Positions 1 through 64,000 of a stretch of DNA of 64,000 nucleotides are shown piece by piece. Within the stretch, counting starts at the first letter, position 1; every line of letters starts with the position of its first letter. The translations under genes were made by a program, and so were the position numbers. The notes beneath the pieces were generated by a model that worked only from the letters and a program-made list of their open reading frames with translations, did no database searches and was not told the origin of the DNA. Source of the DNA: Cyanobium sp. WAJ14-Wanaka (GTDB taxonomy: Bacteria > Cyanobacteriota > Cyanobacteriia > PCC-6307 > Cyanobiaceae); the NCBI RefSeq assembly GCF_024345375.1, contig NZ_JAGQAZ010000001.1, positions 964,661-1,028,660 on the forward strand, written 5' to 3'.

Positions 1-29
1 CAATTAATGCCCAATTGTTCTCGCCCCAA

Positions 30-47
30 CCCGCCAATTTTGGTGGG
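30..47. other. short inverted repeat before hemL
   Basis: An inverted repeat (CCCGCC / GGTGGG, one G-T pair, loop AATTTT) lies about 85 bases before the hemL start. It has no T-run on either strand, so it is a poor terminator. It may be the end of an upstream gene's transcript. Apart from it, positions 1-131 show nothing that can be supported. Confidence 0.25.
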
Positions 48-131
48 CTCAACTCGGGATCAACCTAACTAGTAACCGTTATTGCCGGTTCTGGGTCAAG
101 ATGGGCGGCGGTCTTTCGCTGGCTTTCCCCC

Positions 132-1448
132 TTGACCTCGGCTCCCGTGTCGGCTGCTGCCTTGAACACCTCCCGTTCCCAGGAACTCTTCAGTGCCGCC
201 CAAAAGCTGATGCCAGGTGGCGTCAGCTCACCGGTGCGGGCGTTCAAGTCGGTTGGGGGCCAACCCCTGATCTTCGATCGGGTCAAAGGCGCCTACGCCT
301 GGGATGTGGACGGCAACCGCTTCATCGATTACATCGGCAGCTGGGGGCCCGCCATCTGCGGCCATAGCCACCCAGAGGTGTTGGCGGCCCTCCATGAAGC
401 CCTCGATAGGGGCACCAGCTTTGGGGCCCCCTGCGCCCTGGAAAACACCCTCGCCGAGATGGTTATCGAGGCGGTGCCCTCGGTGGAAATGGTGCGCTTC
501 GTCAACAGCGGCACCGAGGCATGCATGTCGGTGCTGAGGCTGATGCGGGCCTTCACCGGCCGCGAAAAGATCATCAAATTTGAAGGCTGTTACCACGGCC
601 ATGCCGACATGTTTTTGGTGAAGGCGGGCTCTGGGGTTGCCACCCTCGGGCTGCCCGACTCCCCCGGCGTGCCCCGCAGCACCGCCGCCAGCACCCTCAC
701 CGCCCCCTACAACGACCTAGAGGCCGTCAAACAGCTTTTCGCGGAGAACCCCGGCGAAATAGCCGGCGTAATCCTGGAGCCCGTGGTGGGCAACGCCGGA
801 TTCATCACCCCCGAACCTGGCTTCCTGGAGGGCATCCGCGAACTGACCAAGGAGCACGGTGCCCTTTTGGTGTTCGACGAAGTGATGACCGGCTTCCGGA
901 TCAGCTACGGCGGCGCCCAGGCCAAATTCGGCGTCACCCCGGACCTCACCACCATGGGCAAGGTGATTGGCGGAGGTTTGCCGGTGGGGGCCTATGGCGG
1001 CCGGGCCGACATCATGGCGATGGTGGCTCCCGCGGGCCCGATGTATCAAGCCGGCACCCTCAGCGGCAATCCCCTGGCCATGACCGCCGGGATCAAGACC
1101 CTGGAGCTGCTGAAGCAGCCCGGCACCTACGACCGGCTAGAGGCCATCACCAAGCGCCTCAGTGATGGCATCCAGGAAGCGGCCAAGGCCGCTGGTCTGC
1201 CCATCTGCGGTGGTTCGATCAGCGCCATGTTTGGCTTTTTTCTCTGCGAAGGCCCGGTGCACAACTTCGAACAGGCGAAGGCCGCCGACACGGTGCGCTT
1301 CGGCAAGCTCCATCGGGCCATGCTCGAGCGGGGTGTCTACCTGGCCCCGAGTGCCTTCGAGGCGGGCTTCACCTCCCTGGCCCACTCCGACGCCGACATC
1401 GACGCCACCCTGGCGGCCTTCCGCGAGAGTTTCGCTGCCATCGCCTGA
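132..1448 (+). CDS. hemL: glutamate-1-semialdehyde 2,1-aminomutase
   Basis: This cytoplasmic PLP enzyme converts glutamate-1-semialdehyde to 5-aminolevulinate, the last step of the C5 route feeding haem, chlorophyll and bilin synthesis. The 438-residue length is normal. The N-terminal signature [16 protein letters not shown] is typical of the family, [13 protein letters not shown] lies near residue 128, and the PLP-binding lysine is Lys277 in [10 protein letters not shown]. The start is taken as TTG at 132, because the ATG at 101 is in another frame. The stop overlaps the ATG of the next gene by one base (TGATG), so the aminomutase and the transporter operon may be transcribed together, though their functions are unrelated. 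Confidence 0.95.
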
Positions 1449-2641
1449 TGGGGCGCAGCTTCAGGCCAAAGCTGATTGCGTTGCTGGCGGCTACGGCCCT
1501 GCTCGCCGGCTGCAGCAATAGGTCTGCGGATGGGCCCGTAAACCTCACTAAGGGCATACCGGTGGGGGCTGTTTTGGCGCTCACCGGCAATGCCAATGTC
1601 TATGGCCAAGACCAAAAAATCGGCATCGACCTCGCCCTTGCCCAACTCAACGGCCAAGCAATCTCCCTGCAGATCGAAGACAGCGGCAGTGATGAGCCTG
1701 GCGCCAACGCCGCCTTCAATCTCCAAATCAATCGGGGCGTGTTGGCCCTGATTGGCCCCACCCTCTCCCAACAAGCTTTTTCAGCAGACCCCATTGCCCA
1801 GCGGCGCGGGGTACCTGTGGTGGCCCCGTCGAACACCGCCACCGGCATACCTGAAATCGGCCATTTCATTAGCCGTGTTTCTGCCCAAAGCTCCGTAATT
1901 GCGCCGCTCTCAATTGCCAAGGCCCTGCAAATCAATCCCGCCATTAGGCGAGCGGCAGTTTTCTATGCCCAGGACGATGCCTACAGCACCGCTGAGACGG
2001 TGATTTTCCAGAAGGCGCTAACCAACAAGGGCCTGAAACCGGTGACGGTGCAGCGCACCCAGCTGAACGATCAAGACTTCCAAAATCAGATCACCTCTGC
2101 CCTCAGCAAGAAACCGGATCTGATTGTGTTGAGCCTCCAAGCCGTAGATGGGGGCAACATGGTGCGCCAGTTGAGGGAGCTGGGCTATCGCGGCATGATC
2201 GTGGTGGGCAACGGCATGAATACACCAAACATCTACCCGATCTGCCAAAAGTATTGCGACGGCATCCTGATAGCCCAAGCCTATAGCCCCGAACTGAAGA
2301 ATCCTGCCAATCAGGTATTCCTTGCCGCCTTTGCTAAGGCCCAAAGCCGCAACCCCAATGCCAGCACGATTCCACCCCAACTAACCGCCCAGGCCTATAC
2401 CGCCATGCAGGTAATCGGCGAAGCCCTGCGCCGACTTGACACCCAAAAACCACTCAAATCCCTAACAGTGGCAGCAGCCCGCAAGGCCCTGATGGATGAA
2501 ATCCTGGGCGGCACCTACCAGACCCCCCTAGGCACAATCAGCTTCACCCCCATTGGTGAGGTGGTGCAAAAAGAATTCTTTGTGGCCCAGGTGCGCATGA
2601 ACCCCGGCGGCCGCAGCGGTCGATTTGCCCTACTTCCCTGA
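1448..2641 (+). CDS. amino acid ABC transporter substrate-binding lipoprotein (copy 1)
   Basis: This is a periplasmic binding protein of the Leu/Ile/Val (HAAT) type, 397 residues long. The N-terminus is a lipoprotein signal: basic start, hydrophobic stretch, then lipobox LLAGC with the acylated Cys near residue 22. The mature part begins with a GAVLALTGNANVYGQD segment typical of type I periplasmic binding folds. It is followed by a close paralogue and by two permeases and two ATPases on the same strand, so it should deliver substrate to that transporter. Branched-chain or neutral amino acids are the likeliest ligands. A urea-binding UrtA is less likely, because the longer Tat-type UrtA N-terminus is absent. 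Confidence 0.85.
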   Translation: MGRSFRPKLIALLAATALLAGCSNRSADGPVNLTKGIPVGAVLALTGNANVYGQDQKIGIDLALAQLNGQAISLQIEDSGSDEPGANAAFNLQINRGVLALIGPTLSQQAFSADPIAQRRGVPVVAPSNTATGIPEIGHFISRVSAQSSVIAPLSIAKALQINPAIRRAAVFYAQDDAYSTAETVIFQKALTNKGLKPVTVQRTQLNDQDFQNQITSALSKKPDLIVLSLQAVDGGNMVRQLRELGYRGMIVVGNGMNTPNIYPICQKYCDGILIAQAYSPELKNPANQVFLAAFAKAQSRNPNASTIPPQLTAQAYTAMQVIGEALRRLDTQKPLKSLTVAAARKALMDEILGGTYQTPLGTISFTPIGEVVQKEFFVAQVRMNPGGRSGRFALLP

Positions 2642-2645
2642 TCTG

Positions 2646-2695
2646 ATGGCTGCCCTGAACTTATGGCTCCCCTGAACTTATGGCTCCCCTGAACT
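2646..2695 (+). repeat. three copies of a 17-bp tandem repeat
   Basis: The unit ATGGCTCCCCTGAACTT occurs at 2646-2662 (one mismatch), 2663-2679 (exact) and 2680-2695 (last base missing), directly before the start of the second binding-protein gene. Each unit begins with ATG and contains TGA. The repeat fills almost the whole gap between the two paralogous genes. Confidence 0.9.
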
Positions 2696-2696
2696 G

Positions 2697-3878
2697 ATGG
2701 ATCTCTTGCGTCGCGTCCAGAAAGCTTTGGCCCTGGTGGGTCTTGGTGCCGCCCTTGCCAGCTGCAGCAGCAACCGCAGCGACCAACTTCGCCTGGGCGC
2801 CGGCATCGCCCTCACCGGCAATGCCGGTCTGCTGGGCCAGGACGCCCGCACCGGCTTGGATCTGGCGAAGCTGCAGTTTGCCCAGCTACAGCCGAGGTTG
2901 GAGCTGGAACTGGAAGACACCGGCAGCGATGAAGTGGGAGCCACAGTTGCCTTTCGCCGCCTGATCAACGCCAAACCAGTGGCAATCCTGGGGCCATCCC
3001 TTTCCCAGCAGGGCTTTGCCGTGATGCCCATGGCCGACCGGGCCGGGATTCCGGTGATCGGGGTTTCCACCACGGCCCCAGGCATCCCCCAGCTCGGCCC
3101 CTTTGTGGCCCGTGTGGCCTCACCGGTGACGGTGGTGGCTCCGCGGTCCCTGGCCAAGGCATTGCAACTCAACCCGGGCATCCGTCGGGTTGCGGTGTTC
3201 TTCGCCCAAGACGACGTCTTCTGCACCTCGGAAACGCAGATTTTCCAGCAGGCGATCCGCGCCAAGGGCCTGGATCTGGTGGCGGTGCAGCGCACCTCCG
3301 TGGCCGACACCGATTTCCAAATCCCAATCACCAATGTGCTGCGCAGCAGGCCCCAACTGGTGGTGATCTCGGCGCTGGTGGCCGACGGCGGCAACCTGGT
3401 GCGCCAATTGCGGGAACTCGGCTATCAGGGACAAATCGTGGCCGGAAATGGGCTCAACACCCCAAACATCTACCCCGTTTGCCAGAAGCATTGCGATGGA
3501 ATGCTGATCACCCAGGCCTATAACCCCAGCCTCGACAACGCCAGCAACCGCGACCTTTTAAAGCTGTTCCGCCGGGGCCGCCCCGCCGATGCCGTGCCAC
3601 CCCAGGTGACGGCCCAGGCCTACACCGGCTACCAGGTGGTGCACGAAGCCCTGGCGAAGCTCAAGGGCACCCTGCCCAAGGGCCAGAGCCTCACTTCCCT
3701 GCCGCTGGCCGACCTACGCCAGCGCCTGCTCAAGACCCTGCTGGCGGGCACCTACCAAACCCCCCTGGGGGAGCTGCGCTTCTCGCCGGAGGGGGAGGTG
3801 GTGCAGCGCGACTTCAGCGTGGCGCGGGTGAGCATGGATGCCGATGGCCGCAGTGGTCGCTTCGTGCTGCAGCCCTAA
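2697..3878 (+). CDS. amino acid ABC transporter substrate-binding lipoprotein (copy 2)
   Basis: This is a 393-residue paralogue of the preceding gene. It has its own lipoprotein signal (lipobox LASC) and the same landmarks in the same order: GAGIALTGNAGLLGQD, FFAQDDVFCTSET, VRQLRELGYQGQIV, NTPNIYPVCQKHCDG and GTYQTPLGELRF. Similarity runs the full length, so this is a tandem duplication. The copy is GC-richer than copy 1. The two copies presumably share the one permease/ATPase set and may differ in ligand range. The ATG at 2697 follows the 17-bp repeat, and no good Shine-Dalgarno sequence is seen. Confidence 0.85.
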   Translation: MDLLRRVQKALALVGLGAALASCSSNRSDQLRLGAGIALTGNAGLLGQDARTGLDLAKLQFAQLQPRLELELEDTGSDEVGATVAFRRLINAKPVAILGPSLSQQGFAVMPMADRAGIPVIGVSTTAPGIPQLGPFVARVASPVTVVAPRSLAKALQLNPGIRRVAVFFAQDDVFCTSETQIFQQAIRAKGLDLVAVQRTSVADTDFQIPITNVLRSRPQLVVISALVADGGNLVRQLRELGYQGQIVAGNGLNTPNIYPVCQKHCDGMLITQAYNPSLDNASNRDLLKLFRRGRPADAVPPQVTAQAYTGYQVVHEALAKLKGTLPKGQSLTSLPLADLRQRLLKTLLAGTYQTPLGELRFSPEGEVVQRDFSVARVSMDADGRSGRFVLQP

Positions 3879-3881
3879 ACC

Positions 3882-4814
3882 ATGCAAGACCTGGTGCAAT
3901 TGCTACTTAACGGCCTCTCCACCGGAGCGGTCTATGCCCTGTTTGCCCTGGGCTACACCCTGGTGTTTTCAGTGCTGGGGGTGATCAACTTCGCCCATGG
4001 GGCCGTGTTCACCCTGGGGGCCTACTTCACCTACTTCCTGATCGGTGGTGGCGCCGGGGCCAACGGACTGTTGGCCGGCCTGCAACTTCCCTTTGCCCTG
4101 CCCTTCTGGCTTGCCCTGCCCTTGGCGGGCTTGATGGCGGCGGCCGTGGCCCTGGTGATAGAGCGCATCGCCTTCCGCCCCCTGCGGGCCCAGGGAGCCG
4201 ACCCCCTGCTGGCCCTGATCACCAGCCTGGGGGCTGGGGTGGTGCTCGTGAACCTGATCCAGCTGCTGGTGGGGGCCGAGAGCTATGCCATCCCCACCGG
4301 AAGCCTGGGGAACCTGCCGGCGGCGATTCAGCTGCTGGGCGCCCAGGTACGCACGGTCCAACTGCTGTTGCTGGCCGTGGCAGCTGGCCTGGTGGTGGTT
4401 CTGAGCATTTGGATCGATGGGAGCCGCAGCGGCAAGGCGCTCCGGGCCGTTTCCGAGGATCCAATCACCGCCCAGCTACTGGGTATTCCCAGCGGCCGCA
4501 TGATCCAAATCGCCTTTGGCCTCAGCGGTTTCCTGGCGGGCATTGCCGGCGGCCTGGTGGGGCTGAGTGTCAGCATCGCCGGCCCCTATTTCGGCATTGG
4601 CTATGGCCTCAAGGGCCTGGGGGTTTTGGTACTTGGCGGCCTAGGCAGCGTGCCCGGGGCGGTGCTGGGGGGCCTAATCATTGGCCTGGCAGAGGCCTGC
4701 GTGCCTGCGGACCTATCTGGCTATCGCGATGTTGTGGCCTACGGCTTTCTGTTTGTGATGCTGCTGGTGCGGCCCCAGGGTCTGCTGGGCAAGGTTCTGC
4801 CCACCAAGGTTTGA
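3882..4814 (+). CDS. livH: branched-chain amino acid ABC transporter permease, LivH type
   Basis: This is an inner-membrane permease subunit of 310 residues, with about eight hydrophobic segments. The N-terminus (LLNGLSTGAVYALFALGYTL, then INFAHGAVFTLGAY) is the LivH/NatC family signature. It lies three bases after the second binding-protein gene and before the LivM-type permease, so one operon is likely. It should pair with LivM to form the channel of the transporter. UrtB is a homologous alternative, but no other Urt features are seen. Confidence 0.88.
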   Translation: MQDLVQLLLNGLSTGAVYALFALGYTLVFSVLGVINFAHGAVFTLGAYFTYFLIGGGAGANGLLAGLQLPFALPFWLALPLAGLMAAAVALVIERIAFRPLRAQGADPLLALITSLGAGVVLVNLIQLLVGAESYAIPTGSLGNLPAAIQLLGAQVRTVQLLLLAVAAGLVVVLSIWIDGSRSGKALRAVSEDPITAQLLGIPSGRMIQIAFGLSGFLAGIAGGLVGLSVSIAGPYFGIGYGLKGLGVLVLGGLGSVPGAVLGGLIIGLAEACVPADLSGYRDVVAYGFLFVMLLVRPQGLLGKVLPTKV

Positions 4815-4820
4815 GGAGGA

Positions 4821-5699
4821 ATGGAAACAAGCCTGTTTGTACAGATGCTGATTGGGGCCCTGCTCGGGCTTTCGGTCTATCTGCCCCTGCGCTGCGGCCA
4901 GCTTTCCCTGGCCACCCCGGGCTTCTATGCGATCGGCGGCACCACGGCGGCCCTGCTCTCCACCCGGGTGGGCGCCCTTGGCGGCAGCGATCCCACCTAT
5001 CCGATCAGCTCTGTGATGTTGGAGATGCTGCTGGCTGGCCTGCTCTGCGGGTTGCTGGCGACCGGCATCGGCAAGGTGGTGTTGCGGCTCCGGGGGGTGT
5101 ACCTGGCAATCGCCACCATTGCCCTGGTTGAAATTTTGCGGGTCACCACCCTCAACCAGGAGTCGCTGGGGGGAGCGGTTGGAATCTTCGGCATCCCCCA
5201 GCCCTTCAACGATCCCGCCGGCTATGCGGTTTTCAGCCTGGCCGTGCTGGCACTGGTCTGCTGGCTGTGCGATCGGCTGGAGCGCAATCGCCTCGGTCGG
5301 GCCATGGCAGCCATCCGCGACGACGAATTGGCCGCCGCCTGCCAGGGCATAGATACGGAACGGGCCAAATTGGTGGCCTTCGTGCTCAGTGCGGTGGTGG
5401 CGGCCCTCACGGGCGTCATCAGCGCCCACTTCCTCAACAGCTGGAATGCACGGCTTGGCAACTTTGACGCCAGCATCACCACCCTCGCCTTTGTGGTCTT
5501 TGGTGGCTCACGCACCTGGGCCGGGCCGGTGCTGGGGGGGCTGGTGCTCACCGCCCTGCCCGAACTCCTGCGACCGGTCGGTGACCTGCGTCTAATCGTT
5601 TTTGGCCTGGTGATCCTGGTGGGCCCCTTACTGCTGCCCCAGGGGTTAATTAATCCGGCCCTGTTGGGTTGGCTAAGGGGGAATCTTCCTAAAAGATGA
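4821..5699 (+). CDS. livM: branched-chain amino acid ABC transporter permease, LivM type
   Basis: This second membrane subunit is 292 residues long with multiple hydrophobic helices. The conserved cytoplasmic loop RNRLGRAMAAIRDDELAA, near residues 155-172, is the EAA-like ATPase contact of the LivM family. The start ATG at 4821 is preceded by GAGGAGGA almost without spacing, one of the few clear Shine-Dalgarno-like sites in the operon. Its end overlaps the next gene by four bases, which suggests translational coupling. Confidence 0.88.
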   Translation: METSLFVQMLIGALLGLSVYLPLRCGQLSLATPGFYAIGGTTAALLSTRVGALGGSDPTYPISSVMLEMLLAGLLCGLLATGIGKVVLRLRGVYLAIATIALVEILRVTTLNQESLGGAVGIFGIPQPFNDPAGYAVFSLAVLALVCWLCDRLERNRLGRAMAAIRDDELAAACQGIDTERAKLVAFVLSAVVAALTGVISAHFLNSWNARLGNFDASITTLAFVVFGGSRTWAGPVLGGLVLTALPELLRPVGDLRLIVFGLVILVGPLLLPQGLINPALLGWLRGNLPKR

Positions 5700-6469
5700 G
5701 CTCCCCACCCCTGCTCGAAACCCGCAATCTGGGGGTGCGCTTCGGCGGCATCCAGGCCCTCAAAGGCATCAACCTGCAGATCAATAGCGGCGAGATTTTC
5801 GGGCTCCTGGGGCCAAACGGCGCCGGTAAAACCACCCTTTTCAATTTGATCTCAAGGGTCACTGAGGCCAGCGAGGGTGAGTTGCTCTGGCGAGGCGGCC
5901 AAATCAACGGCCTTGATGCCAGCCGCATTGCCCGGCTGGGGATCGCCCGCACCTTTCAAAACCTGCGGCTGTTCCAGTCGATGAGTTGCCGCGAAAACGT
6001 AATGGTGGGGCTCCACCGCCACGACCTCGTGCCCTGGGGGGCAGCCCTGCTGGGCACGGGCCTGGCGCGGCAAAAGCAGGGGGAGCTGGTGGAGCGGGCC
6101 CAGGGCCTCCTGGAGTTGCTGGAGATCGGCCAGCTGGGCGAACAAAATGCCGCCTCCCTCGCCTACGGCGACCGCCGCCGCCTTGAGATCGCCAGGGCCC
6201 TGGCCAGCTCGCCGGAGCTGCTGCTGCTCGACGAACCGGCCGCCGGCATGAACGCCAATGAGAAGGATGGGTTGAGCGACCTAATCAGGCAGATACGGGA
6301 GCAGTTCAACCTCACGGTGTTGATCATTGAGCACCACGTGCCTTTGATGCTGGGGCTATGCGACCGGCTGGCGGTACTGAATTTCGGCTGCCGCATTGCC
6401 CTCGGCACCCCAGAACAGGTACGCCAAGATCCCGCCGTGATTGAGGCCTACCTGGGGGGGCAGCCATGA
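5696..6469 (+). CDS. livG: branched-chain amino acid ABC transporter ATP-binding protein, LivG type
   Basis: This is one of the two ATPase subunits of the transporter, 257 residues long. It has Walker A GPNGAGKT near residue 38, the LivG-specific signature LAYGDRRRLEIARAL in place of LSGGQ, and Walker B LLLLDEPAAGMN. The LivG-type motif RTFQNLRLFQSM is also present. It overlaps livM and livF by four bases each, so coupled translation is likely. Confidence 0.9.
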   Translation: MSSPPLLETRNLGVRFGGIQALKGINLQINSGEIFGLLGPNGAGKTTLFNLISRVTEASEGELLWRGGQINGLDASRIARLGIARTFQNLRLFQSMSCRENVMVGLHRHDLVPWGAALLGTGLARQKQGELVERAQGLLELLEIGQLGEQNAASLAYGDRRRLEIARALASSPELLLLDEPAAGMNANEKDGLSDLIRQIREQFNLTVLIIEHHVPLMLGLCDRLAVLNFGCRIALGTPEQVRQDPAVIEAYLGGQP

Positions 6470-7182
6470 CAGCGGCATTGCTGGAGCTGGAAGGCCTAAC
6501 GGTTCGCTATGGCGGCATCACCGCCCTGCATGGCATCGACCTAAGGGTCAGGCAAGGCGAATTGGTGACCCTGCTCGGTGCAAACGGCGCTGGTAAAAGC
6601 ACCACCCTGAAGGCCATTTCCCAGCTGGTGGGGGCCGCCTCTGGCGCGATTCGCTGGCACGGTGGCTGCATCAACGGCATCAGCACCGAGCGCACCGTCA
6701 AGCTCGGCATAGGCCATTGCCCCGAGGGTCGCCGGGTGCTGGCCCGCCAGAGCATCGCCGACAACCTCGAATTGGGGGCCTGGCTGCGGCGCGACAAAGC
6801 AGGTATCCGAGCCGACTTCGAACGCAGCTACAGCCTGTTCCCGCGGCTGGGGGAACGGCGCAACCAACTGGCCGGCTCACTTTCAGGTGGGGAGCAACAG
6901 ATGCTGGCGATCTGCCGGGCCCTGATGGGGCGCCCCTCCCTGTTGCTTCTCGATGAACCGAGCCTGGGCCTGGCTCCAAAGCTGGTGGCAGAGGTGATGC
7001 AGGCCCTGAGGGCCCTGCATGCCGATGGCCTAACGATCCTGCTGGTGGAGCAAAACGCCAATGCTGCCCTGGCCATTGCCGATCGGGGCTACGTGCTGGA
7101 ATCGGGCCGCATCAGCCTGGAAGGCTCCGCAACAGACCTAAAAAACAACGCAGCCTTGCAGGCCTCCTACCTAGGCAAGTAG
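6466..7182 (+). CDS. livF: branched-chain amino acid ABC transporter ATP-binding protein, LivF type
   Basis: This is the second ATPase subunit, 238 residues long. It shows Walker A GANGAGKS, signature LSGGEQQM, Walker B LLLLDEPSLGLAP and the family block GHCPEGRRVLARQSI. It is the last gene of the operon, which ends at 7182. Together with LivG it powers uptake of the ligand delivered by the two lipoproteins. Confidence 0.9.
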   Translation: MTAALLELEGLTVRYGGITALHGIDLRVRQGELVTLLGANGAGKSTTLKAISQLVGAASGAIRWHGGCINGISTERTVKLGIGHCPEGRRVLARQSIADNLELGAWLRRDKAGIRADFERSYSLFPRLGERRNQLAGSLSGGEQQMLAICRALMGRPSLLLLDEPSLGLAPKLVAEVMQALRALHADGLTILLVEQNANAALAIADRGYVLESGRISLEGSATDLKNNAALQASYLGK

Positions 7183-7207
7183 GCCTTGGTGGGTAAACAG
7201 GCCTTAC

Positions 7208-7462
7208 TCAGTCCTTATCGGTGGCGCCGAAGGCATGCATCAGGGCATCTCCCCAGCTGTTGATGCCGGAAAGTTCGTGGTCATGGGCATCGGCGATGGC
7301 CCTGGCGTGCTCCCGCAACAGCACGGTTTTGTTCAAGTCGTGGCCGTGGTCGGCGGCGATCGCAACGATGTCGTCCACACCGGTCGCGGCATGGAGCTTG
7401 CTGCGTAGGGCTTCGTCGCCGGAAACACGGTCAACAAAGGCCTTTATCGACGCAACCGACAT
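7208..7462 (-). CDS. Nif11-like leader domain protein without an obvious core peptide
   Basis: The protein has 84 residues. The first ~45 residues (SIKAFVDRVSGDEALRSKL, then DIVAIAADHGHDL) match the Nif11-like leader of cyanobacterial RiPP precursors. The C-terminal part (ELSGINSWGDALMHAFGATD) has no Cys, no double-Gly cleavage site and no Ser/Thr-rich core. No lanthipeptide synthetase, radical SAM maturase or peptidase-containing transporter gene is found in the window. It is therefore more likely a stand-alone Nif11-domain protein of unknown role than a working precursor. It lies convergent to livF and divergent from the NDH-2 gene. Confidence 0.6.
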   Translation of the reverse strand: MSVASIKAFVDRVSGDEALRSKLHAATGVDDIVAIAADHGHDLNKTVLLREHARAIADAHDHELSGINSWGDALMHAFGATDKD

Positions 7463-7534
7463 GGCAGCAAATGAATTGGGTTCCCAGTCTTAGCAGGCAC
7501 CAGGCGGGCTAAGGCAGGCAAAGCCAGATACCTT

Positions 7535-8926
7535 GTGCAAACGAACCGAATAACGATGGCGCCCGAACGCTTCTTCCTGGAGCTAGATCCCCCCGACACC
7601 AGCCTCAAATCCCTGCCCCACGTTGTGATTGTGGGCGGTGGCTTTGGGGGTCTGAAGGCCTGCCATGCCCTTATCGGCAAGCCGGTGCGGGTCACCCTGA
7701 TCGACAAGCGCAATTTCAACCTGTTCCAGCCCCTCCTCTACCAGGTGGCATCTGGGCTGGTGGCAGAAGCGGATGTGGCAAGCCCCCTACGCCAAATGGT
7801 GGGTCAAGCGCCAAACGTGCAGATCCTGCTTGGGGAGGTGGCCGAAATTGATGCCAAAGCCAAGGAAATTGTCTTTAACAACCGACGCTTCGGCTACGAC
7901 CACCTAATCCTTGCCACGGGCTCCGGCAGCAGCTACTTCGGCAAGGAAGAGTGGCGATCCCTAGCTCCCCCGATGAAGATCCTGGAGCACGCAGATGAAA
8001 TCAGGCGCCGGGTTCTGACAGCCCTTGAAGAAGCGGAGCAGACACCGGATCCGGAACGCCGCCAGTTTCTCCAATCTGTGGTGGTGGTGGGAGGGGGTCC
8101 TACTGGCTGTGAACTGGCCGGATCCCTCAATGAATTGATGAAGCACGCCCTGGGCAGGGATTTCAAACAATTAAACCCCGAGCTCTGCAAGGTGACCCTG
8201 GTAGACCCAGGCGATCGGCTGCTGCGGGCCATGGCTCCAGCCATCTCCAAATCGGCGGAGTCCTATTTCAAATCGGCGGGGGTGGACCTACTTCTAGGTG
8301 GCAGGGTTAAGGAAATAAGCGAAGGGAAAGTGGTACTTACGACCAGTGGGGGAGAGCAAACCCTGGAAGCGGCCACAATCTGCTGGACAGCAGGGGTTAA
8401 GCCATCCCACCTGGGCAAGGTGTTGGCCGATGCCACCGGCTGCGCCATAGATAAGGGGGGAAGAGTAATCGTCAAACCAGACTTCTCCATCGCCCAATTC
8501 CCAGAAATTCGGGTCATTGGCGATCTCTGCTCCTATAGCCACACCGCCGATGGCAAACCCCTGCCTGGAATGGCCGGACCAGCCGTGCAAATGGGCGGCT
8601 GGGTGGCAGCAGACATAGTTGCAAACCTGGCAAACGAGCAACACAAAGCATTTAGTTGGTTTGATTTCGGCAGCATGGCCGTAATAGGACCATTGCATGC
8701 GGTGGCTGATCTGCGGGGCCTCAAATTCACGGGCCTAATCGGCTGGCTGATGTGGGCCGTAGCCCACCTTGCCTTCATGCCAGCCAATGAGAATCGAATC
8801 GCCCTGCTGAGCAAATGGCTATGGGCAATAGCAACCCGTGAGCGGGCTGCAATGCTAATTATTGGGCGTCCAAATCAACATATGGAAGTGGAAGTGGGCC
8901 TGCCGGAAGGGGCTACGAGTCCTTAG
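7535..8926 (+). CDS. ndh: type II NAD(P)H dehydrogenase (NDH-2)
   Basis: This FAD flavoprotein oxidises NAD(P)H and reduces the plastoquinone pool without pumping protons. It is 463 residues from GTG at 7535; an ATG eight codons later is an alternative. The first dinucleotide fold is VVIVGGGFGGLKA, followed by the NDH-2 block RNFNLFQPLLYQVASGLV. A second fold, VVVVGGGPTGCELAGSL, lies near residue 190. The C-terminal region (LIGWLMWAVAHLAFM) is a membrane-anchoring hydrophobic helix. Its 3' end overlaps the convergent channel gene by 14 bases. It could feed electrons into the quinone pool used by the oxidase operon about 16 kb away. Confidence 0.85.
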   Translation: MQTNRITMAPERFFLELDPPDTSLKSLPHVVIVGGGFGGLKACHALIGKPVRVTLIDKRNFNLFQPLLYQVASGLVAEADVASPLRQMVGQAPNVQILLGEVAEIDAKAKEIVFNNRRFGYDHLILATGSGSSYFGKEEWRSLAPPMKILEHADEIRRRVLTALEEAEQTPDPERRQFLQSVVVVGGGPTGCELAGSLNELMKHALGRDFKQLNPELCKVTLVDPGDRLLRAMAPAISKSAESYFKSAGVDLLLGGRVKEISEGKVVLTTSGGEQTLEAATICWTAGVKPSHLGKVLADATGCAIDKGGRVIVKPDFSIAQFPEIRVIGDLCSYSHTADGKPLPGMAGPAVQMGGWVAADIVANLANEQHKAFSWFDFGSMAVIGPLHAVADLRGLKFTGLIGWLMWAVAHLAFMPANENRIALLSKWLWAIATRERAAMLIIGRPNQHMEVEVGLPEGATSP

Positions 8927-9695
8927 GTTTTTCATTATGGTTCTCCCTGTCAGCCTCAGCAATCTCTTCAGTTTGAACCGTATAGCGGCTAATCAGCAAG
9001 CCCATTACTATGGCCAGATAGAGCGGACCACACACACTTAGGGCCACACTTGCCATCTGGGAAGTTGTGGTACCTGGAACTATGTCGCCATAGCCGACCG
9101 TGGTAAGACTCACAAAAGCAAAATAATATATACGCGAGTAGTCATAAGACCAAGCCGCAAGCTGGGAGCCTGCACCAGACAGATCAGCCAAATAAAGGCT
9201 TCCACGAGCAGCATCAACGTTAATAAAACTACCTGGCACAACAGTTTCCATAACACTAAAGATAATTCCCCCACAAAGCCCCAACAGGAGGTAGCCAGCC
9301 ACTGCACCAACTATGACATCACCGCCTATGAAAGTTTCCTGGGACAGGCAAGATAAAAGCCTCTTAAGACTCCAGAACAAAAAGCAGCTAAGGCTCAAAA
9401 GAAATGGCAAGCCACTTAAAAAGTGAAGCGACTGAGGCGAAATCAACCAAATCAGTTGAAAAAGAAACGACGCTAGGCCAAGTAGCCGATAGTAACGGTC
9501 AAACCAAAAAGGCCTTCGCTGTCCACGCAGAGGCTTTCCCAGCTCAACCGCCAGCAAAGCTACAAGGGCTAAGGAAACAAAGCTAGTAACTCTACGAAAA
9601 GGAAATGGCAGCGCAATCGCCACCATTTCCAACAGGGAAAGAAAAAATAGTCGGCGATAAAAGCGATGATGGAGCTTCACCACTACACCAGCCAA
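8913..9695 (-). CDS. two-pore-type or voltage-independent potassium channel
   Basis: This 260-residue membrane protein has several hydrophobic helices and the potassium selectivity filter TTVGYGDIVP near residue 205, followed by a last transmembrane helix. It should form a K+ channel in the plasma or thylakoid membrane. No cytosolic RCK domain is present; the C-terminus is a short charged tail. Base composition falls here relative to the genes upstream, and the AT-richer accessory stretch begins at this gene. The 3' ends of this gene and the NDH-2 gene overlap. Confidence 0.82.
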   Translation of the reverse strand: MAGVVVKLHHRFYRRLFFLSLLEMVAIALPFPFRRVTSFVSLALVALLAVELGKPLRGQRRPFWFDRYYRLLGLASFLFQLIWLISPQSLHFLSGLPFLLSLSCFLFWSLKRLLSCLSQETFIGGDVIVGAVAGYLLLGLCGGIIFSVMETVVPGSFINVDAARGSLYLADLSGAGSQLAAWSYDYSRIYYFAFVSLTTVGYGDIVPGTTTSQMASVALSVCGPLYLAIVMGLLISRYTVQTEEIAEADRENHNEKPKDS

Positions 9696-9703
9696 CTAAC
9701 TAA

Positions 9704-10510
9704 CTAAAGCCCAGGGCTGCTCTGCATAATCCCACCATCGGCAAAGATGGAGGTGGCTGTGATATAGCTCGCAGCATCACTGGCCAAAAATGCCACAACC
9801 TTGGCTATTTCCTCAGGCTGGGCCATCCTGCCCATGGGGATGGCGGCATTCAACTTAGCCAGCAACTCAGGATTATTCATGGTCGAATCGTTGATCGGGG
9901 TGGCAACGGCACCGGGCCCCACATTGACAATGGTGACACCTTTAGAAGCAAGCTCCACACCGGCAGTGCGAGTGAGCATGCGCACACCACCCTTGGCTAC
10001 GCAGTAGGGGGTGTTATTGGGCATGGGCCAATCCTCATGCACTGATGAGATATTGATGATTCTCCCACCGCTGCCCTGGGCAATCATTTGCTTTGCCGCG
10101 TACTGGGTAGCGAAAAATACACCCCGCAGGTTGACGTTCAAAACCTTGTCGAAATCATCGGGGGTGGTGTCGAGAATGGAAGTCCGGGTTTCGATACCAG
10201 CGTTATTAACCATCACATCAAGTCGGCCAAACTTTGCAACCGTCGAATCGATCAAGCGCTGCAGATCGTCGAGCTTGCCGACATCGGCCTGCACCCCAAA
10301 ACTGCAGCCGCCATATTCACCAATTTCCCGCTCGATCGCCTCGGTAGCCTCGGGATGGGAACGGTAATCAATTACGACCTTGGCGCCAAGATGGGCCAAG
10401 CACTCAACGATTGATTTACCGATGCCGCTGTTGCCACCAGTAACGATTGCCACCTTGCCCTGGAGAAAGCTGGACAGCGCCATACCAGCGAAGGGATTGG
10501 TCGAAGACAT
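9704..10510 (-). CDS. SDR family oxidoreductase, glucose 1-dehydrogenase-like
   Basis: This classical short-chain dehydrogenase has about 268 residues. The cofactor motif is TGGNSGIG, NNAG is present, and the active site contains Ser of NISSVHE and YCVAK (YxxxK). The C-terminal YITATSIFADGG block matches glucose 1-dehydrogenase-type SDRs, but substrate cannot be fixed by sequence. The open frame extends upstream to 10597, but the ATG at 10510 (MSSTNPF) gives a normal length and avoids a non-conserved leader. It is divergent from the DMT gene. Confidence 0.75.
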   Translation of the reverse strand: MSSTNPFAGMALSSFLQGKVAIVTGGNSGIGKSIVECLAHLGAKVVIDYRSHPEATEAIEREIGEYGGCSFGVQADVGKLDDLQRLIDSTVAKFGRLDVMVNNAGIETRTSILDTTPDDFDKVLNVNLRGVFFATQYAAKQMIAQGSGGRIINISSVHEDWPMPNNTPYCVAKGGVRMLTRTAGVELASKGVTIVNVGPGAVATPINDSTMNNPELLAKLNAAIPMGRMAQPEEIAKVVAFLASDAASYITATSIFADGGIMQSSPGL

Positions 10511-10654
10511 GGAGGGAATCAAGATAATACTCAGAGGAATCATAGACAAACGGGTCGATTTGGTCAGCAATAGCAAGAGATCATGCTGGCATTTCAAAAC
10601 AAAAGCAAAGCTATGCCTGCGGAGAAGATGGCAAAACGCTCAAAGGAGACTAAA

Positions 10655-11572
10655 TTGAAAAAAGTGAGTCCCAAACACATGACGCCTATTCCCAAGCCTA
10701 GTAGCGGACAGCTAGCCAAAGGTGCGATATTTATTGTGCTGGCCTTCCTGGCCAACACGGTGCAGAGCGTGCTAGGCAAACAGATAGGAACCCAGTTAAG
10801 CGTTGAGCTATTTACCTGGGCAACCTTTCTAAGTGCCCTGATTTTCGTAACACCAATAATGGTGATTCGAAAGTTTCAAGATCTGCACACCTCAGTCGCC
10901 CCGTATCACCTGCTGAGAGGAGCCACTGGCATTGCAGGCTTCTTTCTATTTATTACATCTGCCCAACTAACAAGCCTCGTGGATGCAAATGTGTTACTAA
11001 ATACCACACCAATATTCATCCCAATCCTAGCCTTACTGGTACTCAAGCAAAACATTCAAAAGTCGTTATGGCTTGCCATAGGGCTTGGCTTTGCAGGAAT
11101 GGTAATAATAGTCAAACCTGATTCTTCATTATTTACAAACCCAGGCAACATAATTGCTCTTGCCGCAGGCTTAATGACAGCCATTGAATTTTTGACGGTA
11201 AAAAAGCTAGACAACAGTGAATCGGCAATTACGCAAATATTCTATTTCCTATTATTTGGATCAGTATGCTCAACAATTCTATCTATAGGCAAATTTAAGG
11301 CAATAGCGGGCCATGACCTGCACATGGTAATCGCAACAGGGGCGTGCCTAGTTCTATTTCAATTCCTTCTAATTAAAGCATATCAATATGCCAAGCCACA
11401 TGAGATAGGCGCTTTTCAATATAGCTCCATTATATTTGCCGCCCTATTTGGAATATTTATATTCAACGAGCCCATAGGGATGGAAACCTACGTAGGCTCT
11501 GCATTTATTTGTATTGGCGGAGCAATGAGCATAGGTGCAAGAAAGGATGACCCGGGGGAAATAACAAGTTAA
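10655..11572 (+). CDS. DMT/EamA family membrane exporter
   Basis: This is a ten-helix drug/metabolite transporter of about 305 residues with two EamA repeats; a family-typical segment is ANVLLNTTPIFIPILALL. The start is taken as TTG at 10655 because AGGAG sits six bases before it; upstream ATGs at 10583 and 10628 are in frame but lack such a site. The substrate is unknown. The gene is clearly AT-richer than the flanking housekeeping genes and precedes the VOC gene, with which it may form an accessory pair. Confidence 0.7.
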   Translation: MKKVSPKHMTPIPKPSSGQLAKGAIFIVLAFLANTVQSVLGKQIGTQLSVELFTWATFLSALIFVTPIMVIRKFQDLHTSVAPYHLLRGATGIAGFFLFITSAQLTSLVDANVLLNTTPIFIPILALLVLKQNIQKSLWLAIGLGFAGMVIIVKPDSSLFTNPGNIIALAAGLMTAIEFLTVKKLDNSESAITQIFYFLLFGSVCSTILSIGKFKAIAGHDLHMVIATGACLVLFQFLLIKAYQYAKPHEIGAFQYSSIIFAALFGIFIFNEPIGMETYVGSAFICIGGAMSIGARKDDPGEITS

Positions 11573-11615
11573 AAAAACTCGACTAGAAACCACATCAAAA
11601 ACAGAGCAATCCTAG

Positions 11616-12605
11616 ATGGCCATCAAGAAAATCGTTTCAGTAGTCCAGCCATGTGATAATGGAAGAGCTATTTCTGAATGGTACTGCAAAGAACTAGGAT
11701 TTAAGCCTGAATCACAAATCAACAATAGTGAAAACTGTCTCTCACAGCTAATTGGTGGGCAGCAAGAAATAACTATAAAGCGGTTTGTATTACGCCTTGG
11801 CGATGAAAAACTTGAACTATGGGAGCAAACTTCACCTCAAAGCAACATACCAATACCTCATGATTCTGCCAGCAACGACCTGTGGTTTCAGCACATTTGT
11901 ATCGTCACACAAAATATAGAGAAAAGCCTCAAAAAAGAATTAATTAATCTCCAATATACAATCTCTACAAATATTCAGACCTTGCCTGAATGGAATAGGG
12001 GGGCCAGTGGCATTAAAGCCATTAAGTTTAAGAACCCGATCGGCCAACCACTTGAACTTCTGCAGTTTCCCGAAGACAAAGGTAATAATAGGTGGCACGT
12101 AAATAGTATCCATGAAAAGGAAAATTTCGATAATGACGCAAACAGTACAGGCCCAAATTTAGGGATCGATCACAGTGCCATTGGAATATCTGACACAAAA
12201 GAAAGCCTGCGATTCTATCAAGAACTATTGGGTTTTCATGTAATGGGAGGTGGTGTAAACTACGGTGTTGAGCAAGACAGACTTGACGGAATAAAGGATA
12301 CACATGTAGTGATTACATCCCTCAGGCCAGACGCCAAAGAAGATGTTATGGGAATAGAGCTACTGCAATATGAGAAACCCACTGGTGGAAGGCGACGGAA
12401 CCTACCCAAGGCAAACGAAATATGTGACTGGCGCCTAATTCTCGAGACAACTGATTTGGAAAAGATACATAAAAAAATTAAAGAATCAGAGTGGGGGTCA
12501 GAATGCGGGCCTATAATTCAACTATATGACGGGTTAAATGGATACCAAAGGGGATTCCACAGTAGAGATCCAGACAAACACGCAATAATAGTAGTTGGGA
12601 TTTAG
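11616..12605 (+). CDS. protein with two VOC (glyoxalase/dioxygenase-fold) domains
   Basis: The protein has 329 residues. An N-terminal vicinal-oxygen-chelate domain (about 1-155, with WFQHICIVTQ) is followed by a second one (about 175-329, with GIDHSAIGISD and SLRFYQELLGFHV). These folds usually bind a divalent metal through His and Glu residues and act on small metabolites as lyases, dioxygenases or isomerases. The specific reaction cannot be named. AT-rich composition, position 43 bases after the DMT gene and lack of housekeeping neighbours suggest acquisition together with it. Confidence 0.65.
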   Translation: MAIKKIVSVVQPCDNGRAISEWYCKELGFKPESQINNSENCLSQLIGGQQEITIKRFVLRLGDEKLELWEQTSPQSNIPIPHDSASNDLWFQHICIVTQNIEKSLKKELINLQYTISTNIQTLPEWNRGASGIKAIKFKNPIGQPLELLQFPEDKGNNRWHVNSIHEKENFDNDANSTGPNLGIDHSAIGISDTKESLRFYQELLGFHVMGGGVNYGVEQDRLDGIKDTHVVITSLRPDAKEDVMGIELLQYEKPTGGRRRNLPKANEICDWRLILETTDLEKIHKKIKESEWGSECGPIIQLYDGLNGYQRGFHSRDPDKHAIIVVGI

Positions 12606-12637
12606 ATATTAGAAAACAGACTCATTGGAATCACAAT

Positions 12638-13498
12638 CTAGTTCCCATAGGCTGGTGTTGAACCTGAAAGCCTAATAATTCTACTGCCGGTATTCCCAAG
12701 CGCCTGGGAATAGGGAACGGCCGTTGAATATGGCATACCAGCGGGGATAGAAGCTGGAGAGGGTGGCCTAAATAAGAATTTGAACTGAAGAGAGCTTCCG
12801 AAACCACTTATATCATCAAAACTTCCTGACAGCGTTGCACTTAAGTTGTGATTAAATCCATAACCAATTTGCAATTGAGCACCTGGGGAAGGGTTAGGTA
12901 CTTCACCAAATAGATAATATGCTCGAGCAGCTCCAGAAAAACCTGGTATACCAAGGGGGAATCCGATTTGTAAATTTGCCGAGGAAACAGCGGATTGCCC
13001 AGAAGCCTGAGCACCGCCGTTTCCTAGGGGGAAAGAGGCCGTAGCAACTAAATTGTAGGAGGGGCGAATTAGCTCACCACCAACTCCGATTTGCTGAAAG
13101 AATGAATTACCAAACCAAGCGACATCATATCCTCCGTTAAAGCCATGATACGAAGAGAGATCACTGCTAAGCTTTCGATAGCCAAACCGTATGCTATTTC
13201 CCCACTGTTTGACAAACCCATTGCTATCAGACCAGGAGTCAGAGGGCTGGGCCTTAGCATAAACAGTATTGTCGAAAAAAGAGAGGCTCTTATCTCCCTT
13301 GATTAGAGGTTGAAAGTGGTTTATCTCTAAACGATTAGAAGAATTTGGCGGTGTCAATGTGAGCTTAGACATCTGAGCAGGTCTTACAAACGCGTTTGTG
13401 AGAGTCTCAGAACTGACTGCTCGAGGCAGAAAGAAAACAAGAAGCAAAAGTAAGACAGGTCCAGAATACACCATGGATAACATAGATGATTTATCCAA
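12638..13498 (-). CDS. secreted protein, predicted outer-membrane beta-barrel
   Basis: This 286-residue protein is not recognised by family. An N-terminal signal peptide (hydrophobic LLLLLVFFLPRAVSS) is followed by alternating aromatic/polar strands such as GNSIRFGYRKL, YDVAWFGNSFFQQIGV and LQIGYGFNHNLSATLSGSF, ending near SSLQFKFLF. This pattern fits an outer-membrane beta-barrel, somewhat like inverse-autotransporter or porin-like barrels. It lies ten bases after the MRJP-like gene and is third in a small operon of secreted proteins. In-frame start alternatives exist within the first nine residues. Confidence 0.5.
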   Translation of the reverse strand: MDKSSMLSMVYSGPVLLLLLVFFLPRAVSSETLTNAFVRPAQMSKLTLTPPNSSNRLEINHFQPLIKGDKSLSFFDNTVYAKAQPSDSWSDSNGFVKQWGNSIRFGYRKLSSDLSSYHGFNGGYDVAWFGNSFFQQIGVGGELIRPSYNLVATASFPLGNGGAQASGQSAVSSANLQIGFPLGIPGFSGAARAYYLFGEVPNPSPGAQLQIGYGFNHNLSATLSGSFDDISGFGSSLQFKFLFRPPSPASIPAGMPYSTAVPYSQALGNTGSRIIRLSGSTPAYGN

Positions 13499-13508
13499 AA
13501 GACTAAAA

Positions 13509-14675
13509 CTAGTTAGGATTTATCTTTACCTTGAAGAGGTGGAAGGGAAACTTAAGTTCAGACTTGCCAGATCTACTATTGCCTGGAAATCTATTAATTT
13601 GGGAAGAGGGGAAATAAAGGTAACCATCTGGCCCAATCCTTGAGGCATCTGGCCAAACTAATATTGAGGCAGGCCCCTTTGAAACAGTCTCGAAACGTCC
13701 GTCAGGAAAACGCCGTTTAATTCCGCCTAACTCTATGTCACTAAAATAAATTGAGCCATCGGAGGCCATCGACATACCGGCATTAAATGGACCAGGACCC
13801 AAGGGTTCAATCGCCTTAGATAGGGTGGCATCAGAAGCATTGAAATCGTTCAGCAAAGTAGTCCTGATACGCATTAAGACAGGGCCACCACTGGGCTGGA
13901 AATAAAAGTACTTTCCATCAACGGAAAGCTCGACAGGGTTCACGCTCATATTCCCATTGGGTAACTGACCATGGGAATTGAGATATGGAACGCCATTTAC
14001 TGTTAATTTTAACCTGCGATTAGAACGCAACCTAGGATCGTCAGCTAGCACCCTCCTTGCAACACCTGTACGCAGGTTGATTACAATCAAAGCACCAAGG
14101 CTAGAATCAGGAAGGTAGGCGTAACCTCCCCCGACCCGAACATCGTTAATAAACCCGCCTAGGGGCAAAACATCAGATCCGAGCCTGTAGACACGAACAA
14201 TTTTGTTGCTAGCCAGATCAATTTGAACAAGCTTCGCCTTGCCAAGAATTGGCTTGCCACCTATGCCAGCGGGGTCAACAACCCAAAGCTGATCACTCGC
14301 ATCAGAGACAACTGAATTTATACCTACAAACTGATCATCACCAGCACCACCGAATTTGTAATTATTCCATCGGCCACCAGGATAGGCACGAATAGATCCA
14401 TCTGAAAGTATCTCGCCGACCGAAGGGGTAGTCGAATCAGAAGTAGCACGTGGCATACTAACGAAAATTCGACCAGCCTTAGAAACTGTGACACCATTCC
14501 ATGGATAGGTAGGCGAAACTGCTACCACAGTTGCTTCGGGCACTAAGCTATCCGAGTTGGATTTAGAGTTAACAGATACACCTGCAACAGGATTAGCCTT
14601 GGGCTCAGACCTGGCTGGCAAAGCCGAGATCGGTAATGCCAGGGCCAAAACTAGGCTCAATCTGTGGAGATTCAT
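13509..14675 (-). CDS. secreted yellow/major royal jelly protein family protein
   Basis: This 388-residue protein has a cleavable signal peptide (LVLALALPISALPARS) and a predicted six-bladed propeller of the MRJP/yellow family. Landmarks are QLWVVDPAG, GGFINDVRV, DSSLGALIVINLRTG and GSIYFSDIELGGI. Bacterial members are uncommon and mostly uncharacterised. It sits four bases downstream of a lactonase-like propeller gene and just before a predicted beta-barrel, so all three products are exported. Role unknown; binding or hydrolysis of a small exported metabolite is a guess. Confidence 0.7.
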   Translation of the reverse strand: MNLHRLSLVLALALPISALPARSEPKANPVAGVSVNSKSNSDSLVPEATVVAVSPTYPWNGVTVSKAGRIFVSMPRATSDSTTPSVGEILSDGSIRAYPGGRWNNYKFGGAGDDQFVGINSVVSDASDQLWVVDPAGIGGKPILGKAKLVQIDLASNKIVRVYRLGSDVLPLGGFINDVRVGGGYAYLPDSSLGALIVINLRTGVARRVLADDPRLRSNRRLKLTVNGVPYLNSHGQLPNGNMSVNPVELSVDGKYFYFQPSGGPVLMRIRTTLLNDFNASDATLSKAIEPLGPGPFNAGMSMASDGSIYFSDIELGGIKRRFPDGRFETVSKGPASILVWPDASRIGPDGYLYFPSSQINRFPGNSRSGKSELKFPFHLFKVKINPN

Positions 14676-14679
14676 AGTT

Positions 14680-15732
14680 TCAAATGTCTAAACGGAACAG
14701 CTTGGTTTCGCCCATAACATAAGCTCCCCCTCCTGGAATCAGGGCGAAATTGCTTACGCCATTAGCTACTGGGATGACAGCCAAGGGATTACCATCCTTG
14801 TCAAAAATCTCCAGACCAGCACCGGTACCTGTCCAAACTCTACCATATTCATCTACCTTTAAGCCATCGGGAATTCCCTTAGTGACCACACAGAAAGTAA
14901 TCCTATCGGTAGCCAATGGCCCGCTTGGTGTCTGCAAAATTCGATACCTGTAAATAGTGCGCGGCAATACACTATTGCGCTGACCATCACCAGCAATAAA
15001 TCCTGAATCGGTAACATATACATACTCCTGATCAAGGCTAAATGCAATACCATTTGGCTTGGAAAAACCATCCATCATCAGGCGTTGATGGCGACCAGCC
15101 TGATCAATTCGCCAGACCCAATTGCCGATGGTGGGCCTAGGCCTAAAACCCTGTTCGTATCCATACTGTGGGTCCGTAAACCAAATAGATTGGTCATTTG
15201 CCTGAACCACATCATTAGGGCTATTGAACTGATAATCGGAAAAACCTGTTGTCAACAATTTGACTTGACCATTAGCAACATTAAACTCTGCCAAGCCTGC
15301 GGACTTAGATTTGTTGCCCTGCATCGTAATCACAAGATTACCATTACTAAGACGAAAAGCCCCATTAGCCATAGGGATAGAATTAGTAAGACCAAGATCG
15401 ACAGTTTTCAATGATTTTAAATCAAATATGGAAGCGATCACATACTGACTACCATCTGAGCGGCGAAGACGATTCGATGTGAAGAAGAGTTGGTTTCGAT
15501 CCGCCAATATCACAGGACCTTCATGGGCTAAAGGCTGGCTATAGGAGGCAAGAACCTTCAACTGCCATTTAGCCAAAGAATGCTCTGCTGCCCTAGCTAC
15601 GCCCCAAAAAACAGTGCTGATAGCAAAAATTGCTGCCAAACTAAGAGCTTTCGGACCGAATGGCAAGCAAGAAAGCGATCTGGTATGCCTGGAAAGCATC
15701 ACCAGATCTCGTCGTGTAGAAGGCGATGGCAT
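14680..15732 (-). CDS. secreted SMP-30/gluconolactonase-like propeller protein
   Basis: This 350-residue protein has an N-terminal hydrophobic export signal ending near VARAAEHS. SMP-30/gluconolactonase blocks appear in order: HEGPVILADRNQLFF (metal-ligand Glu), FNSPNDVVQANDQSIWFTDP (Asn/Asp), KPNGIAF, and PDGLKVDEYGRVW (metal-ligand Asp). The usual metal ligands appear intact, so sugar-lactone hydrolysis outside the cytoplasm is possible. It is first in an apparent operon with the MRJP-like and barrel genes. A 7-bp inverted repeat lies just upstream of the start. An internal ATG at codon 12 could be the real start. Confidence 0.72.
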   Translation of the reverse strand: MPSPSTRRDLVMLSRHTRSLSCLPFGPKALSLAAIFAISTVFWGVARAAEHSLAKWQLKVLASYSQPLAHEGPVILADRNQLFFTSNRLRRSDGSQYVIASIFDLKSLKTVDLGLTNSIPMANGAFRLSNGNLVITMQGNKSKSAGLAEFNVANGQVKLLTTGFSDYQFNSPNDVVQANDQSIWFTDPQYGYEQGFRPRPTIGNWVWRIDQAGRHQRLMMDGFSKPNGIAFSLDQEYVYVTDSGFIAGDGQRNSVLPRTIYRYRILQTPSGPLATDRITFCVVTKGIPDGLKVDEYGRVWTGTGAGLEIFDKDGNPLAVIPVANGVSNFALIPGGGAYVMGETKLFRLDI

Positions 15733-15744
15733 TTCTGGAAAGAC

Positions 15745-15772
15745 AACTCAATCTATTCTAGTCGGTTGAGTT
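15745..15772. promoter_or_regulatory. inverted repeat upstream of the secreted operon
   Basis: A perfect 7-bp inverted repeat, AACTCAA (15745-15751) and TTGAGTT (15766-15772) with a 14-bp spacer, lies 13 bases before the SMP-30-like gene start, between it and the 3' end of glgX. It could be an operator for the secreted trio or a weak end-of-transcript hairpin for glgX. No T-run supports a terminator. Confidence 0.35.
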
Positions 15773-15840
15773 TCTGCTAGCAACATAAGGATGTAAAGAG
15801 AAAAAGGATGGGGAGACAAAACCAGCCAAAGGAAACCTAA

Positions 15841-17907
15841 CTAGGCCTGGTAACAGGATAGAACTCTGATTGATCTGGCAGAAACCTGGCAATCCGAATC
15901 AATAAATCGGGATCCTTTGCCAAATATTGAAATGTCATCGGGAGATGCTTTTGCCGTATCAATCCACTCACGCCAACCAACTGTTGCATCCCCAGCTAGG
16001 GGAGGGACGGGAACCTCAAAGTTAAGGGTTTGCCAATAGGCATTAACCATCAGATGCCAACAAAAACGTCTACAAATACTGATGATCGTAACTGCAAAAG
16101 AGTGGGATTCATCGGACCAATCCGGCTGATCTAATTTCACACCATGCCAACGGAGTTGATTAAGTTGTATGAGGGAATTCAGGGTGTAGTACTGATGCTC
16201 AGAAACAAAGTCTCTATGTTGACGAAAATCAATCAATAAGCTGACAAACCTCCCAAGGTCGGATGATGTCCCAACATTAACCCAATCCATCCAACTGATG
16301 ACTCCATCCTGGCAATAGGCGTTATTATTTCCTGATTGCGAACGACCAATTTCATCGCCCATGCCAATCATGGGCGTACCATTAGAAAGTAGCAGTAATG
16401 TCAAGAAGTTACGCCTTTGCTGAAGACGTAGCCGTAAGACAGAAGGCTCATCCGTGTAGCCTTCGGCGCCGCAATTCCAACTAAAATTATCATTGCTGCC
16501 GTCACGATTAGACTCTAAATTAGACTCGTTGTGCTTAGTGTTATAGGAAACAAGATCCGACAAAGTAAAGCCATCGTGGCAGGTCACAAAATTCACACTG
16601 GATTCTGCGTCCCGATTTTCATACCCATAGATATCAGGGCTGCCAATAAGCCTCTGGGCTACCGACCTAACAAATCCCGAATCACCGCGCAAAAAACGAC
16701 GAACATCATCCCTAAACCTGCCGTTCCACTCCTGCCAATTATCAGCAACAAAGGTGCCTACTTGATAAAGGCCGGCCGCATCCCAAGCCTCAGCAATCAG
16801 CTTAGTTCCAGCTAAAACAGGATCAGTATCAATGTCCCATAGGATAGGGGGCAAAGCAGAGGGCGCTCCAGTTTCATCCCTAGAGAGGACAGAGGCCAGA
16901 TCAAACCTAAAACCATCAACATGCATGTGCTCAACCCAATAGCGCAGGCTATGGCGAATCAAGCGCCTCACTATCGGATTATTAGCATTAAGGGTATTAA
17001 AGCACCCGGTGTAATCCGCATATCCAGCTCCCCCATCCTTAAGCAAGTAATAGTCAGAATTGGCAAGGCCCCGGTAGCAAAATGTTGGGCCATCTGCATC
17101 AGCCTCGGCCGTGTGGTTAAACACCACATCCAAAATCACCTCAATGCCAGCGCGGTGTAGCGCCTTTACGAGGGTACGGAACTCATCAAGGGGCGCCATC
17201 GGTCCCGAACCACTGGAGTAGCCATGGTGGGGAACAAAAAATGATATTGGCTGATAACCCCAGTAATTCGTTAGGCCACCGGGAGCATCAAAGGGGTCAA
17301 ACTGAAAGACCGGTAACAATTCAACGGCCGTAACCCCAAGATCCTGAAGATAGGGAATTTTCTCAATTAAACCCAAATAGGTTCCAGCATTTGGAGCCTC
17401 AACACCGGAACTAGGGTCTGCAGTAAAACCCTTCACATGGAGCTCATAAATAACACTATCACGGCTCGGACGACGCAACGGTTTATCCCCTTCCCAATCG
17501 TAGGCAGCAGGATCGACAACCACACTTTTCATGGAGCGATCAACCAGTTGGCTGGCTGTTCGCCGATAATTTGCGGGCATCACCAGGGCAAGGCCATAGG
17601 GATCTAGGAGCAGATTGTTTACATCAAAGAGCAAACCCCGATCGAGTTCGTAAGGGCCCTCCACCCGGTAGCCGTAAACCTGCCCGGGCGAAAGACCCGC
17701 CACAAAGCAATGCCAATAATGAAAAGTGCGATATTGCTCGCCCTCCAGCCGATACACCTGGCTGGGCTCAACTGCATCGGGGCTGTCAAACAGGCAAAGT
17801 TCTACGGCCGTTGCATCCTTTGAGTAAATACTGAAGTTCACTCCGCCTGATAAAGGAGTGGCACCTAGGGGCGAACTGGAACCAGGGGCAAGGGGGGCAA
17901 ACGCCAT
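15841..17907 (-). CDS. glgX: glycogen debranching enzyme (isoamylase type)
   Basis: This enzyme hydrolyses alpha-1,6 branch points of glycogen, releasing malto-oligosaccharides. It has an N-terminal CBM48-type domain (LGATPLSGGVNFSIYSKDA) followed by a GH13 barrel. Catalytic blocks are DGFRFDLASVL (nucleophile Asp), IAEAWDAAG (acid Glu) and FVTCHDGFTLSDLV (third Asp). The start is taken as ATG at 17907 (MAFAPLAP, 688 residues). The open frame runs to 17982 without conserved sequence. Cyanobacteria often carry more than one glgX, so this may be an accessory copy. Position between lactonase-like and oxidase genes hints at a role in sugar catabolism. Confidence 0.88.
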   Translation of the reverse strand: MAFAPLAPGSSSPLGATPLSGGVNFSIYSKDATAVELCLFDSPDAVEPSQVYRLEGEQYRTFHYWHCFVAGLSPGQVYGYRVEGPYELDRGLLFDVNNLLLDPYGLALVMPANYRRTASQLVDRSMKSVVVDPAAYDWEGDKPLRRPSRDSVIYELHVKGFTADPSSGVEAPNAGTYLGLIEKIPYLQDLGVTAVELLPVFQFDPFDAPGGLTNYWGYQPISFFVPHHGYSSGSGPMAPLDEFRTLVKALHRAGIEVILDVVFNHTAEADADGPTFCYRGLANSDYYLLKDGGAGYADYTGCFNTLNANNPIVRRLIRHSLRYWVEHMHVDGFRFDLASVLSRDETGAPSALPPILWDIDTDPVLAGTKLIAEAWDAAGLYQVGTFVADNWQEWNGRFRDDVRRFLRGDSGFVRSVAQRLIGSPDIYGYENRDAESSVNFVTCHDGFTLSDLVSYNTKHNESNLESNRDGSNDNFSWNCGAEGYTDEPSVLRLRLQQRRNFLTLLLLSNGTPMIGMGDEIGRSQSGNNNAYCQDGVISWMDWVNVGTSSDLGRFVSLLIDFRQHRDFVSEHQYYTLNSLIQLNQLRWHGVKLDQPDWSDESHSFAVTIISICRRFCWHLMVNAYWQTLNFEVPVPPLAGDATVGWREWIDTAKASPDDISIFGKGSRFIDSDCQVSARSIRVLSCYQA

Positions 17908-17984
17908 GACTAGGAAATGGGAAAGCAAAAAACCGGTCGTAGCTGCATCATGGCCGAAAAACCCATTTGGGGTTGCAAACAAAA

Positions 17985-17997
17985 CAGTTCTGAACTG
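17985..17997. promoter_or_regulatory. short palindrome between glgX and doxX
   Basis: CAGTTC-T-GAACTG is a perfect 6+6 bp inverted repeat with a one-base centre. It lies in the divergent region between glgX (minus strand, start 17907) and the DoxX gene (plus strand, start 18036). Its shape would fit a dimeric regulator site. No matching second copy was noticed. Confidence 0.3.
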
Positions 17998-18035
17998 AAA
18001 TACCGGCCTAAGTTGGCGGGAATTGAAAAATCCCA

Positions 18036-18533
18036 GTGGAATTCAACGTTGTAGAAATTTTGGTGCCATCGGTACCCTCTGACCTAGGCCAGGTAGCGCT
18101 TCTGGTATTGCGGGTATTTACGGGGATCTGCTTTATCCGCCACGGCTGGCCGAAGTTGCGCAATCTGAAAACCTGGTCGACGGCGATGAAAACGCCTGCC
18201 TGGCTCTGCTTCCTATCAGCTTTCTCAATGTGGGGTGCAGGCATAGCCCTAATTCCTGGATTCCTAACGCCTCTAGCCGCAATCGCCATTTTTGTGTCGA
18301 TGGCCTACGCAATGGTGCTCGAAATATTTGCGGGCACACCATTCATCGCACCCGATCCCTACCAAATTCCCGAAGGCGACTACGCAGGGCCCATGGGAGT
18401 GGGCGAGCCTCCCAGCTGGGAAAAAGCAGCTATGTATGTGGTGATGTGTCTGGTGCTAGCCACATGTGGAGGCGGCCTCTTTTCGGTAGACAACCTCCTA
18501 ATCGCAGACCTAGTTACAAGCCTGTTGGGCTGA
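18036..18533 (+). CDS. DoxX family membrane protein
   Basis: This 165-residue protein has four hydrophobic helices and the DoxX-type N-terminal pattern LRVFTGICFIRHGWPKL. DoxX-family proteins are small membrane proteins often found beside quinone-linked oxidoreductases; their functions vary. The start is GTG at 18036. A hydrophilic loop (about residues 105-130, rich in Pro and Gly) separates the last two helices, which is unusual for simple four-helix members. It is convergent with the end of the oxidase/GMC operon, with a 12-base gap, so it is not in that operon. Confidence 0.7.
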   Translation: MEFNVVEILVPSVPSDLGQVALLVLRVFTGICFIRHGWPKLRNLKTWSTAMKTPAWLCFLSAFSMWGAGIALIPGFLTPLAAIAIFVSMAYAMVLEIFAGTPFIAPDPYQIPEGDYAGPMGVGEPPSWEKAAMYVVMCLVLATCGGGLFSVDNLLIADLVTSLLG

Positions 18534-18545
18534 AGTTATATAGTT

Positions 18546-20189
18546 CTACAATCTAGCCAACAGATGATCCCCAACACGCAGGGCGTTGGCGATGGCGGTA
18601 AGGGATGGGTTGACCGCGCCAATTGTGGGCATGAAACTGGTATCTACAACGTAAAGGTTATCGAGTTCATGGGCCTTGCAATCAAGGTCCAAAACCGAGC
18701 TTGCTGGGTCCTTGCCAAAACGGCATGTACCGGCCTGGTGCCCGACTGCAGCAATATTCATATCGCTCTTGATATAGAACTGTCGCTCAATAAGATGATT
18801 TTTTAAGTAAAGGCGATCCAGCAGATCGGTCAAACGTCCATAGAGGCGGTGGGCAGCAGTTTGATTATTGAGCGTATAATTCAGCTTGATATCACCATTG
18901 CCATTAACGGTTACTCGGTTTTCAGCAGCGGGGAGATCTTCTGAGGAAATCCAAAAATCAAGGGCATGCTCGGCAATCTTATCCATCGACCAGCCAGGCA
19001 TCAGGAAAGTTTCAAGGGGGGCATAGCCCTTCATGATCGTGCCATTGGTCTTACCGGTCATCTGAATATTACCCATGGGGTAATCAAAATCGGCATCACC
19101 TAGGTACCAATCATTTACAGAAATAGTCTTCTGGAAAGTTGTGGTATTCGGCTCATGGGACAGGGCAACCATTGCCTTACTATTGTGGAACATATAGTTA
19201 CGACCCACCTGGTCAGAGCCATTGGCCAAGCCATTTGGATGCTTGTCGTTGGCCGACATCAGCAGCAAACGCGCACTATTTGCAGCACCACAACTGACCA
19301 CCACCACATCACCACTGACGGTCATGGGGGCGCCATCTCGCTCGAGCTCGACAGATTTAACAGAACGACCAGATGGATCTGTCACCAACCGCTTTACATG
19401 GGCCCGGGTTAGCAGAGATACGTTATGGGCACCCAAAGCAGGTCTGACACCAAGCACTTCCGCATCAGACTTGGCATGCATCAAGCAGGGGAAGCCATCG
19501 CAGCAGTTGCACTTTCGACAACGGCTGAAGGGAAAATTATCCTCATCAAGCATTACCCCAGTGGGAGCATGGAAGGGGTGTAACCCAGCTGAACGAAGAT
19601 CGTCGACGAGCTTCTGAATGCGGGGCTCGTGGGCAATTGGGGGATGGGGATAGGCACTACTGCAGGGTGGTTCGGTGGGATCCTCACCCCGCAGTCCATG
19701 CACGTGGTACATCTGCTCAGCCCGCTGGTAATAGGGCTCAAAGTCGGTATAGCGCAGGGGCCAGGAAGGAGAAATACCATCAAAGTGGACCAACTCCTCA
19801 AAATCCTGTTGGCGCAGGCGGAAGTGGGCCGCGCCATACATTTTTGTAGCGCCACCAACGAAATAGTGGCTGCCAGGTTGAAATGCCTTGCCCTGTTTGT
19901 CGTACCAGGTGTCCTTAGAAACGTAGCGACCCTTCTGAAATACCTCCTCCGCATCCCAGTTCTCGGGCTCCTGGGGTAGCCAATCCCCCCGTTCCAGAAT
20001 CAATATTTTTTTTCCACTGGGTGCCAAATGGCGAGCCAAGGTGCCTCCGCCAGCGCCACTACCGATAATCACCACATCAAAATGGGCGCCATCGGCCACC
20101 TCCAGCTGACGTGCCTCAGGCAAAGGTGAGATGGCCATGGAAGGCCCAGGCAAAGCAGCGTTGTTTTGATGGATAGCCATGGTGAACAA
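18546..20189 (-). CDS. GMC-type FAD oxidoreductase with intact catalytic pair and Cys cluster
   Basis: This glucose-methanol-choline family flavoprotein is 547 residues long and has no signal peptide, so it is probably cytoplasmic or peripheral. FAD-binding fold VVIIGSGAGGGTLARHL is near residue 40, and the C-terminal catalytic pair is present: His484 in HQAGTCRFG and Asn527 in AVNPSLT. A cysteine-rich segment (Cys224, 227, 229, 230 and 235, in CRKCNCC..FPC) resembles the Cys-rich region of gluconate/fructose dehydrogenase-type GMC enzymes and may hold a metal or Fe-S centre. It likely oxidises a sugar or polyol. It is the last gene of the oxidase operon. A shorter start a few codons in (ATG at codon 4) is possible. 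Confidence 0.85.
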   Translation of the reverse strand: MFTMAIHQNNAALPGPSMAISPLPEARQLEVADGAHFDVVIIGSGAGGGTLARHLAPSGKKILILERGDWLPQEPENWDAEEVFQKGRYVSKDTWYDKQGKAFQPGSHYFVGGATKMYGAAHFRLRQQDFEELVHFDGISPSWPLRYTDFEPYYQRAEQMYHVHGLRGEDPTEPPCSSAYPHPPIAHEPRIQKLVDDLRSAGLHPFHAPTGVMLDEDNFPFSRCRKCNCCDGFPCLMHAKSDAEVLGVRPALGAHNVSLLTRAHVKRLVTDPSGRSVKSVELERDGAPMTVSGDVVVVSCGAANSARLLLMSANDKHPNGLANGSDQVGRNYMFHNSKAMVALSHEPNTTTFQKTISVNDWYLGDADFDYPMGNIQMTGKTNGTIMKGYAPLETFLMPGWSMDKIAEHALDFWISSEDLPAAENRVTVNGNGDIKLNYTLNNQTAAHRLYGRLTDLLDRLYLKNHLIERQFYIKSDMNIAAVGHQAGTCRFGKDPASSVLDLDCKAHELDNLYVVDTSFMPTIGAVNPSLTAIANALRVGDHLLARL

Positions 20190-20210
20190 AAAGCAGGCGA
20201 AAGCTAGCCG

Positions 20211-22904
20211 CTACCCATTCGGGTAACGGTTCAATTGTGTAATCATCTTGGCCACCATCGCTGTCCAGCCTGTCTGGTGGGAAGCCCCCATGCCTCGCCC
20301 ATGGTCGCCATGAAAATATTCGTTAAAGGCAATTAGGTCACGCCAGTGGGGATCTTCCTGAAACAGCTGAACATCACCATTAAAAGGCCTCTGGCCATCT
20401 TGATTTCTAGTAAAGATGCTTACCAGGCGTTTCTCTAATTCAAGGGAGGCCTCCCAGAGATTAATCCAATTGCCAGAGCGTGCAGGAAACTCAACCTTGA
20501 AATTGTCGCCATAGAAGTGGGCATATTTCTGCAAGGACTCAATTATAAGAAAATTAAGTGGCATCCAGACTGGGCCGCGCCAATTCGAATTGCCGCCAAA
20601 CATGCCGACAGGGCTATCCCCGGGGCTATAGGCCAGCCGCTCACTATCAGCACCCTCCGTAAATGAATAGGGATCTGATTCATATACTTTTGAAAGCCCC
20701 CTGATGCCATAGGGTGAAAGGAACTCTTCTTCATCAAACAGACGTTCACAGATCCTTCGGAGACGATCCATGGGTACGAGGGTAAATAAGAGGCGATCGT
20801 TATTCCATTTGCCTAAATTGTGCTCAAGCCAGGTAGGGGAAGTGCGCTCATGCACAAACCAAGCCAAACTACTTTTAACATCTAACACTGGCAAACGATC
20901 GACTGTCTCACGATCAAAGCTGGATACGGCGAGCATGGGGATTAAGCCGGACAGGGAGCGGGTCCGCAGATAGGCAGAACTTCCATCTGGACGCTTGAGA
21001 ACATCGTAGTAAAAACCATCATCCTCATCCCAATTTACGAATCCATGGGCAGACTGGGAAGCCGGCGAATTGAGAGTGATTGCCAGTAGAGAAAAATCAT
21101 AAACAAAACGCTCACAAATGTCACAATATCCTGGAACATCCTTACTTAACTCTACCGCTATATTTAACATATTAAGGCTCAGCGATGCCATCCATGCAGT
21201 GCCATCGCACTGTTCGATTCGGCTACCATCGCGAAGCGGGAAACGGCGATCAAAAACAGCAATATTGTCCAGCCCTAGAAAGCCTCCATCAAAAATGTTG
21301 TCACCATCCCTAGCATTTCGGTTAGCCCACCAACCATATTCCAAGAGCAGCTTGCGCATTGATGAGGCGAGGAACATCGTGTCCCGGTTGCCGGTTTGCC
21401 TTTCTTCAATTTGGAAAATTCGCATGGCCGCCCATGCCCCAATGGGAGGATTGGGATCGGATAATGCCCATTCATAGGCAGGGGTTTGGGCGGTAGGATT
21501 GGTGTAATGGGGAGAGCGCAAAAGCATGCACTGAGTCTTTGCAGTTGCGGGATCAAGAGTGGCAAATGCAACGGCATGGAACATTAAATCCCATTGGCAA
21601 AAATAGGGATATTCCCAAGCATCTGGCATCGAAATAACCTGATGGGCATGGAGACGATCCCACCTGGCTGTTTCCGTAAACCTTCGCCCTTCAGGCGGCT
21701 TTTCTTGGGTGGGATCACCCTCTAACCATCTACCAACACTCCAGCCGTAGTATTTTTTGCACCAAAGCAACCCGGCCAATGCCGTGTTATGGATCAAGCT
21801 TTGATCACCAGAAAGGCCAGGGGTGCAGTATTCATTGAATTCTTGGCACTCTTTCTCCCTGGCAAAGAAGATATTGTCAAATTCCACTCCAAAGGGTTCA
21901 TCGGTATGGTCGCAAGGCCTCAAACGCAGTTCCAGGCACCACTCCTCGCCAGGAGCGAGTGTTCGCTGTAATAGGCAAGCCGCTTTTGTTCCATTTTGAT
22001 CTGGATTAATAGCCCCATGCTCAGAGCCAATCAAGAAGCGATGGAATCCATCTTTCTGGTAAGGAGTGGTATTCGGCTGATTAAAAAGTCTTTGATAATT
22101 AGTTTCGTTATCAGTAAACAACCACTGGCCAGTCTCCTTACACAAAAGCTCGCATGCCGGCAAATCAGCGAGCTGGGGGATTAATACACGATCATTCTCA
22201 AGCGACATAGGCTTACGAACCTCGCCTGGATAACCCCATGCCCAAGTGTTGCGAAGCCAAACGGTAGGCAAAAGATGTATCGGAGCTGGATCAGGCCCTC
22301 GGTTAACCGCACGAATCCTGATCAAAATGTCTGTAGATGATGCCTTTGCATACTCTATAAAGACATCAAAATAACGATTTTGATCGAAGGTTCCGGTATC
22401 TACAAGTTCAAATTCAGGCACATCACGGCCACGCCTGCCATTCTCCTCGAGCAAATGCTGATAGGGAAATGCGGCCTGGGGATACTTATACAAGCCCCGC
22501 ATGAAGCTGTGGGTTGGCGTATTATCAATATGAAAGTAGTAGTCTTTAATGTCCTCTCCGTGGTTACCCTCCTGATTGGCAAGGCCGAATGGACGCTCCT
22601 TCAGAATTGGGTCAACACCATTCCAGAGGGCCAATGAAAAACAGAGGCGACATTGCTCGTCGCAGATTCCCAGCAATCCATCTTCTCCCCAGCGATAAAC
22701 ACGGGAGCGGGCATGGTCATGGGGGAAGGAACTCCAGGCGTCACCGTCGGCCGAATAATCCTCCCTAACCGTGCCCCATTGGCGCTCAGGCAGATAGCTG
22801 CCCCATAGGGACCAGGGCTCTAGGCCCTGGTCCCGTTCTGAAATACGCTGCAACTCCGCAGGCATCGAGCCCTGATCAATGGATTGAGTGGGAGAAGATG
22901 TCAT
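20211..22904 (-). CDS. GH63-type (MGH1-like) glycosidase
   Basis: This 897-residue protein has no signal peptide, so it acts in the cytoplasm. It resembles cytoplasmic GH63/mannosyl-oligosaccharide-glucosidase-like enzymes: an N-terminal beta-rich domain, then an (alpha/alpha)6 barrel containing WDLMFHAVAFATLDP (family acidic residue in a WD motif) and NWRGPVWMPLNFLI near residue 795. Bacterial GH63 proteins cleave alpha-glucosides or compatible solutes such as mannosylglycerate; the substrate cannot be fixed here. It lies between two GMC flavoprotein genes with gaps of only 4 and 21 bases, so it may release the sugar that they oxidise. Confidence 0.8.
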   Translation of the reverse strand: MTSSPTQSIDQGSMPAELQRISERDQGLEPWSLWGSYLPERQWGTVREDYSADGDAWSSFPHDHARSRVYRWGEDGLLGICDEQCRLCFSLALWNGVDPILKERPFGLANQEGNHGEDIKDYYFHIDNTPTHSFMRGLYKYPQAAFPYQHLLEENGRRGRDVPEFELVDTGTFDQNRYFDVFIEYAKASSTDILIRIRAVNRGPDPAPIHLLPTVWLRNTWAWGYPGEVRKPMSLENDRVLIPQLADLPACELLCKETGQWLFTDNETNYQRLFNQPNTTPYQKDGFHRFLIGSEHGAINPDQNGTKAACLLQRTLAPGEEWCLELRLRPCDHTDEPFGVEFDNIFFAREKECQEFNEYCTPGLSGDQSLIHNTALAGLLWCKKYYGWSVGRWLEGDPTQEKPPEGRRFTETARWDRLHAHQVISMPDAWEYPYFCQWDLMFHAVAFATLDPATAKTQCMLLRSPHYTNPTAQTPAYEWALSDPNPPIGAWAAMRIFQIEERQTGNRDTMFLASSMRKLLLEYGWWANRNARDGDNIFDGGFLGLDNIAVFDRRFPLRDGSRIEQCDGTAWMASLSLNMLNIAVELSKDVPGYCDICERFVYDFSLLAITLNSPASQSAHGFVNWDEDDGFYYDVLKRPDGSSAYLRTRSLSGLIPMLAVSSFDRETVDRLPVLDVKSSLAWFVHERTSPTWLEHNLGKWNNDRLLFTLVPMDRLRRICERLFDEEEFLSPYGIRGLSKVYESDPYSFTEGADSERLAYSPGDSPVGMFGGNSNWRGPVWMPLNFLIIESLQKYAHFYGDNFKVEFPARSGNWINLWEASLELEKRLVSIFTRNQDGQRPFNGDVQLFQEDPHWRDLIAFNEYFHGDHGRGMGASHQTGWTAMVAKMITQLNRYPNG

Positions 22905-22908
22905 CAGA

Positions 22909-24453
22909 TTAGGATTTGAAAAGGGAAGCCTTCAGGGATTCAGCTATACGCATGGCATTGGCGATGACCGTGAGGCCAGGCCCCACCGCAGGGCAACTGG
23001 GGAAGAGGCTGGCATCAGCAATAGTGAGGTTGGCTAGTTCATGGCAGCGGCCGTCGAGGCCAACAACGGCAGTGGCCGGGTTATCTCCCATTCGGCAGGT
23101 GCCACAGGCGTAGCCCACCGCCGAAAGGGGAGCCTCACCACGGGGATGGGTGGGAGCCGCACTAACCACATGGGTGAGGGGATCTGCCTCCACCTCCTTG
23201 AGGGTGTCGATCCAGCGGTAGATCAGACGGTCATGGGCCTCACGGTTGTTGTGCACATAGTTGAGCTGGATACGATCACCGCGCAGGCTGACCCGGTTGT
23301 GGCGATCCGGCAACACTGGGCTGAGGGCCCACCAGGTAACTGAACGGGCTGCCAGCTGCTCGAGGCCCATGTTGGGTAGCAACTTGGTAACCAGGGAGAG
23401 CACCGGCGGCGATTCCGCAAACAGGGCATCCTGCAGAACTCCGCCCCCGTTCTGGATTGAACCCAGGGGGAAGCTCACATTTTTGTCACCCCAGAGGTAG
23501 TCGTTTACACCCAAACTGCGGGGGTAGCGGCCGTTATTTGGCTTTGCCGCCAGCTGAATAATTGAAGTGAGCTGGGGATGCATAAGGTTGCGACCCACCT
23601 GGTCTGAACCATTGGCCAATCCCCGGGGATGCTGGTCGCTGGCGGAGCGCAACAAAATCGCCGCCGTATTGATGGCACCAGCCGCCAACACCACCTGATG
23701 CCCCTGAAAGAGCCAGCTCTGGCCATCAATCAGGGCCTCCACACCCCGCACCTCATTACCGCTGGGGTTGACATGGAGGGAGCGCACATCGGCGCCCGTT
23801 CGAATCGTGATTGCCCCATCCTGCCCTTGGGAACCAGGGCCAGATCGGGCCAGGTCAACCCCAAAAAGCTCGGCATCACCAGAGGGATCCTGGGGCGAAT
23901 CAGACCAACTAATTGGCAGGTCATAGGGATTGGTGCCATGGCGCTGCAGCGCCGAGCGCAGCTCCTCCATGAAGGGCTCAATCGGCTTTGGCGCCTGGGC
24001 AAAGTCGTGGCTGCGGGCCGGTTCGGTCGGATCAATTCCGGCACGGCCATGCACGCAATAACGTGCCTCGGCCTGCCAGTACCAGGGGGCCAGGTCGTCG
24101 TAGGTCAGTCCCCAGGCAGGGGCATGACTTGCCTGCAGAGCAAGCCCGCCAAACTCCCGCTCCCGCATCCGCTCAAGCACCCCACCCCAAATCTTGGTGT
24201 TACCGCCAAGGGCATAGATGGCCTGGGGGGAAAAGGGATCCCCATCGGTGCCAAACCACTGCTCCTTCGGGTGGTAACGATCCTTTCTAAAAAGGCCCAC
24301 ATCGGCCACGTTTTGATCCTCGGCAGGCATTTGCCCACCCCGCTCCAAAAGCAAGACCTTGAGACCGGAGCCCACCAATTGGGCAACGAAGGTGCCCCCG
24401 GCAGCACCGCTGCCAACCACGATCACGTCATAGCTGATGTCGTCGATAATCAC
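22909..24453 (-). CDS. GMC-type flavoprotein lacking the catalytic His/Asn pair
   Basis: This 514-residue paralogue of the operon's last gene has a good FAD-binding fold (IVVGSGAAGGTFVAQL) and matching landmarks (LANGSDQVGRN, LTVIANAMRIAE). The residue aligned with the catalytic His is Tyr448 (YACGTCRMG), and the Asn position is Gly491 (AVGPGLT). The Cys-rich segment of the paralogue is also missing; ISWSDSPQDPSGDAELFG stands in its place. It may have a different chemistry, be a regulatory or electron-transfer partner of its paralogue, or be catalytically dead. No signal peptide is seen. It is 43 bases downstream of the oxidase subunit III gene. Confidence 0.82.
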   Translation of the reverse strand: MIIDDISYDVIVVGSGAAGGTFVAQLVGSGLKVLLLERGGQMPAEDQNVADVGLFRKDRYHPKEQWFGTDGDPFSPQAIYALGGNTKIWGGVLERMREREFGGLALQASHAPAWGLTYDDLAPWYWQAEARYCVHGRAGIDPTEPARSHDFAQAPKPIEPFMEELRSALQRHGTNPYDLPISWSDSPQDPSGDAELFGVDLARSGPGSQGQDGAITIRTGADVRSLHVNPSGNEVRGVEALIDGQSWLFQGHQVVLAAGAINTAAILLRSASDQHPRGLANGSDQVGRNLMHPQLTSIIQLAAKPNNGRYPRSLGVNDYLWGDKNVSFPLGSIQNGGGVLQDALFAESPPVLSLVTKLLPNMGLEQLAARSVTWWALSPVLPDRHNRVSLRGDRIQLNYVHNNREAHDRLIYRWIDTLKEVEADPLTHVVSAAPTHPRGEAPLSAVGYACGTCRMGDNPATAVVGLDGRCHELANLTIADASLFPSCPAVGPGLTVIANAMRIAESLKASLFKS

Positions 24454-24496
24454 GTCAAATTACCTCCGGTGGTTTGGGCTAGGGAAAGGATCAAAA

Positions 24497-25099
24497 TCAT
24501 TGCCACAAATAGATCAAGATAAATAGAACAATCCAGATCACATCAACAAAATGCCAGAAAAGCGAAGTGGCTTCTACCCCCTGCTCACCTTTTTCGTAGT
24601 TTCCAGGTAGAAAAGATTTGACCAACATCAGACCCATCAAGCCAATGCCCGTGGCAACGTGCAGGCCGTGGAAACCAGTAAGCAAGTAGAAGGTGCCACC
24701 GAAGGTGCCGGAGGTAAACCCAAACTCCAGCCCACTCCACTCCACGTACTGGCCGTAGAGGAAATAGGCCCCCATGGCCATGGACAAAAGCCAAAAACCG
24801 CGGAAGAGGGCAAGATTTTCCTTGGCCTTAAAACGCTCTGCCAAGTAGATGGTGCCACTACTTGAAACCAAAACGATTGTATTTATCAAGGGCATGTGCA
24901 CATCCAGCCCCGCCACCCCGGGCGGCAACCAGTTCAGGGCACTGGTTTTCAACACTGCATAACCGCTAAAGAAAGCCAGGAAAATTACGCTCTCGGAGCA
25001 CAGAAAAATAATAAAGCCCGTCAGATTATGCTTTTTCTCGTCATGGGGCTGGGGTTGGGGCTCGACAATTAGGGAGCTTGGCGGTGTAGTGAAAGTCAT
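24497..25099 (-). CDS. ctaE: haem-copper oxidase subunit III
   Basis: This 200-residue membrane protein has the subunit III core of about five helices. Blocks are IIFLCSESVIFLAFFSGYA, YLLTGFHGLHVATGIGLMGL and SLFWHFVDVIWIVLFILIYLW, the last being the family C-terminal signature. It contributes to the stability of the terminal oxidase in the membrane. It lies four bases after subunit I. Since subunit II lacks CuA, this belongs to the alternative (ARTO-like) oxidase set. Confidence 0.92.
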   Translation of the reverse strand: MTFTTPPSSLIVEPQPQPHDEKKHNLTGFIIFLCSESVIFLAFFSGYAVLKTSALNWLPPGVAGLDVHMPLINTIVLVSSSGTIYLAERFKAKENLALFRGFWLLSMAMGAYFLYGQYVEWSGLEFGFTSGTFGGTFYLLTGFHGLHVATGIGLMGLMLVKSFLPGNYEKGEQGVEATSLFWHFVDVIWIVLFILIYLWQ

Positions 25100-25102
25100 T
25101 GC

Positions 25103-26770
25103 TTAGTTCTCCTTGAGGGCCTGTTCGTAGGCCGCCTGGTTTTCCACCAGCGGCAGCCCACTGCCATAGCCATAGGGGCGGGAAATAACAGTGGGCACAA
25201 AGTCGCCAAAGTTGTCTTCATGGGGAGGGGAAGGCAACAGCCACTCAAGGCCAATGGCATTCCAAGGATTGGCGGGGGCCTTTTCTCCCCGAACCCAGGA
25301 GCTAATCATGTTGAGAAGGAAGGGAATAATCGAAACCCCCAGCAGGAAGGCCCCCAGGCTGGCGAGCACGTTCCAGAAGGCAAACTCCGGGTCGTAGGAA
25401 GAAACCCTCCTGGGCATACCCATCAAACCGAGGGGATGCATGGGCAGAAAATTGAGGTTTGCGCCAATGAAGGTCAGGGCAAAGTGCAGCTTGCCCAGCC
25501 CTTCGTAGGGCATGCGGCCCGTGAACTTGGGAAACCAGTGGTAGATGGCGGCGAAAATGCCCATAACGGCGGCGCCATAGATCACGTAGTGGAAGTGACC
25601 AACCACGAAATAGGTATTACTTACGTGGATGTCGATCGGCACTGTGGCCAGCATGATCCCGGTGATACCGGCAAAAACAAAATTAAATAAGCCCCCCAGA
25701 CAAAACAACATTGGCGTCGTTAGGCGAAGCTTGCCTCGCCAAATAGTGCCAAGCCAAGCAAAAACTTTCACCCCCGTTGGCACGGCGATCAACATCGTGG
25801 AGAACATGAAGAAGTTGCGCATCCACTGGGCCACCCCACTGGGGAAAATGTGGTGAACCCAAACAATCAGCCCCAGGAAGTCGATAATGAAAGAAGCCAA
25901 CGCCACGTAAACGTAGCCGAATAGGGGCTTGCGAGAGTAAACGGGGAAAAGCTCGGAAAAGATTCCGAATACGGGCAGAATGATTACATAGACAGCAGGG
26001 TGGGAATAGAACCAAAAGAAGTGCTGGTAAAGCACTGGGTCTCCACCACCCTCGGCCCGGTAAAAGCTTGTGCCAAAACTGAGGTCCATCAACAACATCA
26101 GCGCCCCGCCCGTGAGGGCAGGCAGGCCCACAAGTTGCAGACATTGGGCCGCAAGGGCTGTCCAGCAAAAAATAGGCATCTTGAACAGACCCATCCCCGG
26201 AGCCCGCATCCTCAAGATTGTGGTCACAAAATTAATGGCGCCCATGATCGAGGAGACGCCAGACAGGGCAACGGCCGTAATCCAAAGGCCCTGGCCATTG
26301 ACGAACGTGCCAATGGGGTTCTGGATACTTACGGGCGGAAATGACCACCAGCCCGAATAGGCAGGGCCGCCAGGTACGAAAAAGCTGGAAATAAGTAGGG
26401 TGCCAAAAATTGGCACCAGCCAAAAAGCCACCGCGTTCAGCCTGGGGAAGGCCATGTCCGGTGCCCCAATCATCGTTGGGATCAATAGGTTGTTGAGACC
26501 ATTGAGCACGGGGAAAATGAACAGGAACAACATGATTGTTCCGTGCATCGTGTAGATGCCGTTGTATACGGACCTATCAACCAGGTCGGATGCCGGGGTG
26601 ATCAGCTCACCACGAATAATCATGGCCAGCAGGCCACCGATTAGGAAATAGAAGAAGGCCAGCACGATGTACTGGATGCCAATGACCTTCGCGTCGGTGT
26701 TAAAGCTGAAGTAGCGCTTCCAGGAACCCTGCTCAGGCTGAAAATTTTCGCTAAATGTTGCTGAGGTCAT
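25103..26770 (-). CDS. ctaD: haem-copper oxidase subunit I (A2-type)
   Basis: This is the catalytic subunit that reduces O2 to water, 555 residues long with about twelve transmembrane helices. Haem and CuB ligands are visible: His in YTMHGTIM, the HPAVY pair (CuB His and cross-linked Tyr), the HH pair in VWVHHIFPSG, and HFHYV. The segment before the HPxVY motif reads FYSHPAVY. That is the Tyr-Ser form of A2-type oxidases, which replaces the Glu of mitochondrial-like A1 enzymes. It lies three bases after subunit II and should form an ARTO-like terminal oxidase with it. Confidence 0.93.
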   Translation of the reverse strand: MTSATFSENFQPEQGSWKRYFSFNTDAKVIGIQYIVLAFFYFLIGGLLAMIIRGELITPASDLVDRSVYNGIYTMHGTIMLFLFIFPVLNGLNNLLIPTMIGAPDMAFPRLNAVAFWLVPIFGTLLISSFFVPGGPAYSGWWSFPPVSIQNPIGTFVNGQGLWITAVALSGVSSIMGAINFVTTILRMRAPGMGLFKMPIFCWTALAAQCLQLVGLPALTGGALMLLMDLSFGTSFYRAEGGGDPVLYQHFFWFYSHPAVYVIILPVFGIFSELFPVYSRKPLFGYVYVALASFIIDFLGLIVWVHHIFPSGVAQWMRNFFMFSTMLIAVPTGVKVFAWLGTIWRGKLRLTTPMLFCLGGLFNFVFAGITGIMLATVPIDIHVSNTYFVVGHFHYVIYGAAVMGIFAAIYHWFPKFTGRMPYEGLGKLHFALTFIGANLNFLPMHPLGLMGMPRRVSSYDPEFAFWNVLASLGAFLLGVSIIPFLLNMISSWVRGEKAPANPWNAIGLEWLLPSPPHEDNFGDFVPTVISRPYGYGSGLPLVENQAAYEQALKEN

Positions 26771-26773
26771 GGG

Positions 26774-27721
26774 TCAGGCGTCGTGCGGCAGGGTGTTGGA
26801 GCCAGGAACATTCACTTGGGGAGGTGGGGCAGGCGGCACGGTTGCCCAGCCTGGATTTTTAAGCTTTTTGCGGGCCTCATACTGGCCGACGGCATCACTT
26901 AGGCCCGGCTGCAGTGGCTGGGTTGCAGCATTCTTAAGCCAGGCCTTATAGGTCTCTTCACTTTCCACCACCACATCCGCCTGGTTAGCGGCAAACCAGG
27001 TGCCACTGAATTGGGAATCCCTGAGGCGATAGCGACCTTCCCGGGTTGGGGTGATATTGAAATTAATGGCCCGGCCAGGAATTAGATCTTGCTTTAGGCG
27101 AAAAGCGGGGATAAAGAAACCATGGATCACGTCTTCCGATACCAGACGCAGGGTCACCGGCTGATCAACGGCCAAATGCAGTTCGCTGGATGAGACATGG
27201 TCCTGGGGATAGCGGAATTCCCAAGACCATTGCCTGGAGATCACCTCGACCTGCTCCGTGGGCAAGCGATCTCCTGCAAAGCCCCCCTGCTCTTCCCTCG
27301 CATCGGCCATGTGGATGTGCTCCATGGGGCCAAGCACTCCCAAGGTGGTGTTAACCCGCATGGCATAGACCGCAATGGCCATAACCACCACCAGCGGAAT
27401 CACCGTCCAAATCACCTCTAGCCGGGTGTTGCCCTCAATCGGCACCGCATCGCTCTCGTCGTACTTATCGGCGCGGTGCATCACCACCACCCAAAGCATT
27501 ACGGCAACCACGGCGCCAAATACAAAGGTGCCGAGGGCGGTCTCAAAGCTGAACAGGCCATCCACCAGCGGGGCGGCGGTGGAGGCCTGGACGGGCATCC
27601 AGTGGTAAGCCTGTTGGCCCATCCACCAGCTTGCTGCCACCAGGGCCACAACGGAGATGGCCAAAGCCACCAACTCTGGCTTCGTTATCGGGGAAGACTT
27701 GGGTCCGCTGGGGTTGGTCAT
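26774..27721 (-). CDS. ctaC: oxidase subunit II without a CuA site (ARTO-like)
   Basis: This 315-residue protein has two N-terminal transmembrane helices and a C-terminal cupredoxin domain. The first CuA histidine region is present (EDVIHGFFIPAFR, His200). In the later ligand loop the residues expected to be Cys, Glu, Cys, His and Met are Asp235, Gln237, Ser239, Phe243 and Asn246. The copper A centre therefore cannot form, and cytochrome c or plastocyanin is an unlikely donor. This is the known pattern of the cyanobacterial alternative respiratory terminal oxidase, thought to use quinol or another donor. It overlaps the upstream DUF2231 gene by four bases. Confidence 0.9.
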   Translation of the reverse strand: MTNPSGPKSSPITKPELVALAISVVALVAASWWMGQQAYHWMPVQASTAAPLVDGLFSFETALGTFVFGAVVAVMLWVVVMHRADKYDESDAVPIEGNTRLEVIWTVIPLVVVMAIAVYAMRVNTTLGVLGPMEHIHMADAREEQGGFAGDRLPTEQVEVISRQWSWEFRYPQDHVSSSELHLAVDQPVTLRLVSEDVIHGFFIPAFRLKQDLIPGRAINFNITPTREGRYRLRDSQFSGTWFAANQADVVVESEETYKAWLKNAATQPLQPGLSDAVGQYEARKKLKNPGWATVPPAPPPQVNVPGSNTLPHDA

Positions 27722-28344
27722 GGCAGGGCCTCCTTGAGATCTGCACCGGCCGCCAGCAACTGATCAGCGGTGATGTGCACGCCAAATTCGGCGGCCAGTT
27801 CGGCACCAAGCGTGCCGTGTAAGCCAATGACCAAAAACATCCCCATGCCCACGAGCAGATAGAGCCACTGGACCTGGCGGCCCATGTCCTTGCGCCAAAC
27901 AAACCTTTGATAGCCCCGCCAAACCGTCATGGCGATGATCACCAACAGGATCAGCACGCCACCCACTCCATGCCAAAGCATGGTTTCCATGCTTTGCAAG
28001 CCGATCGAACTGGTCACCCCGGGCAGGGGCACCGCCAGGAGCATCTCAAAGAAACCGGCCGCCACGGTAAAAAAACTAAAAATGGCGCAGGCCAGCAGGT
28101 TGTACCAACCCACATCGTGGAAACCCTGGCGGGTAATGGGCAGGGCCAGGAAGCGAAACACCCGCTTCTCAACCGGATATAGGGCCCCGGCAATATCAAA
28201 GGCAACTGCAATTACAAACAAACCAATGGTGAGGTGCACCAGGTTGGGATGGATCGGCAGGCTGTAGGGCAAGCCATTGGCCCCGAGGTCACCGGCAAGC
28301 TGGTGAATGGGGGAATCGGTGGGGATAAAGGAGCTGGCCATCAC
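27718..28344 (-). CDS. DUF2231 membrane protein (second of pair)
   Basis: This 208-residue predicted four-helix membrane protein belongs to the DUF2231 family. Histidines lie at His32 and His37 (IHPNLVH), His125 (WHGVGG) and His176 (GLHGTLG), all in or at helices. The paired pattern would suit b-type haem ligation, but this is not proven. It starts within the stop of the upstream DUF2231 gene (GTGATG over TGA) and overlaps the oxidase subunit II gene, so the three should be co-translated. A role as electron donor or membrane anchor for the CuA-less oxidase is a reasonable inference. Confidence 0.75.
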   Translation of the reverse strand: MMASSFIPTDSPIHQLAGDLGANGLPYSLPIHPNLVHLTIGLFVIAVAFDIAGALYPVEKRVFRFLALPITRQGFHDVGWYNLLACAIFSFFTVAAGFFEMLLAVPLPGVTSSIGLQSMETMLWHGVGGVLILLVIIAMTVWRGYQRFVWRKDMGRQVQWLYLLVGMGMFLVIGLHGTLGAELAAEFGVHITADQLLAAGADLKEALP

Positions 28345-28838
28345 ACCAAACCTGCCCGCATCGCCTCAACCACCTTGACGGTGTGGAGACCGTAGACCCA
28401 AATCAATTGGTTGCCCAGGCTCACCTGCAGCACGATCAGGGCACTCAGCAGTCCGCCGGCCCCGAGGAAACTCAAGGGCAATTGCTGGGGGTCCCGGCTG
28501 CGAATCACGTATCTCCAGGCCGACATCAGCGACAAAACTCCCGCCAGCGACCAGCCGATCGTGGTGTGCAAGTTGAGAATTTCGCTGGATTTGCCATAGG
28601 GATCGGCGAGTCCGGCCTCCACCTGGCCAAAAATGATTGCCACAAAGATGGCCGTGGTGGCAAATAGCAAATTCCAGAAGCTGACTTCAAAAAGAGCCGG
28701 CTTCTTTGCCAAGGTGCCAATCAGATCGAAAACGAAGGCGATCAACCCCATCGCGATAACAAAGTGCACCACGATTGGATGGAGGGTATCCATCCAGGGC
28801 AGGTTGTGGTCGTTGAGCGGTGGTAAAAACTCGAGCAT
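28341..28838 (-). CDS. DUF2231 membrane protein (first of pair)
   Basis: This 165-residue protein begins at ATG 28838 (MLEFLPPLND). The open frame continues to 28976, but the upstream part has no resemblance to the family. The histidine pattern matches its neighbour: His20 and His25 (LHPIVVH, same five-residue spacing), His91 (NLHTTIG) and His152 (GLHTVKV). It is the first gene of the eight-gene oxidase operon, so the operon promoter should lie between 28839 and 28990. The family has no settled biochemical role. Confidence 0.75.
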   Translation of the reverse strand: MLEFLPPLNDHNLPWMDTLHPIVVHFVIAMGLIAFVFDLIGTLAKKPALFEVSFWNLLFATTAIFVAIIFGQVEAGLADPYGKSSEILNLHTTIGWSLAGVLSLMSAWRYVIRSRDPQQLPLSFLGAGGLLSALIVLQVSLGNQLIWVYGLHTVKVVEAMRAGLV

Positions 28839-28970
28839 GGAAGCCCTGATCCATCCAGACCAAATAATGGCCGAAGCGATCAGGGACCCCGCCGGTATGT
28901 GAAGTTCTGCCCTGTAAATGTGCTCATTCGCCCATGCAACCCTGGCCCCGTGGGTTGCCCCTAAGCTCGC

Positions 28971-28992
28971 CACCAATTGCCCTTAATTGGTG
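28971..28992. promoter_or_regulatory. perfect 8-bp inverted repeat in the divergent region
   Basis: CACCAATT (28971-28978) and AATTGGTG (28985-28992) form a perfect inverted repeat with a 6-bp spacer. It lies between the oxidase operon (minus strand) and the HdeD-family gene (plus strand). The right arm contains both possible start codons of the HdeD gene, TTG at 28987 and GTG at 28990. It could be an operator for divergent control or a hairpin hiding the start codon. Confidence 0.45.
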
Positions 28993-29514
28993 TCCGTTCC
29001 TGCTTCACCCGCCCTGCGCTGGCTGACCGCCGCCCTGCTGTTTGCCGCGGCCGGTCTCTCGATCGCCCTGCCGTTTGTTTCGGCAACGCTGCTGACGATT
29101 GCCATTGGCGCGGTGGCAACCGTCGCAGGGGTATCGCAAATCCTGCGTCTGACCGGCGAAGGCGATGCCAAAGCAAAGCTTTTTCGGCTCCTATCTGGCC
29201 TGCTCTACGTGGGCGGCGGCATTTGGGTTTTGGCCTTCCCGATCGATAGCGAGGTGAGCCTCACCCTGTTTGTGGGCTTCCTGCTGGCCTTCGAAGGGGT
29301 GATGGAATTGGCCGCCTCAGCCACCGGCCAAGGGGCGGCGCGGGGCTTGGTGCTGGTCGACGGCATCGTCACCGCGATCCTGGGGGTAATGCTGATCGCC
29401 GAATGGCCGAGCGACAGCATCTGGGCCGTTGGCATGCTTTTTGGCATTGGCATGGCCTTCTCCGCCATCAACCTGCTTACCGCCCCTAGCCAGCCGACCG
29501 GATCGGCCAGCTAG
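28987..29514 (+). CDS. HdeD/DUF308 family membrane protein
   Basis: This 175-residue protein has six hydrophobic helices and the DUF308 repeat pattern (FVSATLLTIAIGAVATVAGV; LFVGFLLAFEGVMELA). Enterobacterial HdeD is linked to acid stress; the cyanobacterial role is not known. The start is TTG 28987 or GTG 28990, both in the arm of an inverted repeat. It is divergent from the oxidase operon and tail-to-tail with ggt, with a 5-base gap. Confidence 0.65.
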   Translation: MVSVPASPALRWLTAALLFAAAGLSIALPFVSATLLTIAIGAVATVAGVSQILRLTGEGDAKAKLFRLLSGLLYVGGGIWVLAFPIDSEVSLTLFVGFLLAFEGVMELAASATGQGAARGLVLVDGIVTAILGVMLIAEWPSDSIWAVGMLFGIGMAFSAINLLTAPSQPTGSAS

Positions 29515-29519
29515 GCCAT

Positions 29520-31373
29520 TCATTCAGCCACCGCAGCCGCATCCAGGCGCCTGGGATCTGCCACCCCCAGGCTGCCGGCCCAGCGCCCCTGCTGCCGTGG
29601 CAAGGCCTCAACACTGTTGGCCGAGCCCATTGCCTGGCCCTGCTCCAGCAGGTGGCCCATCGCCTTGAGTAGGTGCTGGGTGTCTGGGCTGATGCCCTGT
29701 TCGATGTTGATTTGGTCGGGCCAGAGCTGGCTGTGGATGCGGGGTGCGGCCACCGCCGAGGCCAGGTTCAGGCCATGCACGATCCGATTTAGGAGCACCT
29801 GCAGCACGGTGCTGATGATGCGGCTGCCGCCCGGGCTTCCCGTGGCAAACCAGGGGCTGCCATCAGGGCGCAACACCAGGGTGGGGGTCATCGAACTCAA
29901 GGGTCTGCGGCCCGGGGCCACCAAATTGGCCATCCCCTGCACCAATCCATAGGCGTTGGCAGTGCCGGCTTTGAAGCTGAAATCATCCATTTCATTGTTG
30001 AGCAAGAATCCCGCTCCTGGCACGCTCACCCCATTGCCATAGGCGAAGTTCAAGGTGGTGGTGGTGGCCACAAGCCCCCCCTGGCTATCCACCACCGAAA
30101 GGTGGGTGGTGTTGGTGCCGCCGGTCACCCCACTGGCACCCTTGGCAAGCTCAAGGGCCGGCCGATGGCGCCTGGTATTGATTGATTGGCGGAGCTGGTC
30201 GGCGTAGCTCCGGCTGAGCAGGCGTTCCAGGGGGATTGGGATCTGATCTGGATCGCCGAGCCATTGGTTGCGGTCGCGGTAGGCGAGGTTCAACGCCTCG
30301 ACCATGGTGTGGATGGTGGCGGCGCTATTGAGGCCAGGGGCGGCCAAATCGAGGGGCTCCAGAATTTGCAGCAACAGCAGCAAGGTGACTCCACCGCCGC
30401 TGGGGGGAGGCATGGTGACCACCGGCGAGCCCCGAAACTGGCCCACCAAGGGGCGCCGTAACTGGGCCCGGTAGCGATCCAGGTCGAGCTGGCTAATTAG
30501 GCCGCCGCGGCTGCGCATAAGTTGCACCAGGGCGGAGCCGGTGGGCCCCTGGTAGAAGCCCCGCTCCCCCGCCAGGGCGATGCGCCGAAGGCTGGTGGCC
30601 AGCAGTTGCTGGCGCAGGATTTCCCCCGGGCGATAGGGGATGGGCGATCCGCCAGGCCGGGCCGGGGGGTGGAAAAAGATGCGGCGCGAGAGCTGGTCGG
30701 CCTGGAGCAAGGGTGCCGCCTGCGCCAGGGAATCGGCCAGGGCCTTACCCACGGGGAAGCCCTGGTCTGCCAGGCGAATGGCCGGTGCCATTACGGCGGC
30801 CAAGGGCAGGCGGCCGTAGCAGCGCTGGCTCAACAACAGGCCCGCGGGAGTACCTGGCACCCCGGTACTGAGCAGGCTGCGGCTGGTCCGTTGCCGATCG
30901 ACACTGCCATCGGCCTTCAGGAATAGGTGGGGCTGGGCCGCCAGGGGGGCCGTCTCGCGAAAATCGACGGCCACTGCGGTGCCCTTGCCCACAGGAACCT
31001 CCGGATTGGCCGCCGCCAAACAACCCCGCCGCCGGGCCGGCGAGGGGCCGGGCAACCAGGCCACCAGAAAACCGCCCCCGCCCAAATTGCCGGCCTGGGG
31101 CAGGGTTACGGCCAGGGCAAAGGAGGTGGCCACGGCTGCATCTACCGCATTACCCCCCTGGCGCAGGATCTGGGCGCCCACCCCGGAGGCGATCAGCTCC
31201 TGGCTCGCCACCATGCCCTTGGCCGACCAGATCGGCTGAAAGCGCTGGCCCTGCTCCTGGAGCACATTGGCCTGGGCCGGCAATCCCACACAATTGGCCC
31301 CTACAGCCAGGAGCGCAAGGGCCCGAAACCAGCTCCTGCCTTGGCCAGCAACCGTGCTTAGGCCAGGGAGCAT
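29520..31373 (-). CDS. ggt: gamma-glutamyltransferase
   Basis: This periplasmic Ntn-hydrolase-type enzyme transfers or hydrolyses gamma-glutamyl groups of glutathione. It is 617 residues long with a signal peptide (WFRALALLAVGANCVGLPAQA). Self-cleavage should occur before the Thr of NTTHLSVVDSQGG, giving large and small subunits. The small-subunit block NFAYGNGVSVPGAGFLLNN and the later PGGSRI substrate loop are present. The gene lies two bases from yajQ on the same strand. Confidence 0.9.
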   Translation of the reverse strand: MLPGLSTVAGQGRSWFRALALLAVGANCVGLPAQANVLQEQGQRFQPIWSAKGMVASQELIASGVGAQILRQGGNAVDAAVATSFALAVTLPQAGNLGGGGFLVAWLPGPSPARRRGCLAAANPEVPVGKGTAVAVDFRETAPLAAQPHLFLKADGSVDRQRTSRSLLSTGVPGTPAGLLLSQRCYGRLPLAAVMAPAIRLADQGFPVGKALADSLAQAAPLLQADQLSRRIFFHPPARPGGSPIPYRPGEILRQQLLATSLRRIALAGERGFYQGPTGSALVQLMRSRGGLISQLDLDRYRAQLRRPLVGQFRGSPVVTMPPPSGGGVTLLLLLQILEPLDLAAPGLNSAATIHTMVEALNLAYRDRNQWLGDPDQIPIPLERLLSRSYADQLRQSINTRRHRPALELAKGASGVTGGTNTTHLSVVDSQGGLVATTTTLNFAYGNGVSVPGAGFLLNNEMDDFSFKAGTANAYGLVQGMANLVAPGRRPLSSMTPTLVLRPDGSPWFATGSPGGSRIISTVLQVLLNRIVHGLNLASAVAAPRIHSQLWPDQINIEQGISPDTQHLLKAMGHLLEQGQAMGSANSVEALPRQQGRWAGSLGVADPRRLDAAAVAE

Positions 31374-31375
31374 GG

Positions 31376-31867
31376 CTAGCGGTAGTTCTCAAACTGGAGC
31401 GGCACGTCCACGTCCTGGCCCTTGAGCAGCTGGATGGCCTGCTGGAGATCGTCCTTGTTTTTGCCTGTCACCCGCAGGCTGTCGCCCTGGATCGCCACGG
31501 TGACCTTTTTGAGTTCGTCGCGGACGGTTTTGCTCAGGGATTTAGCCAGTTCCTGGGTGAGGCCCTTGCGCAGCTTGACCACCTGCTTGACCCGGTTGCC
31601 GCCAACGGCTTCTGGGGTCTGGAAATCGAAGATTTTGAGCGAGAGATCCCGCTTGGTGGCCTTCTGGCGCAGCACGTCCTCTACGGCCTGCAGAGACATG
31701 TCGCTGGCGGTAGTGATCGTGAAGCTGGTTTCCTCCAGCTCTATCTCCGTGCCTGAGTCCTTGAGGTCGTAGCGCTGCCCCACGTCACGGCGCACCTGGT
31801 CGAGGGTATTGACCAGCTCCTGGCGATCAAAATCGCTCACCACGTCGAAGGAATAGGTATCGGCCAT
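31376..31867 (-). CDS. yajQ: YajQ family (DUF520) nucleotide-binding protein
   Basis: This small cytoplasmic protein of 163 residues has two ferredoxin-like folds. The N-terminus MADTYSFDVVSDFDRQEL is the family signature, and LRVTGKNKDDLQQAI lies near the C-terminus. Homologues bind RNA or cyclic di-GMP. The start is ATG 31867; the 20-codon upstream extension to 31927 is not conserved. It lies just after ggt's upstream end and is divergent from the MAPEG gene. Confidence 0.9.
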   Translation of the reverse strand: MADTYSFDVVSDFDRQELVNTLDQVRRDVGQRYDLKDSGTEIELEETSFTITTASDMSLQAVEDVLRQKATKRDLSLKIFDFQTPEAVGGNRVKQVVKLRKGLTQELAKSLSKTVRDELKKVTVAIQGDSLRVTGKNKDDLQQAIQLLKGQDVDVPLQFENYR

Positions 31868-31930
31868 CGCGGCTCTCACATCCGGGTATGGCCCCAGCCT
31901 AGAAAAGAGCCCAACAAGCCCTTGCAAGCC

Positions 31931-32368
31931 ATGGAGAACATCGCCCTAGCCCCCTATGCCTGGTCCCTGGTGCTGGCGGGGGCAGTGGTTGTTTTGAGCG
32001 TGGTGCCCCTGGGCGCTGGCCGCTCCAAGGCCGATTTCAGCATGGCTGATTTGGCCGCCCCCAGGGCGATGTTTGAACGGCTACCCGCCTGGGGGAAACG
32101 GGCCGCCTGGGCCCACCAAAACAGCTTTGAGGCCTTCGGCCTGCATGCGCCTGCCTGCCTGCTCTGCCTAGTGGCCGGGCCGAATTCGCCCATTGCCAGC
32201 GATGCCATCACCATGGCCGCCGCCTGGATTCACCCGGCCCTAAGGCTGGTGTACATCTGTGCCTACGTGGGCAATGTGCCCCCCCTGCGGGGCATGTGCT
32301 GGGCCGGTGGCCTGCTCTGCACTGGCCTGCTCTACGTGGGGGGCCTGAGGGCCCTACTGGCGGGCTAG
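31931..32368 (+). CDS. MAPEG family membrane protein
   Basis: This membrane-associated protein of the eicosanoid/glutathione metabolism type has 145 residues and four helices. The family block RAAWAHQNSFEAFGLHAPA is present, followed by IHPALRLVYICAYVGNVPPL. Cyanobacterial members are mostly uncharacterised; glutathione transferase-like activity is possible. ATG 31931 is chosen over a TTG three codons earlier. Only 14 bases, which form a hairpin, separate it from the convergent gene. Confidence 0.75.
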   Translation: MENIALAPYAWSLVLAGAVVVLSVVPLGAGRSKADFSMADLAAPRAMFERLPAWGKRAAWAHQNSFEAFGLHAPACLLCLVAGPNSPIASDAITMAAAWIHPALRLVYICAYVGNVPPLRGMCWAGGLLCTGLLYVGGLRALLAG

Positions 32369-32383
32369 GGCTATCTCGGCCCT
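32367..32383. terminator. bidirectional hairpin between convergent stops
   Basis: AGGGC (32367-32371) and GCCCT (32379-32383) form a perfect 5-bp stem with a 7-base loop. The stem fills the whole gap between the stop codons of the MAPEG gene and its convergent neighbour and touches both stops. There is no T-run, so termination is plausible but unproven. Confidence 0.35.
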
Positions 32384-32898
32384 CAGTCGAAGAAGAGCAG
32401 GGTCACCACCTTGCCCATGTCTTCGGCGGAGCGGCAACTGGCCAAGAGGGTTTCGCTGTCGTGGAAGGCGTAGCAAATCAACTGGTCACACCTGCTGATG
32501 ATGTCCTGGTTGCAGAGGCTGCTGGCTATCGGCAGGGGCAGGTCGTCGTGTTCGGGCTTCTCCACTAGGTGGAGCACCTTTTCCAGCTGGTCGCGGGATT
32601 CCCCAGGCTGGCGGTCGAGGCTTTGGGGCAACAGAACCGTCAGCCGGCTGGGCTCCACATCGAGCACGCTGCGGATTACGGCTGAATTGACCCCCTGGGC
32701 GCCGGAGGTCATCAGGTTGTGACCCTCCTGGGCCAGGGAGCGGGCCACCAGTTCCACAAGGTGAATCGCCACCACGGGCACATGGCGACTGCCAAGAATC
32801 GCAATGCGGCGCTTGCCCCGGTCCTGGAGCATGGCCAGCTCTTGGGCCAGGGTATCGATCCGCTCAAGTCCCGGAAGATCTATGGATCGGGTCACCAA
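32383..32898 (-). CDS. DprA/LOG-type Rossmann-fold protein
   Basis: This 171-residue protein has a nucleotide-binding-like segment RRIAILGSRHVPVVAIHLVE and the block MTSGAQGVNSAVI, which recall the DprA/Smf and LOG Rossmann families. It is far shorter than true DprA and lacks its extra domains. It is probably a cyanobacterial conserved protein of unknown role. TTG 32898 and GTG 32895 are both possible starts. Confidence 0.6.
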   Translation of the reverse strand: MVTRSIDLPGLERIDTLAQELAMLQDRGKRRIAILGSRHVPVVAIHLVELVARSLAQEGHNLMTSGAQGVNSAVIRSVLDVEPSRLTVLLPQSLDRQPGESRDQLEKVLHLVEKPEHDDLPLPIASSLCNQDIISRCDQLICYAFHDSETLLASCRSAEDMGKVVTLLFFD

Positions 32899-32931
32899 TA
32901 GACCGCAGTCTGCCCATTGAAACTAGCAGTC

Positions 32932-34005
32932 TCAGGCAGCTTTTGCGCCCAGCCCCAGCTGGCCAAACAGGGGCGAGAAATCACAGTGCTCCTCCACTAG
33001 GCGGAAGGCATAGGTGGCCTTGACAGCCTCATTGAGCCGCACATGGCCAAAGGCCTGCTCGATCACCTCCACGGTTGTGAGGGTGTCGTGGTCGACCTTG
33101 AGCAGGGGCACCTCTAGCTCCTCTGCCCGATTCAGTAACTGGGGCAAGGGATCACCAGCACCGGTGAGGATCAGGCACTGGGTGGAGGCCTCGAGGGCCG
33201 CCAATTGAATATCCGTGCGATCGGCACCGGTAACCACGGCCATGTTGCGGCGGCGGCGGAAAAATTCCATGGCCGAATTCACATTCATCGCCCCAATCGA
33301 CAGGGTTTCCACCAGCAGATCCAAGCGATCACTGCAACAGAGCACCTCCGCCTGCAGGCGCCGGGCCAACTCCTCCACCGTGACGCTGCGCAGCAGGGGG
33401 CTGCGGGGCATCACGCCCAGCACGGACAAGCCCAACCGCCCCATGGCCGGCACCACCTCCTGGAGCAGGGCCGCCACCCCATCGGGATCCACCCCGTTGA
33501 GCACAACCCCCGCCAGGCGGCTGCCCAGCTGGGCCTGGGCGGCCAGAAGCGCCTCGACGCTGGAGCTGTCAGTCCAGGGATGCACCAGCAACACCGGAGC
33601 ATCGAGCCCTTCTGCCAACTGGGCCAAACCCAGGCCAAACAACAGGCCCTCGTGCAAACTCCCCCCCGCCTCGAGCAGGGTCAAACCGGAAGGGGCAGCT
33701 TGAAGCTGCTGACGCAGGGCCGCAAAGCCCGCCCCCGCTTCCAGGTTTGCCGCGATCAGGCGCTGGTGGGCGGTAATGGGTCCCAATTCGTGCAGGGAGG
33801 CGATCAGTTGGCCCTCGCCCAGCCCGAGGGTGGTGCCCAGAAAGCTCACATCGGGATCCAGCAGGCCGCCACCGTTGGCCGCAGCCAGGGGCTTGCCAAA
33901 CCTAACCTCCACCCCCTGCTGCCGCAGCTGGCGGGCCAGCCCCAGCACCACCGCCGACTTGCCGCTGTAGGGCTCACAGGATCCAACCAGCAAGGTGGGC
34001 GCCAT
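32932..34005 (-). CDS. BioD-like ATPase with DRTGG domain
   Basis: The protein has 357 residues. An N-terminal P-loop domain of dethiobiotin-synthetase-like fold (VGSCEPYSGKSAVVLGLA) is followed by a DRTGG domain around residues 215-320. This architecture matches the N-terminal part of phosphate acetyltransferase-family proteins, but the acetyltransferase domain is absent, so it is not an enzyme of acetate metabolism as such. A regulatory or nucleotide-sensing role is likely. It is divergent from the SDR gene. Confidence 0.7.
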   Translation of the reverse strand: MAPTLLVGSCEPYSGKSAVVLGLARQLRQQGVEVRFGKPLAAANGGGLLDPDVSFLGTTLGLGEGQLIASLHELGPITAHQRLIAANLEAGAGFAALRQQLQAAPSGLTLLEAGGSLHEGLLFGLGLAQLAEGLDAPVLLVHPWTDSSSVEALLAAQAQLGSRLAGVVLNGVDPDGVAALLQEVVPAMGRLGLSVLGVMPRSPLLRSVTVEELARRLQAEVLCCSDRLDLLVETLSIGAMNVNSAMEFFRRRRNMAVVTGADRTDIQLAALEASTQCLILTGAGDPLPQLLNRAEELEVPLLKVDHDTLTTVEVIEQAFGHVRLNEAVKATYAFRLVEEHCDFSPLFGQLGLGAKAA

Positions 34006-34134
34006 CTCTCGATCTCGCTGGGCTGTTAGGTGGCCGGCAATTTAGGCGCAGCTGGCACCAAAACGCCTGGGGCAGCAAGGCCGCCCAGAAACCGTTGGAG
34101 GTCATGTAAGCCTGAGCGCAGCTTCCATACTGGT

Positions 34135-34851
34135 TTGTCGCAATCTGGTTCAGCCCCAACCGTGGCGATTACGGGTGCCAGCGGTGCCCTCGGCCAGGCC
34201 CTACTGCGGGCCTGGCATCGCCGGGGCGCCCAGCTTGTTGCCCTAACTAGCAGTGACAAGCCCCTGGAGATTTGCGATCAAAAGGGGGTGGCCATTCCCC
34301 TTAGGCAGGTGAGCTGGCAGGTGGGCAAGGAGGAGCAGCTGGCTCCCCTGCTGGCAGCGGTCGATGTGCTCGTTTTGAACCACGGAATAAATAGCCATCA
34401 AGATCGCAGCCAGGCAGCCACCGCCAGGTGCTTGGAGGTAAACGCTTTGAGCAGCTGGCGCCTGGCCGAACTAATGGCGACCACGGCCAAAAAACCTGGC
34501 AAGGAGATTTGGATCAACACCTCAGAGGCGGAAATCCAGCCGGCCGCCAGTCCGCTCTACGAAATTAGCAAGCGCCTTTTGGGTCACCTGATCAGCCTGA
34601 GGGCCCTCGATTGGCAGTCAGGCGCCCAACCACTGCGCATCCGCCGGCTGGTCTTGGGTCCATTTCGATCCAACCTGAACCCAATTGGGGTGATGGGGGC
34701 AGATTTCGTCGCCAATCAGATACTCAACCAGGCGAATTGGGGCTGCAACCTAATAATTGTGACCCCCAACCCCCTCACCTATCTGTTGATGCCAATCGCC
34801 ACCATGGGCCGCTGGCTTTACAACTCCGTATTCACAAAATCAAGTTTTTAA
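34135..34851 (+). CDS. SDR family NAD(P)-binding protein
   Basis: This short-chain-dehydrogenase-like protein has about 238 residues and the cofactor motif VAITGASGALGQALLRA. VLVLNHGIN stands where NNAG is usual. The active-site region NTSEAEIQ..SPLYEISKRLLG contains YEISK (YxxxK). The C-terminal half has a hydrophobic end that might touch a membrane. The start is taken as TTG 34135; upstream in-frame sequence to 34030 has low complexity and is unlikely to be coding. Confidence 0.6.
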   Translation: MSQSGSAPTVAITGASGALGQALLRAWHRRGAQLVALTSSDKPLEICDQKGVAIPLRQVSWQVGKEEQLAPLLAAVDVLVLNHGINSHQDRSQAATARCLEVNALSSWRLAELMATTAKKPGKEIWINTSEAEIQPAASPLYEISKRLLGHLISLRALDWQSGAQPLRIRRLVLGPFRSNLNPIGVMGADFVANQILNQANWGCNLIIVTPNPLTYLLMPIATMGRWLYNSVFTKSSF

Positions 34852-34855
34852 GCTC

Positions 34856-35716
34856 CTAAAAATCGCGGTCAGTGAGGATTTCGCAGCCATCACTGGTGAC
34901 GGCGACGGTGTGCTCCCACTGGGCCGAAAGGCTGCCATCCTTGGTTACCACGGTCCAGCGATCCTTGAGGGTGCGACAGGCCTTGCTGCCCGCATTGAGG
35001 ATCGGCTCCACCGCCAGGGTCATGCCGGACCGGAGGGTCATGTTGGGCAGGTCGCGGGTGCGGAAATTAAATACGGAGGGCTCCTCATGGAGGTTGCGGC
35101 CCACCCCGTGGCCCGTGTAGTCCTCCACCACCGCATAGCCATGGGCCTCCACATGGTCTTGAACGGCACCGGCGATGTCGAGCAGGGTGTTGCCCGCCTT
35201 GATCTTGGCCAAGCCCTTCATCAAGGATTCCTGGGCCACCCGGCTGAGGCGCTGGGCCTCCTCACTGGCCCCTTCCCCCACACAAATACTGATGCAGCTA
35301 TCGCCGTGGTAGCCATCGAAATAGGCACCTGTGTCCACCTTCACCAGGTCGCCGGCCTTGATCACCCGCTTGCTGTTGGGAATTCCATGGACCACTTCGT
35401 TGTTGATGCTGGCGCAGATGCTTGCAGGGAAGCCGTGGTAACCCATGAAGCTTGGGGTTGCCCCCATCTCCCGGATCCGGCGCTCGGCATGGCGATCCAG
35501 GTCGCCGGTGGTCATCCCAGGGGCAGCGAGGTCCATAATTTCGCGCAACACCGTGGCGACGATGCGACTGGCCCGGCGCATGGTTTCCAGCTCGCGGGCC
35601 GATTTGATCTCCACACCGCGGCGGCCCTTTTGGATGCGGGGGCCCGTTTCCAAAGCTTGGGCTTGGGGGGCCTTGCGCTCCTTAGTGCTCGCCAGCAGGT
35701 CGGCAAAGAGGTTCAT
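34856..35716 (-). CDS. map: methionine aminopeptidase, type I
   Basis: This enzyme removes the N-terminal Met from nascent proteins. It is 286 residues from ATG 35716 ([10 protein letters not shown]). Metal ligands are seen in [18 protein letters not shown] (two Asp), [12 protein letters not shown] (His), and the later Glu residues in VEPI and QWEHTVAV. An N-terminal extension of about 35 residues before [13 protein letters not shown] is typical of picocyanobacterial copies. The open frame upstream to 35977 is a shadow of rplS. Confidence 0.93.
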
Positions 35717-35847
35717 GCGGCCGCCAGCTATCAGCGTTTCAAGAGCTTTCAAGCTACCAACTGCGGGCCGCCCATGGGAGGGCGGCTGGGGGGAGCTGGC
35801 ACTTGAGCCGGTACACTGACTCTTTGGCCAGGCGTAGCGGAGCTGAG

Positions 35848-36345
35848 ATGGCAACGGATTCGAACGAAGTAAACGACAGCTCGGAAGTGCTGGAAGCCCC
35901 AGAAGAGGGCGCTGTTTCTGCAGGAACTGCAACCGCAGAGGCCAAAACAGCTGTGGCCACTGCGGCACCAAAGCCAACCACTGGCAAGATGAGCGCCTAC
36001 GAAATGATTCGCGCCTTCGAGGCCGGGCAACTCAAGAGCGGTCTACCCGAGATCTACGTGGGCGACACCGTCAAGGTGGGTGTGCGGATTCGGGAAGGCA
36101 CCAAGGAGCGGGTCCAGCCCTACGAGGGCGTGGTCATAGCCAAGCGCCACGGCGGGATGAACGAGACCATCACCGTGCGCAGAATCTTCCAGGGCATTGG
36201 CGTGGAGAGGGTTTTCATGCTCCACAGCCCCCAGGTGGCGTCCGTCACCGTGGAGCGCCGCGGTAAGGTGCGCCGGGCGAAGCTCTTTTATCTGCGGGAT
36301 CGGGTGGGTAAAGCCACACGGGTCAAGCAGCGCTTCGACCGCTAG
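35848..36345 (+). CDS. rplS: 50S ribosomal protein L19
   Basis: The protein has 165 residues. Its conserved core begins near residue 55 ([19 protein letters not shown]) and runs through [13 protein letters not shown] to [15 protein letters not shown]. The acidic and Ala/Thr-rich N-terminal extension (about 50 residues) is common in marine and freshwater picocyanobacteria and absent in E. coli L19. The ATG at 35848 is preceded by GGAGCTGAG. It is divergent from map. Confidence 0.95.
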
Positions 36346-36407
36346 GTCTCTTTTTAGGCAGACCGCCTTCCCTAAGAGTCCCTCTAGTTAACGGGGGCAT
36401 CGGCATT

Positions 36408-36480
36408 GCGCCGTTAGTTCAGTTGGTAGAACGCAGGTCTCCAAAACCTGATGTCGGGGGTTCAAGTCCTCCACGGCGCG
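36408..36480 (+). tRNA. tRNA-Trp (anticodon CCA)
   Basis: This is a 73-base cloverleaf. The acceptor stem GCGCCGT pairs with ACGGCGC, followed by discriminator G. The D arm has TTCAGTTGGTAGAA, the anticodon loop is CTCCAAA with anticodon CCA, and the T loop is TTCAAGT. No CCA tail is encoded. Confidence 0.96.
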
Positions 36481-36516
36481 TTCGATGCTCCCACTTGCAG
36501 TTTCGTGGTTCCGAAC

Positions 36517-36705
36517 ATGGAGTTGGATCTACAACCCGGTGATGTGGTCAAGGTGCTCGAATCCGCTGCCCTTGGCTGGGTGCGGGCACGGGTCATCCGG
36601 GTTAAATCCGGAGGCCGCGTGGTTGTTCAAAGTGATCAGGGTCGGGAGTTCACCGCCCGGGGCAATCAGGTGCGCCTGATTGAACCGGCCGGCTTCCGCC
36701 CCTAG
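36517..36705 (+). CDS. small conserved cyanobacterial protein
   Basis: This 62-residue protein begins at [11 protein letters not shown]. The beta-rich pattern ([39 protein letters not shown]) resembles a small SH3-like barrel, as in nucleic-acid or ribosome-linked small proteins. It lies between tRNA-Trp and tRNA-Asp. The ATG at 36517 is preferred because the frame upstream runs through the tRNA. Function unknown. Confidence 0.65.
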
Positions 36706-36823
36706 GCCAATCAGCCGTGGCGGCCGGTGCCACCAACCGATCCAATCGGTTGACGATGGGGCCGGCCATCGCGGATACTTCACAAGTCGTCTAGGCGACA
36801 TCCATCAGGTCAAAAGCCTGCCT

Positions 36824-36897
36824 GGGACTGTAGTTCAACCGGTTAGAGCACCGCCCTGTCACGGCGGAAGTTGCGGGTTCGAATCCCGTCAGTCCCG
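36824..36897 (+). tRNA. tRNA-Asp (anticodon GTC)
   Basis: This is a 74-base cloverleaf. The acceptor stem GGGACTG pairs with CAGTCCC, followed by discriminator G. The anticodon loop is CTGTCAC with anticodon GTC, and the T loop is TTCGAAT. No CCA tail is encoded. It lies 24 bases before the gltX start. Confidence 0.96.
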
Positions 36898-36921
36898 TTT
36901 ACAAATTTCGGAGCTAGGCAG

Positions 36922-38364
36922 TTGGGTGCTGGGGATTCTGCTGTTCGGGTTCGTCTTGCCCCCAGCCCCACCGGCACCCTGCACATCGGCACGGCTCGGA
37001 CCGCAGTTTTCAATTGGCTGTTCGCCCGCCACCAAGGCGGCCAATTCCTGCTGAGGATTGAAGACACCGACAAGGAGCGCTCCAAGCCGGAATTCACGGA
37101 GAACATCCTCTCCGGGCTGAAATGGCTTGGCCTGCAATGGGATGGCGAGCCGGTAATCCAGAGCGAGCGCATCGCAGCCCATCGGGCAGCGATCCAGCAG
37201 CTACTCGACAGCGGCCATGCCTACCGCTGCTACGCCACGGAGCAGGAGCTCGCCGCCATGCGGGAGCAGCAAGCCGCGGCCAAGCAGGCACCCCGCTACG
37301 ACAACCGCCACCGCGACCTCAGCCCCGAGCAGGAGGCTGCCTTTGTGGCCGAAGGTCGCCAGGCAACGGTGCGCTTCCGCATCGACGACGGGGCCAGCAT
37401 CGGCTGGACAGACCTGGTGCGGGGCGAAATGCGCTGGGCTGGCAGCGACCTCGGCGGCGACATGGTGGTGGCCCGCCGGGCTCCGGCCGATCAAATTGGC
37501 GACCCCCTCTACAACCTGGTGGTGGTCGTAGATGACGCCGCCATGGCGATCACCCACGTGATCCGCGGCGAAGACCACATCGCCAACACCGCCAAGCAAC
37601 TCCTGCTGTATGGGGCCCTAGGTGCCCAGGCCCCGGTGTTTGCCCACACCCCCCTGATCCTGAATCAGGAGGGCAAAAAACTCTCCAAACGCGATGGGGT
37701 CACCTCGATCAGCGACTTCCAGGCCATGGGCTACACCGCTGAGGCTCTGGTCAACTACATGACCCTGCTGGGGTGGTCGCCGCCGGAGGGCATGGATGAG
37801 CGCTTCAGCCTGGAGCAGGCTGCCAATGCCTTTGGTTTTGAGCGGGTCAACAGGGCAGGCGCCCGCTTCGATTGGGACAAGCTCAATTGGCTCAACGGCC
37901 AGGTGTTGAAGGAGCAGGGTCCCGCTGTCCTGCTGGAACAGCTGCTCCCCCTCTGGCAGGCCAAGGGCTGGGAATTAGACAAAGCAGATAACCAGTGGCA
38001 GGCGGATCTCTGTGAGTTAATAGGCCCATCGATGACCCTCTTGGCCGATGGGGTGGCCCAGGCCGAGCCATTTTTTAGTTGCCCGCCCCTCAATGAAGCC
38101 GCCCAGGTCCAGCTGGAAAGCGAGGGGGCAAAACCCGTATTGGTTGCCCTGCTAGCCCTCCTACCCCCGGGGGAGCTGGGGTCTGAACAGGCCCAAAAGC
38201 TGCTGACGGAGGCGGCGACCAGTGCTGGAGTGAAGAAAGGAGTGGTGATGAAAAGCCTGCGGGCAGCGCTGCTGGGCAGCCTTCAGGGCCCCGACCTACT
38301 GGCCACCTGGTTGCTGCTCCACCGCCTTGGCCAGGACCGGGCCCGAATCGAGCGCTGTCTCTGA
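36922..38364 (+). CDS. gltX: glutamyl-tRNA synthetase
   Basis: This class I synthetase charges tRNA-Glu, which also feeds the C5 haem pathway. It has 480 residues, the HIGH-type motif in [14 protein letters not shown] and the KMSKS-type motif KKLSKRDG near residue 250. The start is TTG 36922 ([16 protein letters not shown]); the longer frame would begin inside tRNA-Asp. The 3' end overlaps the convergent antiporter gene by 69 bases. Confidence 0.95.
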
Positions 38365-39549
38365 ATCGTCAACCACCAGACCCAGCCGCCTTGCCAACAC
38401 AGGTGCGGTGAAGCCCTGGATGCCCACGGTGAGCAGGATCGTCAAAAAGACCAGGCCCTTCAGGGCGCCAGCCCCCGGGATCCCGGCTTGATCGAGTTGT
38501 AGGGCAAACAAACTCGCCACCGCTGCCGTGACGATCCCCCTAGGGGCGATCCAACTGAGGATCAATTTTTCGCGCCAGGCCAGGGCCGGCAGGCCAATGC
38601 CACCGGCCTGGATAACCAGCCAGCGGAACAACATCAAGGCGAACACACAGGCCACCCCGCCCCAGCCCAGGGGGCTCAGTTCACTCCAGGAGAGGTCGGC
38701 CGCCAGCAGCGGAAACAGCACCGTGATCGCCAACTGGGCAAGCTGGGCAATCAGCTCATCGAGCTGGCTGGCCTGCTCATCAAGGCGCAAACCCACCACC
38801 ACCCCAGCACTTACCGCTGCGGGCAGACCCGCCTCGGGCAAAAACACCTGGACACCGCTGACCACCACAAACAGGACGCCCAGGCTTAGTTGCAACTTGA
38901 GGGCATCTGCATCGGCGGGCAGGCGCCGCAGCACCTCCACCAACAACAGTCCCCCAAAGGCCCCGACCAGCACACCGCCACCAAGCCGCAGCAGCAACAG
39001 GACGGCCACGTCCTGCCAACCGCCCAGATCCCCCAGGGCCAACTGCAGCAACAGCAGGGCCAAGACCGCACCAGCCGGTTCAAGAATCAGGCCCTCTGCC
39101 TCCAGCACCTTGCCCAGGCCCGGCAGCAGCCGCATCTGCTTGACCATCGGGGTGACCACCGTGGGGCCGGTAGCCAGGGCAATGGCCCCAAAAACCCAGG
39201 CCAGGGGCCAGCTCAGGCCCGCCAATTGGTGGGCAAACCAGGCTCCACCCAGGAGGCCGAGCACTCCACGTACCAAGACCAGTTGCACCACGGTGCGTTG
39301 GAGGTCCCGGCCGGCCAGCCTCAAATTGAGTCCGCCATCGAACAGCACCAGGCTCACCAGCAGCCCCACAAGGGGTTCCAAGCCACGGCCCAGGGATTCG
39401 GGCTGCACCCAACCGAAGCCGGCTCGACCGACCAAAAGGCCCGTAGCGAGCAGCAAAACCACCGCCGGCAAACCGCTTAGCCGGGCCAGCAATTGGGCCA
39501 GGGAGCCGGCAAAGAAGGCCTCTCCCCAGAGCAGCTCCAGGGGCTTCAA
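38296..39549 (-). CDS. monovalent cation:proton antiporter
   Basis: This membrane antiporter of the CPA family has about 417 residues and twelve or so hydrophobic helices. Segments [34 protein letters not shown] (the TGP.VVTP motif) and [19 protein letters not shown] are family landmarks. It likely exchanges Na+ or K+ for H+. The start is probably TTG 39549 ([15 protein letters not shown]); the frame reaches 39621. Its 3' end lies within the end of gltX. Confidence 0.82.
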
Positions 39550-39704
39550 GTGGCTAAGGCCCGGGCAAGCAAAGCCCGGGGAGTAGGCCCAACCCAAATA
39601 GTGATGGGGGCATCGGGGCACATCACCAGATTTTTAGCCCCGAATTCATTGCCCTCAGGATGGCAGGCTGGGACCCACGTTGCTGCCAATAAAGCGGGCT
39701 TGCC

Positions 39705-42671
39705 ATGCCAGGAGACAAGCCCCTGCTGCTGCTGGTGGATGGCCATTCATTGGCCTTTCGCAGTTTCTATGCCTTTGCCAAGGGGGGCGAAGGGGGCCTG
39801 GCCACCAAGGCGGGCATTCCCACCAGCGTCACCTATGGCTTCCTTAAGGCCCTGCTGGAGAACTGCAGGGGCCTGACACCCCAGGGGGTGGTGATTGCCT
39901 TCGACACCGCCGAGCCAACCTTCCGCCACGGGGCCGACCCGGCCTACAAGGCCCACCGCGACACCGCCCCCGAACACTTTTTCGAAGACCTGGGCAACCT
40001 CCAACGCATCCTTGAGGAATCCCTGGACGTGCCCCTATGCATGGCACCGGGCTTCGAGGCCGACGATGTGCTCGGCACCCTGGCGAACCGGGCTGCCGAT
40101 GGCGGTTGGCGGGTGCGCATCCTTTCCGGTGACCGGGACCTTTTCCAGTTGGTTGACGACGGCCGCGACATTGCCGTGCTCTACATGGGCGGCGGCCCCT
40201 ATGCAAAAAACAGTGGCCCCACCGAAATCCGCAGGGAGGGTGTGATCGCCAAGCTGGGGGTCACACCAGAGGAGGTGGTGGACCTCAAGGCCCTCACCGG
40301 CGACAGCTCCGACAACATCCCAGGGGTCAAAGGGGTGGGTCCAAAAACCGCCATCACCCTCTTGGCAGCCCACGGGAACCTCGATGGGGTGTACGGGGCC
40401 CTCGAAACCCTGCAGGCTGCTGGCCCCAAGGCCACGGATCCCAAAGGCGCCCTCAAGGGTGCCCTGGTCGACAAGCTCGCCAACGACAAAGAGAACGCCT
40501 ACCGCTCGCGGATGCTGGCGGAAATCCTGATCGATATTCCCCTGCCCACTGATCCGCGGTTGGGGCTCGGCGAGGTGAAGGCTGAAGCCCTGGCCAGCCG
40601 CCTGGAGGAGCTGGAGCTGTTCAGCCTGGTGCGGCTGGTACCCAGCTTTGCGGAGATCTTTTCAGCCAATCCGCCCGAACTGGCAAATAAGCCAGCAAAG
40701 CCGCCAGAAGCACCAGCATCAGCGGCCGCACCAGCACCAGCCGAACAAGAATCGCCAATGCCGGTGCTGGAGCCGCAAGTAATCAGCAGCCCAGGGCAGC
40801 TCGGGGCCCTGATGGAGCGCCTGATGGCCGCCACCGACCCCAGCCAACCGATCGCCCTGGACACCGAAACCACGGATCTAAACCCCTTCAAGGCCGAACT
40901 GGTGGGCCTGGGAATTTGCTGGGGCGAAGGGGCATCTGAGCTGGCCTACATCCCGATTGGCCACCATCCGCCCGCCGCCGCCGACCTACTTAGCCCGGCC
41001 CCGGAAGCGCCAGGGCAGCTACCCCTCGACCAGGTGCTCCAGGCCCTGGCCCCTTGGCTGGCCAGCAAAGCCCACCCCAAAACCCTCCAAAACGCCAAAT
41101 ACGACCGCCTAATCCTGATGCGCCATGGCTTGGCCCTGGCCGGGGTGGTGATGGACACCCTGCTGGCCGATTACCTGCGCGATGCCAATGCCAAACACGG
41201 CCTGGAGGCCCTGGCCGAGCGCAACTTTGGCTTCATACCCACCAGCTTCACTGAGCTGGTGCCCAAGGGGGCCAACTTCGCATCGGTGCCCATCGAGGCG
41301 GCGTCGCTCTACTGCGGCATGGATGGGCACCTCACCTTTCGGCTCACGGGCCTGTTGGCCTCCCAGCTGGAAGCCCAGGGCCCCCAGCTGACGAAGCTGC
41401 TGGAGCAGATCGAACTGCCCCTCGAACCGGTGCTGGCGGCGATGGAAGCCACGGGTATCCGGATCGACATTCCCTACCTGGGCGAACTGTCTGCGGAGCT
41501 ATTGGGCGCCCTTACCCGCCTGGAGGCGGAGGCGAAAGCAGCGGCCGGGGTCGATTTCAACCTCGCCTCCCCCAAGCAGCTCGGGGAACTGCTGTTCGAA
41601 ACCCTGGGCTTGGATCGCAAAAAATCGCGCAAAACCAAAACCGGCTTCAGCACCGATGCAGCGGTACTGGAAAAGCTTGAGGCCGACCATCCAGTGGTGG
41701 CCTTGGTGCTCGAGCACCGAACCCTCAGCAAGCTGAAAAGCACCTACGTGGATGCCCTTCCAGCCCTGGTGGAGCCCGAAACGGGGCGGGTGCACACGGA
41801 TTTCAACCAGGCCGTTACGGCCACCGGCCGGCTCTCCAGCAGTAACCCCAACCTGCAGAACATTCCGATTCGCACCGAGTTTTCCCGGCGCATTCGCAAG
41901 GCCTTTTTGCCGGAGGCTGGCTGGCAGCTGATCAGCGCCGACTACTCCCAGATCGAGCTGCGCATCCTCACCCACCTATCCGGGGAGGAGGTGCTGGTGG
42001 AGGCCTACAAAGACGGCGACGACGTGCACGCCCTCACGGCCCGGCTGCTGCTCGACAAGGCAGCAGGCGAGCAGGTAAGTGCCGAGGAAAGGCGCCTTGG
42101 CAAGACGATTAACTTCGGGGTGATTTACGGCATGGGTGCCCAGCGCTTTGCCCGGGAAACCGGGGTCAGCCAAGCCCAGGCCAAGGAGTTCCTGGGGAAA
42201 TACAAGCAGCGCTATCCCAAGGTTTTCGCCTATCTGGAGCTGCAGGAGCGCCTGGCCCTGAGCCGGGGCTACGTGGAAACGATCTTTGGCAGGCGCAGGC
42301 CATTTGGCTTTGATCCCACGGGCCTGGGCCGGCTGCTGGGCAAGGACCCCCTGGAGATCGACCTGGAGGTGGCCCGCCGCGGCGGCATGGAGGCCCAGCA
42401 ACTGCGGGCTGCAGCCAATGCACCTATCCAGGGATCCAGCGCCGACATCATCAAGCTGGCCATGGTGCAACTGCACGACCAACTGATCGCTCTGGGCCTA
42501 CCGGCCAGGCTGCTGCTGCAGGTGCACGATGAATTGGTGCTCGAGGTCGCCCCCGAGGCCCTCGAGACCGTGCTGAGCCTCACCCGTGAAACCATGGAGC
42601 GCGCCGTCGAGCTGTCTGTGCCCCTGGTGGTGGAGACCGGCGTGGGCCCGAACTGGATGGAAGCGAAATGA
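39705..42671 (+). CDS. polA: DNA polymerase I
   Basis: The 988-residue protein has three regions: a 5' nuclease domain (1-300, with [21 protein letters not shown]), a 3'-5' exonuclease domain around residue 385 with its DxE residues present ([12 protein letters not shown]), and a polymerase domain with [30 protein letters not shown] and [12 protein letters not shown] Pro/Ala-rich linker lies at about residues 325-350. Because the DxE pair is kept, proofreading should be active. It overlaps cysS by four bases. Confidence 0.96.
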
Positions 42672-44161
42672 GCCTGCGGTTCACCAACACCCTCAGCCGC
42701 CGTCTGGAGGAATTCCGCCCGATCGAACCGGGCCGGGTCAGCATTTACTGCTGCGGGGTCACGGTCTACGACCTCTGCCACCTGGGCCATGCCCGCAGCT
42801 ACATCGCCTGGGATGTGTTGCGCCGCCACCTGATTTGGAGTGGCTTCTCGGTGACCTTCGTGCAGAACTACACGGACATCGACGACAAGATCCTCAATCG
42901 GGCCGCCCAGGAGGGCAGCTCCATGGACGCGGTGAGTGAACGCAATATTGACGCCTTCTGTGCCGACATGGCCCAGCTCAACATCCTGCCTCCGGACCGG
43001 ATGCCCAGGGCCACCCGCAGCCTGGATGCGATCAGGGCCCTAATTGGCGAGCTGGAGGCCAAGGGTGCGGCCTATTCGGCCGATGGCGACGTCTATTTCG
43101 CTGTTATGAAACACGCCGGCTACGGCAAACTTTCCGGCCGGGATCTGGCCGAACAACAGCACAACGCCGATGGTCGGGTGGCGGATGCCGAGGAGGCCCG
43201 CAAGCAGCATCCCTTCGATTTCGCCCTGTGGAAAGGAGCCAAACCGGGAGAGCCCAGCTTCCCCTCCCCCTGGGGGCCTGGCCGTCCGGGCTGGCACATC
43301 GAGTGCTCAGCCATGGTGCGCGAGGAGCTGGGCGACACGATCGACATCCACCTGGGTGGGGCGGATTTGATCTTTCCCCACCACGAAAACGAGATTGCCC
43401 AGTCCGAGGCCGCCAGCGGCAAGCAGCTCGCCCATTACTGGCTGCACAACGGCATGGTCAATGTGGGCGGCCAGAAGATGGGCAAATCCCTTGGCAACTT
43501 CACCACGATCCGCGCCCTGCTGGAAAGCGGGGTGAGTCCGATGAACCTGCGGCTATTTGTGCTGCAGGCCCACTACCGCAAACCCCTGGATTTCACCGCC
43601 GAGGCCCTAAGGGCCGCTGCCACCGGCTGGAAGGGGCTCAATGGGGCCCTGGCCATGGCAGTTGGGGGCCCCGCCCCGCAGCAGGCGTCGCTTTCTACCG
43701 AACTGGCCGATGCCCGCAACCGTTTCCAGGCCGCCCTCGACGACGACCTCAACAGCTCCGCCGCCCTGGCCGTGTTGTTTGAACTGGCCAAGCCCCTGCG
43801 CTCCATAGCCAATCGGATCGACCGGGGCGACCGGGACGCCGCCCTGCTGGTGGCGGCAGACTCCCAGCTCCAGCAGCAGGCAGCCCTGCTGGCTGAACTG
43901 GCGGATGTGCTGGGCCTAAAAGCAGAGCCATCAACGGCGAAGTCTGCGACCACGGCGGACTCTGAGTCGCCTGTGGCGGCAAACCAAGCCAGCACCACTG
44001 GCCCCAGTGAGGCCGAGATCCTTGCCTTGATCGAGCAGCGCCGTACCGCCAAGGCCGCCAAGGATTTTGCCGCCGCCGATCAAATTCGGGCCCAGCTGCA
44101 AGAAGCCGGCATCGAGCTGATCGACAAGCCCGGCGGCATCACCGACTGGCTCCGGGGCTGA
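42668..44161 (+). CDS. cysS: cysteinyl-tRNA synthetase
   Basis: This class I synthetase has 497 residues. The HIGH-type motif is in [18 protein letters not shown], the zinc ligands include the Cys of YCCGVTVYD, and the KMSKS motif is in [12 protein letters not shown] near residue 275. A low-complexity Ala/Ser/Thr-rich insertion (about residues 418-446) separates the anticodon-binding region from the C-terminal helix. ATGA overlap with polA suggests co-translation. Confidence 0.95.
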
Positions 44162-44232
44162 GGCCTGCCTGGGACTGAGCCCTCCCGGGGCTGACCTGGC
44201 CAGATCAGTATCAACCTGGCTAGGCTTTAGCC

Positions 44233-44478
44233 ATGCAGGTCAACATTCTTGAGGCCAAGAACCAGCTTTCCAAGCTGGTCAAGGCGGCCCAGGCTGGTCA
44301 AGAGGTGGTAATTGCCCAGCGTGGTGTGCCCGCTGTGCGACTGGTGGCGATCTCCCCTGCCGAACCGACGCCTGACCCGCTGGCTTGGCTGCAGGCCCAC
44401 CCCCTGCCCGAGCAGCTCAGGTGTAGCCATGAAGCGATCGAAGCAAGCATTCAGACCGAGCGGCAGGGGTGGGACTGA
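44233..44478 (+). CDS. Phd/YefM-type antitoxin
   Basis: This 81-residue protein has the typical N-terminal DNA-binding start MQVNILEAKNQLSKLV and the block EVVIAQRGVPAVRLV, followed by a toxin-binding tail. It lies directly before a PIN-domain toxin gene (stop TGA 44476-44478, next ATG 44479). It should repress the pair and neutralise the toxin. Confidence 0.88.
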   Translation: MQVNILEAKNQLSKLVKAAQAGQEVVIAQRGVPAVRLVAISPAEPTPDPLAWLQAHPLPEQLRCSHEAIEASIQTERQGWD

Positions 44479-44889
44479 ATGGCCCTCGCTTACATCGACA
44501 GCTGCGTGGTCATTTACGCCCTGGAAGATGATCCCCGCTTTGGCAAAGCGGCCAAAGGGGCCCTAGCCGAACTGAGGCAGCAAGGCCTGCAACCGGTGAT
44601 CTCTGCCCTGGTGCGGCTGGAGTGCCTGGTGCAACCCCTGGCGCTGGGCCACAGCGAAAGGCTGCATCGCTGCCACGGGTTTTTGCAGCTGTTCGAATCG
44701 GTGAGGATCCAGGACAGCACCTTTGAGCTGGCCACCGAGCTGCGGGCCCAGCATCGGCTGCGAACCCCGGATGCTTTGCACCTGGCCACCGCCCTGGGCC
44801 ACAACTGTCAGGCCCTAGTCACCAATGACGGCCGCCTTAAGAAAGCCTCGGGCAGTCTCGAGATCAGAGCACTCGCCCCCAGCGACTGA
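44479..44889 (+). CDS. PIN-domain (VapC-type) toxin
   Basis: This 136-residue PIN ribonuclease has the acidic active-site residues: Asp in YIDSCVVIY, Glu in RLECLVQ, Asp in RTPDALHLA and Asp in VTNDGRL. It probably cleaves a tRNA or other RNA when the antitoxin is lost. It forms a toxin-antitoxin unit with the preceding gene. Confidence 0.88.
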   Translation: MALAYIDSCVVIYALEDDPRFGKAAKGALAELRQQGLQPVISALVRLECLVQPLALGHSERLHRCHGFLQLFESVRIQDSTFELATELRAQHRLRTPDALHLATALGHNCQALVTNDGRLKKASGSLEIRALAPSD

Positions 44890-44911
44890 GCAACTTGCGA
44901 GTGAGCCACCA

Positions 44912-45145
44912 TCAACTGGAGCGGTCCTTCATCAACCGCTCGATCTTGCGGATGCGCAGCAGGGTTGTGGCCCAGACCTCCAGCTGAAAGGCCCGCTCCT
45001 GATCCCCTTCTGCCACCGCCTGGCGACATTCGGCCACAGTGGCCTCCAGGTCGTCGCCCCGCTCAAAGGCATCCCACAGCTGGCGCTCAAGCTTGGCCCG
45101 CTCAATGAAATTCCAGCGGCGTAAAAAAGCGGGCATCTCAGCCAT
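44912..45145 (-). CDS. small conserved hypothetical protein
   Basis: This 77-residue, helix-rich charged protein begins at MAEMPAFLRRWNFIERA and has a repeated-looking pattern of Glu/Arg/Ala. The ATG at 45145 is chosen because the frame upstream (to 45265) runs through the 3' end of a broken pseudouridine synthase gene. No function is recognised. Confidence 0.55.
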   Translation of the reverse strand: MAEMPAFLRRWNFIERAKLERQLWDAFERGDDLEATVAECRQAVAEGDQERAFQLEVWATTLLRIRKIERLMKDRSS

Positions 45146-45191
45146 GGCGAGCCTGGGCCCATAGGAGACCATCAGTGTGCACCCAGCTGGT

Positions 45192-45670
45192 TCACCAACT
45201 GGGCAGACAGCGCAGGCGCAGCCCTTGGCCTGTGGCTGGATGGCAAAAGCCCAGCCCCAGGACATGGAGCCTTAGCCCAGGCGCCGAATTGCCATCTCCG
45301 TAGAGGGGGTCGCCCAGCAGCGGATGGTCCATTCAGCCATCTGCACCCGCAACTGGTGGGAGCGGCCCGTTCGTGGGGCCGGTAACACCCGGGAGAGGGG
45401 CCTGCCGGTGCGATCCACATCCAGAGTCAGCAGTCGCCAGCGGTTGATGGCGATCTTGCCGCCCACCACCGATCCGTAGCGGGGCGGACGGGTGCCGGTG
45501 CGGGCCTTACGGATCTGGCGTTGGGCAAACAGGGCACTGAGCTGGCGGTGCATGGAGGCATTGGTGGCCATCAAGATCAAACCCGGCTGGCACAACAGGC
45601 CAGCTGGCTTATCAAAAGCCGCCAACCAGGGGTCTTGGTAGATCAAGCGACCAGCCAGATCATTCACCAC
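45192..45670 (-). pseudogene. RluA-family pseudouridine synthase pseudogene
   Basis: The frame from 45670 begins with the family N-terminus (IYQDPWLAAFDKPAGLLCQPGL) but jumps straight to GLILMATNA, missing the catalytic HRLDxxTSGL Asp segment. It continues to RTGRSHQLRV and then loses frame near 45345. In the next frame the family's normal C-terminus continues (HPLLGDPLYGDGNSAPGLRL, then FCHPATGQ) to a TGA at 45192. So the gene has at least one internal deletion and one frameshift. It could also be partly a sequencing artefact. Confidence 0.75.
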
Positions 45671-45730
45671 AAAAGTTGGCCAGCGGCGCGAATGGGAAAC
45701 TGAAACGCCGAAAGCTCTAGGGATCGCACC

Positions 45731-46981
45731 GTGAAAGCCATCAGCGTGCTGGGATCCACGGGCTCAATCGGCACCCAAACCCTGGAGATCGTGGACGACT
45801 TCCCCGATCGCTTCAAGGTGGTAGCCCTCACCGCAGGCAACAACCTGGATCTGCTTATCAGCCAGATCCAACGCCATGCCCCAGAGGTGGTGGCCCTGGC
45901 AGACGCCGAAAAGGTGGCCGAACTGCGGCAAAGGTTGGCCGCCCTGGCCCCTGAGCAAAAGCCCCGGCGCATGCCTGAGCTGCTGGGGGGCAGCGACGGA
46001 CTCTGCGCTGCCGCAGCCTGGGCCACGGCCGACCTAGTGGTGACGGGCATCGTCGGTTGCGCGGGCCTGCTGCCCACCCTGGCCGCCATCCGGGCCGGCA
46101 AGGACCTGGCCCTCGCCAACAAGGAGACCCTGATCGCCGCAGGACCGGTGGTGTTGCCAGAACTGGCCAAGAGCGGTTCGCGCCTGCTGCCGGCCGATTC
46201 TGAACATTCCGCCATCTTTCAGTGCCTGCAGGGCACGCCCTATGCCGAAACGGCGCGCCTGAGCACCGGCCAGCCCACCCCGGGCCTGCGCCGGATCCAG
46301 CTCACCGCCTCCGGCGGTGCCTTCCGCGACTGGGATGCCGCCGACCTGGTCAAGGCCACCGTGGCCGATGCCACCAGCCATCCGAACTGGAGCATGGGCC
46401 GCAAAATCACGGTGGATTCGGCCTCCCTGATGAACAAGGGCCTGGAGGTGATCGAAGCCCACTACCTGTTTGGCCTCGATTACGACCACATCGAAATCGT
46501 GATTCACCCCCAATCGATCATCCACTCGATGGTCGAACTGGCCGATTCCTCGGTGCTCGGCCAACTGGGTTGGCCGGACATGAAGCTGCCAATTCTCTAT
46601 TGCATGAGCTGGCCTGAAAGGCTGGAAACCCCCTGGCGCCGCCTCGATCTCACCGAAGTGGGCTCCCTAACTTTCCGGGCTCCCGATCCCGCCAAATACC
46701 CCTGCATGCAGCTGGCCTATGCCGCCGGGCGGGCAGGCGGCACCATGCCCGCGGTGATGAATGCCGCCAACGAGCAGGCCGTGGCCCTCTTCCTAGAAGA
46801 GCAGATCCACTTCCTCGACATTCCAAAATTGATCGAGCGGGTCTGTGATCGCCACCGGGGCGACCTCACTAGCGATCCCTCCCTCGACGACGTGCTGGCC
46901 ATAGACAGCTGGTCCCGTCAGGCGGTGCGGGAGGCTGCAGCCCAGCTGGAAACCAAGGCAACTGCGGCGTTGCCGGCGTGA
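45731..46981 (+). CDS. dxr: 1-deoxy-D-xylulose 5-phosphate reductoisomerase
   Basis: This enzyme carries out the second step of the MEP isoprenoid pathway (needed for carotenoids, phytol and quinones), using NADPH and a divalent metal. It is 416 residues from GTG 45731. It begins with [17 protein letters not shown], has the substrate/metal blocks [25 protein letters not shown] and [15 protein letters not shown], and ends with the [12 protein letters not shown] block near residue 340. It overlaps the next gene by four bases (GTGA). Confidence 0.96.
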
Positions 46982-47343
46982 TTGCCCATCACCTGCTGCT
47001 CTGCGCGACCCCAACCAAGGGGCTCTGCTGCCCCGATCCCGAGCTCGGAGTTGCCAGCTGGGAAACCCTCAAGCGTTTGGTGCGTGAGCTGGGGCTAGAG
47101 GATCCGGCCAGGCCTGGGGGCATCGTGCTGCGCACCAAGGCCGACTGCCTGCGCATCTGCAGCCAGGGTCCGGTGCTGTTGATCTGGCCGGAGGGAATCG
47201 TCTATGGCGGCGTGGGGCCCGATCAAATCGAGCGAATCGTCAGGGAACACGTGATCGGCCAACGGCCGATTGAGGAGTGGATCATCAAGCGGCTGCCCTT
47301 CCAAGGCGCCCCCCCGAGCTGCGTTGCAGGCACCAGCTCCTGA
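46978..47343 (+). CDS. thioredoxin-like (2Fe-2S) ferredoxin
   Basis: This 121-residue protein has the four-cysteine pattern of thioredoxin-fold 2Fe-2S ferredoxins. Cysteines lie near residues 9, 17/18, 57 and 61, in [15 protein letters not shown] and [10 protein letters not shown]. Electron transfer in the cytoplasm is expected; the partner is unknown. It starts in the stop of dxr and its 3' end overlaps the convergent hydrolase gene by 59 bases. Confidence 0.8.
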
Positions 47344-48388
47344 CCAGGCCATCACTCCAGGAGGCCTTAAAGCCATCCGGGTTGCGGCCAGATCGCCCAG
47401 TGCGGCCTTTGCGCCCATGAAATCCGTTGTGGCCGCCTTGGGCTGAAATCAGCACCTCAAAATTGATTGGGCCAAATTGCTCGACGGCTTGCTCGACGGC
47501 TTGCCGCAATTGAAGGGCGCCTGCCACTGGCACCCAGGGGTCGTCGGCGGCATGGATCAAGATGGTCGGGGGCAAGTCCGGGGCCCGCTCTGGCAGCCAA
47601 GCCAGGGGGGAGGCCGCCTGGTAGTAGGCCTCGACCGATCGATGGCCCCAGCGCGGAGCGGTGATCGCCGCATCAAAACCCCGAATCGTGCGGGGTCCCC
47701 CGCCAGCCTCCAGTGATTGCCGCTCCTCGGCAGTAAGACCAAAGGGATCGGCCAGGGTTTGGGCCCTCAGGCGCTGGAGCAACCAAATCCGATACAAGCC
47801 ATTGCGGGGCAGTTCGATTTGGCTTGCACAGGCAAGTAGGTCCAGGGGGCTGCTCACTAGGGCCAGGCCATCGAGGCCGTCGGGCTGGGCGGCGAGGGCG
47901 TTGAGCAGCATCGTGCCCCCCAGGGAAAGCCCTACCCCAAGCAAGGGAAGGCCACCCGCCCATTGGCGGCATTGGGCCAGCACCGGCAACAGATCGCTGT
48001 TGCAGCTGGCCGCGTAGGTGCCTTTGGCAAGGGGGCGGCTGGCACCGGCACCGCGCAAATTGAGCCGCCACACCCCAAAGCCCGCGGCTTGCAGGGCCAG
48101 CGCCTGGCGCCGAACCCCCTGGCGATTACTGCTACCGCCCAGGCCATGGAGCAGCAGCACCCAGCCCCTCGGCGGCCCTGGCGAGAGAGCCGCCCCCCAT
48201 GGCCTGTCCTCAAAGGCAATTAGCTCTTCCCCCGGGCCAATCTCAATGCTGCGGGCGATGCCCCGATCCGCCGGCAAGCAGGCCGGCCAAACGCTATCCC
48301 TGAGGGTTTGGAGGTCGGGGCCAAGCCAGGGCCAGCGTTGCTGGAAAGGGCCCTCCATTGCCAATCCCGACTCCAATCCCGACGCCAT
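47285..48388 (-). CDS. alpha/beta hydrolase, YheT type
   Basis: The 367-residue protein has the alpha/beta hydrolase core: oxyanion block VLLLHGLGGSSNRQG, NLRGAGAS, nucleophile elbow GVGLSLGGTMLL, and late acid and His positions HAADDPWVP and GGHNGF. YheT-like proteins are probable esterases of unknown substrate. The last 30 residues are basic and low complexity and lie in the overlap with the ferredoxin gene. ATG 48358 is an alternative start. Confidence 0.78.
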   Translation of the reverse strand: MASGLESGLAMEGPFQQRWPWLGPDLQTLRDSVWPACLPADRGIARSIEIGPGEELIAFEDRPWGAALSPGPPRGWVLLLHGLGGSSNRQGVRRQALALQAAGFGVWRLNLRGAGASRPLAKGTYAASCNSDLLPVLAQCRQWAGGLPLLGVGLSLGGTMLLNALAAQPDGLDGLALVSSPLDLLACASQIELPRNGLYRIWLLQRLRAQTLADPFGLTAEERQSLEAGGGPRTIRGFDAAITAPRWGHRSVEAYYQAASPLAWLPERAPDLPPTILIHAADDPWVPVAGALQLRQAVEQAVEQFGPINFEVLISAQGGHNGFHGRKGRTGRSGRNPDGFKASWSDGLVRSWCLQRSSGGRLGRAAA

Positions 48389-48423
48389 CCCACTAACTAC
48401 AGACCTGCCAACCAGCTGCCAGC

Positions 48424-48447
48424 AAAACCGCCCCTAGAGGGGAGCGG
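48424..48447 (-). terminator. probable intrinsic terminator after pntB
   Basis: Read on the minus strand, a stem CCG-CT-CCCC, loop TCTA, GGGG-CGG is followed by TTTT. The pntB stop codon TAG lies in the loop region. The bulged GC-rich stem plus T-run fits a Rho-independent terminator. Confidence 0.5.
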
Positions 48448-49894
48448 CCACCTTGCCGACGCCCATGCTGCGCAATTCGCTGAGCAGACCGTTGAGCACG
48501 GCCTTGGCATCTCCAAAGACCATGGCGGTTTGGGGCAGTTCAAAGAGGGCATTGGAAATGCCGGCATAGCCGGCGCCAAGGCTGCGTTTCACCACAAACA
48601 CCTGCCTGGCCTGATCCACCTCCAGCACGGGCATCCCGTAGAGGGGGCTGGTGGGGTCATTTTTGGCATCTGGATTGACCACGTCATTGGCGCCCAAAAC
48701 GATCACCACGTCGGTGCGGGGGAATTCCGGATTGATCGCATCCATCTCGATCAACTGTTCGTAGGGCACATCCGCCTCAGCCAGAAGCACATTCATGTGG
48801 CCAGGCATCCGGCCAGCCACAGGGTGGATCGCATAGGTGACTTCGACACCGTGGATCTCCAAAACCTTGGATAGCTCCCTCAGGGCGTGCTGGGCCTGGG
48901 CCACGGCCAAGCCATAGCCAGGCACGAACACCACCCGCTCGGCCTGCTCCAGGGCCATGGCGCATTCTTCAGCGCTACAGCTGGTAATCCGGGTGTAGCT
49001 GGATTCCCCTGAGCCGGCTCCACCAGCACCGGAGCCGCCAGCGGCACCCAGGGCACCGCCAAACAGCACCGAAACCAGCGAACGATTCATAGCAGTGCAC
49101 ATCACCTGGGTGAGGATCAGGCCCGCCGCCCCAACCATGGCTCCAGCAACGATCAGCAGCTGGCTGCCCACCACGAAGCCGGCGGCCGCAGCTGCCACCC
49201 CGGAATAGGAGTTGAGCAGGGAGATCACCACAGGCATGTCGGCACCACCGATCGGCAGGGTGACGCCAATGCCCAGCAGGGTGGAAGCGCCTAGCAGCAG
49301 CCATAGGGCCCAGCCATCGGGCTGCATCGGCAGGCCAATGGCACCGGCCAGGGCCAGGCCGCTCAAGGCGAGGTTCACCCCATGGCGCAGGGAGCTCTGG
49401 GTCCAGGCGGGGGTATCTAGCCAGCCCTGCAGCTTGGCCATCGCCACGATCGAACCGCTAAAGGTGATCGCCCCCACAAACACCGAGATCACGATGGAGA
49501 TGCGGGCCACCAGGTTGGGCTCGCTGCTCTGGAACAGGGCCACGCCCATGGCAACCAAAAGAGATGCCATGCCGCCGCAGCCGTTGAAAAGGGCCACGGT
49601 TTCAGGCATGGCCGTCATTGGCACCCTCAGGGCCATCAACCAGCCCACCAGGCCGCCAAGGGCGGAGCCGCCGGCGATCCACAGCCAGGCCGTGGGGCCA
49701 GGTTGCAGCTGCACCAACAGGCCCAAGGTCGCCAAGCCCATGGCCAGGGCAGCCAAGCCGTTGGCGGTGCGGGCCGAACTCACCTTCGAAAGGCCCTTAA
49801 TGCCCAGGGCCAGCAGCAGCACCGCCCCCAGGTCGATTACGTAGGGCAGCGACTCGGTCAAGACAGCAGGAATTGCCATAAAAGTGGGGTGCAT
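48434..49894 (-). CDS. pntB: NAD(P) transhydrogenase subunit beta
   Basis: This 486-residue membrane protein has many N-terminal helices and a C-terminal NADP(H)-binding domain with GYGLAVAQAQHAL and VTYAIHPVAGRMPGHMNVLLAEA. It couples hydride transfer between NADH and NADP+ to proton movement. It is last in a three-gene operon, one base after pntA2. The hydrophobic segment FGGALGAAGGSGAGG is a glycine-rich linker before the NADP domain. Confidence 0.95.
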   Translation of the reverse strand: MHPTFMAIPAVLTESLPYVIDLGAVLLLALGIKGLSKVSSARTANGLAALAMGLATLGLLVQLQPGPTAWLWIAGGSALGGLVGWLMALRVPMTAMPETVALFNGCGGMASLLVAMGVALFQSSEPNLVARISIVISVFVGAITFSGSIVAMAKLQGWLDTPAWTQSSLRHGVNLALSGLALAGAIGLPMQPDGWALWLLLGASTLLGIGVTLPIGGADMPVVISLLNSYSGVAAAAAGFVVGSQLLIVAGAMVGAAGLILTQVMCTAMNRSLVSVLFGGALGAAGGSGAGGAGSGESSYTRITSCSAEECAMALEQAERVVFVPGYGLAVAQAQHALRELSKVLEIHGVEVTYAIHPVAGRMPGHMNVLLAEADVPYEQLIEMDAINPEFPRTDVVIVLGANDVVNPDAKNDPTSPLYGMPVLEVDQARQVFVVKRSLGAGYAGISNALFELPQTAMVFGDAKAVLNGLLSELRSMGVGKVAAPL

Positions 49895-49895
49895 T

Positions 49896-50207
49896 TCAGG
49901 CTCCGCGTTGGGATTTGGCCTTTTTGGATGGCCGCGAGAACATCGCCAGCATCCGGTCGGTTACGAGAAAGCCCCCAACCACGTTGAACAGGGCAAAGCC
50001 CAGGGATAGGGCACCCATGGCCAACAGCACCTGGTTGTTTTGGGCCTGGGCAATCAGGGTGATAGAAGCAAGCATCGTGATGCCGCTTATCGCATTGGCC
50101 CCCGACATCAGGGGGGTGTGCAGGGTAGGGGGCACCTTGCCAATCAGCTCAAGGCCCAACAGGCTCCCGAGCAACAGCACCCACAGGGCCTGGGTAAGGG
50201 AAGTCAT
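49896..50207 (-). CDS. pntA2: NAD(P) transhydrogenase subunit alpha, membrane part
   Basis: This 103-residue protein has three hydrophobic helices corresponding to the C-terminal part of single-chain PntA (block TPLMSGANAISGI). In cyanobacteria the alpha subunit is often split in two, as here. It overlaps the upstream gene by four bases. Confidence 0.92.
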   Translation of the reverse strand: MTSLTQALWVLLLGSLLGLELIGKVPPTLHTPLMSGANAISGITMLASITLIAQAQNNQVLLAMGALSLGFALFNVVGGFLVTDRMLAMFSRPSKKAKSQRGA

Positions 50208-51361
50208 GAAACCACCTCCTTAATGGTCGTAGAAACAATTTCTGGAAGGCGGCATGCGCCGCCATGGGTAAGCAGACATCCGGCCACGATTGGATCCTCC
50301 AGGTCAAGGGCAAAGGCCTCCGCGGCAGTGTCGGAAACGACGTGCTCCAGGAGGGCCGCCAGATTCCTGGCATAGAGCGCACTGGCGTGGTTGGCAACGC
50401 TGCTGGGCAGACCATCACCCCCCACCAGTTGCACTCCATTGCGATCAACCGTGGTGCCTGGTTGGGTGCAGGCGCAATTGCCCCCCTGGGCAACGGCCAA
50501 ATCAACCACCACCGAACCTGGGCGCATGCCGTCGAGCATCGACTCATCGATCAATAGCGGTGCCCGACGCCCCGGCACCTGGGCCGTACAAATGACCATA
50601 TCGGCCTGGGCCAGTTGCTCGGCAAGTTGCTGGCGCTGGGCAGCCAAAAAGGCCTCACTGGCAGCCTTGGCATAGCCACCGGACTCGGCGGGGGCCTCCT
50701 GCTGCTCCGGTGGTGCCAGGAAGCGACCCCCCAGGGATTCCACCTGCTCCTTGGCTGCCGCCCGCACATCGCTCACATAGACCACTGCCCCCAGGCGACG
50801 GGCCGTGGCCAGGGCCTGGAGCCCGGCGACGCCAGCACCCAGGATCAGGGCCCGGGCCGGCTGGATCGTGCCAGCAGCGGTCATCAACATCGGCATGTAG
50901 CGATCCAGGGCCGCCGCCGCCAGCAGCACCGCCTTGTAGCCGGCGATATTTGCTTGGGACGAGAGCACGTCCATGCTCTGGGCCCTGCTGATGCGGGGCA
51001 ACAACTCCAGGGCGAAGGCTGAAACCCCACGGCTATTGAGGGTTTGCACCATCGGTTCGGCGCCATAGGGGGAAAGTAGGCCCGCCAGCAGGGCACCAGC
51101 CTTGAGCCGCCCGAGGGATTCAGCTGGCGGGGTGTTCACACAGAGCACCACATCGGTGGAGGCCCAGGCCCGCTCCGGCTCGCCGATCAATGCGGCCCCA
51201 GCGGCGGCGTAATCGGCGTCTGCGTAGCCAGCCCCAACCCCGGCTCCCTGCTCAACATGCAAGGTAAAGCCCTTGGTCGAAAGCCTTTTCACCGTTTCCG
51301 GTGTGGCCGCCACCCGTTTCTCGCCGTGGCGCTCTTCCCTGGGGATGAATACATCTGGCAA
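50204..51361 (-). CDS. pntA1: NAD(P) transhydrogenase subunit alpha, soluble part
   Basis: This NAD(H)-binding soluble domain has 385 residues. The start is taken as TTG 51361 (MPDVFIPREERHGEKRVAA) because AGGGGGA lies a few bases upstream; the open frame runs to 51451. Landmarks are RISRAQSMDVLSSQANIAGY, LILGAGVAGLQALATARRLG and ALYARNLAALL. It is first in the pntA1-pntA2-pntB operon. Confidence 0.93.
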   Translation of the reverse strand: MPDVFIPREERHGEKRVAATPETVKRLSTKGFTLHVEQGAGVGAGYADADYAAAGAALIGEPERAWASTDVVLCVNTPPAESLGRLKAGALLAGLLSPYGAEPMVQTLNSRGVSAFALELLPRISRAQSMDVLSSQANIAGYKAVLLAAAALDRYMPMLMTAAGTIQPARALILGAGVAGLQALATARRLGAVVYVSDVRAAAKEQVESLGGRFLAPPEQQEAPAESGGYAKAASEAFLAAQRQQLAEQLAQADMVICTAQVPGRRAPLLIDESMLDGMRPGSVVVDLAVAQGGNCACTQPGTTVDRNGVQLVGGDGLPSSVANHASALYARNLAALLEHVVSDTAAEAFALDLEDPIVAGCLLTHGGACRLPEIVSTTIKEVVS

Positions 51362-51474
51362 ACCTGATCCCCCTGGAGCCGTAGCTCCTAATCTCAGTTC
51401 AATGTGCAACAGGAGCCCAGGCAGTGGCGGCAAATGTGCGCAGTTGCCCACCCATTGCCATCAGAGCAGCGGCG

Positions 51475-51663
51475 TCACACCACCGGCAGCAGCTCCTGCT
51501 CAATCGCTTCCGCCTGGGGGACACAACCCTGACGGCGCAACAACCTGGCCCGCAAAATCATCGGGTCTATGTCGCACTCAAGCCAGAGACAGGCCACCAG
51601 ATGGAGCCTGCGCTGGGCCAGGGGGAGCACCCATGGCTCCGACTGGGGAGACGACTGGGCCAT
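51475..51663 (-). CDS. small hypothetical protein
   Basis: This 62-residue frame starts at MAQSSPQSEPWVLPLAQRRL. The pattern HLVACLWLECDIDP followed by ARLLRRQG and a terminal EQELLPVV looks helical and protein-like. It lies upstream of pntA1 on the same strand and divergent from the helicase gene. It may be a real short cyanobacterial protein or chance; no function is known. Confidence 0.4.
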   Translation of the reverse strand: MAQSSPQSEPWVLPLAQRRLHLVACLWLECDIDPMILRARLLRRQGCVPQAEAIEQELLPVV

Positions 51664-51758
51664 GGAACGGTCAAGCCAGAGAATATGAACAAAAGCTAGA
51701 GAAGCGGCAGCAAATGCCCATAGGCCAGAACACCTAATCGGCCCGCTCTGCACCCACA

Positions 51759-53267
51759 ATGCGGCGATGCACAGACCCCGATCCAGGCAAGGAGATGGCC
51801 CCACCATCCTTTGACCTGGCTCCCAGGCCAGCCCATGACCAAACTCCCAGGCCAGCCAACCTGGAGCCGAGGGATTGGCAGCGCCAGCTGATCCAACTGC
51901 TGAGGGCCCGCCTATTGCGGGGCGCGGAGGCTGACGTGCTGATCCATGCGGGACCAGGGGCAGGCAAAACCCTCGGAGCCCTGCTTGGTTTCCAGAAGCT
52001 CCACCGGGAGCAAAGGCTTGAACGCTTTTTGGTCTTTTCCCACCGCAGCTCGATCGCCCGCCAATGGCGACAAGCCGCCGAGCGCCTGGGGCTGCGGCTG
52101 CTGGAGTGGGATCCAGACCAGGGCCTGGCGGCGATCCCCCAGAACGAGACCTGGCATGGCCTGCAATTGAGCTATCAGGCCGCTGGGCGCCATTGCCAGC
52201 GGTTGCTGGAGGAATTGCCCCACGCCGGGTTTGGGCGCTGGATGGCCATCGCCGATGAGGTGCACCACCTTGGGTTGGATCCGGATGAACCGGAGGCGGC
52301 CGCCTGGGGTCATGCCTTTAGCCGCCTGACCGGCACGGCCCAACTGCGCCTGGGCCTAACTGGCACCCCATTTCGAGCCGACAACCTGGCCTTTTGCGCC
52401 GCAAAGCGGGTGAAGGTCCGCGATGGGGACCAAATCGTCGAGCGGATTGCCCCCGACCTCAGCGTGGAACCCCGTCAGCTGATCAATGCGGGGGATGTGC
52501 GCCCCCTGGAATTTCGCTTTCAAGATGGCTGGGTTGAGCATGGGCGGCGCCACGAGCCCGGCGATCGGGAGACCTCCCCCCTCTCGGCGGAGGAGAGGGA
52601 AAGCTGGCGCTCCCGCAATTTGCGTAGGGCCATCCAGCTGGGCGACGACAGCAGCATCGCCCTGCGGCTGCTGCTCAATGCCCGCAGCCGGCTGGAGCTG
52701 GTGCGCCAGGAGCACCCAGGGGCGGGCGGCCTGGCCATTGCCCGGGACATCGCCCACGCCCGGCAACTGGCGGCCCTGCTTGAAGAGCAGGGGGATCGGG
52801 TGCATCTGGTGCACTCCCAGGACCCGGAAGCCGCCATGCGCTTGGCCTCCTTTCAGGCCGGTGAAGCCGATTGGCTGGTGAGCATCGACATGTGCGCCGA
52901 AGGCTTTGATGCCCCCAGGTTGCGGGTGGTGGCTTATCTCACCACCGTGGTGACCCGCAGCCGTTTTGTGCAGGCGATCACCCGGGCAGTGCGCATGGAC
53001 GGCCAGCGCTCGGCCCTGGAGACGATTCCTCGCCATCCCTCCTACGTCTATGCCCCCGCCGATCCCCTGTTGATCAGCTACGCGCGCACCTGGTCGCTAA
53101 GCGAGCCCTACCTCCTGCGGCCAAAGCTGGGCCTGGATCCAGCCCCGGATCCTGGTGGCGGGCTGGGGGCCGCCGGGCTGCCCCTAGAAGCAATCGGTGA
53201 ACAGCTCGGAGGGGTGCTGCGCATCGGCGGTCCCCAACTGCCCCAGATTCGCCGCAAAAGCGCCTAA
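51759..53267 (+). CDS. DEAD/DEAH-box superfamily 2 helicase
   Basis: The 502-residue protein has Walker A in HAGPGAGKTLGALLG, motif II ADEVHHLG, motif III-like GLTGTPFRADN, and a C-terminal helicase domain with SIDMCAEGFDAPRLRVV and QAITRAVRM. The DEVH box and the GTP in motif III resemble helicases of the RecG/UvrB-like or restriction-associated type, but no nuclease domain is fused. ATG at 51759 is taken; ATG 51795 has AAGGAG directly before it and is an alternative. Confidence 0.78.
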   Translation: MRRCTDPDPGKEMAPPSFDLAPRPAHDQTPRPANLEPRDWQRQLIQLLRARLLRGAEADVLIHAGPGAGKTLGALLGFQKLHREQRLERFLVFSHRSSIARQWRQAAERLGLRLLEWDPDQGLAAIPQNETWHGLQLSYQAAGRHCQRLLEELPHAGFGRWMAIADEVHHLGLDPDEPEAAAWGHAFSRLTGTAQLRLGLTGTPFRADNLAFCAAKRVKVRDGDQIVERIAPDLSVEPRQLINAGDVRPLEFRFQDGWVEHGRRHEPGDRETSPLSAEERESWRSRNLRRAIQLGDDSSIALRLLLNARSRLELVRQEHPGAGGLAIARDIAHARQLAALLEEQGDRVHLVHSQDPEAAMRLASFQAGEADWLVSIDMCAEGFDAPRLRVVAYLTTVVTRSRFVQAITRAVRMDGQRSALETIPRHPSYVYAPADPLLISYARTWSLSEPYLLRPKLGLDPAPDPGGGLGAAGLPLEAIGEQLGGVLRIGGPQLPQIRRKSA

Positions 53268-53292
53268 TTAACCCTCAATAAGAGCCGGTTAA
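53268..53292. other. inverted repeat after the helicase gene
   Basis: TTAACC (53268-53273) and GGTTAA (53287-53292) are perfect 6-bp arms with a 13-base spacer, immediately after the helicase stop. The AT-rich stem has no T-run, so its role is unclear. Confidence 0.25.
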
Positions 53293-53393
53293 GAGCAAAT
53301 CTAAAACCAATAATTGCGACATTGTTTCAATCGATACCTTCGCCAGGGCCAGCGACCGGCAACATGGCGCCATCCAAGGGGGAAGGGGGAGGA

Positions 53394-53660
53394 ATGGAAG
53401 CTTCAATCGAACGAAGATTAAGCGTTGCAGTCAGTTGGGCACTGGCTCGAGTCGCCACCCATGATTCCCTTGAGCGCTATGAAGAAAGCTATGCCCTCAG
53501 CGAAGAATTTCGCGAATGGCTGCTCTGCCTCGACGACCATCCTGAATTGCTTGAAACAACGGTTCTGATGGTGCCAAACAATTTAGAGCAGTGGCTCAGT
53601 ACTTCCAGCGCTCAATACGGAATGCGCCAGCGAGAAGAAGACGGAATCCTGGAAATTTGA
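53394..53660 (+). CDS. small hypothetical protein
   Basis: This 88-residue protein starts at MEASIERRLSVAVS. The ATG at 53394 follows GGGGGAGGA, a strong purine-rich ribosome-binding site; an in-frame upstream start at 53322 would add a low-complexity Pro/Gly leader. The body is helical (AVSWALARVATHDSLERYEE) and acidic. No family is recognised. Confidence 0.55.
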   Translation: MEASIERRLSVAVSWALARVATHDSLERYEESYALSEEFREWLLCLDDHPELLETTVLMVPNNLEQWLSTSSAQYGMRQREEDGILEI

Positions 53661-53679
53661 GCCAAATCTAAAGAGAATC

Positions 53680-53700
53680 GAAAGGAAATTCCCTCCTTTT
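53680..53700 (+). terminator. possible weak terminator hairpin
   Basis: GAAAGGA (53680-53686) pairs with TCCTTTT (53694-53700), with a 7-base loop and a terminal G-T pair. It lies 20 bases after the preceding gene. The T-rich arm gives partial resemblance to an intrinsic terminator. Confidence 0.3.
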
Positions 53701-53725
53701 CCGTTCATGGCGGCGACCTTCTTGC

Positions 53726-53750
53726 GGGGGGGCGGGGCGGGGGACGGGGG
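53726..53750 (+). promoter_or_regulatory. G-quadruplex-forming sequence
   Basis: Four G-runs (7, 4, 5 and 5 G) are separated by loops of only 1, 1 and 2 bases. This is an ideal intramolecular G-quadruplex motif on the coding strand. It lies 58 bases before the start of the thioredoxin reductase-thioredoxin gene and so may fall in its promoter or 5' leader. Confidence 0.6.
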
Positions 53751-53759
53751 CAAACGCGA

Positions 53760-53779
53760 CTATCGGCGCGACCCGATAG
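53760..53779 (+). promoter_or_regulatory. 7-bp hairpin in the NTRC leader
   Basis: CTATCGG (53760-53766) and CCGATAG (53773-53779) form a perfect stem with a 6-base loop, between the G-quadruplex motif and the NTRC start. CTTAAG is repeated just after it (53781-53786 and 53801-53806). The elements could act as a leader structure or a regulator site. Confidence 0.4.
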
Positions 53780-53808
53780 GCTTAAGTCATAGTCAATCCG
53801 CTTAAGCC

Positions 53809-55206
53809 ATGGGTACGGGCAGTCCGGAAGTTCAAAACCTGGTGATCGTGGGTTCCGGGCCCGCCGGCTACACCGCGGCGATTTATGCGGCCCGGGCCAA
53901 CCTCAATCCCATTCTGATCACTGGCTTTCAAGACGGAGGCATCCCCGGCGGTCAGCTAATGACCACCACGGATGTAGAGAATTATCCAGGCTTCCCCGAC
54001 GGGATCATGGGCCCTGAGCTGATGGACCGCATGCGCGCCCAAGCCGTGCGCTGGGGCACCCAACTGGTGGAGGCCGACGCCGACGCGATCGATCTTTCCA
54101 GTCGCCCCTTTCGCATCGAGGCCGAGGGTCAAACCATCTCCGCCCAGGCCGTGATCATGGCCACAGGAGCCAAGGCCAACCGCCTTGGCTTGCCCAGCGA
54201 GGAACGTTTTTGGAGCAGGGGGATCAGTGCCTGTGCAATCTGTGATGGGGCCACACCCCAATTTCGCGGGGAAGAGCTGGCGGTTGTGGGCGGCGGAGAT
54301 TCGGCCTGCGAAGAGGCCGTCTACCTCACCAAATACGGCAGCAGGGTTCACCTAATCGTGCGGGGAGAGCGCCTCAGGGCCAGTGGTGCCATGGCCGATC
54401 GGGTGCTGGCCAACCCCAACATCACCGTGCACTGGAACCGCCAGGTGCTGGATGTGGACGGCGACCAGTGGCTTGCAAGCCTCAGCCTGGTCGAGCCCAG
54501 CCACCCAGGATCAGGAAGCAGCCCAGCAGCAGCCAACAACCCAGAAGTTCTGCAGGTGCGCGGGCTCTTCTATGCCATTGGCCACACCCCCAACACCCGG
54601 CTAGTGGCGGGCCAGCTGGAGCTGGATTCCCACGGCTACCTGGTGACCAAGCCAGGTCGACCGGAAACCAACCTGGAGGGGGTTTATGCCGCCGGCGACG
54701 TGGCGGATGCGGAATGGCGCCAAGGCATTACGGCAGCGGGCAGTGGCTGCCAGGCGGCCCTGGCGGCAGAGCGCTGGCTGACCCACCACGACCTGGCTGT
54801 CACGGTGAGCCACAACCCTGTGGATCCAGCCCCCGCGGGCGAAAAGGTCGCCACAGCCGAGAGTGATGCAGAAAACTTTGACCCGGCACACCTTTGGCAG
54901 AAAGGCAGCTATGCCCTGCGCAAGCTGTACCACGACAGCCCCAAGCCCCTACTGGTGATGTACACCTCGCCAAGTTGCGGCCCCTGCCACGTGCTCAAAC
55001 CCCAGCTAAAGCGGGTTCTTGAGGAGCTCTCTGGGGCAGCCCAAGGAGTGGAAATAGACATCGATGCCGACCAAGAAATTGCTCAGCAGGCCGGCATAAC
55101 TGGAACGCCCACCGTTCAGTTGTTTTTCCAAAAAGAGCTGAAGGAAACCTTCCGGGGCGTCAAGCAGCGCAGTGTCTTTAAGGAGGCCATCTCAGCGCTT
55201 CTCTAA
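53809..55206 (+). CDS. ntrC: NADPH-thioredoxin reductase fused to thioredoxin (NTRC)
   Basis: The 465-residue protein combines an FAD/NADPH thioredoxin reductase (FAD motif [14 protein letters not shown]; redox centre Cys142/Cys145 in CAICDG; NADPH motif [15 protein letters not shown]) with a C-terminal thioredoxin domain from about residue 360 (Cys390/Cys393 in CGPC). This is the NTRC design, which reduces 2-Cys peroxiredoxins and regulates enzymes in plastids and cyanobacteria using NADPH. Note that the symbol is also used for a nitrogen regulator. The start ATG lacks a clear Shine-Dalgarno sequence. Confidence 0.93.
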
Positions 55207-55242
55207 AAAGGGCAGGTCTGCTGCCCCAGGCAAGGCCAAGCT

Positions 55243-55509
55243 TTAGCGACGACGGGGGCCGCCAGGGCGATTGCCCCCTGGGCGAGGACCGGCGGCCGCA
55301 TTGCGTTCCCGATAGGTGATCCGCCCGCGGGTCAGGTCGTAGGGGCTGATCTCAACCAACACCTTGTCTCCGGCCAGCAACTTGATACGGAATTTGGTGA
55401 GCTTGCCCGCCGCACGGCAGAGGCACTGGTGACCGGCCGGCTGCTCCAAGGTGACTAGGTAAAACCCGTTTCCCTGCTCCTTTTCAATCACGCCGGAGGT
55501 CTCAATCAT
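55243..55509 (-). CDS. infA: translation initiation factor IF-1
   Basis: This 88-residue OB-fold protein begins MIETSGVIEKEQGNGFYLV, with CRAAGKLTKFRIKLLAGDKV and EISPYDLTRGRITYRER. The last ~17 residues form a Gly/Pro/Arg-rich tail, absent from the 72-residue E. coli protein. It occurs alone here, between NTRC and a pseudouridine synthase gene, not in a ribosomal protein operon. Confidence 0.9.
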   Translation of the reverse strand: MIETSGVIEKEQGNGFYLVTLEQPAGHQCLCRAAGKLTKFRIKLLAGDKVLVEISPYDLTRGRITYRERNAAAGPRPGGNRPGGPRRR

Positions 55510-55562
55510 GCAGCTGGTTACTCGCGCAAAAAACAGAACGCTGATCTCATCCTAATTGGCGC

Positions 55563-55593
55563 CCGCCGCGAGACCGATGGCCGCCGCGAGACC
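55563..55593. repeat. 13-bp direct repeat, 18-bp period
   Basis: CCGCCGCGAGACC occurs at 55563-55575 and again at 55581-55593, in the intergenic stretch between infA and the pseudouridine synthase gene. It may come from replication slippage. No function is apparent. Confidence 0.7.
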
Positions 55594-55659
55594 AGTGCCA
55601 GCCTGGAGGCGATAGGGTCTGGGCGCAAAGGTGCTCACGCATCCTTACCCAAAACAGCC

Positions 55660-55746
55660 ATGGTCCTGCCCCCAATTTCAATGGATCTCGGCCTGCTGTT
55701 GATTTCGATCGGGGTGGTGAACCTCTGGAAAATGCGCCCGTCCTGA
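55660..55746 (+). CDS. possible 28-residue small membrane protein
   Basis: This short frame starts ATG 55660 and ends TGA 55746. The hydrophobic core MDLGLLLISIGVVNLWKMRP could span a membrane once, with basic residues at its C-terminus. Its stop overlaps the CTG that appears to start the next gene (CTGA). It may be a real small protein or an upstream reading frame that couples translation of the synthase. There is no homology evidence. Confidence 0.3.
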   Translation: MVLPPISMDLGLLLISIGVVNLWKMRPS

Positions 55747-56471
55747 CCACCCTCATTTTCCATAAGCCCTACGGGGTCCTGAGCCAATTCACCCCAGAGG
55801 CCGGAAGTGCCTGGAGATGCCTGGAGGATTTTATTGATATGCCTGGGGTTTACGCCGCCGGGCGGCTGGATGCCGACAGTGAGGGTCTGCTGCTGCTGAC
55901 AAGCAACGGGAGGCTCCAGCAAAGACTCACCGATCCCGCCTTTGGCCACTGGCGGCGCTACTGGGCCCAGGTGGAAGGCAATGCCGCCGAGCATCCCGAA
56001 GCATTGGAGAGCCTGCGCCAGGGCGTGACCATTCAAGGCCAGCGCACCCTGGCCGCCAAGGCCATGCTGCTGCCAGATCCAGGCCTGCCTGAACGCAATC
56101 CGCCGATCCGCGAGCGGCAGGCCATTCCCACCAGCTGGCTACAGTTGGAATTGCGGGAGGGCCGCAACCGCCAGGTGCGGCGGATGACGGCCGCCGTGGG
56201 ACTGCCCACCTTAAGGCTGCTTCGGGTGGCCATTGACCTGATGGACGGTGAAGCACCCCTAGATCTGGAGGGTCTTAAGCCCGGGCAATGGCGGCGAGTA
56301 AGCCCCGCAGAAGAACAACGCCTAGATCAACTCCTGGTGCCTTCTAAAGACCTAAAACGGGGTTCGCAGGTCCGCACTTCACCCGGTCGAATTCAGCAGG
56401 GTCGCCCCTCGCCGGGGCGCGGCGGCAGGGCTGGCGGCGGGAAATCCGGCCGGGGAGGCGGAGGTGGATAG
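55743..56471 (+). CDS. RsuA/RluE-family rRNA pseudouridine synthase
   Basis: The protein has about 242 residues. The conserved N-terminus (LIFHKPYGVLSQFTPE) lies upstream of the first ATG at 55839, and the frame has no ATG, GTG or TTG before it. CTG 55743 (or ATT 55755) must be the start if the protein is intact. The catalytic Asp is in AAGRLDADSEGLLLLT, and later blocks LTDPAFGHWRRYWAQVEGN and LREGRNRQVRRMTAAVGLPTLR are normal. The C-terminal ~30 residues are rich in Gly and Arg (RGG-like). Confidence 0.8.
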   Translation: MTTLIFHKPYGVLSQFTPEAGSAWRCLEDFIDMPGVYAAGRLDADSEGLLLLTSNGRLQQRLTDPAFGHWRRYWAQVEGNAAEHPEALESLRQGVTIQGQRTLAAKAMLLPDPGLPERNPPIRERQAIPTSWLQLELREGRNRQVRRMTAAVGLPTLRLLRVAIDLMDGEAPLDLEGLKPGQWRRVSPAEEQRLDQLLVPSKDLKRGSQVRTSPGRIQQGRPSPGRGGRAGGGKSGRGGGGG

Positions 56472-56477
56472 GGCGGT

Positions 56478-56693
56478 TTAGCCGACCACATCCTTGAGCT
56501 CACGAACGGTCTGGAGCTGACCGTAGTAGTAGTTGGCCCTTGAGCGTCGATCGGGATCTTCCAGGCTGTCGAGGGCATCAAAGCCGATGGTTTGCCAGAG
56601 CTCATGGCCGCAGGCCCGGTTCAACTCATCGACCGCTTCGCTTTCCAAATTGGCCAAACGGCGCTGCAGGTTTTTGATCTGGGCAACGGACAT
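56478..56693 (-). CDS. small conserved cyanobacterial protein
   Basis: This 71-residue, helix-rich protein starts MSVAQIKNLQRRLANLESEA, with a YYYGQLQTVRELKD region near the C-terminus. No family function is recognised. It lies between the pseudouridine synthase and ycf39 genes, convergent with the former. Confidence 0.6.
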   Translation of the reverse strand: MSVAQIKNLQRRLANLESEAVDELNRACGHELWQTIGFDALDSLEDPDRRSRANYYYGQLQTVRELKDVVG

Positions 56694-56775
56694 CGCCTGA
56701 AAACTTCAATTGGGCAATAGTACAGACGAACTGCCCGGCACGCCAGTGGCCCGAACCGGCAACCTGGGCCGAACC

Positions 56776-57738
56776 TCAGAAGGGAAGCTTCTTTTTAGCG
56801 TCCTTGTCGAGGTCTGCTTCCATATCTCGCAGCCGCTTGAGGATGGTGTCGTAGTACTCCTTGAGGTAGGCCTCAAGGCCTGTGGTTTCAGCCGGGTCGA
56901 GGCCAAAGGCGGCATAGCTGGCCTCCATCGGTGCATCCAGGCCTTGGCCGCCACCGGTCACGGCATCAAAACTGAGCCTTTCGGCCACGTTCAAGCTGGC
57001 CTCAAAAAAGCTGGTAACGCCGCGCATCAGCCTCAGGAGCGCCGGCGGCACCCGGAATACCTTGGCGTCCTTGCCCGTGAAACGCTCGCAAAGCTGGGTG
57101 ATTTCGCCGGTGATCCAGGCCTTGGGGCCCACCACCGGATAGGTCTGGCGGGCTGTTTCCGGATGGGCCAAAGCCGCCACGGCAAAGCGGGCCATATCCT
57201 GGGTATTCATGTAGGCAATTGGCGTTGGGGAGCCGCTAACCCAAACGGTTTGACCCTCCAGCACCGGAATGGCGAATTGACTGATCAAGCCCTGCATGAA
57301 AGCAACCCCCTGCAGGATCGTGAAGTCGAGGTCGGAGGCGTTAAGCCATTCCTCCGTGCAGGCCTTGATATCCATCAGGGGCACATCGCGGTGTTTGGCT
57401 GCCCCCAACAGAGACACAAACACAAGCCGCTTGATGCCGGAGCGCTGGCAGGCGGCAAAAAGGTTTTGCTTGCCGGTCCAATCGATTTCGTAGGCACTGC
57501 CTGGATCGGTTGCCCGGGCAGTGGCGGCGTCGATCAGGGCTTCTTGACCCTCTAGGGCGTAGTCGAGGCTGTCGGGCTCCAGCAGGTCTCCGCGGGTGAG
57601 TTCACAGCCCCACTCCTGCAAAAAAGCCGCCTTGCGGGGAGAGCGGACGATGCAGCGCACCTGGTGGCCAGCATCAAGGGCCTGGCGCGCTATCTGGCGA
57701 CCCAGGGTTCCCGTTGCGCCAACCACCAAAACCCGCAT
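56776..57738 (-). CDS. ycf39: Ycf39-type NAD(P)-binding protein (photosystem II assembly)
   Basis: This 320-residue atypical short-chain dehydrogenase-like protein begins RVLVVGATGTLGRQIARQAL. Blocks such as DAATARATDPGSAYEIDWTG, FVSLLGAAKHRDVPLMDIK and the C-terminal charged helix (YYDTILKRLRDME) fit the cyanobacterial and plastid Ycf39 family. In Synechocystis, Ycf39 works with high-light-inducible proteins in delivering chlorophyll to D1 during photosystem II assembly. It lies 41 bases downstream of petM. Confidence 0.85.
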   Translation of the reverse strand: MRVLVVGATGTLGRQIARQALDAGHQVRCIVRSPRKAAFLQEWGCELTRGDLLEPDSLDYALEGQEALIDAATARATDPGSAYEIDWTGKQNLFAACQRSGIKRLVFVSLLGAAKHRDVPLMDIKACTEEWLNASDLDFTILQGVAFMQGLISQFAIPVLEGQTVWVSGSPTPIAYMNTQDMARFAVAALAHPETARQTYPVVGPKAWITGEITQLCERFTGKDAKVFRVPPALLRLMRGVTSFFEASLNVAERLSFDAVTGGGQGLDAPMEASYAAFGLDPAETTGLEAYLKEYYDTILKRLRDMEADLDKDAKKKLPF

Positions 57739-57779
57739 ACTCAGCCATCAAGCGGGCCCGAGCCTAGGGGCACGCGGGA

Positions 57780-57881
57780 TTAGTCGTTGTCTGCGAATTT
57801 GAGCAGCAGGGCGCCACCCACCAGGCCCACGGGGATCAGCACCCAAAAAGCTGCTGCGATGCCGAAGATTTCAGAGGCCAT
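57780..57881 (-). CDS. petM: cytochrome b6f complex subunit VII
   Basis: This 33-residue protein begins [20 protein letters not shown] and ends LLLKFADND, a single transmembrane helix matching PetM. It is a small structural subunit of the cytochrome b6f complex in the thylakoid membrane. Its first ~46 bases overlap the 3' end of trm1 on the same strand in another frame. It is too short for most automated calls. Confidence 0.92.
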
Positions 57882-59206
57882 AGACCGGCATGGGATTGGC
57901 TCTCCTGTTTAGCAGTTGCCGGGGCCCTGCGGTGACATTGGCTGGCGGTTTGCAAAATCACGGGCCAGGGGGCATCGCTGCGTAGCTGTCCAGCCATCAC
58001 CCCACTGACGCCGGCCCGATAGCCCTGCTCTTGCAGGGCCAAAACAAGTGCTGCCAGTGGTGGAGGCCCCGTTTGGAGCCGTCGGGCCACCTCGGCGCTG
58101 GGCCAGCAGCGGGCCGGCAGACCCGGATCCGCCGCCAGACAGCCCAGTAACCGCAGCGACGCTGGCGAGAACTGCCCATCGGACTCGCGATCTGGCTTGT
58201 GCAAAGCAGTTATGTGCAAAGCAGTTTTATGCAAAGCAGCCAAAAATTCTGGTTTCTGCAGGGGGCCAATCCAAAGGGGGCCGCTAATGCTCAAGGGCAC
58301 CGGAACCGGGCAACTGCAGGGCTGCCACTGGCGCAACTTGATCAGGCTCTGCACCTGCTGATCGCCGCATCCATGGCAATAGGCCATCAGCCCCAACTGC
58401 TCCTCCTCAGCCCTGGCTGGCTGGCGCTGCAACCGCAGCGCAGTGCGAAAGGTGCGCCCCTCGCTAAAGGCCAGCAATGGTTCGACGCCCCGGCCCATGG
58501 CCCAGGCAGCCCGAGCCACCACCCCGATCTGGAGCCTCAGGGCCAGCTCCCAACTGGCGGGATGGGCCCGGGCGGCGGCACCCAGCAAACGAATCGCCGC
58601 CGGGCGGTCGTGGCCCGTGGGGGAGCGTCCGTCGGTGCTGGCCAAATAAATCGCTCCGCCAAATTGCACCGCCTCTAGGGCCAGGGGCAACAGGGCCGTT
58701 GGACAGCCAAAGGCATCCAAATCCACCAACTCGAAGCGTTCCTGGCGCTGGAGGCAATCGGCCAAGAGCTGCTGGGCCGTGCGGGCCGTAGTCCGCAGCC
58801 GCAAAGTTGATTTGCCAGCCGCCAGGGGGGCCAAGTTGGCCTGCAGCAGGGGCAGGCGATCGGGGTCGGCATCGTTGGCCCAAACCTCGCCGGCTCCTCC
58901 CTCAACGCCATAGCGCAGGGCCCTGATGCCGCAGCCCGCCATCAGATCGAGCACCCTTACTGGGCCCTGGGCCGCGAGGGTGCGGGCCAGCAAGACGCCT
59001 AAATCCCTGGAAGGCCTTGATTGCGGTCGGAAAAAGCCTGCGCCAAGCTGCAGGCTGACCAAACCCTCGCAATAGTGATCCACAGCTTTGGTCAGCAGTT
59101 GCCTGGGCGCGGGGGGATTGCAGGTCCCCAGCCTGACGCCCCATCGACCGGCGACATCGATTGGGGACTCCACCACCAATGGCAGTGGCGCGGCGTGACT
59201 TGCCAT
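57836..59206 (-). CDS. trm1: tRNA (guanine26-N2)-dimethyltransferase
   Basis: This 456-residue enzyme of the Trm1 family methylates G26 of tRNA, as in Aquifex and many cyanobacteria. It has the SAM-binding region [19 protein letters not shown] and the catalytic block [20 protein letters not shown]. Two CxxC-like Cys pairs (CHGCGD..., CSCP) fit a zinc site. Near residue 325 lies the tripled ALHKT-type segment encoded by a tandem repeat. The C-terminal end lies inside petM. The 5' region overlaps the divergent hydrolase gene, so exact starts are uncertain. Confidence 0.85.
58198..58242. repeat. three copies of a 15-bp repeat within trm1
   Basis: The unit TGTGCAAAGCAGTTA occurs at 58198-58212, with near copies at 58213-58227 and 58228-58242. 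In the trm1 frame it encodes ALHKT-, ALHIT- and ALHKP-like pentapeptides, a local in-frame expansion. Confidence 0.85.
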
Positions 59207-60070
59207 TGGCGGGTGCTAGGTGATCCGCTCCACCCACCCCTGCTGCTGCTGCATGGCTTTGCTGCTGGTAGCGGCCACTGGCGCCGCAATGCGGCCCCCT
59301 TGGCGGCGGCGGGTTGGCGGGTCTATGGCCTTGATCTGGTGGGCTTTGGGGCCTCCTGCCAACCGCGCCTGTGGCTCGACAACAGGCTCTGGGCAAGACA
59401 GGTGCAGGCCTTCCTCGAGCAGGTAGTGCGCTCCCCGGCGGTGTTGGTGGGCAATTCCCTGGGGGGCTTGGTGGCCCTCAGCGCAGCCGTGTTCCACCCG
59501 ACCTGGGTGCGGGCGGTGGCGGCAGCTCCCCTGGCGGACCCGAGCCTGCTGATGGCAGTTCCCCTGCGCTCACCAAGGCGCAAACCCTGGCGGCGGCGGC
59601 TTAAGCGTTGGCTGGTGATCAGCCTCTGCAGGCTGCTCCCCCTGGAGCTGCTCGTACCGCTACTGGCCCATTCCCCCCTGCTGGATCTGGGAATTCAGTC
59701 GGCCTATCTGACGGCGGTGATGGGGGATCGGGATCTGCACAGGCTGATTGCCAAGCCGGCCCGCAGGCCTGGGGCGGTCAGGGCCCTTAGGTCGATGAGC
59801 ATCGCCATGGCCCTGAGGCCCCACGGCGCCCTGGCGCCAACCCTGCTGCGGCGATTGGAGCGCCCCCTACTCCTGATTTGGGGCCGGGCCGACCAACTGG
59901 TGCCGATCGAGGTGGCCAGCCAGGTGGAGGCCCTGCGGCCACAGCTGCCCCTAGTAGTGCTGGAGCACTGCGGCCATTGCCCCCACGACGAGGTGCCCCA
60001 GGCCTTCAACCAGGCCCTACTTCAATGGCTTGAACAACTACCCCATTGCCAGGGGGAGCTCCCTGCATAA
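59099..60070 (+). CDS. alpha/beta hydrolase
   Basis: The protein has about 323 residues from TTG 59099; the open frame starts at TTG 59021, and other starts are possible. The hydrolase core is clear: [17 protein letters not shown], nucleophile elbow [15 protein letters not shown], late acid [11 protein letters not shown] and His in [11 protein letters not shown]. Such cyanobacterial proteins can act on chlorophyll or lipid esters, but this is not established. It is divergent from trm1, and the two 5' ends overlap. Confidence 0.75.
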
Positions 60071-60104
60071 TTTGAAGACAGCCACAGCCCAGGCCGGGCA
60101 ACAG

Positions 60105-60635
60105 ATGAAGCACACCCTTTCGGTGCTGGTCGAAGACGAGTCCGGTGCCCTGAGTCGAATCTCAGGACTGTTCGCCCGTAGGGGCTTCAATATCGAAAGC
60201 TTGGCCGTGGGACCGGCGGAGCGCAAGGGGATCTCCCGCCTAACGATGGTGGTGGATGGCGACGCCCACACCGTTGAGCAGATGACAAAGCAGCTCGACA
60301 AGCTGATCAACGTGCTCGGGGTGATCGACCTTTCGACAATCCCAGCCGTGGAGCGGGAATTGATGCTGTTGAAGGTGGCCGCACCGGCCGCTAACCGCAG
60401 CGCCATATTGGATTTGGCCCAGGTTTTCAGGGCCAACGTGGTGGATGTGGCCGACGACGCCCTAACCCTGGAGGTGGTTGGCGATCCCGGCAAATTGGTG
60501 GCCCTAGAACAGGTGATGAAGGCCTACGGCATCCTCGAAATCGCCCGCACGGGCCGTATTTCCCTGGAGCGCGCCTCAGGGGTCAACACCGCATACCTGA
60601 AGACAACCAGCTCCGAAAAGCGGGTGCCGGCCTAG
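60105..60635 (+). CDS. ilvH: acetolactate synthase small (regulatory) subunit
   Basis: This 176-residue regulatory subunit of branched-chain amino acid synthesis gives feedback control by valine. Its ACT domain starts [20 protein letters not shown], followed by the block [15 protein letters not shown]. The C-terminal domain is typical ([27 protein letters not shown]). ATG 60105 is chosen; the frame upstream overlaps the hydrolase gene. It is convergent with the cyclophilin gene. Confidence 0.93.
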
Positions 60636-60644
60636 CCGATCGGC
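60635..60644. other. 10-bp palindrome between convergent genes
   Basis: GCCGATCGGC at 60635-60644 is a perfect palindrome that starts at the last base of the ilvH stop codon, in the 15-base gap before the convergent cyclophilin stop. It is too short and loop-less for a terminator. Confidence 0.3.
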
Positions 60645-60650
60645 GATTAC

Positions 60651-61361
60651 CTAGGGCTTGCCCTGGACCAGGGTGCCCCCGGAAATGACAGTGGCCTTGG
60701 TGATTTTGTCGCCCTGCTGGATCTTGTCGACCACATCCATACCCTTACTTACCCGGCCAAAAACCGCATAGCGACCATCCAGCTCAGGCAAGGCCTGCAG
60801 AGCCACATAAAACTGGGAACTGGCTGAATTGGGATCGGCTGAGCGGGCCATGGCCACTGCGCCACGCTGGTGGGCCAGCACCAATTGGCGGGTGATGCCG
60901 GGGGTCGTGACGGGTACGCCATAGCGGGGCTCGGGCTCCCCCTGGCGCCGAATCTCCAGGGGGATCAGGCGGGATTCCCCAGAGCTGGGATCCACATAGC
61001 TACCTGTGCCGTATTGGTTGACGGGCACCTTCGGATCCGCACTGGCGGGGTCACCGCCCTGCACCACAAAGGGCACCGGCTCGCGCACCACCCGGTGGAA
61101 GACCGTGCCGTCGTAGACCCCGCGCTTGACCAGGTCGACAAAATTGCCTGCGGTCAGGGGGGCTGCATCCCCATCGAGCTGGATCTCCACCTCCCCCTTA
61201 GCCGTTTGGATCTTCACAGTGGCCAGCCCCTTCAGGCAAGGAGCACCGGTGGCACTACAGCCCAACAATTGGGTTGATTGATCGGCGGCGCAGGCGCCGA
61301 GGGCAAAGGGGCTAAGACAAAGTAGGCCGCCCAAAAACAGGCCATAAAACCAGCGGCCCAT
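60651..61361 (-). CDS. peptidyl-prolyl cis-trans isomerase, cyclophilin type
   Basis: This 236-residue exported cyclophilin has an N-terminal signal, probably a lipoprotein one (ALGAC), and starts its fold with VKIQTAKGEVEIQLDGDAAP. Blocks VFHRVVREPVPFVVQGGDP and GAVAMARSADPNSASSQFYVAL are characteristic. It likely helps folding in the periplasm or thylakoid lumen. It overlaps ycf4 by one base. Confidence 0.88.
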   Translation of the reverse strand: MGRWFYGLFLGGLLCLSPFALGACAADQSTQLLGCSATGAPCLKGLATVKIQTAKGEVEIQLDGDAAPLTAGNFVDLVKRGVYDGTVFHRVVREPVPFVVQGGDPASADPKVPVNQYGTGSYVDPSSGESRLIPLEIRRQGEPEPRYGVPVTTPGITRQLVLAHQRGAVAMARSADPNSASSQFYVALQALPELDGRYAVFGRVSKGMDVVDKIQQGDKITKATVISGGTLVQGKP

Positions 61362-61921
61362 CAGACGCCCTCCAGGGGAACACCCAGGAAACGGGCCAGC
61401 TGGGCTCCCGAGAGCTCCAGGTCGGCGAGGGGCATTGGTTCGCCAACCTGGGTCAGGGGCATGTCCCGGCGACCCTGCACCCGCAAAGCAATGCGCCGCC
61501 TTGGGCTCAGCCCATCACGCACATCCACCTTCACGGCCTGGATGTCGCGCAGCGGAATTTGCACATCAATTTTTTGACGAAAACCCTGCCTACTAATGGT
61601 GGCGCTGCCGGAAGCGCGGTCGAAACGGTTTGAGCCAGCGCCCACATCTATGGCTATGACAACCCAGAGGTAGGTGGAAAGCAGAATTGCGGCCAGGCCG
61701 TAAAGACCCATCACCAAACCCTGGGGCACTAGGGCCAATTCAGCGGGGTGGCCAATCGGCAGCAGATCCACCCCAAAAAAGCTTGAGGCACTGGTCAGGG
61801 CAAAGCCCACGCCACCGGTCGTAACAACCGAAGCCACCAAGACATTGGAGAGCCGCCTGGAGCCCAAAACCGATTGCTCCAACAGGTCTGCCGCCTGGGT
61901 GGGCGCGGCTGGAGTGGCCAT
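61361..61921 (-). CDS. ycf4: photosystem I assembly protein Ycf4
   Basis: This 186-residue protein has two N-terminal hydrophobic helices ([41 protein letters not shown]) and a soluble C-terminal domain ([21 protein letters not shown]). It promotes photosystem I assembly in the thylakoid. It is divergent from psbD and shares a one-base overlap with the cyclophilin gene. Confidence 0.9.
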
Positions 61922-62116
61922 GGGAAATAGGGCTACAACACCTAGCCATCCTGGCGTGGGGCCCGACCAGGGGGGCGGAAATCAGAAGAAATACCTAAAA
62001 ATCAATCCAGGGCTGGGGTTTCAGCCCGTGTCAACTGGGCCCGCAGAACCCGCCGCCGTTGTTACCATCTCGCGGTATCCATCAGTCCCGCGGGTTTTCC
62101 GCACAGTTTCACCACC
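61922..62116. promoter_or_regulatory. psbD: divergent intergenic region before psbD
   Basis: This 195-base stretch must hold the psbD promoter and leader. The only clear structure is the palindrome CCCGCGGG followed by TTTT at 62087-62098. No canonical -35/-10 pair and no Shine-Dalgarno sequence can be fixed with confidence. Confidence 0.35.
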
Positions 62117-63175
62117 ATGACGATCGCTGTAGGGCGCCAGCCAGCAGCACGGGGATGGTTCGACATCCTTGATGACTGGCTTAAGCGCGACCGCTTCGTA
62201 TTTGTGGGCTGGTCTGGCCTGCTTCTTTTCCCAACTGCCTACTTGGCATTGGGTGGATGGCTAACCGGCACCACCTTTGTTACCTCCTGGTACACCCACG
62301 GCATTGCCTCCAGCTACCTGGAGGGTTGCAACTTCCTCACCGCTGCGGTGAGCACCCCGGCTGATGCCATGGGTCACAGCCTTCTGCTCCTATGGGGTCC
62401 TGAGGCCCAAGGCGACTTCGTGCGCTGGTGCCAACTGGGTGGCCTCTGGCCCTTCGTGGCCCTGCACGGTGCCTTCTCCCTGATCGGCTTCATGCTGCGT
62501 CAGTTTGAGATTGCCCGCCTAGTCGGCATTCGCCCCTACAACGCCATCGCCTTCTCAGGCCCGATTGCGGTGTTCGTCAGTGTTTTCCTGATGTACCCCC
62601 TGGGTCAAAGCAGCTGGTTCTTTGCCCCATCCTTTGGTGTGGCAGCAATCTTCCGCTTCCTGCTCTTCCTGCAGGGCTTCCACAACTGGACGCTGAACCC
62701 CTTCCACATGATGGGAGTGGCCGGCATCCTCGGCGGTGCCCTGCTGTGCGCCATCCACGGTGCAACGGTGGAGAACACCCTGTTTGAGGACAGCGACCAG
62801 GCCAACACCTTCAAGGCGTTTGAGCCGACCCAGGAAGAGGAGACCTATTCGATGGTCACCGCCAACCGCTTCTGGAGCCAGATCTTTGGTATCGCCTTCT
62901 CCAACAAGCGCTGGCTGCACTTCTTCATGCTGTTTGTGCCTGTGATGGGTCTTTGGACCAGCAGCATCGGCATCATTGGCCTGGCCCTCAACCTGCGCGC
63001 CTACGACTTCGTGTCGCAGGAAATCCGCGCCGCTGAGGACCCTGAGTTCGAAACCTTCTACACCAAGAACATCTTGCTGAATGAAGGTCTGCGTGCCTGG
63101 ATGGCACCGGCTGACCAGCCGCATGAAAACTTCGTCTTCCCTGAAGAGGTTCTGCCCCGTGGAAACGCCCTTTAA
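62117..63175 (+). CDS. psbD: photosystem II D2 protein
   Basis: This 352-residue reaction-centre core protein binds chlorophyll, pheophytin and QA. It begins [20 protein letters not shown] and has five transmembrane helices with [30 protein letters not shown] and [15 protein letters not shown]. It ends [10 protein letters not shown]. Its last 17 bases overlap the start of psbC, a known cyanobacterial and plastid arrangement. Confidence 0.97.
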
Positions 63176-64000
63176 TTCCTCCATGGTGGTCGGGGGCAAA
63201 GACCTCGACTCCACCGGTTATGCCTGGTGGGCGGGCAATGCCCGCCTGATCAACCTCTCCGGCCGTTTGCTGGGAGCCCACGTGGCCCACGCCGGCCTGA
63301 TGGTCTTCTGGGCCGGCGCCATGATGCTGTTCGAGGTGAGTCACTTCACCTTCGACAAGCCCATGTACGAGCAGGGTCTGATCCTGTTCCCCCACGTGGC
63401 CACCCTGGGCTACGGCGTGGGACCTGGCGGTGAGGTCACCGACCTCTATCCCTTCTTCGTGGTGGGTGTGCTCCACCTGATCAGCTCAGCTGTGCTGGGA
63501 ATCGGTGGTCTGTACCACGCCCTGCGCGGTCCGGAAATCCTGGAGAACTACTCCTCGTTCTTCGCCCAGGATTGGCGCGACAAGAACCAGATGACCAACA
63601 TCATTGGCTACCACCTGATCCTGCTGGGTGTGGGTGCGCTGCTACTGGTGTTCAAGGCGATGTTCTTTGGCGGCGTCTACGACACCTGGGCCCCAGGTGG
63701 TGGCGACGTTCGGATCATCACCAACCCGACCCTTAGCCCCGGCGTGATCTTCGGCTATCTGACCCGAGCCCCATTTGGTGGCGAAGGCTGGATCATCGGG
63801 GTCAACTCGATGGAAGACATCATCGGCGGCCACATCTGGATCGGCCTGATCTGCATCTTTGGTGGCATTTGGCACGCGATCACCAAGCCTTTCGGTTGGG
63901 TGCGTCGTGCCTTCATCTGGAACGGTGAGGCCTACCTGAGCTACAGCCTCGGCGCCCTGAGCTTCATGAGCTTCATCGCCTCGTCCTACATCTGGTTCAA
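63159..64000 (+). CDS. psbC: photosystem II CP43 protein (partial, 3' end outside window)
   Basis: The start is GTG 63159 within the end of psbD, giving [20 protein letters not shown]. The visible 280 residues contain the inner-antenna pattern [38 protein letters not shown] and [20 protein letters not shown]. It binds antenna chlorophylls beside the D1/D2 core. Only the N-terminal part (about 60%) is in the window. Confidence 0.97.

Follow-up and report, generated by a model that had tools for sequence, protein, structure and literature searches.

Background

In alcohol oxidation by GMC flavoproteins, a His/Asn pair supplies the base and its hydrogen-bond partner. The closest solved folds and sequences to the protein described here, further referred to as GMC1, are the large subunit of fructose dehydrogenase (7w2j/9jqa) and the alpha subunit of Burkholderia FAD-glucose dehydrogenase (6a2u). 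Both are flavin subunits that feed respiratory chains, and both have His and Asn at the positions corresponding to 448 and 491 of GMC1 as well as a Cys-rich Fe-S region, whereas GMC1 has neither feature.

The alternative respiratory terminal oxidase, ARTO (ctaC-D-E-II), is found in many cyanobacteria, and a role in iron uptake, where it would reduce ferric iron, has been suggested for it; in biochemical terms, ARTO is characterized by oxidation of plastoquinol and reduction of O2 or Fe(III). Synechocystis that has lost ARTO reportedly shows lower ferric reduction (cited in PMC7676907). The descriptions of ARTO in the papers examined mention no GMC flavoprotein, whereas GMC1 adjoins the ARTO genes of the locus analyzed here. 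Our literature search, outside of which most subscription journals lay, found nothing relevant on a link of ARTO with either GMC or DUF2231 proteins.

Other GMC proteins depart from simple alcohol oxidation. MftG, the mycofactocin dehydrogenase, links its donor to the respiratory chain (PMC11778925) and thus sets a precedent for a GMC protein serving respiration. Although MftG is the best NCBIfam match of GMC1, the score is far below the cut-off (61.5 bits vs 387); in addition, MftG keeps the active-site His411 that GMC1 lacks, and the neighbors of GMC1 are ARTO rather than mycofactocin genes. Fatty acid photodecarboxylase (FAP) combines the GMC fold with non-alcohol chemistry, and a protonated His close to its flavin is unlikely (PMC12448124); residues R451, C432, and Y466 have been described for it (PMC11664916). 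In contrast to GMC1, FAP is algal, light-driven, and has no link to an oxidase, and the 2 proteins show no special closeness in sequence.

Gene organization of the locus

The window, i.e., the whole analyzed stretch of 64,000 nucleotides from Cyanobium sp. WAJ14-Wanaka, contains GMC1 along with the features listed in Table 1. GMC1 has the Rossmann GxGxxG FAD motif and both GMC domains, PF00732 (GMC_oxred_N, 24.7 bits with a cut-off of 23) and PF05199 (GMC_oxred_C, 56.1 bits with a cut-off of 24.6), and shows neither a signal peptide nor a strong membrane segment. The alignment with its paralogue GMC2 (36% identity) confirms the numbering and residues given in the initial annotation, in which Tyr448 and Gly491 stand in place of His484 and Asn527; the active-site His and Asn/His pair of the superfamily is therefore missing from GMC1. 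The Cys-rich Fe-S motif of FAD-GDH/FDH-type enzymes is absent as well, again as annotated, with the loop removed by a deletion of ~24 residues relative to GMC2. As for the 5 clustered Cys initially reported for GMC2 (224, 227, 229, 230, and 235), all are present there, but only 4 are conserved among its relatives (224, 227, 230, and 235; C-x2-C-x2-C-x4-C), position 229 being occupied by C, T, S, or R. By analogy with FAD-glucose dehydrogenase, this four-Cys motif would fit a metal or Fe-S site.

Table 1. Coordinates of GMC1 and neighboring features within the window
Feature	Position	Strand	Length or basis
GMC1, ARTO-linked GMC-fold flavoprotein without catalytic His/Asn	22909..24453	-	GTG start, 514 aa
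Tyr448 codon (GMC catalytic His position)	23110..23112	-	Alignment to GMC2
Gly491 codon (GMC catalytic Asn position)	22981..22983	-	Alignment to GMC2
GMC2, sugar-dehydrogenase-like paralogue with His484/Asn527 and Cys cluster	18546..20189	-	547 aa
GMC2 Cys cluster, residues 224-235, deleted in GMC1	19485..19520	-	
MGH1/GH63-like glycoside hydrolase of the adjoining sugar module, outside the conserved ARTO cassette	20211..22904	-	Pfam
cox3-type subunit III of ARTO-type oxidase, directly upstream of GMC1	24497..25099	-	Pfam COX3, synteny
cox1-type subunit I of ARTO-type oxidase	25103..26770	-	Pfam COX1; second, canonical copy in genome
cox2-type subunit II without CuA cysteines (quinol-oxidase/ARTO type)	26774..27721	-	Pfam COX2
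DUF2231 membrane protein a	27718..28344	-	Pfam; H32, H37, H125 invariant, H190 in 86/87
DUF2231 membrane protein b	28341..28976	-	Pfam; H66, H71, H137, H198 invariant

GMC1 is the last gene of an ARTO oxidase operon with the order DUF2231b-DUF2231a-cox2-cox1-cox3-GMC1, in which adjacent genes overlap or are separated by at most 44 bases; this spacing, together with synteny, suggests that they are co-transcribed. At the level of the genes, the cassette resembles the described ARTO in that it encodes heme-copper subunits I-III with a subunit II devoid of CuA ligands and is second to a canonical oxidase. The CuA motif occurs in none of the 87 ARTO-type cox2 homologues, while C-x3-C-x3-H is present in the canonical cox2 encoded elsewhere in the Cyanobium genome analyzed. 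The same order of the cassette is found across the class and on plasmids of Nostoc edaphicum and Trichormus variabilis (Anabaena variabilis).

In the cassettes examined, the DUF2231 pair precedes the CuA-less cox2, and each DUF2231 protein has 4 invariant or nearly invariant His, 2 of them within HPxxxH. This conservation suggests the pair as candidates for haem b binding; neither protein has a sequence match among PDB structures.

Linkage between GMC1 and ARTO

Among GMC1 loci with enough flanking sequence, cox3 lies immediately upstream in 73 out of 77. The neighbors of the remaining 4 loci, situated away from cox3, give no common hint. According to the presence of both genes in 291 genomes of the class, GMC1 occurs together with an ARTO-type cox2 in 125 genomes and alone in 5, while ARTO alone is present in 27 and neither in 134 (Fisher p 1e-47, uncorrected for kinship). 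Of the 5 GMC1-only genomes, 2 (G038 and G116) have cox1/cox3 adjoining GMC1 and are thus fragment or threshold cases. Many of the 27 ARTO-only genomes come from a single family (f32), and their existence implies that ARTO as such does not depend on GMC1. The window's own family is divided between 18 genomes with both and 26 with neither. Overall, the ARTO operon with GMC1 is found in about half of the sampled cyanobacterial genomes. Scans of viral contigs did not find GMC1 relatives.

On the Nostoc and Anabaena variabilis plasmids (L167 and L168), cytochrome bd genes follow the ARTO-GMC cassette, feoB/feoC lie close by, and a BlaI/M56 peptidase pair is located upstream; L168 also has a TonB receptor close by. 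Cyanobium sp. FGCU6 carries 2 GMC1 copies (L062 and L075) on one contig, ~11 kb apart, one of which is followed by the glycoside hydrolase and GMC2 and has an apparently short C-terminus (residues 1-480 only).

Loss of the catalytic site

Conservation was assessed in 109 distinct cyanobacterial GMC1 proteins, collected from 43 public-genome loci and from genomes across the class. At position 491 these have Gly (71), Ser (36), Pro (1), or a gap (1), and none has Asn. Position 448 is more diverse, being occupied by Tyr in 58 proteins, Asn in 21, His in 14, Gly in 5, Phe in 4, Ser, Ala, and Leu in 2 each, and Gln in 1. Both His and Asn are kept in all 36 GMC2 proteins (L137 not counted), a difference that chance does not account for. 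Thus, the initial claim that both catalytic residues are lost holds throughout for Asn but only in part for His, which persists in 14 of the 109. In this set, Asn loss is universal, with His either retained or regained in one sub-clade.

Site 448 ranks 405th of 514 in variability, while the adjoining motif CGTCR-G is nearly invariant. Such freedom to vary is expected once a catalytic base is no longer needed. At the 95% level, no column is fixed differently between GMC1 and GMC2, so that a diagnostic replacement residue did not emerge. In contrast to the catalytic pair, other residues are strictly maintained: G14, G16, G19, and E37 are invariant in an alignment of 30 rows, and D480 is present in 109/109 homologues.

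The reading frames are uninterrupted, and dN/dS estimates lie at ~0.06-0.17; in comparisons involving the window, synonymous changes approach saturation, which makes the lower-divergence pairs the safer guide. The missing catalytic residues could in principle reflect decay of an ordinary GMC gene in one strain, which the initial annotation proposed to check by aligning homologues. With clade-wide substitutions, intact frames, dN/dS of ~0.1, and a conserved cassette, this explanation is ruled out with near certainty. Having lost the pair on which the established mechanism depends, GMC1 should not perform classical GMC alcohol oxidation. It would fit the definition of a pseudoenzyme, since the predicted fold is kept, catalytic loss extends across the clade, and the gene is under purifying selection.

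Predicted structure

The structural model of GMC1, built from 40 sequences including GMC2 rows, has pLDDT of 80.5 and pTM of 0.88, with weak regions at 48-59 and 338-357; a model from GMC1 orthologues alone reached pLDDT of only 51.6 and was not used. Thus, as predicted, the FAD/GMC fold that the initial annotation described as intact is retained, and GMC1 is predicted to bind FAD. Over ~470 residues the model matches the large subunit of fructose dehydrogenase with Z of 41 and the alpha subunit of FAD-glucose dehydrogenase with Z of 36. The nearest folds of the modeled protein are thus FAD dehydrogenase subunits linked to the respiratory chain.

The model also matches the FAP structure 5ncc (Z 33.9), and the hosts of GMC1 are phototrophic. 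Together with the His-less flavin environment of FAP, this may be read as a sign that GMC1 is a light-driven photoenzyme or photoreceptor of the FAP kind. We consider this highly improbable: 5ncc is ranked only 34th, i.e., FAP is no closer than other GMC proteins, and its algal origin and lack of association with oxidases also speak against the idea.

Evolutionary history

The tree was obtained with a short search and SH-aLRT support, without bootstraps, and was rooted with GMC2-like proteins of other bacteria, as the other GMC protein of the same genome (L004) is too distant. In this tree, the ARTO-linked GMC proteins form a single clade (SH-aLRT 100) nested among dehydrogenases having His and Asn. 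It requires 1 change for the loss of Asn491, 4 changes for His448, and 2 for the Cys cluster. The earliest branches are L137 and the plasmid copies L167 and L168, which have Asn/Ser at the 2 catalytic positions and a full Cys cluster; all 3 lie within ARTO cassettes, the L137 GMC gene at 7872-9485 of its locus. Based on its sequence, the L137 protein appears to be an evolutionary intermediate, this intermediate grade being represented by 3 sequences. The tree and these early branches imply that loss of the catalytic pair accompanied or closely followed the arrival of the gene in the ARTO operon, and that the Cys loop disappeared next. Tyr/Gly is the state found in most picocyanobacteria.

GMC2 and the adjoining sugar module

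Downstream of GMC1, the window contains the glycoside hydrolase, GMC2, DoxX, and glgX genes, as well as genes that we take to be SMP-30-like, VOC, and SDR, naming them by reading their sequences rather than by family search. Positions 9704-20189 form a stretch of lower GC with SDR, VOC, SMP-30-like, glgX, DoxX, and GMC2 genes and the glycoside hydrolase; on plasmids of rhizobia, Azospirillum, and Nostoc, the same gene set surrounds GMC2-like genes, and the stretch looks like a mobile sugar-oxidation module. GMC2 relatives on Azospirillum, Mesorhizobium, and Nostoc plasmids keep His and Asn and are accompanied by SDR, VOC, SMP-30/gluconolactonase, DoxX, and glycosidase genes.

The initial annotation regarded GMC1 and GMC2 as a catalytic/non-catalytic pair, which would suggest that the 2 proteins form a heterodimer. 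Indeed, among 29 loci from picocyanobacteria, 21 have GMC2 no more than 6 kb away from GMC1. Elsewhere, however, this arrangement occurs only once (L118) and GMC2 is absent from that distance in the other 26 of 27 loci, 3 near-complete genomes (G019, G054, and G059) have GMC1 but no GMC2-like gene, and in other bacteria GMC2-like genes sit with DoxX, gluconolactonase, and glycoside-hydrolase genes. The rarity of GMC2 near GMC1 outside picocyanobacteria and the genomes having GMC1 without GMC2 make a functional pair unlikely, and GMC1 instead travels with ARTO. GMC2, a chance neighbor of GMC1, is a dehydrogenase in its own right, with the catalytic residues in place. In L118, which lies outside picocyanobacteria, ARTO-GMC1 is followed by a GMC2; the 2 modules may have come together on several occasions.

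Discussion

On balance, we favor, with somewhat better than even confidence, the reading in which GMC1 is an accessory flavoprotein of ARTO that has abandoned GMC alcohol-oxidation chemistry and acts at the quinol oxidase by transferring or sensing electrons. Sequence, synteny, and the tree place its origin in a single recruitment, to the ARTO operon, of a sugar-dehydrogenase-like GMC enzyme of the Fe-S type. The catalytic Asn was lost, usually together with His, and later the Cys loop, with the FAD-binding core staying under purifying selection. Most likely, GMC1 is soluble, carries FAD, and sits at the cytoplasmic face of the oxidase or of its DUF2231 membrane partners, from where it could deliver electrons to the quinol/oxidase system, draw them from it, or sense its redox state. 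It might thus serve ARTO as an electron relay, a regulator, or an assembly partner, probably along with both DUF2231 proteins. The feoB/feoC and TonB receptor genes in the plasmid context and the ferric-reduction defect of the ARTO mutant make ferric reduction a possible role.

Some of the same observations are consistent with GMC1 still being an enzyme that acts on its own substrate by chemistry independent of the His/Asn base, using ARTO as an electron sink; examples include reduction of quinone, ferric iron, or a small molecule at FAD, as well as an isomerase-type reaction. Purifying selection has preserved the FAD core along with a large part of the pocket, His is kept in some members, feoB and cytochrome bd genes lie beside the plasmid cassettes, and the reported Synechocystis defect also fits. 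However, position 448 varies among Y, N, H, G, F, S, A, L, and Q, so no single replacement could act as a conserved base, and no substrate is indicated. We regard continued catalysis of this kind as possible, but considerably less probable than not.

A bolder version of the accessory role regards GMC1 as a flavin subunit dedicated to the heme-copper quinol oxidase, which together with the 2 DUF2231 putative haem proteins and CtaC/D/E-II would provide an entry or exit for electrons, e.g., to ferric iron. We put this forward as speculation that is rather doubtful at present. To our knowledge, no respiratory complex with such an architecture of GMC flavin protein, DUF2231, and CtaC/D/E-II has been described.

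The ordered series of recruitment with Asn loss, loss of the Cys cluster, and appearance of Tyr/Gly represents an oxidoreductase turning into something else. For organisms bearing GMC1, the name "GMC family oxidoreductase" used in the annotated records examined would mislead metabolic models. As a flavoprotein co-encoded in most genomes with ARTO, GMC1 is an obvious and testable candidate for a missing ARTO component.
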